From Cystobacter fuscus (GTDB lineage: Bacteria > Myxococcota > Myxococcia > Myxococcales > Myxococcaceae): a DNA stretch of 64,000 nt. The stretch is taken from assembly GCF_002305875.1 (NCBI RefSeq), contig NZ_CP022098.1, positions 2,170,001-2,234,000 on the forward strand, given 5' to 3'. Below, piece after piece: positions 1 to 64,000 of this stretch (positions are counted from its first letter, which is position 1; each line of letters opens with the position of its first letter). Position numbers and translations under genes: made by a program. The notes under the pieces were generated by a model. That model ran no database searches and was not told the DNA's origin. It saw only the letters and a program-made list of their open reading frames with translations.

Positions 1-1227
1 TCGCGGCTCCACCTGGCCCACCGCGCGCACCTCGCCCGCGAGTCCCACCTCGCCGAGCACCAGGGTATGCGCCTCCAGTGGCCGGTTCTGCAGGCTGCTC
101 ACCAGGGCCGCGCACACCGCCAGGTCACATGCCGGCTCGGACAACTGCATGCCGCCGGCCACGTTGACGAAGAGGTCGCAGCCCACCAGTGGAATGTCCT
201 CCTTCTTCTCCAACACCGCGGCGAGCAGGGCCACGCGGTTGCCATCCACGCCGATGGCCGTGCGCCGCGCGGTGCCGTAGCCGGTGGGCGCCACCAGCGC
301 CTGCACCTCCACCAGCAGGGGGCGCGTGCCATTGAGCGTGCACGTCACCACGCTGCCCGCCTTGCCCGCCGGGCGCTCGGCGAGGAAGAGCGCCGAGGGG
401 TCGGCCACCTCCACCAGCCCCGCGCCCTTCATCTCGAAGACGCCAATCTCGTTCGTCGAGCCGAAGCGGTTCTTGTGCGCCCGCAGAATCCGGAAGGGGT
501 GGCCGCGCTCGCCCTCGAAGTAGAGGACGGTGTCCACCATGTGCTCGAGCACGCGCGGGCCCGCGATGGAGCCCTCCTTCGTCACGTGGCCCACGAGGAA
601 GGTGGGCACGCCGCTGCGCTTGGCGTAGGCCATGAAGCGCCCGGCCACCTCGCGCACCTGGGAGATGCTCCCCGGCGCGCTGCCCAGCTCCGGCAGGTAC
701 ATGGTCTGGATGGAGTCCACCACCAGCGCCCGGGGCTTGAGCGACTCGGCCACCGAGAGCACCCGGTCCGCGTCCGTCTCCGCGAAGAGGTGGATGGCCT
801 CGCCCTCCACCCGCAGGCGCTCGGCGCGCATCTTCGTCTGCCGCAGCGACTCCTCGCCCGACACGTAGAGCACCGGGCCCGCGTGGCCCAGCCGATCCAA
901 CGCGGCGAGCAGCAGCGTGGACTTGCCGATGCCGGGGTCGCCGCCGAGCAGCACCAGAGAGCCGTCCACCACTCCGCCACCGAGGACCCGGTCGAACTCG
1001 GCGATGCCCGTGTGCCGGCGCTGCTCCTGCTCGCCGCTCACCTCGCGCAGCCGCACCGGCTTGGAGGCTCCGCCCGAGGCGCCCCAGGCCGGGCGCTTCT
1101 CGTCCACCTTCGTCTCGGTCTCCTCCACCAGCGAGCTCCACGCGCCGCAGTCAGGGCATTTGCCCAACCACTTCGCCGACTGGTACCCGCACGCCTGACA
1201 CGCGTAATGCGTCTTCGCCTTCGCCAT
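1..1227 (-). CDS. radA: DNA repair protein RadA (C-terminus cut off by window start)
   Basis: RadA/Sms is a RecA-related ATPase that processes recombination intermediates (branch migration). Reading down from the ATG at 1227, the protein starts MAKAKTHYACQACG and has a CxxC...CxxC zinc finger (CQACG, CPDCG) in the first 35 residues. It then has a Walker A motif (GGDPGIGKST) near residue 90 and the RadA-specific KNRFG motif at about 470 in the window. 409 codons are visible of a family length near 455, so roughly the last 45 residues of the Lon-like domain lie outside the window. The visible end still reads LVLGEVGLAGEVR, typical of that domain. Start and family are clear. Confidence 0.95.
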   Translation of the reverse strand, partial: MAKAKTHYACQACGYQSAKWLGKCPDCGAWSSLVEETETKVDEKRPAWGASGGASKPVRLREVSGEQEQRRHTGIAEFDRVLGGGVVDGSLVLLGGDPGIGKSTLLLAALDRLGHAGPVLYVSGEESLRQTKMRAERLRVEGEAIHLFAETDADRVLSVAESLKPRALVVDSIQTMYLPELGSAPGSISQVREVAGRFMAYAKRSGVPTFLVGHVTKEGSIAGPRVLEHMVDTVLYFEGERGHPFRILRAHKNRFGSTNEIGVFEMKGAGLVEVADPSALFLAERPAGKAGSVVTCTLNGTRPLLVEVQALVAPTGYGTARRTAIGVDGNRVALLAAVLEKKEDIPLVGCDLFVNVAGGMQLSEPACDLAVCAALVSSLQNRPLEAHTLVLGEVGLAGEVRAVGQVEPR

Positions 1228-1414
1228 GGAGATTGTTCTCTAGCGCACCCGTCCCACGCCGCCCCACTTCATTTCCTGGATGGAAGGAGAGCGGGCAGGG
1301 AGGCGTGGCGATTCATCGGAATCCGCCGGATCAAGTTGTGCTCCGGGGAGGGGGTCCCCAAGTTGCAGACCACTGGGGCCGCACGGGGCGGTGCCCGATC
1401 TGAGGAGAGAACAG

Positions 1415-1684
1415 ATGAGCATCATTTGGTTCATCGTGGTGGGTCTGGTGGCGGGTCTGATCGCGCGTGCTCTGGTTCCGGGCCGCCAGTCCATGGGTGT
1501 CATCGCGACGATGTTGCTGGGTATCGTGGGCTCGTTCGTGGGTGGCTTCATCGGCGCGCTGTTCTCGCCGGGTCGGAGCGTGCTGGACCTGCAGCCCTCG
1601 GGTCTCATCATGTCGGTGATTGGCTCCATCGTCGTGTTGTTCCTGGCGGGCTGGGCGGGCCGCGGACGCAGAATCCACGCCTGA
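1415..1684 (+). CDS. GlsB/YeaQ/YmgE family stress-response membrane protein
   Basis: Small 89-residue, almost wholly hydrophobic protein of the transglycosylase-associated (GlsB/YeaQ/YmgE) family, often linked to envelope or general stress. It starts MSIIWFIVVGLVAGLIAR and has three predicted membrane segments rich in Gly (about residues 2-20, 30-50, 62-82) and a short basic tail (GRGRRIHA). The ATG at 1415 is preferred because a GAGGAGAG ribosome site lies 6 nt upstream and the family begins here; an upstream in-frame ATG at 1280 would add an unlikely arginine-rich extension. It stands alone between radA (divergent) and the biotin operon. The biochemical role is not established for the family. 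Confidence 0.88.
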   Translation: MSIIWFIVVGLVAGLIARALVPGRQSMGVIATMLLGIVGSFVGGFIGALFSPGRSVLDLQPSGLIMSVIGSIVVLFLAGWAGRGRRIHA

Positions 1685-1754
1685 TTCAGCGGGCCTTCGG
1701 GGGGATGACCCCTGTAAGTCCCTGATATCCCAGTGATTTTCGGCACGCCCGGGG

Positions 1755-1788
1755 GTTGTCAACCCGGGCGTTCCGCGTGGTTGACAAC
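1755..1788 (+). promoter_or_regulatory. BirA-type biotin operator upstream of bioB
   Basis: A perfect 10-bp inverted repeat GTTGTCAACC (1755-1764) / GGTTGACAAC (1779-1788) with a 14-nt spacer. This fits the bacterial BirA operator consensus TTGTTAACC-N14-GGTTAACAA, with one symmetric change per half. It lies 42 nt upstream of the chosen bioB ATG. The right half contains an exact TTGACA hexamer that could be a -35 element, although no convincing -10 follows at 16-18 nt. It predicts repression of bioBFD by biotinyl-AMP-loaded BirA when biotin is plentiful. The birA gene is not in the window. Confidence 0.85.
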
Positions 1789-1830
1789 GATGGGGCCATC
1801 CACGACGTTCGGCGCTCTTCCGAGGAGCCC

Positions 1831-2862
1831 ATGTCCGCCCACGCCCCTTCCGACGACTCGTTCCACGGCCACGCCCACTTCGCCACGCCGCCTCCCGGAG
1901 TCACCGTCCGCCATGACTGGACGCTGCCCGAGGTGCGGGCCCTCTACGCGCTGCCGCTCCTGGAGCTCATCCACAAGGCGCAGACCGTCCACCGGGCCGT
2001 CTTCCAGGACAACAAGGTGCAGTTGTGCTCGCTCTTGTCCATCAAGACGGGCGGCTGTCCCGAGGACTGCGGCTACTGCCCCCAGGCGGCGCGCCACCAC
2101 ACGGGGGTGAAGGCCGAGAAGCTCATGCCGGTGGAGGCCGTGCTCGCCTCCGCCGCCCAGGCGCGGGCCGCGGGCGCCACGCGCTTCTGCATGGGCGCGG
2201 CCTGGCGCGAGGTGAAGGACGGTCCCCAGTTCGACAGCGTCCTGGAGATGGTGAAGGGCGTGAAGGCGCTCGGCATGGAGGCGTGCGCCACGCTGGGCAT
2301 GCTCTCCGAGAGCCAGGCCGTGCGGCTGCGCGAGGCGGGCCTGTCCGCCTACAACCACAACCTGGACACCTCGGCCGAGCACTACGAGGACATCATCACC
2401 ACGCGCACGTATGACGATCGGCTGCGCACGCTCGAGCGCGTGCGCAGGGCGGGCATCTCCGTGTGCTCGGGCGGCATCATCGGCCTGGGCGAGAGCGTGG
2501 AGGACCGCTGCGGGCTGTTGCTCACGCTGGCCAACCAGGAGGTGCACCCGGAGTCGGTGCCCATCAACGCGCTGGTGGCGGTGAAGGGCACGCCCCTGGA
2601 GAACCAGAAGCCGGTGGAGTCGGTGGAGATGGTGCGCACCATCGCCACGGCGCGCCTGCTCATGCCCCTGTCCATGGTGCGCCTGTCCGCGGGCCGCAAG
2701 CAGATGAACGAGGAGGCGCAGCTGCTCTGCATGCTCGCGGGCGCCAACTCCATCTTCTTCGGCGACAAGCTGCTCACCACGGGCAACCCCGAGTACGCCC
2801 AGGACATGGCCCTGCTGGAGAAGGCGGGCATCCGGCCGCTGGAACCGGACACGTCCCGGTGA
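1831..2862 (+). CDS. bioB: biotin synthase BioB
   Basis: Radical SAM enzyme that inserts sulfur into dethiobiotin, the last step of biotin synthesis. The 343-residue protein has the CxxxCxxC cluster motif (CPEDCGYC, Cys76/80/83), followed by family blocks such as YNHNLDTS and GGIIGLGE, and the conserved C-terminal [10 protein letters not shown] block. The ATG at 1831 is chosen because the BirA operator occupies 1755-1788; a TTG at 1756 inside the operator is in frame but implausible. The stop codon overlaps the GTG of bioF (GTGA), so the two genes are translationally coupled. Confidence 0.96.
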
Positions 2863-4031
2863 GCGCGCGCGCGGGAGGCGTGGCCACCGCGTGGGCCGAG
2901 GAGGGGCTCGAGGCCCTGAAGGCCCGAGGGCTGCGCCGCTATCTGGAGCCGCTCGACTCCGCCCAGGGGCCGCTCGTGCGCCTGGGCGGCGAGACGCTCG
3001 TCAACTTCGCCTCCAACGACTACCTGGGCCTGGCCGCGTCGCCCACCGTGCGCGCCGCGGCCGCCGCCGCGCTCGAGGTGTATGGCGTGGGCTCCGGCGC
3101 GAGTCGGCTCGTGGTGGGCGACACCTCCGCGCACCAGCGGCTGGAGGCCCGGCTCGCCGCCTTCGAACGCGCCGAGGCCGTGCTCCTGTTCAACTCGGGC
3201 TACGCGGCCAACGTGGGCACCCTCCAGGCGCTCGTGGGCCCCGGGGACGTCGTCTTCTCCGACGCCCTCAACCACGCCTCCCTCATCGACGGCTGCCGGC
3301 TGTCGCGCGCCCGCACGGTCGTCTACCCCCACTCGGACGTCGAGGCGCTGGAGCGCGCCCTGGTCTCCACCCCCGCGCGTCGCCGGCTCGTCGTCACCGA
3401 CACCGTGTTCTCCATGGACGGAGACCTCGCCCCCCTGCACGACATCGTCCAGGTGTGCCAGGCCCATGGCGCGGCGCTCCTCGTCGACGAGGCGCATGCC
3501 ACGGGCGTGCTCGGCGAGCGCGGCGCCGGGCTGTGCGAGGCGCTGGGCCTGGAAGGGTCCGTGGACGTGCGCATGGGCACGTTGAGCAAGTCGCTCGGCG
3601 GGCTGGGCGCGTACATCGCCGCGTCCCGCCCGGTGGTGGACTTCGTGCTCCAGCGCGCCCGGCCCCTCGTCTATTCCACCGCGCTGCCCGCCGCCCTGTG
3701 CGCCGCGGCCGAGGCCGCCGTGGACATCGTCGAGCGCGATGACGCGCTGCGTGCCCGGCTGTGGCGCAACATCCACCGCTTCTCCACGGGGCTGCGCGCG
3801 CTCGGCTTCGCCGTGGAGCCCCGCAGCGCCGTCTTCCCCGTCATCGTGGGCGAGCCCGAGCGCGCCGTCGCGGCGTCCCAGGCGCTGCGCTCCCGGGGCC
3901 TGCTCGTCAAGGCCATCCGCCCGCCCACCGTCCCCGAGGGCACCAGCCGCTTGCGCTTCTGTCTGTCCGCCGCGCATACCGAGGGCCAGATCGACCTGGC
4001 GCTCGCCGCCCTGCGCGCCCTCAACCTCTAG
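2859..4031 (+). CDS. bioF: 8-amino-7-oxononanoate synthase BioF
   Basis: PLP enzyme of the alpha-oxoamine synthase family that condenses pimeloyl-ACP/CoA with alanine in biotin synthesis. The 390-residue protein contains [10 protein letters not shown] near the N-terminus, HASLIDG, the DEAHATG block, and GTLSKSLGG with the PLP-binding Lys near 244. The start is the GTG at 2859, which overlaps the bioB stop; residues upstream of it are out of frame with bioB. It is followed by an AAGGAGG ribosome site for bioD. Length matches the family (about 385). Confidence 0.95.
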
Positions 4032-4042
4032 AAGGAGGCCCC

Positions 4043-4756
4043 TTGGCCCGTCGACGTGCGCTTCCCCCGGCCCCCCGCTTCTTCGTCACGGGCACGGACA
4101 CCGGCGTGGGCAAGACCCAGGCCTCCCGTGCCCTGCTGTCCCTGATGGCCGACGCGGGGCTGTCTCCCCAGGGCTTCAAGCCCTACGAGAGCGGGTGTGC
4201 CTCCTTGCGCGCCCCCGCGGACGCGTTGAGCCTGCGCGAGGCCGCGCGCAGCGACCTGCCCCTGGACCTCGTCTGCCCCCACCGCTTCCGCGCGCCCCTG
4301 GCCCCGGGCATCGCCGCGCGCCGCCTCGGCCGCGAGCCCGACTGGGGCGTCACCCTCGCCGCCTGGGAGCGGGTGGGGCAGGGGGCCGTGGTCGTCGAGG
4401 GCGCCGGCGGCCTCTTCGTCCCGCTCGACTCCTCCCACGACGTCATCGATCTCATCTCCACGCTCGGCCTGCCCGTGCTGCTCGTCGCCCGCGCGGGCCT
4501 GGGCACGCTCAACCATACGGCCCTGTCCCTCGAGGCCCTCGCCGCGCGCAACATCCCTGTCGCGGCGGTGCTGCTGTCGCGGAGCTCCCCCACGCGCGAC
4601 CCCTCCGAGCGCGACAACGCGGCGCTCATCGCCGAGCGCCACGGCGTCCGTGTCCTCGGCCCTGTTCCCTACCTGTTGCAGCCGGTACGCCGTCACGCGG
4701 CGTTCCGTGCGGCACTCGCCCCACTGCTCGGGATGGATCGCGCGCGAGCCCGATAA
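4043..4756 (+). CDS. bioD: dethiobiotin synthetase BioD
   Basis: ATP-dependent dethiobiotin synthetase that closes the ureido ring from 7,8-diaminononanoate and CO2. The 237-residue protein has the P-loop GTDTGVGKT at residues 17-25, the KPYESG block and the VVEGAGGLFVPL motif typical of BioD. The TTG at 4043 is chosen as start because a strong AAGGAGG site ends 5 nt upstream and BioD homologues begin shortly before the P-loop; no ATG fits. It is the last gene of the bioBFD run. A bioA (diaminopelargonate aminotransferase) gene is missing here and is presumably elsewhere. Confidence 0.94.
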   Translation: MARRRALPPAPRFFVTGTDTGVGKTQASRALLSLMADAGLSPQGFKPYESGCASLRAPADALSLREAARSDLPLDLVCPHRFRAPLAPGIAARRLGREPDWGVTLAAWERVGQGAVVVEGAGGLFVPLDSSHDVIDLISTLGLPVLLVARAGLGTLNHTALSLEALAARNIPVAAVLLSRSSPTRDPSERDNAALIAERHGVRVLGPVPYLLQPVRRHAAFRAALAPLLGMDRARAR

Positions 4757-4859
4757 ATCGGCCTCCGCCGCGTTTCGCACGCGCGCCGGAGATCAAATTT
4801 TCGCACCGTCCGGCCGCGAAATGGACGCATGTTTCGATCCGGGTGAGAAACCTCGGCGA

Positions 4860-5138
4860 ATGGCCGACATCATCGACCTCTCGCTCCTCGCTGACTCCAG
4901 GCGATACCTCTCCAAGCTCCTCGATACGCGCGGTCTCTCCTACTTCCTGCAGAAGGAGGGAGCCCGGCTCTTCCACCTCGAGCCATCCAAGGTCGAACTG
5001 GTGTTGCGCACCGCCCTCCGCTCGCGCGAGGGGACACTGCCCAAGCCCCACCCCAAGGCGATCGACCACTGCCGCAAGGAGATCCGCCGCGAGCTCATCC
5101 GGCGCGTGGCCAACGCCATGCTGCAGACGGGCCTGTGA
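4860..5138 (+). CDS. small protein of unknown function
   Basis: 92-residue soluble protein starting MADIIDLSLLADSRRYLSKL. It is rich in Leu, Arg and Glu, with no membrane segment and no motif I recognise; the C-terminal half (HCRKEIRRELIRRVANAML) is probably helical. The ATG at 4860 has only a weak GTGAGAA upstream; another in-frame ATG at 4821 would add 13 residues. The case for a real gene is its coupling: its TGA overlaps the GTG of the following aminotransferase (GTGA), the same arrangement as bioB/bioF. Function unknown. Confidence 0.6.
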   Translation: MADIIDLSLLADSRRYLSKLLDTRGLSYFLQKEGARLFHLEPSKVELVLRTALRSREGTLPKPHPKAIDHCRKEIRRELIRRVANAMLQTGL

Positions 5139-6307
5139 GTCCCTTCTCCGCGCGCACGGGGTTCGCGCGGACGTGGAACGCCCTGGCCCTGGCGCTCGCC
5201 AGCCGCCGCGCCCGGGGACTGCCGGTGATGGACCTCACGGAGACCAACCCCACCCGCGTGGAGCTGCCCCTGCCAGCGCCCGCGCCGCTGGCCCACCCCG
5301 AGGCCCTGCGCTACGCCCCCGAGTCCCTGGGCCTTTTCTCCGCCCGCGAGGCGGTGGCGGGCTTCCTGGGCACGCGGGGGAGGGCGCTCCGCCCCGAGCA
5401 CCTCGTCCTCTCGGCGAGCACGAGCGAGGCCTACGGCTGGCTCTTCAAGCTGCTGTGCGAGCCGGGGGACAACGTGCTCGTCCCCGCGCCCAGCTACCCG
5501 CTCTTCGAGTACCTCGCGCGGCTGGAGGGCGTCCAGACGCGCACCTATCGCCTGCCCCGCGTGCATGGCTTCGGCCTGGACGTGGACGCGGTGGACGCCG
5601 CGCGTGACGCGCGCACGCGGGCGGTGCTCGTGGTGAATCCCGGCAACCCCACGGGCCACTACCTGCGCGAGGGCGAGCTGGAGGCGCTCGGCGCCCTGTG
5701 CGCGCGGGCCGGGCTGGCGCTCGTGTCCGACGAGGTCTTCTCCGACTTCGCCTGGGACGCGGAGCCGGGGCGGGTGGGCTCGGTGGCCGGGCGGGCGCTG
5801 CCGATGCCCACCTTCAGCCTGTCGGGGCTGTCGAAGGTCGCGGGCCTGCCGGGCCTCAAGCTCGCGTGGATGCACGTGGGGGGACCCGAGGCGGCGCGGG
5901 ACGAGGCCCTGGCGCGTCTGGAGCTGGTGGCGGACACGTACCTGCCGGTGAACACGCCCGTGCAGCTCAGCCTGCCGGAGTGGCTGGCCCACGCGCCTCG
6001 TTTCCAGGGCGCGGTGCTCGCGCGGGTGAAGGAGAACCGGCGCCGGTTGCTCGAGGCCCGGCCGTCGGGCGCGTCCTGGGACGTGGTGCCCGCCCAGGGC
6101 GGCTGGAGCGCCGTGTTGCGCATCCCCCTGGAGCCCGGTGAGGAGGCCACGTGTCTGGCCCTGCTGGACGAGGGGGTGAGCGTGCAGCCGGGATACTTCT
6201 ATGACTTCCGGGGAGGTGCCTTCCTCGTGCTGTCGCTGTTGACGCACCCGGACGTCTTCGCCGCCGCCCTGGGGCCGCTCGCGCGCGTGCTGGCCGCGGG
6301 CGGCTAG
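5135..6307 (+). CDS. PLP-dependent aminotransferase, class I/II
   Basis: 390-residue fold-type I aminotransferase. Motifs are VPAPSYPLFEYL, NPGNPTGHYL (NPxNPTG family signature), SDEVFSDF and SLSGLSKVAGLPG, with the PLP lysine near 234. The opening TWNALALAL...DLTETNPTRVELP resembles the alanine or aromatic aminotransferases of the class I family, but the substrate cannot be read from sequence. It starts at a GTG overlapping the stop of the small unknown gene, so the two are probably co-expressed. Although next to the biotin genes, it is not BioA, which is a class III aminotransferase. Confidence 0.88.
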   Translation: MSPFSARTGFARTWNALALALASRRARGLPVMDLTETNPTRVELPLPAPAPLAHPEALRYAPESLGLFSAREAVAGFLGTRGRALRPEHLVLSASTSEAYGWLFKLLCEPGDNVLVPAPSYPLFEYLARLEGVQTRTYRLPRVHGFGLDVDAVDAARDARTRAVLVVNPGNPTGHYLREGELEALGALCARAGLALVSDEVFSDFAWDAEPGRVGSVAGRALPMPTFSLSGLSKVAGLPGLKLAWMHVGGPEAARDEALARLELVADTYLPVNTPVQLSLPEWLAHAPRFQGAVLARVKENRRRLLEARPSGASWDVVPAQGGWSAVLRIPLEPGEEATCLALLDEGVSVQPGYFYDFRGGAFLVLSLLTHPDVFAAALGPLARVLAAGG

Positions 6308-6319
6308 GGTCCAAGGACT

Positions 6320-6757
6320 TCAGTGCAGCGTCGGTGTGCCGACGGCCTCGCGGGGCACCTTGCCCGTGGCCACCAGACTGCCGGCGAGTCCGTAGCACTC
6401 GATGCTCAGGCGTTGATCCCACGCCTCCCGCGCCTCGATGCGGCTGGCCCGGCGCCGGGCGAGCAGGGCGGGCATGGGGGTGACGAAGAGGCCGTAGAAG
6501 CCCGTTTCATCCTCCACCATCTCCGAGGGCGCCACCCCCAGCTCCGTCTCCACTTGCTGCAGCGCGGTGAGGAAACGACGCTCCCGGTCATCCTCCAGGA
6601 CGCTCTCCCGGGCTTCGTCCAGGGACAGCTCGACGAGCGATCGGCCCGACATGCTCCGCGCCACCGCTTGCCGCGCCTTGTTGCGGCGCTCCCGTGCCTC
6701 GAGGGCTCGGTTCTGTCCCTCTCGTTCTTCCGCCTGCTTCGTCACGGTCATGGCCAT
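6320..6757 (-). CDS. hypothetical protein, charged helical N-terminus
   Basis: 145-residue protein (MAMTVTKQAEEREGQN...). Residues 8-40 are rich in Glu, Arg and Lys and look like a coiled helix; the C-terminal half has mixed hydrophobic stretches (GFYGLFVTPMPALL). The ATG at 6757 follows a good GGGGGAGGCG ribosome site; an in-frame extension up to 6961 lacks any signal. It is convergent with the aminotransferase, with only 12 nt between the stops. No domain recognised. Confidence 0.6.
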   Translation of the reverse strand: MAMTVTKQAEEREGQNRALEARERRNKARQAVARSMSGRSLVELSLDEARESVLEDDRERRFLTALQQVETELGVAPSEMVEDETGFYGLFVTPMPALLARRRASRIEAREAWDQRLSIECYGLAGSLVATGKVPREAVGTPTLH

Positions 6758-6986
6758 GGTCGCCTCCCCCGGAACCGTTCCGGTTTCGCGATGTCCTTCT
6801 CCACATAGATGGAGTGATGCGGACAGCGCTTCGCCGTTTCGGTGACAAAGGTGTGCAGTGCCCGCTCCTTCTTCATGCGGGCGGGCCGACGATCGTCCTG
6901 CACCCTTCAAAAATCCGCCGGGAATGCCCCCGCACTGGTGACAAGCACACGCTTCGTCCACCAGGCGGAGTGGGGGATGCGGTGCG

Positions 6987-9068
6987 TCACACCCGCGAGG
7001 GGCGGCGCGAGACGCGGTAGAGCACGAAGCTCATGAAGGCGAAGGCGAACACGCCGAGCAACTGGTAGCCCCCCGCGCCCAGGACGTTGGTGAGGGCGTG
7101 CTCCAGCGACAGATGGGAGATGGCGCTGCTGACGCTGTCGGACACGGACAGCATGGCGACGACCACGCCCGCGAGCGCGCCACCGGCCACCAGGCCCGTG
7201 GAGAAGAGGTTGCCGGGGCCCAGCTCGGACTCCTCCACGTGCTCGCCCTTGCGCTGGGCCACGAAGTCGGACAGCCCCTTGATGGCGCCGCCCACGAAGA
7301 TGGGCGCGGTGGTGGACAGGGGCAGGTAGGCGCCCACGGCGAAGGACAGCGACTTCACGCCGCACAGCTCCATCGTCACCGACAGGAAGACGCCCACGAG
7401 CACGAACTGCCAGTCCAGGTTGAAGGACAGGAGGCCCTTGATGAGCGTGGCCATGAGCGTGCCCTGCGGGGCGGGGTACGCGTCCGTGCCGATCACGTGC
7501 TCCACGCCCTGGGCGCGCAGCGCCGCGGAGGGCGTGTCCAGCACCTTCATGGTGAGTCCGATGACGATCGCCGCCGCCACCGCGCCAATCATCAGGCCAA
7601 TCTGCTGCGCGCGCGGGGTGGCGCCCACCAGGTAGCCCGTCTTCAAGTCTTGCGACGTGGCGCCCGCGTTCGCCGCCGCGATGCACACCATGCCGCCCAC
7701 GCACAGCGCCATGGGCTGGTAGACGTCCCCCGTCCAGCCAATGCCGATGAAGATGAGGCAGGTGGCCATCAGCGTGGCGATCGTCATGCCGGAGATGGGG
7801 TTGGACGACGAGCCGATGATGCCCACGATGCGCGAGGCCACCGTCACGAAGAAGAACCCGAACACCACGATGAGGATGCCCAGCATCAGCCGGCCGAACA
7901 CGCTGCCCGGCAGGAAGGGCAGCACGGCCATCACCAGGATGAGGCCCACGCTGCCCACGAGCACCACGGTGATGGGCAGATCATTCTCGGTGCGCTTCCT
8001 CACGGCCGCCCCGGCCCCTTCCTTGAACGACGAGAGGCTCTCCTGGAAGGCCGTCACGATGGTGGGCAGCGTCTTGAGCAGCGTGATGAAGCCGCCCGCC
8101 GCCACCGCGCCCGCGCCAATCTGCCGCACGTACGCGCTGTAGATGGCCCTCGCGGTGTCGCGGAAGGTGTGCGTCGCCGGATCCCACCCGCCCGCGCCTC
8201 CCGCCGTGGTGAGGCTCTGCAGGTAGCCGAGCTTCACGAGCTGCGCCGCGATGGTGTCCGCCGGCACCAGGGTGGCCAGGAGCGGGATGAGGCCCAGCCA
8301 CGCGAGCACGCCACCGGCCACGAGCACGCCGGCGATCTTCGGTCCGACGATGTAGCCCACGCCCAGGTACTCCGGCGTGATGTCGCCGTTGAGCGTGGCC
8401 GAGGGGAAGAACCGGTTGGTCTGCTTCGTCACCAGCGCCGGCGTCTCGGCGATGAGCTTCACGATCTTCTGCAAGAGCGCGTACACGAACGCGAAGCCCA
8501 CGCCCTGGAAGGCGATCTTCGCCAGATCGCCACCCTTCTCGCCCGCGATGAGCACCGACGCGCACGCCGTCCCTTCCGGGTAGGGCAGGTTGGCGTGCTC
8601 CTTGACGATGAGCGAGCGGCGCAGGGGCACCATCATCAGCGTGCCCAGCACGCCGCCCAGCAGCGCCAGCGTGAAGATGGTCCAGTACTCGAAGAAGCTC
8701 GCGCCCTGGCTCGCGGGGCTCAGGAAGAGGAAGCCGGGCAGGGTGAACACCACGCCCGCGGCGATGGACTCGCCCGCCGAGCCGATGGTCTGCACCACGT
8801 TGTTCTCGAGGATCGTCGAGCCTCCCAGCTTCTTGAGCAGGGAGATGGCGAGCACCGCGATGGGGATGGACGCCGAGACCGTCAGACCCGCCTTGAGCGC
8901 CAGGTACACCGTGGCGGCGCCGAAGATGATGCCGAAGAACACCCCGATGATGATGGCCTTGGGCGTGAACTCCGCCACGTCCATCTGCTCGGCGGGAATG
9001 TAGGGCTGGAAGTCGGTGGCGGGCTGGAGGGACTCTGTCGCGGCGGGGCCAGCGGAATCAGGCTTCAT
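6987..9068 (-). CDS. OPT family oligopeptide/metal-chelate transporter
   Basis: 693-residue polytopic inner-membrane protein of the OPT (oligopeptide transporter/YSL) family, which imports peptides or metal-peptide chelates by proton coupling. The N-terminal block FTPKAIIIGVFFGIIFGAATVYLALKAG, split by its Gly-rich helix, is characteristic. Family blocks SAGESIAAG and NPISGMTIATLM and about 14 to 16 hydrophobic segments follow. The ATG at 9068 has a GGGAG site upstream; 29 extra codons further upstream are Pro/Arg-rich and unlikely. It is transcribed in the same direction as the FAD monooxygenase 91 nt upstream. Substrate not predictable. Confidence 0.9.
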   Translation of the reverse strand: MKPDSAGPAATESLQPATDFQPYIPAEQMDVAEFTPKAIIIGVFFGIIFGAATVYLALKAGLTVSASIPIAVLAISLLKKLGGSTILENNVVQTIGSAGESIAAGVVFTLPGFLFLSPASQGASFFEYWTIFTLALLGGVLGTLMMVPLRRSLIVKEHANLPYPEGTACASVLIAGEKGGDLAKIAFQGVGFAFVYALLQKIVKLIAETPALVTKQTNRFFPSATLNGDITPEYLGVGYIVGPKIAGVLVAGGVLAWLGLIPLLATLVPADTIAAQLVKLGYLQSLTTAGGAGGWDPATHTFRDTARAIYSAYVRQIGAGAVAAGGFITLLKTLPTIVTAFQESLSSFKEGAGAAVRKRTENDLPITVVLVGSVGLILVMAVLPFLPGSVFGRLMLGILIVVFGFFFVTVASRIVGIIGSSSNPISGMTIATLMATCLIFIGIGWTGDVYQPMALCVGGMVCIAAANAGATSQDLKTGYLVGATPRAQQIGLMIGAVAAAIVIGLTMKVLDTPSAALRAQGVEHVIGTDAYPAPQGTLMATLIKGLLSFNLDWQFVLVGVFLSVTMELCGVKSLSFAVGAYLPLSTTAPIFVGGAIKGLSDFVAQRKGEHVEESELGPGNLFSTGLVAGGALAGVVVAMLSVSDSVSSAISHLSLEHALTNVLGAGGYQLLGVFAFAFMSFVLYRVSRRPSRV

Positions 9069-9159
9069 GTGATGGGGCTCCCAGATGGGGGACGGCCGGG
9101 TCGGGGAGGGTTCTACAACCGCCTCCCGGGTCCTCCAAATGGCTGGGCGCCCCATCGGC

Positions 9160-10608
9160 TCAGGCGGCGGCGTCCACCCGCCCCAGGCCCGGGCTCGGGC
9201 TGGGACCCGGCCGGGCCGGCATCCGGTCCAGGTTGGCCCGCTGGTGCCTCGGCACGAAGAAACTCTTGAGGTTGTACACCAGCAGCGCCCCGAGGAAGCC
9301 GGGCTGCAGCAGCCCCAGGATTCCCTTGCGCAGGTGGAGCGCCTCGTAGAAGGTCCGGCACGACGCGGCGTGCTGGGACGTCAGGTCGATCATGTTCTGG
9401 AAGGACCACTGGAGGAACTTCAAGCCGATGGGGCGCTTGCCCTCGGCCCGCGGGTGCGCCAGGTCCATGGTGGTGGTGAGCGTCCAGCACAGCCCGATGA
9501 GCCCGGCGAGCTTCTTCTGGAAGGGCCGCGCCACCTCCAGGGGCAGGCCCTCCGGCGAGACCTTCGCCCGGGCGATGCACTCGCCGAGGAACTTCGCTCC
9601 CAGGGCACCCACCGTCATGCCCTGGCCGAAGACGGGGTTGAGGGCGCACACCGCGTCCCCCAGCAGCACGAACCCCTCGGGCCTCCGGGCCAGCCGCTCG
9701 TAGTGCAGCCACCGGCTCGACGGAATCTTGTGCAGCACGGGCGCGGTGAGCGGCCGGGCGTCGCGGATGTACTCGTAGATGGCCGGCGTGGGCAGGCCGC
9801 GCGCGAACTCCAGGAAGCCCGCGTCGTCGGTGGGCGCGTGGTCGCCGAAGTAGCCGTTGAGGCTGACGATCCACCGCCCTCCCTCCACGTTGGAGATGAA
9901 GCCCGAGCGCTGGCTCTCGGGCGCCTTGCCATTGAGCACGAGGATCTTCCACGCGTCGAAGCCCGGGGGGCGCTCGTAGAGGCGGCTCGTGTAGCCCAGG
10001 TCGATGCGTACCTGATCCTGCTCCACCTGGCCGAAGCCCAGCGCCTCCAACCACTGCGGCGCCCGGGAGCCCCGGCCGCTGGTGTCCACGATGAGCGCGC
10101 CTGGAATCTCCTGCTCTCCCTCCGGGCCCTTCACCTTCACGCCCACGACGCGGGTGCGCGAGGCGTCCAACACCAGATCCTCGACGCAGTACCCCGTGCG
10201 CAGCTCCACGTTGGGCAGCGCGGCGACGCGGCCGCGGATCTTCCACTCGAGGAAGGGCCGCGACACGAGGATGGTCTCGATGTCTCCCTCGTAGCGCGCC
10301 TTCCAGCTTCCCGACTGGAGCCAGGCGGCGTCCCGGGCCATGTCGATGAACTCGACCCCCCCCGTCTCCAACTCCCGCCGCAAGCCCGGGAACAGCCCCT
10401 CCATGGTCTTGAGCCCGGCCTCCAGCACCGCGTGGATGTGGCGCCCCTGGGGCGTGCTCTTGCGCGCCTCGGGCCCCTCGGGAAATGGCTCGCGCTCCAG
10501 GACGAGCACCTTGTCGAAGTGATCCGCCAGCACCCGGGCGCTCAACAGCCCCGCGATGCTTCCTCCGATGATCACAGCCTGTCCGAACCTATGCGTGTTG
10601 GGCTTCAT
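9160..10608 (-). CDS. FAD-dependent monooxygenase/oxidoreductase
   Basis: 482-residue flavoprotein of the UbiH/aromatic hydroxylase-like group. The N-terminal Rossmann motif VIIGGSIAGLLSARVLADHF binds FAD, residues VLEREPFPEG follow as the ribose-binding Glu region, and GDAVCALNPVFGQGMTVG is the second FAD-binding (GD) motif. The C-terminus (LLQPGFLGALLVYNLKSFF) is hydrophobic and may contact the membrane. The ATG at 10608 has an AAGGGGGAA site. It diverges from an SDR reductase across 206 bp, suggesting a shared control region. Substrate unknown. Confidence 0.85.
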   Translation of the reverse strand: MKPNTHRFGQAVIIGGSIAGLLSARVLADHFDKVLVLEREPFPEGPEARKSTPQGRHIHAVLEAGLKTMEGLFPGLRRELETGGVEFIDMARDAAWLQSGSWKARYEGDIETILVSRPFLEWKIRGRVAALPNVELRTGYCVEDLVLDASRTRVVGVKVKGPEGEQEIPGALIVDTSGRGSRAPQWLEALGFGQVEQDQVRIDLGYTSRLYERPPGFDAWKILVLNGKAPESQRSGFISNVEGGRWIVSLNGYFGDHAPTDDAGFLEFARGLPTPAIYEYIRDARPLTAPVLHKIPSSRWLHYERLARRPEGFVLLGDAVCALNPVFGQGMTVGALGAKFLGECIARAKVSPEGLPLEVARPFQKKLAGLIGLCWTLTTTMDLAHPRAEGKRPIGLKFLQWSFQNMIDLTSQHAASCRTFYEALHLRKGILGLLQPGFLGALLVYNLKSFFVPRHQRANLDRMPARPGPSPSPGLGRVDAAA

Positions 10609-10814
10609 CTACTTCCCCCTTGTCGATTGGTCAGACTCGCCGGACCATTCGGTACCGGACGATATATGAGAATCCGAGAGGGTACTCGTGTGCCGCGCAC
10701 GCTTCCCCTCCACTCGGGTGAAGGATGTTTCGCTGCTGGTGTGAATGGCTGCGCTCGCCCGTGGCTCGGGATAGCCTTCACGGAAAGATTCACATCAAGA
10801 GGAACATCAAGCGC

Positions 10815-11558
10815 ATGCCCAGGCTCGATCAGAAGGTGGCCATCGTCACGGGAAGCTCCCGCGGCATCGGTGCCGCGGTCGCACGGAGGCTGGCGGCCGA
10901 GGGCGCCAGGGTCGTGGTCAACTACGCCCAGAGCGCGCAGGCGGCCGAGGACGTGGTGCGCTCCATCCAGGCCGCGGGGGGCGAGGCCCTCTCCTGCCGC
11001 GCGGACGTGGCGGACGAGGCGCAGATGCAGGCGCTCTTCGACACCACCCGCCAGCGCTTCGGGGCCGTGGACATCCTGGTCAACAACGCGGCGGCGCAGG
11101 CCCCCGCGTCCCTGGACACCCTCGATCGGGCGCTCTTCCAACGGCTCGTGGAGGTCAACATCTGGGGGCTCATCGTGGGCTGCCGCCTGGCGGGGCGCCT
11201 CATGTCGGACCGGGGGCGCATCATCAACTTCTCGTCCGTGAGCGCGCACAAGAACATCGCCTGGGATGGCATGTACGCGGCCACCAAGGCCGCCGTCGAG
11301 TCGCTCACCCGCACCGCGGCCATCGAGCTCGCCCCGCGGGGCATCACGGTCAACGCGCTCATCATCGGCCTGGTGGCCACGGACATGGTGAGCGACGTGC
11401 CCCTCAAGGTCCGGCGCACCATCGCGTCGCAGACGCTGCTGGACAAGGTGGGCCGCCCCGAGGACATCGGCGGCTCGGTCGCGTTCCTCGCCTCGGAGGA
11501 CGCCCGGTGGGTGACCGGGCAGACGCTGGGGGTCAACGGCGGCTACCTCATGAAGTAG
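10815..11558 (+). CDS. SDR family oxidoreductase (3-oxoacyl-ACP reductase-like)
   Basis: 247-residue classical short-chain dehydrogenase. Visible motifs are TGSSRGIG (cofactor binding, residues about 12-19), NNAA, the catalytic Ser in INFSSVSAH, YAATK (catalytic Tyr and Lys) and a C-terminal GGYLMK. The RVVVNYAQS stretch after beta-2 suggests NADP(H) preference. The ATG at 10815 places TGSSRGIG at its usual distance; the 30 in-frame codons upstream are not SDR-like. It diverges from the FAD monooxygenase. Annotating it as FabG would be guesswork. Confidence 0.88.
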   Translation: MPRLDQKVAIVTGSSRGIGAAVARRLAAEGARVVVNYAQSAQAAEDVVRSIQAAGGEALSCRADVADEAQMQALFDTTRQRFGAVDILVNNAAAQAPASLDTLDRALFQRLVEVNIWGLIVGCRLAGRLMSDRGRIINFSSVSAHKNIAWDGMYAATKAAVESLTRTAAIELAPRGITVNALIIGLVATDMVSDVPLKVRRTIASQTLLDKVGRPEDIGGSVAFLASEDARWVTGQTLGVNGGYLMK

Positions 11559-11746
11559 GCCACCCGGGGGGCCCGCGGCGCCTGGCCGTCGGGTGTGACC
11601 CTTCCTGTCGAATCGGGTCGGGAACGAGGAACCTCACAGGCTCCTCTCCTGCCCTCCGCCCGAGGAGGCCCGGCTCTCCCCTCCCCGGAATGATCCGAGG
11701 TGCGAAACAGCGGCGCGGGAAAAAACGGTGCTAGGATGAAAACGCG

Positions 11747-13570
11747 ATGAACAAGCCTGAGTTGAAGCGTCTGGTCTGGCGTTGCTACCTGGAGCAGCAG
11801 TTCGCGATGTTGACCGCGCTGGTGCCGGTGGCCTACCTGCTCACGTTGGTGATGGGCCTGGAGTCCAAACTGGCCCTGAAGGTCTTCCTCATCAACGCGA
11901 CGTGCAACACGCCCATTTTCGGCAACGTCATCACGTTCTTCTTGATTCGTTACTTCGTGACGAGCGCCGTGACCCCGCGGCCCGAGGATCTGCCGGGTGA
12001 GCGTCTGCGGCGCATCCTCAAGGCCCCGCGAAAGATCGAGATCGGCGTGATGCTGGCCTACCAGGGCTCCTGTATCACGTGGGCCACCTGGCCCGTGGTG
12101 AAGTACAGCCTGAATCCGTGGATCATCCCCCAGTCGATGCTCGCCTTCGGCCTGCTGGCGATGGTCGTCGGCATCCGCATGGCGCTGCGCATGGAGCGCG
12201 TGCTGCGGCCCCATGCCATCGAGGAACTGCACAAGTACCCGCAGCTGCGCATCGACGACGAGCGCGGCTTCCTGTGGCCCAAGCAGAGATGGTTCCTGCC
12301 CTACTGCTTCGCCATCTTCGTGTTCGCCACGCTGACGGTGACGGGGATGATCATCTCGAAGCAGAGCGCCAGTGGTTACGACAAGATGTTCGCGGAGCTG
12401 GCGGATATCGCTCCGACGCTCCTCTCGTTCGTGCAGACGCAGGTGGCCGGCATCCTGGACTCGCTCATCATTCCCATCGTGGGCGTCGGTGGCTTCATGA
12501 CCTTCTCCGCGGCGTGGTGCGCCTGGGAGATCGCGCGCCACCAGAGCGCGGGCTCGGGCGCCGTGCAGAAGTCCATCGGCTCCATCGCGTCGGGCAAGCC
12601 GATGCTGCCCTTCTGGGTCTCCACCGACGAGGTGGGAGATCTGTCCATGGCCACCGCCTCCGCGTTCGAGCGCTTGCGCACCTTCTCCTCGTCGCTCAGC
12701 GACTCGGCGCAGACGCTGGGCGACTCGGCCGGACGGCTCAACAGCTCGCACAAGGAGCAGACCGAGGCGCTCTCCATCCAGGCCGCGGCGCTGCAGGAGA
12801 CCCAGGTCACCGCCCAGGAGATCCGTCAGACGTCGATGGTCGCCGCCCAGAAGGCGGAGGACGTGCTGCAGCAGGCCGAGCGCGCGGATCAGATCGGCCG
12901 CGCGGGCGAGGCGGCGCTCGAGCAGAGCCTCTCGGGCATGCATGAAATCCAGCAGCAGGTGATCCAGATGGCGCAGAGCATCCGCTCGCTGGATGAGCGG
13001 GCGCAGCAGATCGCCAACATCACCACCACGGTGAAGAGCCTGGCGGACCGCTCCACCATGCTGGCGCTCAACGCCGCCATCGAGGCGGTGCGCTCGGGCG
13101 AGCACGGCAAGGGCTTCAGTGTGGTGGCGCGGGAGATCCGCAGCCTGGCGGACCAGTCCGTCAAGGCCACCTACAACGTGCAGAACATCCTGCAGGACCT
13201 GAGCGAGTCCATCCGCACCACGGCCGACATGACGGAGAGCGGCTCGGGCAAGGTGCAGGGCAGCGTGCAGCAGCTGCGCTCCTTCGGCGACAACATCAAG
13301 CAGCTGTCGGGCATCGTGCGCGACAACGTGAACTCCGTGCGGCAGATCTCCGCGGCCGTCACCCAGCAGAACCAGGGCATCGGGCAGATCTTCCAGGCGG
13401 TGAATGACCTCACGAAGATCATGGATCAGACGATGACGAGTCTGCGCACGAGCGACGAGGCCGCGGACCACATGCGCATCGTGGCCTCGCGCGTGACGTC
13501 CTTCGTCGAGGAGTACAACTTCCAGACCGCCCTGAACTCCGAGGAGACTCCCTCGGCCGAGCGGGTGTAG
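11747..13570 (+). CDS. methyl-accepting chemotaxis protein with polytopic N-terminus
   Basis: 607-residue transducer. The N-terminal 280 residues carry about six hydrophobic segments (near 20-38, 45-70, 102-120, 128-150, 186-206, 240-262) in place of the usual two-helix periplasmic sensor. A short linker that may be a degenerate HAMP follows. The MCP signalling domain spans roughly 330-590, with the CheA/CheW-contact hairpin around [38 protein letters not shown]. No other che gene is adjacent, so it must dock to a kinase encoded elsewhere. The sensory input is probably membrane-linked (inference). Confidence 0.9.
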   Translation: MNKPELKRLVWRCYLEQQFAMLTALVPVAYLLTLVMGLESKLALKVFLINATCNTPIFGNVITFFLIRYFVTSAVTPRPEDLPGERLRRILKAPRKIEIGVMLAYQGSCITWATWPVVKYSLNPWIIPQSMLAFGLLAMVVGIRMALRMERVLRPHAIEELHKYPQLRIDDERGFLWPKQRWFLPYCFAIFVFATLTVTGMIISKQSASGYDKMFAELADIAPTLLSFVQTQVAGILDSLIIPIVGVGGFMTFSAAWCAWEIARHQSAGSGAVQKSIGSIASGKPMLPFWVSTDEVGDLSMATASAFERLRTFSSSLSDSAQTLGDSAGRLNSSHKEQTEALSIQAAALQETQVTAQEIRQTSMVAAQKAEDVLQQAERADQIGRAGEAALEQSLSGMHEIQQQVIQMAQSIRSLDERAQQIANITTTVKSLADRSTMLALNAAIEAVRSGEHGKGFSVVAREIRSLADQSVKATYNVQNILQDLSESIRTTADMTESGSGKVQGSVQQLRSFGDNIKQLSGIVRDNVNSVRQISAAVTQQNQGIGQIFQAVNDLTKIMDQTMTSLRTSDEAADHMRIVASRVTSFVEEYNFQTALNSEETPSAERV

Positions 13571-13591
13571 TGGGGAGCACCCTGGCGGCCG

Positions 13592-14293
13592 TCAGCCGGC
13601 GGCCGCCAGCACCCGCCCCGTGCCGTCCGTGAGCAGCAGCGCGTCCAGGACGGACGGGGGCTCGCCGAGCCCCGGGGGCAGATCCCACGTGTCGAGCTTC
13701 ACCCGCAGGGCCAAGAGCCCCGCGTGCGCGTGGAGCAGCACGGGACGCACCGCCACCTTCTGCAGGGGGGCGCGCAGCCCCACGCCCCACACCTTGAGCA
13801 CCGCTTCCTTCATCGCCCAGGCGGCGGTGGTGGCATCCACCTCCGCCCCGCACACGCTGGCGTAGCCCGCGCGCTCACCCGGAGCGAAGGCCTCCTCGAG
13901 GAAGGCCTCGCCCACCTCCACCCGCTCTTCCAGGTCCACGCCCAGCGCGCCGCCGCGCGCGAGCGCCGCCACCGCCAGGCCCGTGGAGTGGGAGATGGAC
14001 AGCGCGAGTCCCCGCTCGGGCACGAGCACCGGGCGGCCCGCGTCGGCTCCCTCGGCGCGCGCCGTCACCTCCGCCCGGGCGCCGGGCTCCAGGTGCTCGA
14101 GGGCGCGGTGCGCGGCGAGCCGGCCCGCGACGAACTCCCGCCGCCGCTTGGCCGTGCGGCACCGGGCGAGCCCCTCGCGCTCCAGGCCGGAGAGGGCGGC
14201 GTCGTCCTCCGCCCCCACCTCGGCCCAGCCCAGGAAGAGCTCCCGCCCGCCGGGGAGCTGGAGCCGCTCAGCCCTCCGCACTCCGCTGCTCAC
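13592..14293 (-). CDS. 4'-phosphopantetheinyl transferase (PKS-associated)
   Basis: 233-residue Sfp-type transferase that moves phosphopantetheine from CoA to carrier proteins. Visible signatures are LSISHSTGLAVAAL, GVDLEE (metal-binding Asp and Glu) and WAMKEAVLKVWGVGL (the WxxKEAxxK motif). The GTG start at 14293 lies 26 nt inside the 3' end of the PKS gene; a second in-frame GTG at 14281 also overlaps it. This overlap makes it the last cistron of the PKS operon and implies that its targets are the ACPs of the upstream polyketide synthase. Those ACPs show Thr, not Ser, at the attachment position. Confidence 0.9.
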   Translation of the reverse strand: MSSGVRRAERLQLPGGRELFLGWAEVGAEDDAALSGLEREGLARCRTAKRRREFVAGRLAAHRALEHLEPGARAEVTARAEGADAGRPVLVPERGLALSISHSTGLAVAALARGGALGVDLEERVEVGEAFLEEAFAPGERAGYASVCGAEVDATTAAWAMKEAVLKVWGVGLRAPLQKVAVRPVLLHAHAGLLALRVKLDTWDLPPGLGEPPSVLDALLLTDGTGRVLAAAG

Positions 14294-17200
14294 CCCGGCG
14301 CAGCCGCCGGAACCACAGTCCGCTGCCGCCCAAGAGCAGCGCGCCGTCCTCGCCCCGCACCTCGAAGTCGTAGATGACGTCCTCGCCCTCCACCCGCATC
14401 ATCCGCGCCTTGACGTGGCCCGACTCGCCGAGCCGCCGCTGGCGCCCGCGCACCAGGTGGTCCACGCCCATGGGCACCGACACGAGGTTGTTGTGGTGTC
14501 CGTCCCAGTTGGCCGCCACCTGGAAGGCGGCGTCGAGCAGGAGCGGATCCAACTGGAAGCGCGGCCGCGCCACGTGCGTGAAGATCTCCCGCTGCCGGGG
14601 CGCGCGGATGATGCCCTCCACCTCGCGCTCGCCCACGTAGACCCATTCGGCGCGGCAGAAGAGCGGACCCAGGTACAAGGGCTCCTTGGCCAGGTGGAAG
14701 ATGGAGCGCGCGCGCGCGCCGGGGAGCGCCTCGGGCAGCTTGCCCTGGCTGGCCTCTGCGGGAGGCGGCGGCCCGAGCACGAAGATGCCCTGCTGGTGGA
14801 TGCGCCGCTGGGTCTGCTCGGAGCGCCCGCCCAGCGCCAGGTCACTGCTGGACTCCACGTAGAGCGTCAGCTCGTCGCCCTGGCGCTTGAGCACCTTGGC
14901 GGTGAGGGTGACGTGGACGGGCTTGCCCTTGGCGCGCTCGCCGGTGAGCGGGGCCTTGAAGAACTTGAGCGGCGTCTCGATGCGCAGGTTCTCCGCGCGC
15001 AGCACGGACAGGTCCGGGCGGAACAGGGAGGCCGTCTCGCCCAGCATCTCGAAGCCGAAGGTGCCGGGCATGATGGGCACCGAGTCCAACTGGTGCTGGA
15101 GCACGAACGGGTCCGTCCTCAGGTCGAACGTGCGCGTGGCGATGAGGCCCTCGGCGTCATGGCGCTCCACGCAGTCGAGCATCGGGTAGTCCGAGCGCAC
15201 GAGCAGGAAGCCGCGGTCGTCATACACGGTGCGCGCGTCCGGGCCGTCCGCGGAGGCACCCAGGAAGGGCCACTCGCGGAAGAGCCGCTCGTCGAAGATG
15301 GCCACCTCGCGCTCGGAGCGGCCGAGCATCAGCTCGTTGATGAACCAGTAGGCGCCCTCCGCCGGGGTGATGAAGGACACGCCGGTGCTCTGCACCACGT
15401 CCATCTGCCGCGCCGCGGCGCCCACGCCTTCCCACGCCGTCCAGTCGATGGTGACGCAGCGCATGTGGGGCCGGGCCCGGTGCGCGTACGCCATGGCGCA
15501 CTTGCTCATCAAGTCGTTGGCGGCGCTGTAGTCCGTCTGGCCCTTGTTGCCGAAGCGGCCCGCGCCCGAGCCGAAGCACATCATCAGCTTCAGGTCATCG
15601 CGCCGCGTGGCCTCCAGCAGGTTGATGAGGCCGAGCACCTTCACCTCCATGGTGGAGGCCACGATGCCCGGCGTCTTGTCGGGCAGGCTCTTGGAGGACT
15701 CCACCATGGCGCCGTGGACGATGCCGTCGATGTGGCCGTGGTACTCGCGCACCCGGTCCACCATGGCCCGCACGTCCGCGGCGTTGCGCACGTCGCACGT
15801 CTCGTACTCGATGGACAGGCCCTGGGCGTACACCTCCTGGAGGTTGCGCCACAGCTCGCGGGCCCGGACGTAGGACTCGAACACCTCGTTGAAGCGCACC
15901 ACCGTGAGGGAGGGGTCCGCCTTCTTGCGGCGCACCATCTCCTCCTTGCGGAAGGTCTCGAAGTCCTTGTCGTCCAGCGCGAGGTAGGGCTCGTCTCCGG
16001 TGGGCGCGGGGGTGCGTCCGGTGACGATCACCTTGGGGCCCAGCCTCGCCACCGCCTTGGCCACCTCGAAGACGGCGCCACGCCCGCCTCCGGAGAAGAG
16101 CAGCACCCAGCTCGGGTCCACCCGGCGCAGCACCGTGTTGTCTTCCAGGGAGAAGTCCGAGCGGCGCAGCCCCACCACGAAGCGGCGGCCCGCCAGGTAG
16201 CCGATCTCCGTGCGATCGCTGCCTTCCTCCAGCTCGCGTGCCACCGTCTCGGCCACCACCCAGTGCGACACGCGGGGCTCGAAGTCGATCGTCTTGACGA
16301 CCGTGGAGGGCAGCTCCTGCTTGAGCCCCTTGAGGAAGCCCGCGAGCGCGCCGCCCATCACGTTGCCGCCATCGCCCACGAAGCCGAAGTCACCGCCCAT
16401 GGTGGTGACGGCCACGTAGCAGGCGTTGCGCCCCTTGGCGTCGCGCATCCGCTCGTAGAGCGCGCGGCCGGTGCCGTGCCAGCGCGCCGTGGTCTCCGCC
16501 ATGCGGCGCGCGAAGCGGGCGCTGCCCAGCGTGAGGAAGTACTCCACCGGACCGAAGGCGCCCAGGTCGATGACGCCATCCGCGCCCCCCAGCTCCGCGC
16601 TGGCCATGCGCACGCGGCGCTCCACCTCCAGCGCGTCGGTGAGGCCCGACACCTGCACCGTCGCCAGGCGCACGCCCTTGCCCACCAGCAGGCGGCTGAA
16701 GGCGGCGACCAGGCCCGGCTCGTCCCCGAGCAGCAGCAGCTTGCGGCCCGCGAGCGGGTAGCGCTTCTCCGACGAGAGCGCCAGCGGCACCAGGTCCACG
16801 CTCCAGCGCTGCGCGGACAGGCCGCGGCTGGGCAGGGGATGGCCCGAGGTGAGGCTCTGGGGATCCACCGTCTGGGGCTTGCGGTGGACGTTGCCGTGCT
16901 CCTCCAGGATGACGTGGTAGTTGGTGCCACCGGCGCCGAACGAGCTCACCCCCGCGTAGCGCTTGCCCTCCCGGGGCGCCGGCCAGGGACGGCCCTCGAG
17001 CGACAGGGCGATGGGCAGCTTGTCGAAGGGAATCTCCGCCTTGGGGAACTCGCCGCCGTTCATGGGCGGCAGGTACGCCTCGCTCACCGCGAAGGCCGTC
17101 TTGATGAGGGCGAGGATGCCGCTGGCCGACGAGGTGTGGCCGATCTGCGACTTGAGCGTGCCCATGGGCACGGGGTTGTCGCGCCCTCGCGACTGGAAGG

Positions 17201-19658
17201 CCTCGCCATAGGCGGTGGCCTCCGCGCTGTCCCCGATGCGCGTGCCCGTGCCGTGCGCCTCCAGCAGGCCCATCTGATCCGGGTGGATCTTCGCGTCCTC
17301 CAGGGCGCGCTCCACCGCGCGCGCCTGTCCCTTGGGGTTGGGCGCGAACACGCTGGTGCCCCGTCCGTCACTGGAGAAGCCGATGCCGGAGATGACGGCG
17401 ATGATCTTGTCCCTCTGTGCTTCCGCGTCCTCCAGGCGCTTGATGACCACCGCGCCCGCGCCCTCGGCCGGCACGAAGCCATCGGCGCGATCGTCGAAGG
17501 GGAAGGTTCCGCGCGGCGAGAGGATGCCGAGCGCGGCCAGGGCGGCGGCGTACTCGGGCACCAGGTTGAAGGCCACGCCACCGGCCACCACGACGTCGAC
17601 GTCCCGGTTGCTCAGCGCGAGCATGCCCGCGTGCAGCGCCGCGGGAGAGCTGGCGCATGCGGCGTCCACCGCCATCACCCCCCCGTTGAAGTCATGCAGG
17701 GCGGCCAGCCGCGCCGCGCAGGCGATGCCCGAGTAGTACTGCGACGTGTTCTCGTCCAGCGGGGGCAGCTTGGAGACCAGGTTGGCGCGCGCGGCCTCGA
17801 TGAGGGGGGCCACCTGGGCATCGGTGAGGCCCTCGGCGCGCAGCGCCTGCGCCGCCAGCTTGAGGTAGCGCTCGCCGACGAAGCGCACCTCGATCTCGAA
17901 CTCCTTGTAGCGCACGGGCAGTTGGCCCACCACCACCTGCACGCGCTTGCCATTCCACGCGCCGGGCTCGTGGCCGGCCTGGCCGAGCGCCTCCTCCGCC
18001 GCCTTGACGAAGATGGGCACGGAAGGATCCAACGCCGCGGCCTGCGCGGGAGGCAGCTTGAGCCAGCGCGGCTCGGCGAGCGGAATCTCCACCGTGCCGG
18101 CCAGCCGGGGCACCACCTCGTTCTTGCTCAAGAGGGCGCCCAGGGTGCGGTTGACGTCGAAGCGCGAGGGCGGCAGATCACCGATGGCGTCCGCCTTGGA
18201 CACCGTGTTCGTCCACAGCGCCTGGGCATCCGGCGCTCCGGGCGCGAGCGCCCCCATGCCGACGATGGCGAACTTCTGCACGGCCGGGCGCACGGGGCGG
18301 ATGTCCGTCCACGCCTCGCGGGCGGGGGCGGGTCCGAGCAGCGCGTGATAGGCCATGTTGCTCCAGCCCAGGCTGCTCACCCCCACGTAGGCGCGCGGCG
18401 GCAGCGGCTCGGGGCGGGTGAGGTACTGCATCAGCCCGTCCGCGCCCTGCCGGGGCGAGGTGAGTCCCGCCACGGGCGCGCGCACGTTGCCGTGGAGCGA
18501 CAGCGCCGCGCGCATCACCGACACGAGCCCGCTGGCCGCCTGCTGGAAGCCCACCTGGGGCGCCGCCGTGGAGAAGGTCAGGGGCTCGGAGCGGGTCGCG
18601 GAGAGCGCCGCCTTGAGCCCGAGCAGCTCCTGATCCTCCAGGCCCGGCACGCCGCAGGCCTGCAGCTCCACGTGCCGCACCTGCTCGGCCTCCACTCCAC
18701 TCAGGTCCAGGCACGCGCGCGCGGCGCGATCCACCATGCGCGACAGGCGCGACAGGCCCTGCTTGAGGTTCACCTCGGCGGTGACGCCATGGAGCACGGC
18801 GTAGATGCGCTGCTTGTCCGCCAGCGCGTCATCGAGCCGGCACAACACGAGCGCCACGGCGCCCTCGCCGGGCAGCGTGCCCGCGGAGCGCCCATCGAGC
18901 GCGAGCAGCTCGCGCTCCGCCAACCAGCCGCGCGCGGCCAGCAGACCGAAGGAGGAGGGGCTGAGCAGCGGCGCCACCGCGCCCACCACCGCCACGTCGC
19001 ACTGGCCATGCTGGAGCGAGAGCGAGGCGAGCCGCAGCGCCGCCAGCGACGAGGCCGTGCCCGCGTCGACGGCGAGGTGTCCACCGCGCGTGTCGAGCAG
19101 GGTGGACAGGCGGTTGGCCACCATGGTGGCCGTCATGGGCACCGTCTCGGTGATGATGGGCGGGGCGTGCTGCTCCACGTGCCGCTCGACGGCCGCCATC
19201 AGCCGGGCGCCGTCGGGCCTGTGGGCCAGCAGCGGGGCGAGGTGATCCCTCAGCTCGGGGGCGCGCAGGCGCAGGGCCTGATCCGTCTTCAGATCCACGC
19301 CCAGGCCGGTGGAGCCCAGGAAGATGGCGCAGCGGCTGCCGGGGCTCTTGTCGGGGCCGTAGCCGGCGTCCTGGGTGGCCTGCAGGAGCGTGAGGTGCAG
19401 CAGGCGCTCCATGCGGTGCATCTTCTCCACGTGGGCGGGCGGCAGCCGGAACTGCTTCCAGTCCTTGCCCTCCTCGGGGACGAAGCCGCCCACGAAGGGA
19501 TGGTGCACGGGCAGGCCGGCGTTCCAGTCCTCCGGGGCTTGCGTCAGGGCGCGCATCCCCTCGAGCGACTGGTTCATGAAGCGCATGGGCGTGTCGGCGC
19601 CGGGCAGCCGGCAGCCGAGTCCGATGATGGCCAGGGGGATGTTCGCGGAGGAGGTCAT
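14268..19658 (-). CDS. iterative-type polyketide synthase PksB: KS*-KS-KR-DH
   Basis: 1796-residue multidomain protein. KS1 (about 5-440) is catalytically dead: the active Cys is Thr201 (VDAGTASSL), the HGTGT His is Gln (VELQACGV) and the second His is Phe (QVGFQQ). KS2 (about 459-905) is intact: Cys668 (VDAACASS), AHGTGT and QIGHTSS. A ketoreductase region (about 950-1440) has the NADPH loop FSGGGRGAVFEVAKAVA near 1188 and the YSAAND active-site motif. The C-terminal dehydratase-type hotdog region has LQHQLDSVPIMPG near 1520. No ACP or AT is present, so it must work with PksA. The ATG at 19658 overlaps the stop of the DH-like gene (ATGA). The architecture resembles bacterial PUFA-type synthases, but the product is unknown. 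Confidence 0.92.
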   Translation of the reverse strand: MTSSANIPLAIIGLGCRLPGADTPMRFMNQSLEGMRALTQAPEDWNAGLPVHHPFVGGFVPEEGKDWKQFRLPPAHVEKMHRMERLLHLTLLQATQDAGYGPDKSPGSRCAIFLGSTGLGVDLKTDQALRLRAPELRDHLAPLLAHRPDGARLMAAVERHVEQHAPPIITETVPMTATMVANRLSTLLDTRGGHLAVDAGTASSLAALRLASLSLQHGQCDVAVVGAVAPLLSPSSFGLLAARGWLAERELLALDGRSAGTLPGEGAVALVLCRLDDALADKQRIYAVLHGVTAEVNLKQGLSRLSRMVDRAARACLDLSGVEAEQVRHVELQACGVPGLEDQELLGLKAALSATRSEPLTFSTAAPQVGFQQAASGLVSVMRAALSLHGNVRAPVAGLTSPRQGADGLMQYLTRPEPLPPRAYVGVSSLGWSNMAYHALLGPAPAREAWTDIRPVRPAVQKFAIVGMGALAPGAPDAQALWTNTVSKADAIGDLPPSRFDVNRTLGALLSKNEVVPRLAGTVEIPLAEPRWLKLPPAQAAALDPSVPIFVKAAEEALGQAGHEPGAWNGKRVQVVVGQLPVRYKEFEIEVRFVGERYLKLAAQALRAEGLTDAQVAPLIEAARANLVSKLPPLDENTSQYYSGIACAARLAALHDFNGGVMAVDAACASSPAALHAGMLALSNRDVDVVVAGGVAFNLVPEYAAALAALGILSPRGTFPFDDRADGFVPAEGAGAVVIKRLEDAEAQRDKIIAVISGIGFSSDGRGTSVFAPNPKGQARAVERALEDAKIHPDQMGLLEAHGTGTRIGDSAEATAYGEAFQSRGRDNPVPMGTLKSQIGHTSSASGILALIKTAFAVSEAYLPPMNGGEFPKAEIPFDKLPIALSLEGRPWPAPREGKRYAGVSSFGAGGTNYHVILEEHGNVHRKPQTVDPQSLTSGHPLPSRGLSAQRWSVDLVPLALSSEKRYPLAGRKLLLLGDEPGLVAAFSRLLVGKGVRLATVQVSGLTDALEVERRVRMASAELGGADGVIDLGAFGPVEYFLTLGSARFARRMAETTARWHGTGRALYERMRDAKGRNACYVAVTTMGGDFGFVGDGGNVMGGALAGFLKGLKQELPSTVVKTIDFEPRVSHWVVAETVARELEEGSDRTEIGYLAGRRFVVGLRRSDFSLEDNTVLRRVDPSWVLLFSGGGRGAVFEVAKAVARLGPKVIVTGRTPAPTGDEPYLALDDKDFETFRKEEMVRRKKADPSLTVVRFNEVFESYVRARELWRNLQEVYAQGLSIEYETCDVRNAADVRAMVDRVREYHGHIDGIVHGAMVESSKSLPDKTPGIVASTMEVKVLGLINLLEATRRDDLKLMMCFGSGAGRFGNKGQTDYSAANDLMSKCAMAYAHRARPHMRCVTIDWTAWEGVGAAARQMDVVQSTGVSFITPAEGAYWFINELMLGRSEREVAIFDERLFREWPFLGASADGPDARTVYDDRGFLLVRSDYPMLDCVERHDAEGLIATRTFDLRTDPFVLQHQLDSVPIMPGTFGFEMLGETASLFRPDLSVLRAENLRIETPLKFFKAPLTGERAKGKPVHVTLTAKVLKRQGDELTLYVESSSDLALGGRSEQTQRRIHQQGIFVLGPPPPAEASQGKLPEALPGARARSIFHLAKEPLYLGPLFCRAEWVYVGEREVEGIIRAPRQREIFTHVARPRFQLDPLLLDAAFQVAANWDGHHNNLVSVPMGVDHLVRGRQRRLGESGHVKARMMRVEGEDVIYDFEVRGEDGALLLGGSGLWFRRLRRGEQRSAEG

Positions 19659-20578
19659 CGCGGGGTCAGGAGCTTGACGAAGGACTGCCAGGTGACGCGT
19701 GGCAGGGTGGGGGAAGTCTCCTCGGAGGGCAGCGAGGCCATGCCGATGCCACGCAACTCGAGCACGGGGATGCCGTCCTGGCCGAGCAGCTGGGCGTTGA
19801 AGGAGGCCAGGCCGCTGCCGGCGCCACACAGGCGTGCGTCGCACAGCAGCCGCTCGTCCCTCCGGGGCATGCGGTACCAGTTGGCATCGGTCATGGCCAT
19901 CTCGCGCGAGCCCTCGCCGGAGAAGGCGTACCAGAGCCACTTCACCAGGTGCAGCGCCCCCTCGAGCGCGGCGGGGGCCACCTGGATGCGGCTGGCGGGG
20001 AGGACCTTGGAGAGCGTCCGGGGGTGGATGAGCCCGCCCTGGATGCGGCCCAGCTCACACAGCCGGGCCCAGGAGACGACCTGGAGCGACTCGGGGACGC
20101 GGTCGCCCTGGCCGCCCACGCTCGTGTAGAGCTGCCGCCCGTTCTGGAGGTTCTCCGTGCGGGGCGCGGGCTGCCGTTGCTGCTGGGGCCAGGGGGCGGG
20201 CCCATAGGTCTGGCCGAACTGGAGGATGGCGCGGCAGACGGGGATGGGCTCCTCGCTGCTCTCCTGCTCCAGGGACAGGAAGACCGAGACCTCACCATCC
20301 TGCTCCCGGCGCGCGCGCCCCACCAGCCGCGCGGCGGCCGCGGGCACCGGGGCGCGCAGGAACCAGCGCACGTCCCGCATGCCCACCAGCACCCGGTCCG
20401 GGTACACGAGCGCGCCCACCTCGGCGAGGAACTCCAGCTCCAGGGACGCGGACAACGGACGCGTCTCCTCGTCGAGATCCACGGGAAGGCGCACGTCGCG
20501 CTTGGCGACCGCGCTCTCCCCGCGGAAGACCTCGGCCACGTCCTCCACCAGGGGGTATTGTGAGGTATCGGGTTGCAC
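19655..20578 (-). CDS. stand-alone polyketide dehydratase-like hotdog protein
   Basis: 307-residue protein between the two PKS genes. The N-terminal half (VRLPVDLDEETRPLS, then GMRDVRWFLRAPVP) and the C-terminal half (LEGALHLVKWLWYAFSGE, later LCGAGSGLASFNAQLLGQDG and VLELRGIGMASL) have the pattern of a double-hotdog PKS dehydratase domain. A clear catalytic His/Asp pair is not evident, so it may be a structural or acyl-binding partner. The GTG start at 20578 is 3 nt after the PksA stop, and the stop overlaps the PksB start (ATGA), so it is tightly coupled. Assignment rests on context and domain pattern. Confidence 0.7.
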   Translation of the reverse strand: MQPDTSQYPLVEDVAEVFRGESAVAKRDVRLPVDLDEETRPLSASLELEFLAEVGALVYPDRVLVGMRDVRWFLRAPVPAAAARLVGRARREQDGEVSVFLSLEQESSEEPIPVCRAILQFGQTYGPAPWPQQQRQPAPRTENLQNGRQLYTSVGGQGDRVPESLQVVSWARLCELGRIQGGLIHPRTLSKVLPASRIQVAPAALEGALHLVKWLWYAFSGEGSREMAMTDANWYRMPRRDERLLCDARLCGAGSGLASFNAQLLGQDGIPVLELRGIGMASLPSEETSPTLPRVTWQSFVKLLTPR

Positions 20579-20581
20579 GGA

Positions 20582-26068
<5,487 letters not shown>

Positions 26069-26285
26069 TCAGGCTCTTTCTTTAGACCGGGTCGAACCCA
26101 GGGGGGCTTCAGGCGAGAACTTCAACGGGGATTGAATTGTACCACGGCCATGGGAGCCCATGCGGAGTGCTGAGGGTGTGGGCCGCTTCCACTCGCGTGC
26201 GCGCGGGTATGACGGATGGCCGCTCGAGGAGCAGCCAGAAGACGTGGCGCTCGGCATGACGAAGTGTCCCGCCATCTTGTCTCGA

Positions 26286-26325
26286 CACGCTGTCCCATGA
26301 ACGGGCCATTGCCCGGGACAGCGTG
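26286..26325. other. long inverted repeat with nested hairpin
   Basis: CACGCTGTCCC (26286-26296) is perfectly complementary to GGGACAGCGTG (26315-26325). The 18-nt loop holds a second stem GGGC (26303-26306) / GCCC (26311-26314). It has no T-run, so it is not a typical terminator. It lies 218 bp upstream of the pksA start and 141 bp upstream of gspG, and could be an operator or a structured leader. Confidence 0.7.
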
Positions 26326-26419
26326 ACGTGCTCGCTGGCTCCAGCCACCTCGCGTCCGCTGCGTGCTCCTCGATGCCACGAGCGCCGGCGCGCCCGGCGT
26401 GCGGGTTGCACAGGTGGAT

Positions 26420-26443
26420 GTCTGGCTCCTCGGGGAGCCAGAC
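26420..26443 (+). other. 10-bp perfect hairpin with TCGG loop in the gspG leader
   Basis: GTCTGGCTCC (26420-26429), loop TCGG, GGAGCCAGAC (26434-26443), ending 22 nt before the gspG ATG. If transcribed it would form a very stable stem just upstream of the ribosome site. Function is inferred only. Confidence 0.7.
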
Positions 26444-26465
26444 GAGGAGCTACAAGGTGCAACAG

Positions 26466-26885
26466 ATGAAGAAGGGATCGCGGCGTCACCAGGCACGCGG
26501 CATGACGCTCATCGAGATCATGGTGGTCATCACCATCCTGGGGCTCATCATGGCCGCGGTGGGGGTGTCCGTGCTTTCTCAGCTGGACCAGGCCAGGCAG
26601 CGCCGGGCGCGGATGGACTTCCACGCCCTGCGCGACGCTCTCAAGGTGTACTACGCCAAGAAAGGCCGTTTCCCAGACACGGCCATGGGCCTGCGCGGAC
26701 TCGTGGACCACCACATCCTGGAAGCGCTGCCCAAGGATCCCTGGGGCAACGAGTACGTCTATGTGAATGAAGGGGGCAAGCCGCGCATCACCTCTTATGG
26801 AGGAGATGGGGTGGCGGGCGGAGAGGACAAGGACGCGGACCTGTGTTCGTGTGACCCGGACCCGGAAGCGGGGACGGGCTCCTGA
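26466..26885 (+). CDS. gspG: type II secretion major pseudopilin GspG-like protein (orphan)
   Basis: 139-residue class III-signal protein. A short basic leader ends RHQARG, then the mature N-terminus MTLIEIMVVITILGLIMAAV with the conserved Glu at +5. Cleavage by prepilin peptidase would occur after Gly, with Met instead of the usual Phe at +1. The GspG-specific C-terminal block (YYAKKGRFPD, LPKDPWGNEYVY, ITSYGGDG) is clear and includes the calcium-site region. The ATG at 26466 puts the leader at a normal 13 residues. No other gsp gene is nearby, so it either serves a distant secretion system or a separate pseudopilus. Confidence 0.9.
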   Translation: MKKGSRRHQARGMTLIEIMVVITILGLIMAAVGVSVLSQLDQARQRRARMDFHALRDALKVYYAKKGRFPDTAMGLRGLVDHHILEALPKDPWGNEYVYVNEGGKPRITSYGGDGVAGGEDKDADLCSCDPDPEAGTGS

Positions 26886-27009
26886 CGAGCCACGAGGTGG
26901 ATGTCCGCCTGCTCGCCCTCCGGCCTGGAGAGTCGTCGGGAATCTCCATTCATGAAGGGGTGGATGGCCGGGGCGCGTGCGGACCTACCTTCCGGGGAGG
27001 AGGCAGGCC

Positions 27010-27402
27010 ATGGGCTATACGGCGGAGATTCCCAGGCGGAGCTGGTTCGCCTACTTCGAGCTGTTGAGCGAGCGGGCATCGAGCCATCCCCTCCGGCTGG
27101 AGGTGGAGGACAGGCAGGGGGCGTCGTGGCGGATGGAGCAGGCGCTGCCGCTGGTGGGCATCGACGTGGAGTCGCGGGAGCAGGGGACCCTGGAGGTGAC
27201 GGTGGGCACGTTGCGGCGGGAGTTCACCCACCACGTCAGTGACCCGGAGCACGTGCACCTGCTCATGGACGACGAGGGCAACCTCCAGTGCATCCGCATC
27301 GAGGACCGGGACGGGGTCCGGAGCCTGCTCTACTTCGAGGGCGAGGAACCGGTGCCGGCCTGGTTCCACGCGGGCGCGGACGAGGCGGCGTCCTGGGCGT
27401 AG
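27010..27402 (+). CDS. DUF5335 family protein
   Basis: 130-residue soluble protein. The opening EIPRRSWFAYFELLSE, the central LPLVGIDVE and the later REFTHHVSDPEHVHLLMDDEG match my memory of the DUF5335 family, which has no known function. The ATG at 27010 follows GGGGAGGAGG at good spacing. It ends just before a large bidirectional terminator and is convergent with the binding-protein gene. Confidence 0.72.
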   Translation: MGYTAEIPRRSWFAYFELLSERASSHPLRLEVEDRQGASWRMEQALPLVGIDVESREQGTLEVTVGTLRREFTHHVSDPEHVHLLMDDEGNLQCIRIEDRDGVRSLLYFEGEEPVPAWFHAGADEAASWA

Positions 27403-27408
27403 CGTGCC

Positions 27409-27454
27409 GCTCCCCCGCGCCGCGCCCCTTGGGGAGGCGCTCGCGCGGGGGAGG
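27409..27454. terminator. bidirectional terminator between convergent genes
   Basis: An 11-bp perfect stem CTCCCCCGCGC (27410-27420) / GCGCGGGGGAG (27443-27453) encloses an inner stem GCGCC (27422-27426) / GGCGC (27436-27440). It fills the 57-bp gap between the stops of the DUF5335 gene and the binding-protein gene. It lacks a T-run, as is common in very GC-rich genomes. Confidence 0.75.
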
Positions 27455-27459
27455 GAGCG

Positions 27460-28869
27460 TCACGGCGTGGTCTTGGGCGCCGGGATGGTCTCGATGGTCA
27501 GGAAGTTGTTGCCGCTCACCTGCCACAGCTCCACGGGGGAGGGGGCCTCGCCCGTGTCGTTGTTGAAGTCCAGGGCGCCGCTGGCTCCATCCACGTTGAC
27601 GCTCCGGCCCGCGGCGAGCTCCGCGGCGAGACTCGTGAAGCTGCTGCTGGTGAGCTGGACGGGGTTGTTCGTCGCGGACGAGACCTTCGTCAGGCCCTCG
27701 GCCAGCTTCGGGCCCGTCACGGCGCCGCTGGTGCCCTGGGAGTAGGCGGCGCCCAGGGCCAGCAGGTACATGGCGTCATACGCATTGGAGGTATAGGCGT
27801 AGGCGCTCGGGTCCTTGTTGAAGCGGTCCTTGAAGCTGCTCTGGAAGGCGCGGAAGGCCTGCCCCGTGCCCTGGGCGGGCGCCGTGCCATAGAAGCCCTG
27901 CGCCTGGGCGGACGCCGTGCCATTGGCCAGCACGGCCACGTCCTTCACGCTGTCGGAGAACAGCCACTTGTGCACGCTGCGCTGGAGGTTGGGCCGGGTG
28001 GCGGCCTCGGTGAGGATGTTGGTGACGTCGCTGGCGAAACCCACCAGCACGGTGAGATCCGGATCGAACTGGTTGAGCGTGTCCAGCGCGGCCTTGACGT
28101 CTCCCTGGCGCGTATACGAGTCCCCTTCGTTTTCCACCTTCGGGGCCACGTCGAGGCGCTCGGAGACGATGTTGAAGAGCCCCTGCCCATAGGGATCGTT
28201 CACGTAGAGGATGCCCACCTTCTTGGGGGCGCCGAAGCGGGCGTCGTTGCGCACCAGGTTCGCGATGACGCTGCCCTGGATGGCGTCCGAGGACGAGGTG
28301 CGCCACACGAACCCCACCGGCCCGCCGTTCTTGTCCGGCAGGTCGGTCACCTCGGGCGAGGTGGCGCTGTAGCTCATGGTGACCACGTTCGCGGCGATGC
28401 TCACCGCCTGGGCCACCTGGAGCGTCTGGCTGCTGCCCGCGGTGATCATCGCCGGCACCTTCTTCTCCTTCACCAGCCACTCGGCCTGCCGCTGGGCACG
28501 CGCCACGTCGTTGCCCGTGTCGCAGTAGTACAGGGCGAACTGCTTGCCGCCAGAGCTTCGCTGGTTGATCTGCTCCACCGCCAGCACCGCGGCGTTGAGC
28601 GCCTGCTCATCCGACTCGTCGATGGGCGCGCCCACGCCCGTGCCGGAATGCACGGGGAACAGGCCCCCGATGGGGATGGCGTCCGGGCTCTGGGAGCCAT
28701 ACACGGTGCCGCAGCCCAGGGGCAGCGGCAGGCACAGCTTCTCGGGGGTGCAGACCCGGTCGCTGCCACAGTCCGCGCTCGTCTCGCACTCGTCGAGCCC
28801 CGCCGCCGAGATGAAGCTGCACCCGCTGGCCAGCACCGACAACACTCCCGTCATCCATAGTGCGCGCAT
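27460..28869 (-). CDS. ABC transporter substrate-binding lipoprotein (branched-chain amino acid type)
   Basis: 469-residue periplasmic binding protein type I. An N-terminal signal with a lipobox-like LASGC (Cys17) indicates lipidation. Residues about 27-53 form a small Cys-rich module (CETSADCGSDRVC, LCLPLPLGC) of a kind common in myxobacterial lipoproteins. The ligand-binding fold follows (IGGLFPVHSGTG, AGSSQTLQVAQ, VGILYVNDPYG). The start overlaps the stop of the TPR gene by 1 nt (TGATG), so they form an operon. No permease or ATPase gene is adjacent, so it may be a sensor or partner rather than part of a full transporter. Ligand unknown. Confidence 0.87.
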   Translation of the reverse strand: MRALWMTGVLSVLASGCSFISAAGLDECETSADCGSDRVCTPEKLCLPLPLGCGTVYGSQSPDAIPIGGLFPVHSGTGVGAPIDESDEQALNAAVLAVEQINQRSSGGKQFALYYCDTGNDVARAQRQAEWLVKEKKVPAMITAGSSQTLQVAQAVSIAANVVTMSYSATSPEVTDLPDKNGGPVGFVWRTSSSDAIQGSVIANLVRNDARFGAPKKVGILYVNDPYGQGLFNIVSERLDVAPKVENEGDSYTRQGDVKAALDTLNQFDPDLTVLVGFASDVTNILTEAATRPNLQRSVHKWLFSDSVKDVAVLANGTASAQAQGFYGTAPAQGTGQAFRAFQSSFKDRFNKDPSAYAYTSNAYDAMYLLALGAAYSQGTSGAVTGPKLAEGLTKVSSATNNPVQLTSSSFTSLAAELAAGRSVNVDGASGALDFNNDTGEAPSPVELWQVSGNNFLTIETIPAPKTTP

Positions 28870-29678
28870 CAGAAGCTCACCTCCACACCCGCGCCCGAGC
28901 CCCGGGGCGCGGAGATCAACCGGGCCTGCCCCGCCACGGGCACGGGCTGCCGGGGATAGAGCAGCACGGCCGCCACGGCGCTGACGATGCCCACCCCATA
29001 GCCGATGTCCGCCAGCAGCGCGTTGCTCCGGGTGGCCGTGCGCGCGGCGAGCTTGGTGTCCAGGTCCTGGGCATTGTTGAAGTCCGCGCGGGCGTTCGCC
29101 GCCTGCACTCCGAAGGCGATGCCCACGCCGACACCCGCCACCGCCAGTCCTCCCAGGGCGAAGGAGGTGATCTGCGTGCGCTTGCGCGCCGCGAGCGCGT
29201 CCTGGTGCGCCTCCTCGAGCCGCAGTTGGTTGGTCGCTTCCGCCTGTCGGGCCGCCTCGCGCTCCGCCTCCACGCGCCGCTGGGCCGCCTCGGCCTCCTC
29301 CTGCAGGCGCTTGCGCTCGGCTTCCGCCGCCGCCGCGGCCTCCTCCTCCTTCTGCTGCTGCAGCCGCAAGCGATCCACCGCCGAGCGCGCGCGCTTGCGC
29401 AGCTGCGCGTCCTCGCCGTCCGTCATGTACTGCTCGTAGTAGCTGATGGCCTCGCGTGCCCGGCCCGCCTGGTCATACGCGCGGGCGATGTTGTAGACGA
29501 GCCGCGAGTCCGGGGCCTGCTCGTTGGCCTTCTCGAGCGCCTCGGCGGCCTCCACGTACTTCTTCTGGTCATACAGCCGCTCCGCCTGTTTCACGAGCTC
29601 CTTGGCGGAGGGGGCCTTGGCGTGTGCCGCGAAGGGGGTGAGCAGCAGGGCCGCCCACAGAAGCAGGACCAATCTCAT
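28869..29678 (-). CDS. TPR and coiled-coil envelope protein
   Basis: 269-residue protein with a signal peptide (LVLLLWAALLLTPFAAHA). Two to three TPR-like helical repeats follow (AERLYDQKKYVEAAEALEKAN, then LVYNIARAYDQAGRAREAISYYEQYM). A long Ala/Glu/Arg coiled coil comes next (about 105-165), then two hydrophobic segments (about 175-195 and 225-243). The membrane anchors are thus C-terminal and the TPR part periplasmic. It is co-transcribed with the binding lipoprotein downstream and probably acts with it. No enzymatic motif. Confidence 0.8.
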   Translation of the reverse strand: MRLVLLLWAALLLTPFAAHAKAPSAKELVKQAERLYDQKKYVEAAEALEKANEQAPDSRLVYNIARAYDQAGRAREAISYYEQYMTDGEDAQLRKRARSAVDRLRLQQQKEEEAAAAAEAERKRLQEEAEAAQRRVEAEREAARQAEATNQLRLEEAHQDALAARKRTQITSFALGGLAVAGVGVGIAFGVQAANARADFNNAQDLDTKLAARTATRSNALLADIGYGVGIVSAVAAVLLYPRQPVPVAGQARLISAPRGSGAGVEVSF

Positions 29679-29742
29679 GGCGGCCGAGTCTACTCCAAAA
29701 CATCCGGGCCGCTCCCTCCTGGATGCGGAAGGGCGGCCCCAC

Positions 29743-29759
29743 GCCCCGCCGAGCGGGGC
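29743..29759 (-). terminator. hairpin downstream of pckG
   Basis: A 7-bp perfect stem GCCCCGC / GCGGGGC with a 3-nt loop, 23 nt beyond the pckG stop and before the TPR gene. No T-run follows. Placement suggests termination of pckG. Confidence 0.45.
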
Positions 29760-29782
29760 TCACCGGCCATGTGCCAGGTCTG

Positions 29783-31576
<1,794 letters not shown>

Positions 31577-31588
31577 GTGGACATCTCC

Positions 31589-31631
31589 TTGTAAAAGGTC
31601 CGGCTACATTTCTGGCTCCCGTTTGTAAAAG
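31589..31631. promoter_or_regulatory. pair of TTGTAAAAG direct repeats in the pckG/permease divergent region
   Basis: TTGTAAAAG occurs at 31589-31597 and 31623-31631, 34 nt apart (about three helical turns), in an AT-rich patch of a GC-rich genome. The first copy abuts the pckG ribosome site. It could be a regulator-binding pair; no known consensus is matched. Confidence 0.4.
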
Positions 31632-31675
31632 CAATGACGCCCGCTTCCTCTTCTCCCTCGGAGACTGGCTACTTC

Positions 31676-31696
31676 ATTCAATTTTACTAATTGAAT
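31676..31696. promoter_or_regulatory. AT-rich 8-bp inverted repeat upstream of the SLC13 permease
   Basis: ATTCAATT (31676-31683) and AATTGAAT (31689-31696) form a perfect inverted repeat with a 5-nt spacer, ending 1 nt before a possible GTG start at 31698 and 79 nt before the ATG at 31776. Its AT content stands out strongly. It may be an operator, or a promoter if the ATG start is used. Confidence 0.5.
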
Positions 31697-31775
31697 CGTG
31701 TCTATTCAGAAGACGACGTTCAGTACCGGAAGATTTCCTTCAGCGCCCGGTGGACTCCAGGCTGCACGCCCTCTC

Positions 31776-33680
31776 ATGACCATCGCCATCGTCCTGGGTG
31801 CCGTGCTGGTGGCCCTCGTGTTGTTCTCCCTGGAGGCGATTCCCATCGAGGTGACGTCGCTGTCCATCGTGTGTCTGCTGGCGCTCACGGGAGTCCTGAC
31901 GCCCGAGCAGGCCTTCGCGGGCTTCAGCAACGACACCGTGGTCTTCATCTTCACCCTGCTGGCGATGACGCAGGGGCTGGCGAGCACGGGGGTGGTGCTG
32001 CTGGTGGGGCAGCGGCTGTCCTTCTTCGCGCGCTTTGGCCACCAGACGTTCGTGCTGGCGATGATGGGGGCGGTGGCGGTGTTCTCCTCCTTCGTGTCCA
32101 ACACGGTGACGACGGCGGCCTTCCTGCCGGTGGCCATCGGGGCGGCGCATCGCGCCAGGGTGCCCAAGAGCAAGGTGCTGCTGCCCATGGCCTATGCCTC
32201 CATGCTGGGGGGCATGGTGTTGCTCTACGGCACCTCCACCAACCTGGTGGTCTCCGCGGCCCTGCCCCGCCTGGGGCTCGCGCCGCTCGGGGTGACGGAG
32301 CTGGCGCCCGTGGGCCTGCCGCTGGCGGTGGTCGGCATCCTGCTCGTGGTGCTGCTGGGGCCGCTGCTCCTGCCGGCGCGCGAGGGCGAGGGCTCCTCGG
32401 CGGACTGGAACCTGCGCGACTACCTCACCGAGGCGATGCTGCCCTCGGACTCCCCCTACCTGGGCCAGAGCCTGGCGGACATCACCACGGGGCTCGGGCT
32501 GCGCGTCATCGGGCTCAGCCGCGCGGGACAGTCGCTGCCGGCGCTCCCGGCCTACCAGCTCGTGGGCGACGAGCGGCTCATCATCGAGGGCAAGCGCGAG
32601 GACATCCTCCGGGTGAAGGACCTGAAGGGCATCGAGCTGCGGCCGGACGTGAGGCTGTCGGACACGGAGCTGCGCCCCCAGGACAGCATCCTGGTGGAGG
32701 CGACGGTGTCCCCGGACAGCCCGCTCGTGGGCCACAGCCTCAAGGAGACGCACTTCCTCGAGCGCTATGGCCTGGTGGCGCTGGCGCTGCACCGCCGGCC
32801 CGTCATCCAGCGGCTCACCAAGTTGCAGTTGCTGGGCCGGCGCGTGGGCGGGCACTCGTTGTCCACCCTGGAGCTGTCGGCGGGGGACGTGCTGATGCTG
32901 TGGGGGGCGCGCGAGCGGGTGAAGGAGCTGACGGACGGCGCCCAGCTGCTCGTGCTGGGGGACGTGGAGTACCAGCCGCCCCGCCATGCCAAGGCCCTCC
33001 TGGCCGTGTCGCTGTTCCTCGGGGCGCTGGTGCTGGGCTCGCTCGAGGTGGTGCCGCTGGCGGTGGCGGGCCTCGCCGGGATGTTGGCGATGATCGCCAC
33101 CGGGTGCGTGGACGCGGGCCGGGCCTTCCGGGTGGACTGGCGGGTGGTGCTGCTCATCGGCTGCATGATGGCGCTGGGCGTGGCCATGGAGACGAGCGGG
33201 GCGGGGCGCTTCCTCGGCGAGCACGCGGCGCGGCTCGGGGCCTATGGGGGCCCGCGCCTGGTGATGCTCGTGATGATGGTGCTCACCATCGTGCTGTCGG
33301 CCCCCATGAGCAACCAGGCCGCGGCCCTGGTGGTGCTGCCGGTGGCCGTGAGCGCCGCGGCGAAGCTGGGGGTGGATCCCCGGCCCTTCGCCATGGGGGT
33401 GACGCTCGCGGCGAGCTGCTCCTTCATCACCCCGCTCGAGCCGAGCTGCGTGCTCGTGTACGGCCCCGGCCACTACCGCTTCACGGACTTCTTCCGGCTC
33501 GGCACGCCGCTGACGGCCGTGCTGCTCGCCCTGCTCGTGGTGCTGGTGCCCATGCGCTGGCCCTTCCAGGGCAAGGGCACCCCGGCGGCCGCCGTGCGCG
33601 CGACGGGCCCACGCGGGGTGGAGCCCGAGGCGCCGGGAGCCGCCCCCGCGGAGGGGAGTCCCGGGCTCAACCGCAGGTGA
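31776..33680 (+). CDS. SLC13 family permease with central TrkA-C domains
   Basis: 634-residue inner-membrane transporter of the DASS/SLC13 type. N-terminal membrane helices include NTVTTAAFLPVAI and the YGTSTNLVVSAAL signature. A cytoplasmic middle part (about 200-410) contains two TrkA-C/RCK-C-like modules (YLGQSLADITTGLGLRVIGL, then LVGHSLKETHFLERYG). C-terminal helices follow with the SAPMSNQAAALVVLPVAVS repeat. Such proteins move dicarboxylates or inorganic anions with sodium; the substrate cannot be told. The start is ambiguous: ATG 31776 gives a helix at once, while GTG 31698 adds 26 polar residues; neither has a good ribosome site. Confidence 0.86.
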   Translation: MTIAIVLGAVLVALVLFSLEAIPIEVTSLSIVCLLALTGVLTPEQAFAGFSNDTVVFIFTLLAMTQGLASTGVVLLVGQRLSFFARFGHQTFVLAMMGAVAVFSSFVSNTVTTAAFLPVAIGAAHRARVPKSKVLLPMAYASMLGGMVLLYGTSTNLVVSAALPRLGLAPLGVTELAPVGLPLAVVGILLVVLLGPLLLPAREGEGSSADWNLRDYLTEAMLPSDSPYLGQSLADITTGLGLRVIGLSRAGQSLPALPAYQLVGDERLIIEGKREDILRVKDLKGIELRPDVRLSDTELRPQDSILVEATVSPDSPLVGHSLKETHFLERYGLVALALHRRPVIQRLTKLQLLGRRVGGHSLSTLELSAGDVLMLWGARERVKELTDGAQLLVLGDVEYQPPRHAKALLAVSLFLGALVLGSLEVVPLAVAGLAGMLAMIATGCVDAGRAFRVDWRVVLLIGCMMALGVAMETSGAGRFLGEHAARLGAYGGPRLVMLVMMVLTIVLSAPMSNQAAALVVLPVAVSAAAKLGVDPRPFAMGVTLAASCSFITPLEPSCVLVYGPGHYRFTDFFRLGTPLTAVLLALLVVLVPMRWPFQGKGTPAAAVRATGPRGVEPEAPGAAPAEGSPGLNRR

Positions 33681-35676
33681 GCCAGCGGCAGGTGCCCGAC
33701 AGGCACTCCCGGCCTTCCGCGCACAGGGCGCCCTTGGCCTTCTTGTTCTGGCACACGCCGGTGTTGAGGCCCCAGCCGCAGTACTGCTGCGCGCCGCAGT
33801 CGTTGTCGCCGTCGCAGATGCAGGTGCCGGTGATGGCGCCGCACTCCATGGAGGTGCACTTGGCGCTCACGCACTCCTCGTTGAAGCGGCACGTCTCGCC
33901 GAGCACCTTGGAGGCGGGCGAGTAGGCCTTGCCGCACACCTGGGGGTACTGCGCCTCGCGGGTGGCCTTGTCCACGTAGGGCGCCACGCCGCTGGTGTCG
34001 ATGTCCGCCGCGGCGTCCGCCATGCCCGCGCGGGTGGACTGGGCGCGCTCCCACATGCGCAGGAAGCTCTCCGTGGAGCCCTCGAGGCCCGTGGTGTTGG
34101 CGCCCAGTTGCTTGAGGTCGCGCAGCAGGTCCGGCAAGAGGCCCACGTGGGCCAGGCCGTACTGGTCGAAGTCGGTGCCCAGGCGCGCGGGCCCGGACAG
34201 GCGCTGCTGGGCGGCCTGCGCATCCGCCTCGGCCTTGAAGCCGGCCGAGCACGCGCCATAGGAGCCGAAGCGCGGCCGGGTCTGCTGGATGAAGCCGTTG
34301 AAGTCCGCGCCGAACGCCATGGGCACCTTCAGCCCCTGCCGGCCGAACTCGTATGCCTGGGCGAAGGAGCGGCTGGAGCCCTGGCAGTTGTTGGCGATGG
34401 AGGTGCGCGTGTACGTGCGCGTCTCGTCATGCGCGGTGCGCAGGCCGAACATGCCGCCGCTCTGGCGCAGGGCGCGCACGATGTTGGCGGGCGTCGTCTT
34501 CTCCGTGGCGGCCAGCTCCGGGTTCATCACCTCGCGGAAGTGCCCGTGGGAGACGTAGATGGGGTAGTACGTGTTGGCCTGGGTGAGGGCGAGCGTGTCC
34601 TGCACGCTGCGCTCGGACATGTGGGCGATGTCGATGAGCATCCCCTTGGCCATCATCTCGCGCACCAGCGCCTTGCCGTCCTCCGTCAGGCCCTTGGTGT
34701 TGCGGCAGTTGGCATCCACGTCGAAGCCCAGCGTGAAGCCGTTGGCGGTGGCACCACAGTCGGTGTCGATGTGGCAGTTCTCCAGGAACTGCGCCACCTG
34801 GAAGATGGCGTTGTGCAGCGCCGGGCCGCCAAAGCGGTTGTCCAGTTGGTGCACGGGCTGCAGCGAGCGCACGCCCAGGCCGTAGAAGCGGTTGAGCTCC
34901 GAGCGCCAGTCCTTGTCGCCGAACAGCTTGCTCACCTCGATGGAGAGCACCAGGGCCAGCTTGCCCGAGGCGATGATCTGCCGGGCGTGCGCGGGCGACA
35001 GGGCGATCTCCGCCCAGTCCGTGCGCGCGTCGAAGTCCTTGGCCATTTGAATCTGCACCTCGACGTCCGCCATCTCGTCGCAGGGGCGGTTGAGGTTGGC
35101 GTAGGGCAGGGCGCTGCACAGGAAGCCATTGCTCACCAGCGACACCGTCACCAGCGACAGGCCGCCCGTGTGCGCCTGCTTCAGCCATCCTTCCCACGCC
35201 TGCTGGTGGGCGATGGTGTCCCAGCGCGGCCACTGCGTGTTCACGTTCTTGCGCCCGAGGTGCAGGCCGGTGTCCCCTTCCGTGCCCTCGATCTTCCCGA
35301 TGAACTCGGACGCCGCCGCTCCGCCCACGCCGAACAGCGACGACAAGAGGGGCACGCCGCTCAGGTCCACGCTGCCCGAGTTGGGGCACAGGTTGAGCAT
35401 GTTGCTCAAATCCATGCGCACCCGGGCATGGTCGCTCTCGGGCGCTCCGCCATCACAGCTCGTGAGCGTGCCGGTGTAGCTGCCGTGGAACCAGCCGCCG
35501 CCGAAGGCCTCCTCGGCGAACATGTGGTGGTGCAGCTCGGCGAAGCCGGGCGCCGCCAGGGGCTGCTGGGCCGGGGCGGCCACGGGCTCGGACGCCTCTT
35601 CCGGTGATTCCATCACCGGGTTGCAGGCCTGCAATAACAGCAGTGACGACAACAGGGTCAGCGGGTGTCTGGACAT
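33667..35676 (-). CDS. membrane dipeptidase (M19)-like lipoprotein with Cys-rich C-terminus
   Basis: 669-residue secreted lipoprotein: signal LTLLSSLLLLQAC with lipidated Cys18. An amidohydrolase-fold domain like renal dipeptidase (M19) follows; metal-site candidates are AELHHHMF, DIAHMSERS, YVSHGHFRE and GADFNGF. The last 80 residues form a Cys-rich module (CRFNEECVSAKC, CDGDNDCGAQQYCGW, CAEGRECLSGTC) like the Dickkopf-type modules of myxobacterial surface proteins. The ATG at 35676 has a GGAGA site. Its 3' end overlaps the SLC13 gene by 14 nt in convergent orientation. It is longer than typical M19 enzymes (350-400), so activity is unproven. Confidence 0.82.
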   Translation of the reverse strand: MSRHPLTLLSSLLLLQACNPVMESPEEASEPVAAPAQQPLAAPGFAELHHHMFAEEAFGGGWFHGSYTGTLTSCDGGAPESDHARVRMDLSNMLNLCPNSGSVDLSGVPLLSSLFGVGGAAASEFIGKIEGTEGDTGLHLGRKNVNTQWPRWDTIAHQQAWEGWLKQAHTGGLSLVTVSLVSNGFLCSALPYANLNRPCDEMADVEVQIQMAKDFDARTDWAEIALSPAHARQIIASGKLALVLSIEVSKLFGDKDWRSELNRFYGLGVRSLQPVHQLDNRFGGPALHNAIFQVAQFLENCHIDTDCGATANGFTLGFDVDANCRNTKGLTEDGKALVREMMAKGMLIDIAHMSERSVQDTLALTQANTYYPIYVSHGHFREVMNPELAATEKTTPANIVRALRQSGGMFGLRTAHDETRTYTRTSIANNCQGSSRSFAQAYEFGRQGLKVPMAFGADFNGFIQQTRPRFGSYGACSAGFKAEADAQAAQQRLSGPARLGTDFDQYGLAHVGLLPDLLRDLKQLGANTTGLEGSTESFLRMWERAQSTRAGMADAAADIDTSGVAPYVDKATREAQYPQVCGKAYSPASKVLGETCRFNEECVSAKCTSMECGAITGTCICDGDNDCGAQQYCGWGLNTGVCQNKKAKGALCAEGRECLSGTCRWLTCG

Positions 35677-35782
35677 GATGGGCTTCTCCAATCTCGATGG
35701 GAGAGCCGCATCTCATGCCCTTTTTTTCAGCAAATCAAGGAAGGGCGGTTATTTCCGCCAGTACTGGAAGGCTGGGGGAGGG

Positions 35783-35809
35783 GGGCGGAACGCGGGAGGC
35801 GTTCCGCCC
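35783..35809 (-). terminator. strong hairpin after the aldehyde oxidoreductase operon
   Basis: GGGCGGAACGC (35783-35793) / GCGTTCCGCCC (35799-35809), an 11-bp perfect stem with a 5-nt loop, starting 7 nt past the stop of the molybdenum subunit. A smaller stem GGCGG / CCGCC lies at 35744-35759. No T-run. Confidence 0.7.
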
Positions 35810-35816
35810 GACCTCC

Positions 35817-38033
35817 TTAGAGCAGCTTGTCCAGGGTGATGGGCAGCTCGCGGATGCGCTTGCCGGTGGCGTGGAAGACGGCGTTGGCCACGGCGGCGGC
35901 GACGCCCGTGGTGGCGATCTCACCAATGCCCTTGATGCCCAGGGGATTGACGAACTTGTCCTCCTCCTCGATGAACTGCACGTCGATGTTGGGCACGTCG
36001 GCGTGCACGGGGACGTGGTAGTCGGCCAGGTCCGCCGTCATCACCCGCCCGTTGCGGGGGTCGCGCAGGGTCTCCTCGGTGAGCGCCATGCCCAGGCCGA
36101 AGATGACGCCGCCGCTGATCTGGCTGCGCGCCGTCTTGGCGTTGAGGATGCGGCCGGCGGCCATGGTGGAGACGATGCGGCTGACGCGGGCGGTGCCCAG
36201 CGCCTCGTCCACGCGCACCTCGATGAAGTGGGCACCGAAGGCGTGGCTGCTGTACTTCTTCTCCTCCTCCTTGGGAGCCGCCTCGCCCTTGCCCTCCACG
36301 TGGGGCAACTGCTGGCGCGTGAGGAGCTGCGCGTACGTCTCGCCCTTGGACTTGTCCTTGCGCGAGAAGAGCCGACCGTCCTCGGTGAGGACGTCCTTCT
36401 CCGCCAGGCCGTGCAGGGGCGAGGCCTTGTCCGCCACGGCGAGCTTCACCAGCTGCTCACGCACCGAGGCGGCCGCGCCCTGGACGGCGGGCGAGGCGGT
36501 GGCGGTGCTCATGGAGCCGCCCGCGAGGGGGCCGAGCGGCAGGATGCTGTCGCCCATCTCCATGCGGACCTTCTGGTGGGACATGCCGAGCGCGTCGGCG
36601 GCCACCTGGGTGAGCACGGTGTAGGCGCCGGTGCCCAGGTCCGAGCCGCCGCACTGCACCACCGCGGTGCCGTCCGGGAGCACGCGCGCCAGGGCGGCGG
36701 CCTGGCCGCGCATGGCGGGGAAGGTGGCGGTGGCCATGCCCCAGCCGATGAGCTTGTCGCCCTCGCGCAGGGAGCGCGGCGCGAGCGGCCGCTTCTTCCA
36801 GCCGAAGCGCTCGGCACCCACGCGGTAGCACTCCAGCAGGGACTTGCTGGACCAGGGGCGGCCGTGCTCCGGGTCCTTGTCCGCGTGGTTGATGCGGCGC
36901 AGCTCCAGCGGATCCATCTTGAGCTGGTGCGCCAACTCGTCCAGGGCGCTCTCCAGCGCGAAGGTACCGGGGGCCTCGCCCGGGGCGCGCATGAAGGTGG
37001 GTGTGGACGTGCTCAGCCGCACCACCTGCTGGGAGGTGGTCACGTTGGGGCACGCGTAGAGCATGCCGCTCACGGCGGTGAACGTCTCGGCGAAGGAGTC
37101 CTGCTCGGACAGCTCCGAGAAGCCCGTGTGCCGCAGGGCGGTGAGCTGGCCCTTGGGGCTGGCCGCCAGCTCCACCTTCTGCACCGTCGTGGGCCGGTAG
37201 CCCACCAGGGAGCCCACCTGCTGACGCGTGAGCACGACCTTCACCGGACGGCCCACTTCCTTCGCCGCGAGGATGCTCAGCACGACGTGGGACCAGGGCA
37301 GTGCCTTGCACCCGAAGCCTCCGCCCACGAAGGGCGAGCGCACGCGGATGTTCTCCTGCGGCATGGCCAGCAGCATGGAGAGGAACTGCCGCATGAAGTG
37401 CACGCCCTGGTTGGCGTCGTACAGGGTGAGGTGCTGGGCGTCGTCCCACACCGCGACGGTGGCGTGGGGCTCCATCGGGTGGTGCGTCTCGGCGGGGGTG
37501 ACGTAGGTGGCTTCCACGTGCACCGGGCCGGCCTTGAGCCCGGCCTCCACGTCGCCGCGCGTGTGCCCGGGCGGGGGGCCGCCGAAGATGCCCGGGGCGG
37601 GCTGCGCGTTGGCCCGCGCCTTCTCCAGGTCGAGGATGGCGGGCTTCTCCACGTAGGTGGTCTGCACGAGCGAGGCGGCGTACGTGGCGCGCTCGAACGT
37701 GTCGGCCACGACCAGCGCGATGGGCTGGCCGTTGTAGAGCACCTCGCTGTCCTGCATGACGGCGAGCTTGGGCAGCATGGGGATGGCGCTGTACTGCGCC
37801 AGCCCCCCGGGCTTGGGCATGTTGCGGGGGGTGAGCACCTTGAGCACGCCCGGGGCCTTCTCCGCCTCGGCCGTCTGCATGCGCAGCACGCTGCCGCGCG
37901 GCACCGTGCTCTGCACGATGGCGGCGTAGACCATGCCTTCCGGGTGGTTCTCTGCGGCGTAGGTGGCCTTGCCGGTGACCTTGAGCCTGCCGTCCACCCG
38001 GTCCACGGGGTTGCCAATCAGCTTGCCGTTCAT
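35817..38033 (-). CDS. xanthine dehydrogenase family molybdopterin-binding subunit (PaoC-like)
   Basis: 738-residue large subunit of a three-subunit molybdenum hydroxylase, closest in layout to the periplasmic aldehyde oxidoreductase PaoABC. Typical blocks are GKATYAAENHPEGMVYAAIV, HHPMEPHATVAVW, SPFVGGGFGCK, FMRAPGEAPGTFALES and a C-terminal VNPLGIKGIGEIATTGVAAAVANAVFHATG with the catalytic Glu in GIGE. The ATG overlaps the stop of the FAD subunit (ATGA). It would oxidise aldehydes or N-heterocycles using a Mo cofactor; the substrate is not predictable. Confidence 0.93.
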   Translation of the reverse strand: MNGKLIGNPVDRVDGRLKVTGKATYAAENHPEGMVYAAIVQSTVPRGSVLRMQTAEAEKAPGVLKVLTPRNMPKPGGLAQYSAIPMLPKLAVMQDSEVLYNGQPIALVVADTFERATYAASLVQTTYVEKPAILDLEKARANAQPAPGIFGGPPPGHTRGDVEAGLKAGPVHVEATYVTPAETHHPMEPHATVAVWDDAQHLTLYDANQGVHFMRQFLSMLLAMPQENIRVRSPFVGGGFGCKALPWSHVVLSILAAKEVGRPVKVVLTRQQVGSLVGYRPTTVQKVELAASPKGQLTALRHTGFSELSEQDSFAETFTAVSGMLYACPNVTTSQQVVRLSTSTPTFMRAPGEAPGTFALESALDELAHQLKMDPLELRRINHADKDPEHGRPWSSKSLLECYRVGAERFGWKKRPLAPRSLREGDKLIGWGMATATFPAMRGQAAALARVLPDGTAVVQCGGSDLGTGAYTVLTQVAADALGMSHQKVRMEMGDSILPLGPLAGGSMSTATASPAVQGAAASVREQLVKLAVADKASPLHGLAEKDVLTEDGRLFSRKDKSKGETYAQLLTRQQLPHVEGKGEAAPKEEEKKYSSHAFGAHFIEVRVDEALGTARVSRIVSTMAAGRILNAKTARSQISGGVIFGLGMALTEETLRDPRNGRVMTADLADYHVPVHADVPNIDVQFIEEEDKFVNPLGIKGIGEIATTGVAAAVANAVFHATGKRIRELPITLDKLL

Positions 38034-39016
38034 GAGCGACCTCCCAACACTGTCAGGGCACGCACGACGAGCCGCCGCGCCAGTTCGACCTTGAAACCGT
38101 TGTGCTCGCGCGGCTGGGCGCCCTCGAGCGCCGCCGCGGCCGCCGCCTGGAACACCTCGGGCGAGGGGGCCTGACCGACGAGCTTCGCCTCGGCGGCGGG
38201 CACGCGCCAGGGCTTGGTGCCCACGCCTCCGAGCGCGAGCCGGGCCTGCTCGATGCGGCCGTTCTTCACCTCCAGCGCCGCGGCCACCGAGGCCAGGGCG
38301 AAGGCGTACGAAGCGCGGTCACGCACCTTGATGTAGAGCGACTGCTTCGCGGCGGGCAGCGCGGGCACGTCCACCGAGAGAATCAGCTCCCCGTGCTCGA
38401 GCACCGTCTCGCGCTGGGGCGTGGTGCCGGGCAGGAGGTGGAAGTCGGTGAAGGGGATGGAGCGCTCGCCCTTGTCGCCCTTCACGCGCACGGTGGCGCC
38501 CAGGGCCGCGAGCGCCACGGCCATGTCCGAGGGGTGGGTGGCGATGCACGCCTCGCTGACACCCAGCACCGCATGGCCGCGGTTGATGCCCTCGAGCGCC
38601 GAGCAGCCCGTGCCGGGCTCGCGCTTGTTGCAGCGGGTGGAGGTGTCGCGGAAGTACGAACAGCGGGTGCGCTGCATGACGTTGCCGCCCACCGTGGCCA
38701 TGTTGCGCAACTGCGCCGAGGCGCCCGCGAGCAGGGCCTGGGACAGCAGCGGGTAGCGCTCCTTGACGAGCGGATGGAAGGCCACGTCGCTGTTGCGCGC
38801 GAGCGCGCCCAGCCGCAGGCCTCCATCGGGCAGCTCCTCCACCTGGGCGAGCGGCAGCTTGCGCACGTCCACGAGGACGGCGGGCTTCTCCACGCCCAAC
38901 TTCATCAAGTCCAGCAGGGTCGTTCCGCCCGCGAGGAAGGTGGCCTCGGGGGTGCGACGCACCCGCTCCGCGCCGGAGCTCAGCTCCTGCGCCTGCTCAT
39001 ATTGAAAGGGATTCAT
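38030..39016 (-). CDS. xanthine dehydrogenase family FAD-binding subunit (PaoB-like)
   Basis: 328-residue CO-dehydrogenase-flavoprotein-type subunit that passes electrons between the iron-sulfur and acceptor sites. FAD-binding blocks FLAGGTTLLDLMKLGV and ATVGGNVMQRTRCSYFRD are clear. The following CNKREPGTGCSALEG holds the extra Cys pair found in PaoB-type subunits that bind a [4Fe-4S] cluster. The ATG at 39016 lies 17 nt after the iron-sulfur gene; its stop overlaps the next start. Middle gene of the operon. Confidence 0.93.
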   Translation of the reverse strand: MNPFQYEQAQELSSGAERVRRTPEATFLAGGTTLLDLMKLGVEKPAVLVDVRKLPLAQVEELPDGGLRLGALARNSDVAFHPLVKERYPLLSQALLAGASAQLRNMATVGGNVMQRTRCSYFRDTSTRCNKREPGTGCSALEGINRGHAVLGVSEACIATHPSDMAVALAALGATVRVKGDKGERSIPFTDFHLLPGTTPQRETVLEHGELILSVDVPALPAAKQSLYIKVRDRASYAFALASVAAALEVKNGRIEQARLALGGVGTKPWRVPAAEAKLVGQAPSPEVFQAAAAAALEGAQPREHNGFKVELARRLVVRALTVLGGRS

Positions 39017-39032
39017 GCGCGAGACCTGGAGG

Positions 39033-39713
39033 CTACTGTTTGGCGTTCTGCCGCACCTGCTGGATGGCGGCGATGATGTTGGGGTAGGCGCTGCACCGGC
39101 AGATGTTTCCGCTCATCGCCTCGCGCACGTCGTCGTCCGCGGGCCCGCAGGGCTCGGACATGAGGCCCACGGCGCTCATGATCTGTCCCGGCGTGCAGTA
39201 GCCGCACTGCAGCGCGTCACAGGTGAGGAAGGCCTCCTGCATCGGGTGCAGCTTGTCGCCCTCGGCCAGGCCCTCCACGGTGCGCACCTCGGCGCCCTGG
39301 TTCATGACGGCGAGCGACAGACAGCTCAGCTCGCGCCGGCCGTTCACCAGCACCGTGCACGCGCCGCACTGGCCGTGGTCACAGCCCTTCTTGGTGCCGG
39401 TCATGTCCAGGCGCTCACGCAGCGCGTCCAGCAGGCTGGTGCGCGTGTCCACCTTCACCGTCCGGGGCTGGCCGTTGAGGGTGAACGACACGTCCACGTC
39501 ACCGGTGGCCGGGGGCGAGGAAGGAGTACCGGGAGGGGTGGGGGTGTCGGGGGTGGACGGGGTATGGCTGCAACCGTCCAACAACAGGGCTCCGCCGACG
39601 GTCACGGTAGCGGTGGCGATGAACTCCCGGCGGGTGGCGCCCTCCGTGCTCTCGGAGGTGGGGGTCTCCGGACGTGTGGAAGCGTCCGGAGAGGTGTTCT
39701 TCGGGTCCGTCAT
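39033..39713 (-). CDS. 2Fe-2S subunit of periplasmic aldehyde oxidoreductase (PaoA-like)
   Basis: 226-residue ferredoxin-like subunit. A Tat signal TRREFIATATVTVGGALLL is followed by a lipobox-like LLDGC and a Pro/Thr-rich linker. The plant-type [2Fe-2S] motif CDHGQCGACTV and the second cluster motif CGYCTPGQ...CRCSAYPNI follow. The Tat signal implies export of the whole folded complex with its unsignalled partner subunits. The ATG at 39713 has a GGAGC site; an in-frame start 11 codons upstream is possible. First gene of the operon. Confidence 0.92.
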   Translation of the reverse strand: MTDPKNTSPDASTRPETPTSESTEGATRREFIATATVTVGGALLLDGCSHTPSTPDTPTPPGTPSSPPATGDVDVSFTLNGQPRTVKVDTRTSLLDALRERLDMTGTKKGCDHGQCGACTVLVNGRRELSCLSLAVMNQGAEVRTVEGLAEGDKLHPMQEAFLTCDALQCGYCTPGQIMSAVGLMSEPCGPADDDVREAMSGNICRCSAYPNIIAAIQQVRQNAKQ

Positions 39714-39773
39714 TGCTGCTCCATTTCGGAAGACAACGGCCCGCACGCTAACGCGAAGAACGCGCGCGCGCCC

Positions 39774-41039
39774 CTACTTCTCTTGGACCGCGGAGCGCGT
39801 CATGACATGGCGTGAAGTGGCCGTGGATGCGCGGTCCGTCAAGCCGGAAAGGATCTCGTGGAGCACCGTCAGCAGCACCACGCATCCGAGGATCTGCCAC
39901 CCGATGACCCAGAGGCCGAAGCGCGCCCCGAGCAGGCCCGCGAGACTCGGCAGGACGGCGATCCCCAGCGTCGCGGCGCTTACCTGGAAGCCCACCGCGT
40001 GAGCAGCCGCGTCCTGGCCCACCCTTCGGGGGGTCTCGGACATGAGGGCTGGAAAAATGGAGGAGATCGAGAATCCCAGCAGGCCCAACCCGAGCGCGGG
40101 AGGCAGTGAGGGAAGGGCGAAGAGGAGCGCGCCCACGACGGCCAGCGCGGTGCTCAGCCGCAGCAGCCGCACGGGGCCGATGCGCTCGATGACGAAGCCG
40201 AGCGAGATGCGTCCGGCGAGCAGGCATCCCCAGAAGATGCTGACCCAGGTGCCCGCCTCCGCCGTGCCCAGGCCGCGCTCCTCGGTGAGGATCGTGTAGC
40301 TCCACTGGCCCGCGCTGACCTCGATGCCCGTGTAGACGAAGAAGATGAGGATTTGCAACCACACCGCGGGGCGGCGCAGGGCCTCGAGGGCTCCCACCGT
40401 GGGCGTCACGTCACCCGCCCCGCCCGACTCGTTGGAGGTGGAGGCGGAGCCCCCGGGGGCTCCGTCCCATTGCCGGCGCATCAGCACGAAGGACAGCGCG
40501 AGGGTGCCCAGCAGCGCGGCGATGACGGCATAGCCCGCGCGCCACCCCGCGTCGCGCGCGAGCAGCGCCGTGGTGAGCACGGGACCCAGGGCCGCGCCGG
40601 TGCTGTAGGCCGCGTGCAGCCAGTTCATGTGGCGCGCGCCGAAGTGCTGGGCGGCGTAGGTGTTGAGCCCGGCGTCGATGGCGCCCGAGCCGAAGCCGAT
40701 GACACCAGAGGCCATCAGGAACAGGGGGAAGTAGGGAAGGGTGGCGTAGCCGGTGATGCCGAGCGTGACGAGCACGGTGCTGGCCACCAGCAGCAGGCCG
40801 ACCCCGAGCGCGCGCATGAGCCGGCCCACGAGCAGGCCCGAGACGAAGTAGGAGGCCGCCCCCGTGGCGAGGATGATGCCCATGCCCGCCTGGGGCAGCT
40901 CGAAGGTGTGGCGGATGGAGGGCCAGGAGACGCCGAGCACGGCGTCGGGCAGCCCGAGGCTCACGAAGGCCAGGTACGCGAGCGCGAGGAGGAGCGGGCG
41001 GGGAGGAGCGGGCGGATAGGACGTGGTCGGGGCACTCAT
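39774..41039 (-). CDS. MFS transporter
   Basis: 421-residue major facilitator with about 12 hydrophobic segments. It opens LLLALAYLAFVSLGLPDAVLGVSWPSIR, the form typical of the FucP/YbjJ-like sugar or drug MFS group. GRLMRALGVG (loop 2-3 motif region) and GFGSGAIDAGLNTYAAQHF follow. The second half begins VWLQILIFFVYTGIEVSAGQWSYT. The ATG at 41039 is chosen from homologue layout; 17 codons further upstream are open. It lies 60 nt upstream of the aldehyde oxidoreductase operon in the same direction. Substrate unknown. Confidence 0.87.
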   Translation of the reverse strand: MSAPTTSYPPAPPRPLLLALAYLAFVSLGLPDAVLGVSWPSIRHTFELPQAGMGIILATGAASYFVSGLLVGRLMRALGVGLLLVASTVLVTLGITGYATLPYFPLFLMASGVIGFGSGAIDAGLNTYAAQHFGARHMNWLHAAYSTGAALGPVLTTALLARDAGWRAGYAVIAALLGTLALSFVLMRRQWDGAPGGSASTSNESGGAGDVTPTVGALEALRRPAVWLQILIFFVYTGIEVSAGQWSYTILTEERGLGTAEAGTWVSIFWGCLLAGRISLGFVIERIGPVRLLRLSTALAVVGALLFALPSLPPALGLGLLGFSISSIFPALMSETPRRVGQDAAAHAVGFQVSAATLGIAVLPSLAGLLGARFGLWVIGWQILGCVVLLTVLHEILSGLTDRASTATSRHVMTRSAVQEK

Positions 41040-41153
41040 GGGCGGCGCGATGTATACGCGCCCTGGAATCGCCGTCCCAGACCCGTTCACCGGTGGGGCG
41101 CGGGACCCGGGGGAATAATGATGAACAGGGTGACACTCTGGCGTCGCGTCGGG

Positions 41154-43364
41154 TCAGGGAATCCTCTCACCATCGATGTTCGACGGAGCGGACCGGAGCG
41201 CGCCAGCGAAGGCGGTGACCCGGTAGTAGTACTTGCCCGGGGCCACCCGCGAGTCCACGAACGTCCTGGTGTTGGCGCCCACCCGGGCGATCTGCTGGAA
41301 GGTGATGGGCGAGGTCTGGAGGCCGCGCTCGACGATGAAGCCCTCCTCCGTCCGGGAGTTGTCCGTCCAGCGCACCGTCACGTCCGAGCCCGCGCGTTGG
41401 GTGTAGCAGTTGGTCGGAGCCTCCAGGGCGGTGGCGGTCACCTGGATGGGCAGGGAGGCGGTGGCGGTGGCGCCGTTGTTGTCCTTCACGGTGAGCGTGG
41501 CGGTGTAGGTGCCCCGTTGCGTATAGGTATGACTCACCGTGATGCCGGTGGCATGCTGTCCGTCCCCGAAGTCCCAGGCATACGTGACGAGGGTGCCATC
41601 GGAGTCCGTGGAACCCATGGCGCTGAAGACCATCGTGAGGGGTGGGTTGCCCGAGGTGGGCGTCGCCGTGAGTTTCGCCACCGGAGGCTGGTTGCTGGGG
41701 CGTGAGCCCCAGGGGATGACGAACAGGGTGACGCTCTGGCTGGGAACGCGGGTGTGCACGGCGCCCGCCTCCACGGACACATCCCCCAGGCGGGTGATGG
41801 TATTGGCGGCCGTGAGTTGCCAGACCTGCGCCATCCTTCCCGGGCGGAAGCCGGACACGTTCAAGGTGAGGGGGGTGGAGCCCGTCAACACCTTGTTGAC
41901 GACCATGACGGTGAGGGCGCCATCGCTCGTGCGCTGGGCGGCGAACGCGGACAGGTGGTCCGGCTCGGGCACGGAGCTGGCCACGCTCACGTCCCCGAAG
42001 GTGGACTTGCGCCCGTCGTAGTTGCGGTAGAGCTTCATCGCCTTGTAGGTGGGCGTGGTCGCGGCCGGCGTCTCCCAGCGGGTGGCGTAGTCCAGCCCCT
42101 CGCGGCCGAAGATGCCGAGGATGTCTGCCTGGGTGGTGGCGCCATTGATGTGCGCCTCCGCGCCCCAGTTGTACTCGGTGAGGCCCACCTGGGTGCCCGG
42201 GTACCAGGTGCGCACCCAGTCCTTCAGGCGGGGCACCAGCATGACCGTGTCGTTGATCCACGTCTCGTCGACGTAGTCCGGATCCCACAACGAGCGCGTG
42301 GAGCGGTTGCGCCGCAGCTGCATCGCCTGGGAGGTGTTGCCGCTGAACTCACCGCCCTGGGGGTAGTAGTGGACGGTGAAGACGTCCAGCAGCCGCCGGC
42401 CCGTGGTGCGCTCGTGGGTGCGTAGCTGGTTGAGCAGCCAGGGCAGGTAGTCCCAGCCTCCGTTGGCCTCCCGGTCCGGGTAGCGGGTGTAGTCCGTCTG
42501 GGGCGCGTATTGATGGTCATAGCCGCTGTAGAAGTAGCCGCTCCAGCCCCACTCCTCGGGGCCGAGGATGAGCGCGTCCGGCTCCGCGTCCTTCACCGCG
42601 GCGGCGTGCGCGAGGAACTTGTCGCGCAGCTCCCGCATGGTGGCACCCGTGGGCCGCACGTCCCGGTGCGTCTGGTGCCAGAGGCTCGGCTCGTTATCCA
42701 TGATGTAGTGGCGCACGCCCCCGCGCGCGGCCGTGCCCCAGGTCCGGCGCAGGTGCTCCACCCAGCCCTTCTGGAAGCGCGCGTCCACCGGCACGTTGGC
42801 GTCCCGGGGATCGTTGGCCACGTCCTTCCCCGAGACGTGCACCCCATCGCCGGCGTCCGGGTAGTACGGATCCCTGTCCTGCTGCGCGCCATACCTGGCG
42901 ATGGAATAGCTGCACGTCCTGGAGCGATCCGGTCCCAGGTTCGCCACCCAGCCGAGGATGGGAATGGTGACGAGGGGCTCGGCGTCCGCCTCCCGGGTGT
43001 TCTGGATGAAGGCATCCACCTGGCCACCCGGTTGCTCGCTCGGATAGGGCAGGCTCTCGAAGAAGTAGTCGTTGGCGCGGTTGGCGGCGTTCAATCGCCA
43101 GTTGTAACGGCTGGTGGCGTTGCCTCCCCAGCGGTTGAGGGGGGCGTTGAGATCATCCAACTGCGCCCGGGAGGCATAGGCGACGCCATAGATGAAGGGG
43201 TTGATGGGATGCCGCCCGGCGCTCACGTCGATGTCCACCGTCGTGGCTGGATTCTGGGCCAGCGCCGACGAGGCCATTCCGACGAGCAGGCCCACGAGCC
43301 AGATGCTTCCACTTCCCCTCGCCCTTCCCGCTCCGGTCCCGTTGCGTTGCCGACGCCCTTGCAT
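41154..43364 (-). CDS. secreted glycoside hydrolase family 44 with PKD and fibronectin III domains
   Basis: 736-residue exported enzyme. The signal peptide ends near SSALA-QN. The GH44 catalytic domain (about 45-500) shows NRWGGNATSRYNW, the acid/base region MDNEPSLWHQTHRD and the nucleophile region LTEYNWGAE. A PKD domain follows (about 555-640: FSAMGSTDSDGT, YAWDFGDGQ, SHTYTQRGTYTATL). A C-terminal fibronectin-III-like domain starts after TNCYTQRAGSDVTVRWTDNS. GH44 enzymes cut beta-1,4-glucan or xyloglucan. The ATG at 43364 follows a GGGGAGGGGCG ribosome site; the earlier open frame adds 36 unlikely residues. Confidence 0.92.
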   Translation of the reverse strand: MQGRRQRNGTGAGRARGSGSIWLVGLLVGMASSALAQNPATTVDIDVSAGRHPINPFIYGVAYASRAQLDDLNAPLNRWGGNATSRYNWRLNAANRANDYFFESLPYPSEQPGGQVDAFIQNTREADAEPLVTIPILGWVANLGPDRSRTCSYSIARYGAQQDRDPYYPDAGDGVHVSGKDVANDPRDANVPVDARFQKGWVEHLRRTWGTAARGGVRHYIMDNEPSLWHQTHRDVRPTGATMRELRDKFLAHAAAVKDAEPDALILGPEEWGWSGYFYSGYDHQYAPQTDYTRYPDREANGGWDYLPWLLNQLRTHERTTGRRLLDVFTVHYYPQGGEFSGNTSQAMQLRRNRSTRSLWDPDYVDETWINDTVMLVPRLKDWVRTWYPGTQVGLTEYNWGAEAHINGATTQADILGIFGREGLDYATRWETPAATTPTYKAMKLYRNYDGRKSTFGDVSVASSVPEPDHLSAFAAQRTSDGALTVMVVNKVLTGSTPLTLNVSGFRPGRMAQVWQLTAANTITRLGDVSVEAGAVHTRVPSQSVTLFVIPWGSRPSNQPPVAKLTATPTSGNPPLTMVFSAMGSTDSDGTLVTYAWDFGDGQHATGITVSHTYTQRGTYTATLTVKDNNGATATASLPIQVTATALEAPTNCYTQRAGSDVTVRWTDNSRTEEGFIVERGLQTSPITFQQIARVGANTRTFVDSRVAPGKYYYRVTAFAGALRSAPSNIDGERIP

Positions 43365-43564
43365 GCGTTCGCCCCTCCCCGCCGCTCGCGGACCCACCCC
43401 TGCGCCTGACTGCGGGGGCGAACCTGAACACGCGCGGATTGCACAGCAACCTGGATCCGAACGGAACTCCACGGACCCGGAAACTCATCTCGTCGCGAGG
43501 GGAGGCTGGGATGCCTGGGATTGAGCGGACCGCGCCCGCCCTGGTGGATGCAAGGCATTGATCT

Positions 43565-43602
43565 CGCCCCGCGAGGAGGGGCGGGCTCACCCCGGAGGGG
43601 TG
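43565..43602 (-). terminator. tandem hairpins downstream of miaE
   Basis: Two adjacent GC stems: CGCCCC (43565-43570) / GGGGCG (43578-43583), and CACCCC (43588-43593) / GGGGTG (43597-43602). They start 10 nt after the miaE stop. No T-run on the minus strand. Position suggests a terminator. Confidence 0.5.
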
Positions 43603-43611
43603 TTTGTCCGC

Positions 43612-44235
43612 TCAGTGGATGGCGGCGCGCACCCCGATGCGCTGGAGCACTTCGGCCTCGAGGACGAGCAGCTCCTCCAGGCGGGCGCGCACCGGCGCCT
43701 CGTCACCACCCGCCGCCGTGACGGCCAGGCGGTAGAAGAGCGACTGGTGGCCATCCTCGGACTGGGCGAGCTCCGCGTAGAAGCGGCGCAGCGACTCCTC
43801 CTCGAGTCCCTCGGCGAGCAGCGACAGGCGCTCGCAGGAGCGGGCCTCGATGACGGCGGCCACGAGCAGCCGGTCCACCTTGCGGCCCTCGTGCGAGGTG
43901 CGCACGGCCTTCTGCAGGCCCTGGGCGTAGGGGTCTCCCGCGTCCCGGTTCAAGGTCAGGCCGCGAGCGGCCATCAGCTCCAGCACCCGGGCCAGGTGCG
44001 CGCTCTCCTCGCGCGCCAGCCGCGCCATCTGCGCGGGCAGGCCCGGCAGATCCGGGTACACCTGGATCATCGAGAGCGCGTTGGCCGCGGCCTTCTTCTC
44101 GCAGTGGGCATGGTCCACCAGCACCTCGTCGAAGCGCTCGAGCGCGAGAGGCAGCCAGCGCGGATCACTGGGCGCCCGGAGGATGACGGGGCCCTCACCC
44201 GAGAGGGGACGACGGTCAGGCGTGGGACGGGACAT
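43612..44235 (-). CDS. miaE: tRNA-(ms2io6A37) hydroxylase MiaE
   Basis: 207-residue ferritin-like diiron monooxygenase that hydroxylates the isopentenyl group of 2-methylthio-N6-isopentenyl-A37 in tRNA. Diiron ligand helices are visible: DHAHCEKKAAANAL, REESAHLARVLE, EARSCERLSLLAEG and SEDGHQSLFYRLA. The start is the ATG at 44235 (MSRPTPDRRPLSGEGP); longer in-frame extensions lack ribosome signals and exceed family length. Divergent from sixA. Monocistronic by spacing. Confidence 0.93.
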   Translation of the reverse strand: MSRPTPDRRPLSGEGPVILRAPSDPRWLPLALERFDEVLVDHAHCEKKAAANALSMIQVYPDLPGLPAQMARLAREESAHLARVLELMAARGLTLNRDAGDPYAQGLQKAVRTSHEGRKVDRLLVAAVIEARSCERLSLLAEGLEEESLRRFYAELAQSEDGHQSLFYRLAVTAAGGDEAPVRARLEELLVLEAEVLQRIGVRAAIH

Positions 44236-44361
44236 GGGCGCGGACTCTACCGTTCGCCGGAGGCGGGGTTCCACCGTCACGATCGTGTCGCGCCGCTGGG
44301 AGTCCTGACGCGGGAACGTTGCTTGTCCCCTGGCCTCCGGGGCTTTAGGGACACTCCCGCC

Positions 44362-44883
44362 ATGTCTTCCCACCAGATGCCCCTGATGTTCGTCCGCCAC
44401 GCCGAGGCCGAGGGTGACCACCGCCTGGGTGACGAGAGCCGTCCCCTGACGCTCGAGGGCAGGGCCACCTTCCGTGCGCACGCGCGCAAGCTCGCACGCC
44501 TCACGCCCATGGTGGGCATCGCCACGAGCCCCCTGGTGCGCGCCATCCAGACCGCGGAGATCCTCGCCGAGGCCTTCGGGCTCGCGCACGTGGAGGTCCT
44601 CCCCGAGCTGCGGCCCCGTCCCCAGGCGCCCAAGCGCATCCTCCACATGGCACGCGAGCTGGGCCCGGGCTGGATGCTCGTGGGGCACAATCCCTCGCTC
44701 GCCGTCGCGGGTGCGCGCGCCCTGGAGCAGGAGGAGCTGCCCGGCAAGCTGCGCAAGGGGGCCGTGCTGGCGCTCCACCCCCAGGGCAAGCACTTCTCGC
44801 TGGCGTGGATGGCGACCCCGGGCCGCTCCCTCTTCCGGCCCGATGCTCCCCCACGAGGTCGCGCCTCGGGAGGGCATGATTGA
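44362..44883 (+). CDS. sixA: phosphohistidine phosphatase SixA-type
   Basis: 173-residue histidine phosphatase. The N-terminal FVRHAEAEGDH carries the catalytic RH motif, SPLVRAIQTAEIL the second Arg, and VGHNPSLA the second catalytic His. Length fits the SixA subfamily, which removes phosphate from HPt-domain histidines, so it could dampen phosphorelays. The last 20 residues (PPRGRASGGHD) are a low-complexity tail. The ATG at 44362 is placed directly before the core. Confidence 0.88.
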   Translation: MSSHQMPLMFVRHAEAEGDHRLGDESRPLTLEGRATFRAHARKLARLTPMVGIATSPLVRAIQTAEILAEAFGLAHVEVLPELRPRPQAPKRILHMARELGPGWMLVGHNPSLAVAGARALEQEELPGKLRKGAVLALHPQGKHFSLAWMATPGRSLFRPDAPPRGRASGGHD

Positions 44884-44901
44884 CCGCGTGCTCGACGCAC
44901 C

Positions 44902-45426
44902 TCAGATGGTGAGGTGCCACAGCTCGCGCAGATCGGAGGGGAGCTGGCCGATGACGTCGTCGATCTCCCCCTCGGAGACCTGATCCCTCAAGGCGGTGAA
45001 GACGGCGCGGATCCTCCGCTCCGCCACGAGGGGCTCCACCTCCAGGTCCTGCGACACCATCTGGATGAAGCCGTCCCTGCCGAACTTGCTGGCGGGCTTG
45101 CCCGCGTGCCGCTCGCAGCGGACCAGCAGATCCTGAAGCTTGCCGGGGAGCTGGGCTTCCAGGTGGGCCGGCTCCCCGCCGAAGAGCCGCTGTTCCAGGA
45201 CGCAGAGCACCGAGATCGCGGCACGCTCCGCGTCTTCCTCGTTCATCGAGCCGATGGCCATGAGGTTGCGCAGGAAGGCCTTGTAGCTCTGGTTGCGCCT
45301 GGTTTCCCGGCGCTGCTCGCGCCGGGCTTGTAGGTCGACCCCCGAGGCGCGTCGCGTGGCATCTGACTCCTCCGTGCGCTGCGACTCTGGGTTGCTGTCC
45401 ATCCCGTTCTGATTGACGTCCGCCAT
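44902..45426 (-). CDS. DUF2267 domain protein
   Basis: 174-residue soluble protein with a charged, likely disordered N-terminus (about 1-45) and an alpha-helical DUF2267 domain. Supporting blocks are YKAFLRNLMAIGSMNEEDAERAAISVL, LEAQLPGKLQDLLV and the closing DDVIGQLPSDLRELW. The family has no established function. The ATG at 45426 has a GAGGGAGGC ribosome site. It is convergent with sixA across 18 nt. Confidence 0.85.
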   Translation of the reverse strand: MADVNQNGMDSNPESQRTEESDATRRASGVDLQARREQRRETRRNQSYKAFLRNLMAIGSMNEEDAERAAISVLCVLEQRLFGGEPAHLEAQLPGKLQDLLVRCERHAGKPASKFGRDGFIQMVSQDLEVEPLVAERRIRAVFTALRDQVSEGEIDDVIGQLPSDLRELWHLTI

Positions 45427-45644
45427 ATGCGCCTCCCTCACAGGTTGAAAGGGTTCTCCCCATCGACCTTGACCATGCGTCGGTCTGGAGTACAGCGGGG
45501 GCGGCGCGACGGGATGCGCACCCTGGTTCCTGTGCGGGCCGACCTCCAGGCGCGCTCTGGGTCATCTCCCCGCGTTCTGTTGAGGTGGGGCGAGCAGGTG
45601 GATGAGCCCTGTTCGCCCTGGTGTGCGCCCGAGGCGGACAGGCG

Positions 45645-46208
45645 TCACACCTCGACGAACCGTGTGCCGGTGATGCCCTCCGCCTCCATGGCCTGTTTGA
45701 GGACCTCGGAGACGATGAGGGCGACCGGCCAGCCCCAGGGCCGGAAGATGTGGGCCCCTCCTGCTTTTCCGGGGTCGATGCGCAGGCCCGAAACAACCCG
45801 GTACTCGCCCACCTTTCCTGGCTGTTCGTCCTCGGGCGTCCAGTACGCCACCCGTCTGCACCGGGCATCGTCGATACACCGGATGAGGCGAAGCGCATTG
45901 AGGATGAAGTAGGGCTCAGCATGGCCCTCGACGCGCACGGGAAGGAACTGCACCTCTTGGACATTCAACCGCTCGAAGAGCTGGACGACACGTGCATGGA
46001 CGACGGGAATGGAAAACGCGGCCCAGCAATAGTCCAGAGCGTGTCCGGGAACATCGAGTGGAAACCGGGGAACGCAGCCCAGCTCGAGCGCCTTCCCCTC
46101 CTTGAATTGCCAGGGGTCTATTTCCTGCCCTTGCTCATCCACGGGGCTTCCCAGATGCCACCGTGCTTCGGAGCGCCTGTCGTCCATCAGTTCGAAATAC
46201 CGGGCCAT
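45645..46208 (-). CDS. Imm11 (DUF1629) family immunity-type protein, orphan
   Basis: 187-residue soluble protein opening MARYFELMDDRRSEARWHLG, with DPWQFKEG, YFILNALRLIRCIDD, LRIDPGKAGGAHIFRPWGW and a final IVSEVLKQAMEAEGITGTRFVEV. This matches my memory of the Imm11/DUF1629 family, often an immunity protein paired with a polymorphic toxin but also very abundant as orphans in myxobacteria. No toxin gene precedes it. The ATG at 46208 is chosen for GGA spacing; ATG 46217 is possible. Role as immunity is inference. Confidence 0.75.
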   Translation of the reverse strand: MARYFELMDDRRSEARWHLGSPVDEQGQEIDPWQFKEGKALELGCVPRFPLDVPGHALDYCWAAFSIPVVHARVVQLFERLNVQEVQFLPVRVEGHAEPYFILNALRLIRCIDDARCRRVAYWTPEDEQPGKVGEYRVVSGLRIDPGKAGGAHIFRPWGWPVALIVSEVLKQAMEAEGITGTRFVEV

Positions 46209-46280
46209 GTGCGTCATTCCACTGGAAGGCAAGTCCCACTGCCTGCCTTTAGGGGACGTGGACCTTCCAGCCGCCCCGCG

Positions 46281-47117
46281 CTAATCCACCAGCACCACGC
46301 GCTGGGTGCGGCCGGCGAGGTAGCCCACCCGGCGGGCGATGCGTGCCAGGGACTCGTCCTTCTCCTCCACGCGCAAGGTCAAGCGCGGCAGCGACGAGAG
46401 GAGGAAGCGTGAGATCTGCCCCAGGCACAGCGTGGCGTGGCCCTTCTTGCGCTGCGACGGCAGCGTGTAGAGGTTCTCCAGCTCCGCGCCGTATTGCGAG
46501 CGGCTGCCGATGTCCACCTTGAACACCAGCTCGCCGTTCTCCTCCAGCACGTAGGTGCGCCGCGCCCGCACGCGCTGCGCCACCCGCGCCTCGAAGTGGG
46601 GATCCTCCGCGAGCGCGTCCCGATCGTGCAGCTCCTGGATGGCCCCCGCCGCCAGCGGCAACAGGCGCGGCAGATCCTCCTCGCGCGCCAGCCGCAGCAG
46701 CGGGTTGGTGAAGGGGCCCAGGTCATCCGCCGAGACGGAGAAGAGCCGGTATGTGCGTGACAGCTTCGGCCGGCCCACGCACAGGCTGCGCACCAGCGCG
46801 TCCACCGCGGGCTTCTCTCCCACCGCGCCCCGGAGCCGCACGCGATCCGCCAGCGCGTCCGCGATCATCCCCGTGGCCGTGCCGTCGCTCGCCGAGGGCA
46901 CCAGCAGCCCTCCCGCGCCACCCACGAACACGGCCGCGGTGAGCGTCTGCCCATCGAAGCGCCCCCAATAGGAGAAGCCGCCCTGGCCCTCGGCCGAGGT
47001 GAGGCCGAACTCCTCCAGCAGCCCCAGCAGGTAGAGGTTGTGGGCCGGATCCCGGGCGAGCAGCGCCCGCAGCGCTTCGGCGTCCCGGGCAGCTAGCTGT
47101 TGAACGGTCACGGACAT
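46281..47117 (-). CDS. GNAT family N-acetyltransferase with DUF4081-type N-terminal region
   Basis: 278-residue protein. The N-terminal half (LARDPAHNLYLLGLLEEFG, SYWGRFDGQTLTAAVFVGG) resembles the DUF4081 region. The C-terminal half is a GNAT fold with the acetyl-CoA site in ENLYTLPSQRKKGHATLCLGQISRFLL (pattern R-x-x-G-x-A) and the late strand LRVEEKDESLARIARRVGY. The ATG at 47117 begins at the domain; an ATG at 47141 adds 8 residues. Acceptor substrate unknown. Confidence 0.83.
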   Translation of the reverse strand: MSVTVQQLAARDAEALRALLARDPAHNLYLLGLLEEFGLTSAEGQGGFSYWGRFDGQTLTAAVFVGGAGGLLVPSASDGTATGMIADALADRVRLRGAVGEKPAVDALVRSLCVGRPKLSRTYRLFSVSADDLGPFTNPLLRLAREEDLPRLLPLAAGAIQELHDRDALAEDPHFEARVAQRVRARRTYVLEENGELVFKVDIGSRSQYGAELENLYTLPSQRKKGHATLCLGQISRFLLSSLPRLTLRVEEKDESLARIARRVGYLAGRTQRVVLVD

Positions 47118-47213
47118 GTGGCGTGCGAGGAAGTACACCATACCGCCCCGCCAGGGTTTTCAAGAGCATCCCGCTTCACGGGATCCCGCGCGGAGTGTAG
47201 CAGGTGGAAATTT

Positions 47214-48158
47214 TCAGCCCAACCCCAGGGCCTCCTTCAAGAGCGTTTCGTGCGCCACCACCGGAGTCCGGGGCAGCAACTCGGGGCGGAAGCGGTGGAT
47301 GAGCTCCTCGCGCGTCATGGGCGAGCCATCTCCCAGCCCGCTCCAGGCCGCGAGCAGCCCCAGCACCCGCTCGACGGCGATGCCGCGCTCGCGCAGCTCG
47401 GCCACCGCGAAGGCGCCCTCGCGCTTGGCCAGTCGTTTGCCGTCCTCGCCCAGCACCAGGGGCACGTGCCAGAAGCGGGGAGGTGTCACGCCCAGGGCCT
47501 CGTAGAGCTGGAGCTGCCGGGGCGTGGAGGACAGCAGATCATCGCCGCGCAGCACGTCGGTGATGCCGCTCGCCGCGTCGTCCACCACCACGGCGAGCTG
47601 GTAGCTCGCCACGCCATCATTGCGGCGCACCACGAAGTCCCCCACCGCCGCGGCCACGTCCTGGCAGTAGCGGCCGTGCAGCCCGTCCTCGAAGCACCAC
47701 TCCTCGGGAATGGCCTGGAAGCGCCAGGCCGGAGGGCGCGTGGCGGCCCGGGCCGCGCGGGCCTCGGGTGTCAGGGTCGCGCACGTGCCCGGGTAGCGGG
47801 GGCCCTCCTCTCCCAGGCCATGGGGGGCGCTCGCCGCACGGGCGATCTCCGCGCGCGTGCAGAAGCACGGGTAGACCCGGCCCGCCCGCTCCAGCGTCTC
47901 CAGGGCCGCCTGGTACACCTCCCCGCGCTCGCTCTGCACCAGGGGCGGCTCGTCCCAGTCCAGGCCTAGCCACGTGAGGTCTCGATACAGGTCGTCCAGG
48001 AATGCGGGCCGGCAGCGCGCCCGGTCCAGGTCCTCGATGCGCAAGAGGAAGCGGCCTCCCGCCGCGCGGGCCTGGAGCCAGCCGAGCAGCGCGCTGCGGG
48101 CATTGCCAAGGTGGATGCGCCCGGTGGGGCTGGGCGCGAAGCGTCCGCGAAGGCTCAT
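47214..48158 (-). CDS. gluQ: glutamyl-Q tRNA(Asp) synthetase
   Basis: 314-residue paralogue of GluRS lacking the anticodon-binding domain; it attaches glutamate to queuosine in tRNA-Asp. The HIGH-like motif is in APSPTGRIHLGNARSAL. The zinc site is CFC with a downstream Tyr and Cys (YPCFCTRAE, RYPGTC). The KMSKS region is changed to KRLAKRE, as usual for this family. The ATG at 48158 is at the natural start. Divergent from the metallophosphoesterase. Confidence 0.94.
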   Translation of the reverse strand: MSLRGRFAPSPTGRIHLGNARSALLGWLQARAAGGRFLLRIEDLDRARCRPAFLDDLYRDLTWLGLDWDEPPLVQSERGEVYQAALETLERAGRVYPCFCTRAEIARAASAPHGLGEEGPRYPGTCATLTPEARAARAATRPPAWRFQAIPEEWCFEDGLHGRYCQDVAAAVGDFVVRRNDGVASYQLAVVVDDAASGITDVLRGDDLLSSTPRQLQLYEALGVTPPRFWHVPLVLGEDGKRLAKREGAFAVAELRERGIAVERVLGLLAAWSGLGDGSPMTREELIHRFRPELLPRTPVVAHETLLKEALGLG

Positions 48159-48301
48159 GACGTGGCGGCCAGACTAGCTTGGCCTCCCCGGGAGGCGTGC
48201 GCAGTTTTCACCCGCCGTGCCCCTCGGATGGGGGAGCATGCGTCTTCTCGGCGGGCGAGCATGCGTGCCCGTGCCACCCGGTGTGCCCTGGATGGAACCC
48301 G

Positions 48302-49189
48302 ATGCGCTTTCTTCACTGCTCCGATGTCCACATGACGGCCGACTACCCGTCGCTGCCCATGCGCCCCCTGGGCTGGAGGAGGTGGCTCGCCATGTTCGAG
48401 CAGACCCTGGGCGGGCGCCGCAAGGCCTACGCGCGGGCGCCCGGGACGCTCGCCACCATCGCGGACGACGCGCGGCGCTGGGGCGTGGATCACTTCATCC
48501 TCTCCGGTGACGTCACCCAGTACGCGCTGGAGCCCGAGTTCGTGCTCGCGCGCCAGGCCCTGGGCGAGCTGGCCGAGGACCCGGGCCGGTGCACCATCGT
48601 CCCCGGCAACCATGATGTCTTCACGCCGGGCAGCCTCCGCTCGGGCCGCTTCGCGCGGCACTTCGGCCAGCTCCTGCACAGCGATCTGCCCGAGCACCAA
48701 CGCGAGGGGGCCTTCCCCTTCGTGCGGCTGGTGGGCCGGGACGCCGCGGTGGTGGGGCTCTTGTCCGCGCGGGTTCCGGTGGTCCCCGGGGTCGCCTCCG
48801 GTCTCATCGGCGCGCAGCAGTTGGAGGGGCTCGCGGCGGTGGTGGCGGATCCGCGGCTGGAGGGCCGGGCGCTGTTGGTGGTGGTGCACCACGCCCCCTT
48901 CACGCCCAGGGGCGGCGCGGATCGTCCCCTGCATCGGCTGCGGGACGCGAAGGCGCTCATCCGTCTGTTACGGGGCCCACGCTTCGCGGTGCTGCACGGC
49001 CACATCCATCACCGCTACCACCTGCCGGCCACGGCCGAGCGGCCACATGTCTTCTGCGCGGGCTCGTCCACCCAGGCCGGACGCGAGGGCTACTGGATCA
49101 TCGAGGTGAACGAAGGCCAGGTGGTGGGCGGGCACCAGCACGTCCCCGGAGGGCCGCACACGCCCGCCGCCGCCGAGGCTCATGCCTGA
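48302..49189 (+). CDS. calcineurin-like metallophosphoesterase
   Basis: 295-residue class III phosphodiesterase-like enzyme with all five metal-binding blocks: HCSDVH, SGDVTQ, PGNHD, VVHHAP and HGHIHHRY. It is closest in pattern to the CpdA/Icc family that cleaves cyclic nucleotides, though many members act on other phosphodiesters. The ATG at 48302 places the first block at residue 5, as usual. Its 3' end overlaps the following convergent gene by 10 nt. Confidence 0.9.
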   Translation: MRFLHCSDVHMTADYPSLPMRPLGWRRWLAMFEQTLGGRRKAYARAPGTLATIADDARRWGVDHFILSGDVTQYALEPEFVLARQALGELAEDPGRCTIVPGNHDVFTPGSLRSGRFARHFGQLLHSDLPEHQREGAFPFVRLVGRDAAVVGLLSARVPVVPGVASGLIGAQQLEGLAAVVADPRLEGRALLVVVHHAPFTPRGGADRPLHRLRDAKALIRLLRGPRFAVLHGHIHHRYHLPATAERPHVFCAGSSTQAGREGYWIIEVNEGQVVGGHQHVPGGPHTPAAAEAHA

Positions 49190-49557
49190 AGACGAGGTGA
49201 GGCGTAGCGCCGCACGAAGTGGATCCACCGGCGCTCATCCACCTCCACCTGCCACTCGGTGTTGGGCGTGAGCGGCAGGCGCTGCTCGAGGAAGGACTCC
49301 AGGTGGTCCGCGGCCTTCACCGGCGTGAGGCCCGGCGCGCGGAAGGCGATGCGCAGGAAGACCTCCAGCGAGGGTGTCACCTCGACGACGGCGTAGATGC
49401 GCAGCGGCCCGACGCGCCGTTGGTTGTGCACGTCCTGCGCGGGCACCACCGTCACTCCATTCGTCAGGGCCGCCGTCCAGTTGGATGGATCCAGGGCGAA
49501 CTCCAACAGCTCGACGCTCGCCTCTTCCAGACTCGCATGCTCATGGATGGAAAGCAT
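49180..49557 (-). CDS. hypothetical protein
   Basis: 125-residue soluble protein starting MLSIHEHASLEEASVELLEF. It contains an alternating strand-rich middle (LRIYAVVEVTPSLEVFLRIAF) and a helix (AADHLESFLEQRL). No family recognised. The ATG at 49557 follows a GGAGGTG ribosome site at 5 nt, which supports a real gene. Convergent with the metallophosphoesterase. Confidence 0.68.
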   Translation of the reverse strand: MLSIHEHASLEEASVELLEFALDPSNWTAALTNGVTVVPAQDVHNQRRVGPLRIYAVVEVTPSLEVFLRIAFRAPGLTPVKAADHLESFLEQRLPLTPNTEWQVEVDERRWIHFVRRYASPRLQA

Positions 49558-49743
49558 TCCCCCACCTCCTGTCGTGGCCGTTCGCGATCGAGGATGTGCC
49601 CAGCTCCCAGGGGGTGCAAGGGGGCGGGGAGCGCTTCTGGCGGCGAGTTCTCCCGTGCGTCCTCCACACGTCAACCACTCGTCAGTAACGCGGTGCGCGG
49701 TGTGGCGGCGCTCGGGGGAATGACTCACAGTGTGTTCTGTCCC

Positions 49744-50949
49744 TCAACGTCCGAGCGCCACCGACGCGAGGAAGCGCCACGAGAGCCGGGTGGCCTCGCC
49801 GCTGATCACGTCGATGAGCTCGTCGCGGGTGCGCTCGTCGCGGCACGCCGTGCGGAAGACGCGATCCAACAGCCGTGGCCGCTCGAAGGCCCACATGAGC
49901 CGGCGGTTGAGCCGGAACGCGGTGCGGAAGCGCGTGCGCCAGCGCCGCGCGTAGCCGCCGAGCCCCCGGGCCGACAGGTCTCCCGCGTTCACGGCCTCGG
50001 CCACCGCCTCGGCGGCGAAGGCGCCGGACTCCAGGGCGAACTCGATGCCCTCGCCGGTGAGCGGGTTGACGAAGCCGGCCGCGTCCCCCAGCAGCAGCGC
50101 CTGATCGAAGGTGGTGTGCCGGGCCGAGGAGCCGAAGGGCAGGTGGTGTCCCTTCGGCCGCCCCAGGCGCCGGCCCCCGGCGAGCTCCGCCGCCACGCGA
50201 GGGCTCGCGCAGAAGCGCTCGAGCAGCTCGGGCAGCCGCGCGCCGGACGCGGCGAGATGGTCCGCGCGCATGCCCAGGCCCACGTTGGCCCGGCCTCCGG
50301 ACAGCGGGAAGATCCACCCATAGGCGGGCAGCAGCGCCTCGTCCCAGAAGAAGCCCAGGCCCCGGGGGTGTGACAGGCGCACGTTCTCGTAATAGGCGCG
50401 GATGGCGAAGGCGCACTCGTGCGCGGGGAAGTCCGGGGCCCCGAGCGCGCCGCGGATCACCGAGGGCGAGCCGTCACACCCGAGCACCACGTCGGCGAGC
50501 AGCGATTCGCCCTCGAGGCTGCGCAGCCGCAGCACGTCGCCCTCGCGCTCCAGACCCACCACGCGCACGCCCTCGCGCAGGGTGGCGCCGGCCTGGACGG
50601 CCCTGTGCGCGAGCCGCTCATCGAGCACCTCCCGGGGGATGATGCTGGCCTTGCCGCCGAAGAGGTGGGCCGGAATGGCGGCGTCCCACACCACGCCGCC
50701 CGGGGACACGGCGTGCACCGAGTCCACGGGCGTCCCGTCGGTGCTCGCCAGCGCGCCGAGCCCCAGGCGCTCCAGCATCCACAGCGTCCGCGGCGTGCAG
50801 CCATCCCCACACGTCTTGTCGCGGGGAAAATGGCCGCGCTCCAACAGCGTCACCCGGGCGCCCTGCTGCGCGAGGAAGGTGGCGGCCGATGAGCCCGCGG
50901 GTCCTGCTCCGACGATGACGACATGGGGGGCGGAGGTACGGCGGGGCAT
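49744..50949 (-). CDS. geranylgeranyl reductase family FAD-dependent oxidoreductase
   Basis: 401-residue flavoprotein. The N-terminal FAD motif VVIVGAGPAGSSAATFLAQQG, the LLERGHFPRDKTCGDG block, the YGWIFPL segment diagnostic of the geranylgeranyl-reductase family, and GDAAGFVNPLTGEGIEFAL are all present. Members saturate isoprenoid chains or reduce related lipids. The ATG at 50949 is 53 nt after the cheR stop, on the same strand, so it may share the chemosensory transcript, though a functional link is not obvious. Confidence 0.88.
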   Translation of the reverse strand: MPRRTSAPHVVIVGAGPAGSSAATFLAQQGARVTLLERGHFPRDKTCGDGCTPRTLWMLERLGLGALASTDGTPVDSVHAVSPGGVVWDAAIPAHLFGGKASIIPREVLDERLAHRAVQAGATLREGVRVVGLEREGDVLRLRSLEGESLLADVVLGCDGSPSVIRGALGAPDFPAHECAFAIRAYYENVRLSHPRGLGFFWDEALLPAYGWIFPLSGGRANVGLGMRADHLAASGARLPELLERFCASPRVAAELAGGRRLGRPKGHHLPFGSSARHTTFDQALLLGDAAGFVNPLTGEGIEFALESGAFAAEAVAEAVNAGDLSARGLGGYARRWRTRFRTAFRLNRRLMWAFERPRLLDRVFRTACRDERTRDELIDVISGEATRLSWRFLASVALGR

Positions 50950-51002
50950 GGCGCGCCCTCTTACTACTACGCCGGCTCCGTTCGCGAGGGACGGATCCCG
51001 TC

Positions 51003-51911
51003 TCACCCTCGCGCGGCGGACACTGCGGCCGGGGAGGCGCGCGGCGCGTAGACGGTGGGCATCACCGCGCGTACGCGCGTGCCCAGGCCCAGCAGGCTCT
51101 CGGAGTGGCCGAGGAAGAGCATCCCCTGGGGGTACAGATGGTTGAGCAGCCGCTCCACGGCCCGGGCCCTCGAGGTCGGGTCGAAGTAGATGAGGACGTT
51201 GCGGCAGAAGAGCAGGTCGAAGCGCCCCACCACCGCGTTGTCGTCATTCAGGTTCACCCGCTGGAAGCGCACCAGCGCGCGCAGGTTGGCGTCCGCCTTC
51301 ATCCACGCCTCCTGGCTGCCCACGCCGCGCAGCATGTAGGCGCGCAGGTAGGGCTTGGGAATCTGCACCGCCTTCTCCACCGGCCAGCGCGCCTGCCGGG
51401 CCTGCTCGAGGATGCGCGTGGAGAGATCCGTGGCGAGGATGTCGATCTCCCAGCCCTCCTCGGCCGGCAGGTGGTGGCGCAGCACCATGGCGAGGGAGAA
51501 GGGCTCCTCGCCCGTCGAGCATCCCGCGCTCCACACCCGCACCCGCCGCCCCTCGCCGCTGCCGGTGTCCCCCTGAGCGCGCCAGCGCGGCAGCACGTCG
51601 CGCGCCAGGAAGTCGAAGTGCCGGGGCTCGCGGAAGAAGTGGGTCTCGTGCGTGCACAGCGCGTCCAACAGCCGCACGCGCTCGGCGCTGTCCTCCTCCG
51701 CCCGCCGCAGGTAGGTCGCGAAGGAGGGGTTGCCCAGCTCGCGCAACCGGCGCGACAGCCGCCCCACCACCAGCGCCTTCTTCGCGGGCGACAGCCAGAT
51801 GCCCGCCTCGCGGTAGATGAACTGCTGGATGCCGGTGAACTCCCGCTCGGACAGCGGCGGGGGCTCGGGGGCCACTCCCGCCCCGGACTCCACCCCGAGC
51901 ATCGGTCTCAT
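51003..51911 (-). CDS. cheR: chemotaxis protein methyltransferase CheR
   Basis: 302-residue SAM-dependent methyltransferase that methylates receptor glutamates. The N-terminal CheR helix domain (FTGIQQFIYREAGIWLSPAKKALVVGRLSRRLREL) is followed by the catalytic domain with HETHFFREP, the SAM site VWSAGCSTGEEPFSLAM, LATDLSTRIL and FCRNVLIYFD. The ATG overlaps the cheW stop (ATGA). The receptor upstream lacks a C-terminal pentapeptide tether. No cheB is adjacent. Confidence 0.95.
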   Translation of the reverse strand: MRPMLGVESGAGVAPEPPPLSEREFTGIQQFIYREAGIWLSPAKKALVVGRLSRRLRELGNPSFATYLRRAEEDSAERVRLLDALCTHETHFFREPRHFDFLARDVLPRWRAQGDTGSGEGRRVRVWSAGCSTGEEPFSLAMVLRHHLPAEEGWEIDILATDLSTRILEQARQARWPVEKAVQIPKPYLRAYMLRGVGSQEAWMKADANLRALVRFQRVNLNDDNAVVGRFDLLFCRNVLIYFDPTSRARAVERLLNHLYPQGMLFLGHSESLLGLGTRVRAVMPTVYAPRASPAAVSAARG

Positions 51912-52450
51912 GCGACCTTCCCGGTGGTGCGCTCGGTGTCCTCCCCGGGCGGGGCCCGCAGCGCCGTGGCCGACAGCACTTCCTGGCCGCTGAGCACCTT
52001 GTCGATGTCCAACAGCAGGATGAACTTGCGCGCCGTGCCGACGCGGCCCATGCCCAGCAGGTAGTCCACGTGCACCGGCGTGCCGAAGGCGGGCGGGGGC
52101 GCCACGTCCTCGGGCCCCAGCTCGATGACCTGGCCGATGGCGTCGGCGAGCAGGCCCAGGACGATGTCCTCGTTGCCCTGCCGCACCTCCACCACCACGA
52201 TGCAACTGCGGCGCGTGAGCTGGATGGACGGCAGGCCCAGCTTCACCGTCAGGTCCACCACCGGCACCACGCTGCCGCGCAGGTTGAACACGCCGCGCAC
52301 CCACACCGGCGCTCCCGGGACGCGGGTGACGGTGTCGTACTCGATGATCTCCTTCACCCGCAGGATGCCGAGCGCGTACTCCTCTCCGGCGAGGATGAAG
52401 CTGAGGTACTGCGTGGCGGCGGAAGTCTCCTCGCTCATGTCACTCATCAT
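51908..52450 (-). CDS. cheW: chemotaxis coupling protein CheW
   Basis: 180-residue coupling protein linking receptors to CheA. It has the CheW fold, with YLSFILAGEEYALGILRVKEIIEY, RGVFNLRGSVVPVVDL (the conserved NLRG turn) and VGLLADAIGQV-like strands. A 30-residue charged tail follows the domain. The ATG at 52450 overlaps the stop of the receptor gene by 1 nt (TGATG); ATG 52438 is an alternative. Third gene of the operon. Confidence 0.95.
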   Translation of the reverse strand: MMSDMSEETSAATQYLSFILAGEEYALGILRVKEIIEYDTVTRVPGAPVWVRGVFNLRGSVVPVVDLTVKLGLPSIQLTRRSCIVVVEVRQGNEDIVLGLLADAIGQVIELGPEDVAPPPAFGTPVHVDYLLGMGRVGTARKFILLLDIDKVLSGQEVLSATALRAPPGEDTERTTGKVA

Positions 52451-54138
52451 CACACCTGGAAGCGCTTGAAGTCCCGATCCTCGTCGGGATGGGAAGCATG
52501 GGCGGGGGCTCGGGGGGCTGGCTTGGACGCTCCGGCGCCGAGCCCGCTCGAGGCGGCCTTCAACCCGGCGGAGGGAGAGTGCACCTGCGGGCGGAGGGCG
52601 GCCGGGGGACGCGTGCCGCGCTCGGAGCCCTCGGCGAGGTGGAAGAAGGACACGAGCTGTTGCAGCGCCTCCGCCTGGGCGGACAGCTCCTCGGCGGTGG
52701 AGGCGAGCTCCTCGGAGGCCGAGGCGTTGCGCTGCGTCACCTGGTCCACGTGCAGCATGGCCTTGTTCATCTGGGTGACACCGGTGGCCTGTTCGGCCGA
52801 GGCGGCCACCACCTCCTGCACCAGGTCCGACGTCTTGCGGATGGAGGGCACCAGCTCCGAGAGCAACTGCCCCGAGCGCGACGCCACCTTCACGCTGCTG
52901 GATGCGAGCCCGCCGATCTCCCGTGCCGCCGTCTGGCTGCGCTCGGCCAGCTTGCGCACCTCGGTGGCCACCACCGCGAAGCCCTTGCCGTGGGCTCCCG
53001 CGCGCGCCGCCTCGATGGCCGCGTTGAGCGCCAGCAGGTTGGTCTGGTAGGCGATCTCCTCGATGATGGTGATCTTCTCCGCGATGGAGCCCATCGCCTC
53101 CACGGTCTCCTTCACCGCCTTGCCGCTCTCCTCCGCGTCCCGGGCGCCCTGGAGGGCCATCTGCTCCATCTGCCGGCTGTGGTCCCGGTTCTGGGTGATG
53201 GTGGACGTCATCTGCTCCAGGCTCGCGGTCGTCTCCTCCACGCTGGTGGCCTGCTCGTTGGTGCCATGCGACAGGCTCTGCGAGGAGGAGGACACCTGGG
53301 CCGACGCGGAGGCGAGCGTGCTGGCGCCCTCGCGCACCTCGCTGATGACCTGGGAGAGCTTGAGCACCATGCGCTGCATGGCCGCGAGCAGCCGGCCCGT
53401 CTCGTCCTGGGTCTCCGCGGTGACCCGCACGCCCAGGTCGCCATCGGCGATGCGATCCGCCACCCGCAGGGCCTCGGTGAGCGGTTGGGCGATGATCCGC
53501 GCGATGAGGATGCTGAGCAGTACGCCGACGAGCAGGCTGAACCCCACGACGCAGAGGACCCACCACCGGGCGACGGCGTAGATGACGTCCGAGTCATCCG
53601 AAGCCTTGCGCGAGGACTTCTGGATGGCCGTCACCAGCTCCCCCAGCTTGTCGTTGGCGTCCTCGTAGAGCTGTTGCGCGCGGCTCTGTTCGATGCCCTG
53701 GAGCTGCTCCAGGGTCGGGCTGGTGCGAGACTGTGCGATGACGCGCTCGTGTTCCTCGAGGAAGTTCGCCCAGAGCCGGGTGAACTCCTGGTACATGCGC
53801 CGCTCGTCCTCGGTGGAGATGAGCGCCTCGTAGCCCTTGAGGTTGTTCTCGATGGACTCCAGCTCGCGCTGCATGCCCCGCTCGTGTTCGGCCTTCTTCG
53901 CGGCATCGATCGTCAGCACGTGCTTCATCTCGAGGATGACGAAGTCCGAGGTGTCGGTGTTCACGGCCGATACGAAGTTGAGGCTGGGCATCCAGACGTC
54001 GGTCACCAGGTCCGTCGCGTCATTCATCTTGCCCAACTGGTGGATGGCGAAGACACCCAGCACGACGTTGAGCGCGCTCAGGCCGAGGAAGGAAAGGAGC
54101 AGCTTGGTGGAGATCTTCAGGTTGTAGAACCAGGTCAT
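52450..54138 (-). CDS. methyl-accepting chemotaxis protein (4HB-type sensor, HAMP)
   Basis: 562-residue receptor. TM1 is about residues 12-32 ([20 protein letters not shown]). A helical periplasmic domain of about 150 residues looks like a four-helix bundle (4HB_MCP). TM2 is about 190-212, HAMP about 213-265, then the signalling domain with the tip [43 protein letters not shown]. The C-terminus is a Pro/Ala-rich tail without an NWETF-type CheR tether. No good ribosome site precedes the ATG. It lies 29 nt downstream of cheA. Confidence 0.94.
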
Positions 54139-54167
54139 GGGGGGAGGGTGCTTCGGGTAGTGAAGAC

Positions 54168-55799
54168 TCAGGCGACGGCGGCGGGAGGAGCCGCCTGGAG
54201 CACCTGGTGAAGGAGGGCGGGGACGTCGAGGATGAGGGCGACCCTGCCGTCCCCGAGCAGGGTGGAGCCCGAGAGTCCGGGCAGTCCCTGGCAGAACCTG
54301 CCCAGGGGTTTGATGACCGTCTGGCCCTGGCCGAGCAGGGTGTCCACGGCGAGGCCCGCGAGGCCGCGCTCGTGGCCGATGACGACGAGGTTCTCCCGGG
54401 CGGGCGTGCTGCCTCCCAGGCCGAAGTGCTCGCGCAGGCGCAGGTAGGGCAGCGCCGAGCCGCGCAGGCTGAAGACGCCGGTGCGGCCCGGGCGGCTCTC
54501 CGCGGAGGGCAACTCCACGCACTCCAGCACGTTCTGCAGGGGAATGACGTACGTCTCGGCCCCCACCGCGACGTTGAAGCCCTCGATGATGGAGAGGGTG
54601 AGCGGCAGGCGGAGGCTGAAGGTGGTGCCCTGGCCCGGGGTGCTGTCCACGGACACGGTGCCCCGGAGGGCCTCCACGTTGCGCTTCACCACGTCCATGC
54701 CCACGCCGCGGCCGGACAGCTCGGTGATGCGCTCGGCGGTGGAGAAGCCGGGGGCGAGGATGAGCCGCAGCAGCGCGCCGTCGTCCGGCGTTTCCTCCGC
54801 CCCCAGCATGCCCAGGGCCCGGGCACGCGCGGCGATGCGCTCGCGGTCCAGGCCCGCGCCGTCGTCCACCACCTGGATGAGGAGCGTGCCCGCGTCGTGG
54901 ACGGCCCTCAGGCTCAGGGTGCCGGTGGGCTCCTTGCCGCGCGCCTGGCGCACCTCGGGGGTCTCCATCCCGTGGTCCATGGCGTTGCGCACCAGGTGGG
55001 TGAGCGGATCCCGGATGAGCTCGGCGATCGTCGTGTCCACCTCCACGTCCTCGCCGCTCAGCTCGCAGCGCACCTGCTTGCCCATGGCGAGGCCCAGGTC
55101 ACGCACCGTGCGGACGAAGGGCTGGAAGGTGCGCCCGATGGGCACCATCCGCACCTTCATCACCAGCTCCTGCAGGTCCAGGTAGAGCCGGTCCCCGTCG
55201 CGGTGGGCCTCCAGCAGTTGTTGGGGCGTGTAGCGGTGTGCCTGCCCGAGCATCTCCGCGAGCCGCCCGCGCGCGATGGCGATCTCCCCGGTGAGATCCA
55301 ACATCCGGTCCAGTCGTCCCAGCCCCACGCGCAGGGTGTGCTCCCGGTGCGCGGAGGGCTCGGCCGGAGACGCGGGCCGCTCTGGTGCCGCCGCGCGCGT
55401 CTGGGCGGGCTGGGAGGCCTTGAGCGTGCTCTCCAAGAGCCGCCGCACCTCCTGGGCCGGCAGCCGCTGGGCGGACTCGCTCGCGGGCTCGAGGCCCACC
55501 TGTTCGCGCAGCACGTCCACGGCCTGCAACATCAGCGAGCCCAGCCCGGCGTGCAGGACGACGGCCCGGGCCTCCAACAGCGTGAGCAGATCCTCCAGCA
55601 GGTGGGCCAGCTCCACCGCCGCGGTGAGGCCCACCGAGCCCGCTCCGCCCTTGAAGGTGTGCAGCGTGCACAGCAGGGAGGCGAGCGGTTGGGGGCCGGA
55701 CGTGCGTTCGAGCGCTAACAGGCCCTGTTCCAGCGTGGCGAGTTGCTCTTCGGCCTCGGCGAGGAAGAGGGCGTGGATCTTCTCCAGCTCGGGAGTCAT
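54168..55799 (-). CDS. cheA: chemotaxis histidine kinase CheA lacking a P2 domain
   Basis: 543-residue kinase. The HPt/P1 domain has the phospho-accepting His47 in [12 protein letters not shown]. After a Pro/Ala linker it goes straight to the P3 dimerisation helices ([25 protein letters not shown]), then the P4 ATPase ([13 protein letters not shown]-box, [29 protein letters not shown]) and the CheW-like P5. No CheY/CheB-binding P2 is visible. The ATG at 55799 fits HPt homologues. A GTG at 55847 is in frame, but the stretch between overlaps a sigma-54-like element. Confidence 0.94.
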
Positions 55800-55814
55800 G
55801 GAGGCCAAAGGCAA

Positions 55815-55832
55815 CAGCAATCCGCGCGCCAG
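55815..55832 (-). promoter_or_regulatory. possible sigma-54 (-24/-12) promoter of cheA
   Basis: On the minus strand CTGGCGCGCGGATTGCTG fits the sigma-54 consensus TGGCAC-N5-TTGCA. The invariant GG and GC are exactly 10 nt apart. Transcription would begin only a few nucleotides before the cheA ATG at 55799, giving a nearly leaderless message. The gene just upstream encodes a sigma-54 activator. Confidence 0.5.
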
Positions 55833-55915
55833 GATGACTCTGTTCACAATCGTTCGAATTTACTCGTTCCCGGTGGCGGACCCAGGCTCGACTTCCAAGA
55901 TTTTGAGTCTGGATT

Positions 55916-57274
<1,359 letters not shown>

Positions 57275-57430
57275 GGTGGTTCATCACTCACCTTCCCTGG
57301 GGGAACGCTAGGATGACACCCCGACGTTCGACCATCGCGAAGGCCCTTCAGGTCGCCGCTGTCCGTGATGTAGCCATCCGGGGTGATCCGGGCATCCCGA
57401 GGCACTCCCGGCCCTCGCGTGGGGCCCGTC

Positions 57431-58522
57431 TCATGAGGCGTGGGGCTGGCGCGCGGGGCGTGGGCGCTCCACGGCGGCCTTGAGCTGGCCACAGCCCGCG
57501 TCGATGTCGATGCCGCGGCGCTGGCGCACGGTGCTCGGCAGGCCGTAGCCCGCGAGGATGTCCTGGAAGGCGCGCACGGAGTCCGGACCGCTGGGCTGCT
57601 CGGCGTAGCCCACCGTGGGGTTGAGGGGGATGAGGTTGACGTGCGCGTCCATGCCCTCGAGCAGCGTGCCCAGCGCATGGGCCTGCTCGGGCGTGTCGTT
57701 GCGCCCGGAGATGAGGGCCCACTCATAGAAGATGCGGCGCTTGCGCTTGTGCGTGTAGTAGCGGCAGGCGTCCATCAGCTCGGCGAGCGACCACTTGCGC
57801 GCCGCGGGCACCAGCGCGCCCCGCTCCGCGTCCGTGGCGCCATGCAGGCTCACGGCGAGCTGCACCGGCCGGTCCTCGTCCGCGAGCCGGCGGATGCCGG
57901 GCACCACGCCCACGGTGCTCAGGGTGATGAAGCGCGGTCCGAGCGCCAGCCCCAGCGCGTCCACCAGGATGTCCACCGCGGCGAGAGTGCCCTCGTAGTT
58001 GTGCAGGGGCTCGCCCATGCCCATGAGCACCACGTTGCGCAGGGTCTCGTTCGTCTCGCGCAGCAGCCGCGTGACGTGCAGCACCTGGCCGATGATCTCC
58101 CCGGGCGACAGGTGGCGCACGAAGCCCATCTGCCCGGTGGCGCAGAACACGCACCCCATGGCGCAGCCCGCCTGCGTACTCAGGCACACCGTGGCCCGGC
58201 CCTTGAAGCGCATGAGCACCGTCTCCACCGTCTGCCCATCGCGCAGCCGCAGGAGCAGCTTCCGGGTGTAGCCGTCCGAGCTGAACACCTCGTGGTGGGT
58301 GGTGGGCCGCTCCAGGAGCGTGCGCTCGCGCAGCGTCGCCACCAGCTCCGGCTTCAGCCCGGTGAGGGCGTCGAAGGACTCCACCTGTTGCCGGTAGAGC
58401 GCCGTCCAGAGCAGGTCCCGGTAGTGGGCGCTGTAGCCCCAGTGGCCCAGCAGCTCGCCCAGGGCGGCGCGGGGCAGGTCGTACAGATTGACCAGGGGGA
58501 GGGCGGCGGGGGAGGCATCCAT
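57431..58522 (-). CDS. rlmN: dual-specificity 23S rRNA/tRNA adenine-C2 methyltransferase RlmN
   Basis: 363-residue radical SAM enzyme that methylates A2503 of 23S rRNA and A37 of tRNAs. The CxxxCxxC cluster motif reads CAMGCVFC within STQAGCAMGCVFCATGQMGF. GMGEPLHNYEG, STVGVVPGI and the C-terminal VRQRRGIDIDAGCGQL, with the methyl-carrying Cys, are conserved. The ATG at 58522 (MDASPAALPLVNLYDLPR) fits the family. Divergent from the FAD/NAD-binding gene. Confidence 0.96.
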   Translation of the reverse strand: MDASPAALPLVNLYDLPRAALGELLGHWGYSAHYRDLLWTALYRQQVESFDALTGLKPELVATLRERTLLERPTTHHEVFSSDGYTRKLLLRLRDGQTVETVLMRFKGRATVCLSTQAGCAMGCVFCATGQMGFVRHLSPGEIIGQVLHVTRLLRETNETLRNVVLMGMGEPLHNYEGTLAAVDILVDALGLALGPRFITLSTVGVVPGIRRLADEDRPVQLAVSLHGATDAERGALVPAARKWSLAELMDACRYYTHKRKRRIFYEWALISGRNDTPEQAHALGTLLEGMDAHVNLIPLNPTVGYAEQPSGPDSVRAFQDILAGYGLPSTVRQRRGIDIDAGCGQLKAAVERPRPARQPHAS

Positions 58523-58728
58523 CGTCGGACGGATAACACACCCCGGCCCCGGACGAAGGGGGTGCGGAAACAGACGAGCGAGCGGGCGCCGTTCCTTCGG
58601 TCCGGGCCCTGTGTCCGCCGGGGATGGAACCGGGCACCGGAGCGCCTTTTGTTGGGGAGCGGAAGCCTGCCCTGGCGCGGATGCCCCGGGGGGATGTGGG
58701 ACCTGCCGTGGGGACTTAAATTTCCACG

Positions 58729-60144
58729 GTGATAATCGAGCGGCGGTGGGACGTCCTGGTGGTGGGGGGCGGTGCGAGTGGGACGTTGCTGGTGACCCAG
58801 CTCCTACGAAACGCACCCGGCCCGTTGAGGGTGGCGCTGGTGGAACGGGAGGCCCGGACGGGACCGGGGCTGGCCTATTCCACCCCTCATTCGAGTCATC
58901 TGCTCAATGTCCCGGTGGGGCGGATGAGCGCCTTTCCGGATGACCCCGAGCACTTCCTGCGCTGGATGCGCCGGGTCGAACCCGGCACGGCCCCGGGCGA
59001 CTTCGTTGCCCGCCAGCGCTATGGCCAATACCTCGAGGCCCTCCTCCGGGAGAGCCGGCGCGCCGCGGCGCCGGGTGTCGTGCTGGAGCTGATCCGGGGC
59101 GAGGTCTCGGCGCTCTCCGAGGAGGATGGCGTCGTCCGGGTGGCGCTCGCCCAGGGCCCGTCGCTCGAGGCGCGCGCGGTGGTACTGGCCCTGGGCAATG
59201 CCCCGCCCGCCGACCTGCCCGTGGACGGGGGCGGCCTCTTCGAGAGCGCCCACTACGTGCGCTCGCCCTGGGCCCCGAGGGCCCTGGAGCACATCGAGCC
59301 CCACCATTCGGTGTTGCTCGTGGGCACGGGCCTGACGATGGTGGACACGGTGCTCTCGCTGGCCGAGCGCAACCACGAGGGCCGCATCCACGCCCTGTCC
59401 CGGCATGGCCTGCTGCCCCAGGTCCACCGTCCCAATGTCCAGCCGCGCCCGCCGCCGCGCTTCTCCGAGCCGCGCAGCGTGCGCGCGCTCTTCCACGCCC
59501 TGCGCCGCGAAATCGAGGGTCTGCCCGAGGGGAGCGACTGGCGGTGCGTGGTGGATGGGCTGCGGCCGGTGACGTCCTCGCTCTGGCGAGGCCTGCCCGT
59601 GCCGGCCCAGCGCCGCTTCCTGCGTCACCTGAGGACCCTGTGGGACGTGCACCGTCACCGCATGGCCTCCTCGGTGGCGGACACCCTCGCGCAACTGCGG
59701 CGCGCCGGCGTGCTGCACGTCCACGCGGGGCGCTTGCGCGGCTTCCAGATGTTGGACGGGGGCTGGGTGGAGGCCCGCGCGCGGCCTCGCGGGGTGGTGT
59801 TCGAGGCCACCTTCCGCGTCCAGCACGTCATCAACTGCACCGGCCCCGACTGCTCCTTCCGGGGCCAGCCCCTGCTGCGCTCGCTGCTGGAGTCCGGACT
59901 CGCCCGGCGCGATGCCCTGGGGCTCGGGCTCTCCACGGACGAGGGGGGCGCGCTGCTCGACGGCCAGGGCCGGGCCTCCGCGCTGCTCTTCACCCTCGGG
60001 CCCCTGCGCCGGGGCGAGCTGTGGGAGAGCATGGCGGTGCCGGAGATTCGCGACCAGGCCGCCGCGCTGGCCCGGCGGCTGTGGCGCGAGCTCGCCGCGC
60101 GCCCGGATGCGTTCGCTTCCCGTGATGTCCATCCCTTGTCGTGA
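58729..60144 (+). CDS. FAD/NAD(P)-binding oxidoreductase (FAD_NAD_binding_9 type)
   Basis: 471-residue flavoprotein. It has an N-terminal VLVVGGGASGTLLVTQLL motif, the LNVPVGRMSAFPDDPEHFLRW block typical of the HcnB/YdhS-like FAD-NAD-binding family, a second dinucleotide site VLLVGTGLTMVDTVLSL, and INCTGPDCSF near the C-terminus. The start is the GTG at 58729; no ATG is available close by. It lies 18 nt upstream of the glutamate-cysteine ligase gene, so the two are likely co-transcribed. Substrate unknown. Confidence 0.85.
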   Translation: MIIERRWDVLVVGGGASGTLLVTQLLRNAPGPLRVALVEREARTGPGLAYSTPHSSHLLNVPVGRMSAFPDDPEHFLRWMRRVEPGTAPGDFVARQRYGQYLEALLRESRRAAAPGVVLELIRGEVSALSEEDGVVRVALAQGPSLEARAVVLALGNAPPADLPVDGGGLFESAHYVRSPWAPRALEHIEPHHSVLLVGTGLTMVDTVLSLAERNHEGRIHALSRHGLLPQVHRPNVQPRPPPRFSEPRSVRALFHALRREIEGLPEGSDWRCVVDGLRPVTSSLWRGLPVPAQRRFLRHLRTLWDVHRHRMASSVADTLAQLRRAGVLHVHAGRLRGFQMLDGGWVEARARPRGVVFEATFRVQHVINCTGPDCSFRGQPLLRSLLESGLARRDALGLGLSTDEGGALLDGQGRASALLFTLGPLRRGELWESMAVPEIRDQAAALARRLWRELAARPDAFASRDVHPLS

Positions 60145-60162
60145 GGAGACCGCTTCTTCCCC

Positions 60163-61653
60163 ATGGGCCTGCAAATCGACTGCGAGAAGTTCGAGACCCA
60201 GGAATACGAGTCCTTTGGCGAGCGGCTCACCGAGAGCCTCGAGGTGCTGCGCGCCCTGCTGGCACGGCCCGGCTTCGGCGAGGGCCCGCCGTCGCTCGGC
60301 GCCGAGCTGGAGATGTTCCTCGTGGACGTCCACGGCCGGCCGCTTCCGGTGAACCGGCAGGTGCTGGGCCAGACGGCGGACCCACGGGTGACGGTGGAGC
60401 TCAACCGCTTCAACATCGAGTGCAACCTGCGGCCGGGGCCCCTGGCGGGACGTCCCTTCTCGGCGATGCGCGCGGAGTTCGAGAGCGCGCTGGCGGAGGT
60501 GGCGCGCGCGGCGGCCACGCAGGGCGCGCGCGTGGCGGTGATGGGCATCCTCCCCACGCTGCGCGAGGCGGACCTGCGGCCGGGCTCGCTCACGGCGATG
60601 CCGCGCTACCGCGCCATGTCCAGCTCCATCCGCCGCAGCCGGGGCGAGGCGCCCTTCCGCGTGGTCATCCAGGGGGAGGATCCGCTCTCCCTGGAGTGGG
60701 ACGACGTGACGCTCGAGGGGGCCAACACCTCGTTGCAGTACCACTTGAGGGTGCTCCCGGCGGACTTCGCTCGCCTGTACAACGCGTGCCAGCTCGCCAC
60801 GGCGCCGGTGCTGGCGGTGAGCGGCAACTCGCCCTTCCTCCTGGGCCGGCGGCTGTGGGACGAGACGCGCGTGGCGCTCTTCCGCCAGGCGGTGGATGAC
60901 CGGGGCGAGGGCGCTCACGAGGAGGCCCCCCGGCCCGGGCGCGTCAGCTTCGGCCACGGCTGGGTGCGCGAGGGCGCGTGGGAGCTGTTCGCCGAGTCGG
61001 TGGCGCTGCATCCGCCGCTGCTCCCGGTGTTGGCGCCAGCGTCTCCCCGGGAGCACCTGACCGGGGATGGCCTGCCTCGGCTCGAGGAGTTGCGCCTGCA
61101 CCAGGGCACGGTGTGGAACTGGAACCGCGCCATCTACGATCCCGCCGACGGGGGCCACCTGCGCATCGAGATGCGCGCGCTGCCCGCGGGCCCCACGGTG
61201 GAGGACATGCTGGCCAACGGGGCGCTGCTGCTGGGCCTCACGCTGGGGCTGGGCGGCGAGGTGGAGCGGCTCCTGCCCTCCATGCCCTTCGCCTACGCCC
61301 AGGACAACTTCCTGCGCGCCGCGCGCCACGGCCTGGACGCGGTGCTCCTGTGGCCCGAGCGTCCCGGCCGCGCCCCCCGGGCCCATCCCGCACCGGAGCT
61401 GGTGCGACGGCTGCTGCCCGTGGCGCGCGAGGGACTGGTGGGCGCGGGCGTGGACCCCGACGAGGTGGACGCCCTCCTGGGCATCATCCAGGCCCGGGTG
61501 AGCGCCGGGTGTACGGGCGCACGTTGGCAACGGAAGATGTTGGCCTGCCTGGAAGCACACATGCCCCGACCCGACGCCTTGGGGGCCCTGTTGGAGCGTT
61601 ATTTGACCCACGCGGCGTCCGGCAGGCCGGTCCACGAGTGGCCGGGAGCGTGA
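60163..61653 (+). CDS. glutamate-cysteine ligase, GCS2 family
   Basis: 496-residue ATP-dependent carboxylate-amine ligase. Key blocks are SLGAELEMFLVD (metal-binding Glu pair), LNRFNIECNLRPGPL, the long central GANTSLQYHLRV and RIEMRALPAGPTVEDMLAN. This is the GCS2/GshA-type layout, which makes gamma-glutamylcysteine, the first step to glutathione; some members make other gamma-glutamyl amides. The ATG at 60163 follows immediately after the flavoprotein gene. A gshB partner is not in the window. Confidence 0.85.
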   Translation: MGLQIDCEKFETQEYESFGERLTESLEVLRALLARPGFGEGPPSLGAELEMFLVDVHGRPLPVNRQVLGQTADPRVTVELNRFNIECNLRPGPLAGRPFSAMRAEFESALAEVARAAATQGARVAVMGILPTLREADLRPGSLTAMPRYRAMSSSIRRSRGEAPFRVVIQGEDPLSLEWDDVTLEGANTSLQYHLRVLPADFARLYNACQLATAPVLAVSGNSPFLLGRRLWDETRVALFRQAVDDRGEGAHEEAPRPGRVSFGHGWVREGAWELFAESVALHPPLLPVLAPASPREHLTGDGLPRLEELRLHQGTVWNWNRAIYDPADGGHLRIEMRALPAGPTVEDMLANGALLLGLTLGLGGEVERLLPSMPFAYAQDNFLRAARHGLDAVLLWPERPGRAPRAHPAPELVRRLLPVAREGLVGAGVDPDEVDALLGIIQARVSAGCTGARWQRKMLACLEAHMPRPDALGALLERYLTHAASGRPVHEWPGA

Positions 61654-61749
61654 AAAGCGGGGGGAGGCGCTTCCGCGCTTGCGACGAGGGCCTGACCTTT
61701 GCGACGCTCCAACCCTCTTGCATGCCCCTCGTTTCGTTGGTCTGCCCTG

Positions 61750-62844
61750 GTGAGTGAGCCTGTTGCCGCGAAGGTCCTCGTCGTCGAGGACAATCGAACC
61801 ATGCTGGCCCTGATGCAGTACTACCTGAGCAAGGACTTCACGGTCTTCCTCGCCAGGTCCGCTGAAGAAGCACTCGAAGTGCTTCAGCGGGAGCAACTGC
61901 ACGCGGTCGTATCGGATCAAAACCTTGGGGACGGCTTGATGGGAGTGGATCTCCTCAAGCGGGTCTCCGAGCTCCAACCCCATGCCGCGCGCATCCTGGT
62001 GACGGCATCCCAGAAGCTGGAGGACGCCCAGAAGGCCATCAACGAAGCGCGGGTGAATCACTTCCTCACCAAGCCCTTCACCGAGCAGGAACTGAAGAAC
62101 ACCGTGGGCCAGGCGGTGCACAACGCCGCGCTGGTGGCCATCCGCGACAAGATGGTGCAGGAGCTCAAGGAGCAGCTCGGGCTGCGTCCGGCCAAGCCGG
62201 CGGCGGGGCGTTCGCCCCCCTCGAGCACCCGCATCAAGACGGTGGAGCCGCGCGCGCCGGATGCCAAGGGCGGCGGCAACCAGCCGCTCATCCCGGAGAG
62301 CGAGCGGCTCGCCTTCCGCGATGGCCTCACGGGGCTCTACAACCACCGCTACTTCCAGGAGGCGCTGAGCGCGGGCCTGTTGAGCGCGCGGCGCCGCGAG
62401 CAGAAGTTGATGCTGGTGCTCGTCGACATCGACGGCTTCCGGCGCTTCAACCTCTCGCGCGGCTACGCCGAGGGCGACAAGCTGCTGCGCCGCGTGGCCC
62501 AGTTGGTGACGGAGCTGATGGAGGATCCCGTCACCCACGCGCGCAGCGACAACTCCTCGGAGATCGCCGCCCGCTACGACTGGGACGTGTTCGGCGTGGT
62601 GCTGTGCAACGCGGACGTGGAGCGGGCACGCACCTATGCGGAGAAGCTGCGCAAGGCGGTGGAGGAGTTCGACTTCCCGGAGGGCACGGGGAGCGGGCAG
62701 GGCGAGGTGACGGTGAGTGCCGCCATCTCCGTCTTCCCGGATCCGGCCCGCTCCGAGCAGGATCTCATCTCCTTCGCGGAGAAGGCCCTGCGCGCCTCCA
62801 AGCTGGTGGGCCCCAACCGGGTGGTCATCGCCAACCAGGGCTGA
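61750..62844 (+). CDS. response regulator with degenerate GGDEF domain
   Basis: 364-residue protein. The receiver domain (about 7-125) is intact: acidic pair Glu13-Asp14 (VVEDN), phospho-acceptor Asp56 (VVSDQNL), Thr in LVTAS and Lys in FLTKPF. A Pro/Ser linker leads to a GGDEF fold (about 185-360: DGLTGLYNHRYFQEAL, DIDGFRRFNLSRGYAEGDKLLRRVA). The signature itself is RYDWD (275-279), so diguanylate cyclase activity is unlikely and c-di-GMP or GTP binding, or a scaffold role, is more probable. The start is the GTG at 61750, placed just before the receiver. Confidence 0.92.
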   Translation: MSEPVAAKVLVVEDNRTMLALMQYYLSKDFTVFLARSAEEALEVLQREQLHAVVSDQNLGDGLMGVDLLKRVSELQPHAARILVTASQKLEDAQKAINEARVNHFLTKPFTEQELKNTVGQAVHNAALVAIRDKMVQELKEQLGLRPAKPAAGRSPPSSTRIKTVEPRAPDAKGGGNQPLIPESERLAFRDGLTGLYNHRYFQEALSAGLLSARRREQKLMLVLVDIDGFRRFNLSRGYAEGDKLLRRVAQLVTELMEDPVTHARSDNSSEIAARYDWDVFGVVLCNADVERARTYAEKLRKAVEEFDFPEGTGSGQGEVTVSAAISVFPDPARSEQDLISFAEKALRASKLVGPNRVVIANQG

Positions 62845-62923
62845 GGGCCGCTCCGCCCGGTCGTCGACACGGCCGGGGGGAGCGCGGTGGTCGCCCGGGG
62901 AGGGCGGGCCCGGTCGGCTCCGC

Positions 62924-63532
62924 TCAGGCGTCGGTGTTGTTCACGACGATGACCTGGGTGTCCGCGATGTGGTCGTGAAGGCAGCGGCGCTGCTCGGTGA
63001 AGATGCAGAGCGTGTCGATGAGGTTGAAGAGGTTCCAGGTGAACATGCCGATGATCACTGGCACCACGTTGCGCAGGAAGATGAGCCGGGCGAGGTCCAC
63101 GGGGGTGCCGTCGGTGCGCACCACCTTGATGCCCATCGTGCGCTTGCCCAGGCTCTGTCCCACGCTGGCGAGCAGATAGAACTGGTAGCCCACGACGCCC
63201 AGGGAGCCCAGCGCGCCCAACCCGAGCGAGATCATGCCGGTGCCGGAGCCGTTCGACAGCAGGATGCCGAGGAGCATGCACACGAAGATCGGCGCGATCA
63301 GGGCAATCTGGTCCACGACGACCGCGGCGAAGCGGGCACGGCGTCCGGCGAGGGGAGGCTGGATGCGCGGCAGGCACTCCGTGCAGTAGTCCTGTCGGTC
63401 ATACGCGACCCGGAAGCACTGCTCACAGGCGTAGTTGCCGCACCGGTTGCACAAGGTGGCGGCGCGCTGATCGGCATGTTGGGCACAGAAGGCGCCGGAG
63501 CGTTGGGGTGCGGAGATCTCGGGCTCGGACAT
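62924..63532 (-). CDS. RDD family membrane protein with N-terminal zinc-binding module
   Basis: 202-residue protein. Residues about 10-52 hold a Cys/His cluster (CAQHADQRAATLCNRCGNYACEQC split over the module, then YCTECL) like a B-box or zinc ribbon. An RDD domain follows with three to four membrane helices: RRARFAAVVVDQIAL at the first helix and SLGKRTMGIKVVRTDG in the conserved loop. The closing DHIADTQVIV is typical of RDD proteins. The ATG at 63532 is used; ATG 63544 is possible. Function unknown. Confidence 0.87.
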   Translation of the reverse strand: MSEPEISAPQRSGAFCAQHADQRAATLCNRCGNYACEQCFRVAYDRQDYCTECLPRIQPPLAGRRARFAAVVVDQIALIAPIFVCMLLGILLSNGSGTGMISLGLGALGSLGVVGYQFYLLASVGQSLGKRTMGIKVVRTDGTPVDLARLIFLRNVVPVIIGMFTWNLFNLIDTLCIFTEQRRCLHDHIADTQVIVVNNTDA

Positions 63533-63576
63533 GGGCCCCATCATGTTCGCAGCGCGGCGGTCCTCCACTCAAGGGC

Positions 63577-64000
63577 TCACGCCCCGGGCTCCTCCTCGCC
63601 GCCGCGCCGCAAGCCGAGCCGCCGGCGCAGCTCGCGGGCGGACTGGCGGCTCACCTCCACCGTATGACCGCGGGCCGTGCGCGCCAGGTAGCCCCCCGTC
63701 TCCAGGGGCTCCAGGCGCGTGACCTGGGCGAGGTTGAGCAGGGCGCGGCGGTGCACCCGGTAGAAGCCCTCGGTGGGCAGCCGGTCCACCAGCTCCTGCA
63801 GGCTGAAGTCGGTGAGGTATTCGCCCTGGGCGGTGAAGACGGTGACGAGCTCGTCCTCGAGCGTGGCGTGGGAGATGGTCTCCGGCGCCACCAGGACGAT
63901 GCCCTGGCGGGTGGGGATGGGCAGCCGGTCCAGACGGACGGGCTCCTGGGGGGGCGGTGAGAAGCGGGCGCGCGCCCGGTCCAGGGCCTTCTGCAGCCGC
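63577..64000 (-). CDS. LytTR-type response regulator (N-terminal part beyond the window)
   Basis: The 141 visible codons cover a linker (RARARFSPPPQEPVRLDRL) and a complete LytTR DNA-binding domain (TISHATLEDELVTVFTAQGEYLTDFSLQELVDRLP when read through, then FYRVHRRALLNLAQV and EVSRQSARELRRRLGL). LytTR domains bind DNA through beta-strands and usually follow a receiver domain, which would lie past 64000. It is 44 nt from the RDD gene downstream, possibly one operon. Confidence 0.88.
   Translation of the reverse strand, partial: RLQKALDRARARFSPPPQEPVRLDRLPIPTRQGIVLVAPETISHATLEDELVTVFTAQGEYLTDFSLQELVDRLPTEGFYRVHRRALLNLAQVTRLEPLETGGYLARTARGHTVEVSRQSARELRRRLGLRRGGEEEPGA

Follow-up and report, generated by a model that had tools for sequence, protein, structure and literature searches.

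A chemosensory operon with a short P2-less CheA as a probable module of a dispersed system, beside an NtrC-like activator with a decayed receiver

In Myxococcus xanthus, the Che3/CrdA-CrdS system places chemosensory genes beside an NtrC-type sigma-54 activator, and the locus analysed here has the same arrangement. The Che3 cluster encodes a CheB of its own and its CheA carries a receiver (PMC3945109, in part), and CrdA is described in the available portion of PMC3510030 as phosphorylatable (D53) and acted on by CrdS and CheA3. In contrast, the activator studied here has a receiver without the Asp and appears to drive the che operon. The Che4 and Dif operons of M. xanthus also lack CheB, as does the present operon; the excerpted text of PMC3945109 gives a receiver in the Che4 CheA, a length of 857 aa for DifE and a CheY in both operons, whereas the present CheA has 543 aa, neither CheY nor CheB is local, and the former cheB of the operon is found elsewhere. 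The loci of Candidatus Manganitrophus GAC4 (L098) and of genome G001 (L197) share with the present one the same CheA clade, a receptor, CheW and CheR, and the L098 receptor shares the FKRF tail of the family; however, each of them unites in a single cluster a CheB on the downstream side with a single-domain receiver on the upstream side, and the CheB match of L098 is split over two frames. Enhancer-binding proteins of the PspF type have no receiver (REC) domain. Such proteins and those with pseudo-receivers (PMC12632262, in part) resemble the present activator as AAA+ activators without a phosphorylatable receiver, whereas here a single orthologous series runs from canonical receiver to pseudo-receiver to no receiver. 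Among the papers listed by a literature search, none dealt with this locus, with a relocated cheB or with a sigma-54 che-operon promoter under a neighbouring pseudo-receiver activator.

The window is the whole 64-kb stretch of DNA that was analysed, bases 2,170,001-2,234,000 of a single-contig 12.35-Mb genome (the own genome, G000, genus g1). The features of the locus, in window coordinates, are the following:

57274-55916, minus strand: NtrC-like enhancer-binding protein with a pseudo-receiver, an AAA+ sigma-54 interaction domain with GAFTSA loop and a Fis-type HTH (Pfam and ortholog alignment)
57118-57116, minus strand: E53 codon of the NtrC-like pseudo-receiver (ortholog alignment)
55908-55920, minus strand: dyad TCTAGAATCCAGA upstream of the promoter; it overlaps the stop codon of ntrC and is a candidate site for binding by the NtrC-like protein
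55816-55831, minus strand: sigma-54 -24/-12 promoter TGGCGCG-CGGA-TTGCT, its first base 32 nt ahead of the cheA ATG
55799-54168, minus strand: cheA, 543 aa, P1-P3-P4-P5 without P2 (Pfam Hpt, H-kinase_dim, HATPase_c, CheW)
55661-55659, minus strand: phospho-His47 codon of cheA; the His is conserved in 18/18 aligned CheAs
54138-52450, minus strand: mcp, with Pfam 4HB_MCP_1 sensor, HAMP and MCPsignal; tail DFKRF, then QV
52450-51908, minus strand: cheW (Pfam)
51911-51003, minus strand: cheR methyltransferase (Pfam), the final che gene of the operon

The original prediction described an operon of cheA, one receptor, cheW and cheR, with a CheA lacking P2 and with neither cheB nor cheY adjacent, and the domain analysis agreed on each count. 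Pfam recovered these four genes, and its Hpt and H-kinase_dim matches in CheA stand 58 residues apart; mcp, cheW and cheR are joined by few-base overlaps, and 29 bases separate cheA from mcp. A local profile scan of the whole 64-kb window found no CheB and no single-domain CheY, and its only receiver match other than the NtrC-like gene was at 61696-62841. No RNA family reached the gathering score in window positions 49000-60000.

Membership of the locus in the Che3/CrdA type was rejected: the window has no CheB and its CheA has no receiver, the activator has Glu in place of D53 with further loss of the pocket where CrdA is phosphorylatable, and a separate Che3-like cluster, assigned by gene content, is located at 8.79 Mb of the own genome. 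The NtrC of that cluster is only 35% identical to the NtrC-like protein of the window. The suggested Che3/CrdA-like output is not supported.

A missing P2 match is common among myxobacteria on the basis of the M. xanthus table excerpted from PMC3945109, in which the column taken as P2 is filled for DifE alone; the unusual feature of the window CheA is the short stretch between its P1 and P3 profile matches. Twelve CheA genes were annotated in the che neighbourhoods of the own genome using local profiles, which were built from few own-genome domains rather than from Pfam and can miss diverged members; Pfam itself gave 9 CheB, 31 CheW-domain and 11 CheR matches genome-wide. The P1-P3 spacing was 45-56 residues in three CheAs versus 126-261 in the other nine, the profile having been built from two short CheAs, so that the larger spacings may be somewhat overestimated. 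A C-terminal receiver is present in seven of the nine longer CheAs and in none of the three short ones, which are located in the window, at 5.51 Mb (L056, in the order cheA-mcp-mcp-cheW-cheR) and at 650 kb (L052). The short CheAs formed one 47-row clade (support 100/100) when 57 CheAs were placed in a tree; members from Candidatus Manganitrophus (Nitrospirota) and from a Terriglobia MAG (Acidobacteriota) fall in this clade too. The short P2-less CheA chemosensory family is defined in this analysis, and the window CheA, which has neither P2 nor a C-terminal receiver and stands inside the 47-row clade, belongs to it. Three CheAs, six or more receptors, three CheWs and two CheRs of the own genome were assigned to the family, together with a single CheB and a single CheY, and an mcp-cheW pair at 8.15 Mb (L062) is of the same family as the window receptor.

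Among 96 family genomes, 13 relatives of the window CheA reach 71% identity or above, and together with it they form a 14-row clade (100/99), hereafter the target clade: six g3 genomes, G080, the own genome with G032, G033 and G034 (g1), and G035, G036 and G038 (g7). The seven g1 and g7 genomes form one subclade of the CheA tree (100/100). A scan of named genomes, which may have omitted near relatives, gave 80 loci with identities of 42-52%; of these, L098 and L099 were annotated. In an alignment of 18 CheAs, the phospho-His was invariant and the ATP-site motifs were mostly kept. ED replaces DD ahead of G.G in the g3 CheAs, the G.GVGMD motif reads GRGVGLD in G034, and IL stands instead of IF before PGFST in the g1 and g7 CheAs; because Leu replaces Phe at this point of the ATP site, the full kinase activity of the g1 and g7 proteins is uncertain.

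The gap between ntrC and cheA contains a TGGCGCG-N4-TTGCT promoter and the dyad, which starts 89 nt further upstream. This pair precedes 14/14 target-clade cheA genes and 0/34 other family cheA genes, the controls being related to one another and the nine other own CheAs lying outside the pair scan; a lone sigma-54-like site was found at one of the 34. Across all 14 loci the promoter is located 30-32 nt and the first base of the dyad 118-125 nt from the cheA ATG, some g3 loci having additional dyads 111-112 nt away, and the dyad is retained in L180, where the ntrC stop codon has changed. Three loci (L184, L185, L189) have an mcp-cheW pair between ntrC and cheA that is preceded by a second promoter-dyad pair. 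Among 12 mcp frames scanned, the pair precedes four (L184, L185, L187, L189; two with one mismatch) and none of the other eight. The promoter pattern alone gave 16 genome matches versus 6 for a reversed control; within the window it is the only zero-mismatch match, and with one mismatch allowed 3 matches were observed versus 1.35 expected. The weight rests on the conserved promoter-dyad pair and not on the promoter pattern alone. The 16-base form of the dyad occurs once in 12.35 Mb, and the other 15 genomic sigma-54 matches were rejected as co-regulated genes, none having the dyad (at most one mismatch) within 300 bases upstream. The 650-kb, 5.51-Mb and 8.15-Mb loci have no promoter-dyad pair, and thus there is no sign of control shared with them at the level of transcription. 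Going by what is established for NtrC-type activators, the neighbouring NtrC-like protein is likely to be the one that acts at this site. Judged from the conserved -24/-12 element and upstream site, it most likely serves as the activator of the che operon and is probably not the recipient of its signal.

The receiver of this activator is decayed. Glu (residue 53) occupies the phospho-Asp position, D9-A10-D11 replaces the DD pair and the conserved Thr is gone; the expectation that it seems unable to take a phosphate is upheld as far as residues can tell. According to the ortholog alignment, the g3 NtrC receivers are canonical, the three g7 receivers have lost the second acidic residue and the Thr and kept Asp53, and Asp53 has become Glu in G000, G032 and G033, with Ala, Ala and Ser, respectively, at the Thr position. 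The G034 gene has no receiver and begins at the AAA+ domain (an AAA+-HTH form). Between congeners, dN/dS is 0.22-0.30 for the pseudo-receiver and 0.19-0.21 for the AAA+ domain; because the two are close, the pseudo-receiver is not simply drifting.

The orthologous operon ends in cheB, after cheR, in 6/6 g3 genomes (L184-L187, L189, L190), and in G080 cheW, cheR and cheB stand together on a different contig from cheA. No cheB match was found in the examined stretches around the operon in the seven g1 and g7 genomes. The search for orphan cheY and cheB genes located both together, by sequence, at the 650-kb locus of the own genome. Its CheB is 79-82% identical to the g3 operon CheBs over about 350 aa versus at most 49% to the eight other own CheBs over the catalytic domain, and in the CheB tree it grouped with the g3 operon CheBs and a Terriglobia CheB (support 92/89, not starred). 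CheB matches at 79% or above were confined to G000, G032, G033, G002-G007 and G080 among the 96 family genomes, and G032 and G033 carry this cheB at the same kind of locus as the own 650-kb one. In G034 and the three g7 genomes, all of which keep the target locus, no match to CheB reached a threshold of E 1e-70; the target locus therefore persists without CheB there.

The 650-kb locus encodes CheB together with a paralogous short CheA (51% identical to the window CheA), a canonical CheY, and one GAF and one REC-PilZ protein. No MCP, CheW or CheR was found at it, and its gene set is thus complementary to that of the window locus; the local CheY and CheB that L098 and L197 possess are absent from the window and both present at 650 kb. 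Three g3 genomes have an equivalent locus (L202-L204) with CheY and CheA and without CheB, and the simplest reading is that cheB moved to the 650-kb locus in the g1 line. The 650-kb CheY has no close copy in the own genome, where other matches reach 37-41% identity; a family CheY copy at 54% or above was found in 19/20 genomes examined, the best match in G034 being 41%. Two other candidates for the missing CheB were discarded: the receiver-less orphan CheB (L063) is 36% identical to the 650-kb CheB and on a very long branch, and CheD cannot stand in for CheB in the own genome, where no CheD was found. CheD is present in 10 of the 20 genomes examined, all four g1 and all six g3 genomes being without it; G001 and G080 hold CheB as well as CheD. 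Two CheD proteins were scanned over their full length (L193, L198), and both are fusions of GAF with CheD located between CheY and a family CheA.

The label "reduced" in the original prediction therefore holds for the locus and probably fails for the cell, given the operon's own cheB (by orthology) and a family cheY at 650 kb. Specific cheB and cheY partners elsewhere in the genome were to count against that label, and candidates for them have been found as genes; the phosphotransfer that would make them partners we infer. Orthology of CheB does not prove, on sequence grounds, that the 650-kb protein still serves the window receptor, and the 650-kb CheA could be the sole kinase for the 650-kb CheY and CheB.

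Family receptors share the register and tip of the signalling domain, the own ones staying in register for about 100 residues on either side of the tip, and this tip differs from that of the eight other che-cluster receptors in the own genome. An FKRF C-terminal tail is present in 37/56 family receptor rows versus 0/10 other receptor rows, and in 4/6 own family receptors, the other two being without it. Together with the preceding residue, FKRF is read here as resembling NWETF, the E. coli C-terminal pentapeptide that binds CheR and CheB (PMC7390727, in part), and is presumed to be a CheR-docking tail. The exceptions include the variants FQRF, FKSF and FKHF, L188, which is cut by a contig end, and rows without such a tail (L184_5538, L189_5556, L190_5714, L292, L293 and others). 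The window receptor has the shared tip and the tail followed by QV, as do 7/7 operon receptors of the g1 and g7 subclade; in the DNA, CAG stands where L184_11903, L186 and L190 (the three g3 receptors read) and L062 have TAG. This two-residue extension could weaken docking. Mixed receptor arrays across the family loci are plausible from these shared features.

Because the operon's cheB and the family CheY are at 650 kb, the window locus is probably one module of a dispersed system. We consider it fairly probable that it provides the receptor, kinase, adaptor and methyltransferase of a dispersed short-CheA system, with the NtrC-like protein acting upstream on transcription. Receptors and CheW of the window, 5.51-Mb and 8.15-Mb loci would form arrays driving the P2-less CheAs. 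These kinases would phosphorylate the 650-kb CheB for adaptation, opposing CheR, and the 650-kb CheY for output, in which the neighbouring REC-PilZ protein may take part. The unphosphorylated NtrC-like protein would bind the dyad, located where its own gene ends, and fire the sigma-54 promoter of cheA, so that activation would be independent of phosphorylation.

The original prediction had proposed that CheA signals to the adjacent NtrC-like protein, with gene expression as the output, as with Che3/CrdA. Gene order is in keeping with such signalling, with ntrC adjoining the che genes in 13/14 target-clade loci and its 3' end visible on the 14th, a cut contig, and the canonical g3 receivers make it possible for the ancestor; however, the own receiver has lost its phospho-Asp, one acidic residue and the Thr, G034 has deleted the domain altogether, and the conserved promoter and dyad put NtrC upstream of the che operon. 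As an account of the present locus this output is highly improbable. We judge it unlikely that the window CheA instead phosphorylates receivers belonging to other Che clusters, either CheYs or receivers fused to CheA, after the manner of the Che4/5/6 supermodule reported for M. xanthus in the excerpt of PMC3945109. Acceptors would be at hand, seven of the 12 annotated own CheAs carrying a receiver, and in G034, where no family CheB, CheD or CheY was found at the thresholds used, the CheA has retained its phospho-His and most motifs of the ATP site; against such cross-talk stand the family CheY in 19 of 20 genomes and a receptor tip unlike that of the other own che clusters.

It is quite improbable, too, that the locus is decaying or orphaned, with cheB lost, the 650-kb cluster separate and the window array lacking a proper output here. 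Loss of cheB from the operon, decay or deletion of the NtrC receiver and the tail extension all fall in the same seven-genome clade, and the receptor has a dN/dS of 0.7-0.9 versus two congeners; yet dN/dS of cheA, cheW, cheR and ntrC is 0.13-0.43, the promoter and dyad are kept in 14/14 loci, and cheB is retained elsewhere in G000, G032 and G033. The dispersed short-CheA system remains our preferred reading, and it suggests a route by which a chemosensory system may become scattered over a chromosome, such that a reduced-looking locus need not mean a reduced pathway. More tentatively, and with considerable doubt, the kinase of one clade may have lost both of its co-encoded receivers, turning a feedback loop from CheA through NtrC to the che genes into a phosphorylation-independent one that sets array abundance. 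If so, cheB was moved away or lost and the NtrC receiver was disabled and then deleted. The two kinase modules of G034 would then run without any family receiver: this genome has two family CheAs (L183, L209), with family CheB, CheY and CheD not found at the thresholds used. The graded natural series in one orthologous activator, combined with a candidate promoter and site, makes the mechanism of a pseudo-receiver activator directly testable.

A receiver remnant was also sought near the G034 activator, with no significant match. The gene upstream of that activator, as judged by eye, reads like an isochorismatase-family hydrolase.

The transcription start predicted from the sigma-54 promoter of cheA was located only approximately 6 nt ahead of the ATG (window 55799-55831, minus strand), as judged by where the -12 element lies. 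Orthologs of cheA in the target clade showed similar spacing. Thus, the cheA mRNA may be nearly leaderless. In the g1 relative G034, the apparent ATG of the receiver-less activator at the target-clade che locus (L183, about 5700-7305) overlapped the stop codon of the upstream gene, which reads like an isochorismatase-family hydrolase; this overlap suggests a new operon fusion.

CheA loci of the short P2-less family in two g7 relatives were as follows:

L282 (G038), 8052-10171: family CheY, followed by a CheD match and a P1/Hpt-only CheA frame
L283 (G036), about 8200-10119: family CheY, followed by a CheD match and a P1/Hpt-only CheA frame

The P1/Hpt part was all of the family CheA present in these frames, and no ATPase-domain match was detected within the 17-kb stretch searched at either locus.

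In the C. fuscus genome, an orphan CheB lacking the receiver domain (L063, 2.92 Mb) and two orphan CheRs (L064, 0.576 Mb; L065, 9.27 Mb) were situated outside the CheA clusters. Two more orphan receptors of the family were present at 11.165 Mb (L292) and 9.588 Mb (L293), both without the FKRF tail, and one in-frame TGA was contained in the L292 receptor match. Within the window, positions 11735-13567, distant from the che operon, weakly matched the receptor signalling profile (3e-14). The mcp-cheW pair at 8.15 Mb (L062) was adjoined by a frame of about 1800 aa (8350-13800), the start of which reads like a serine/threonine protein kinase.
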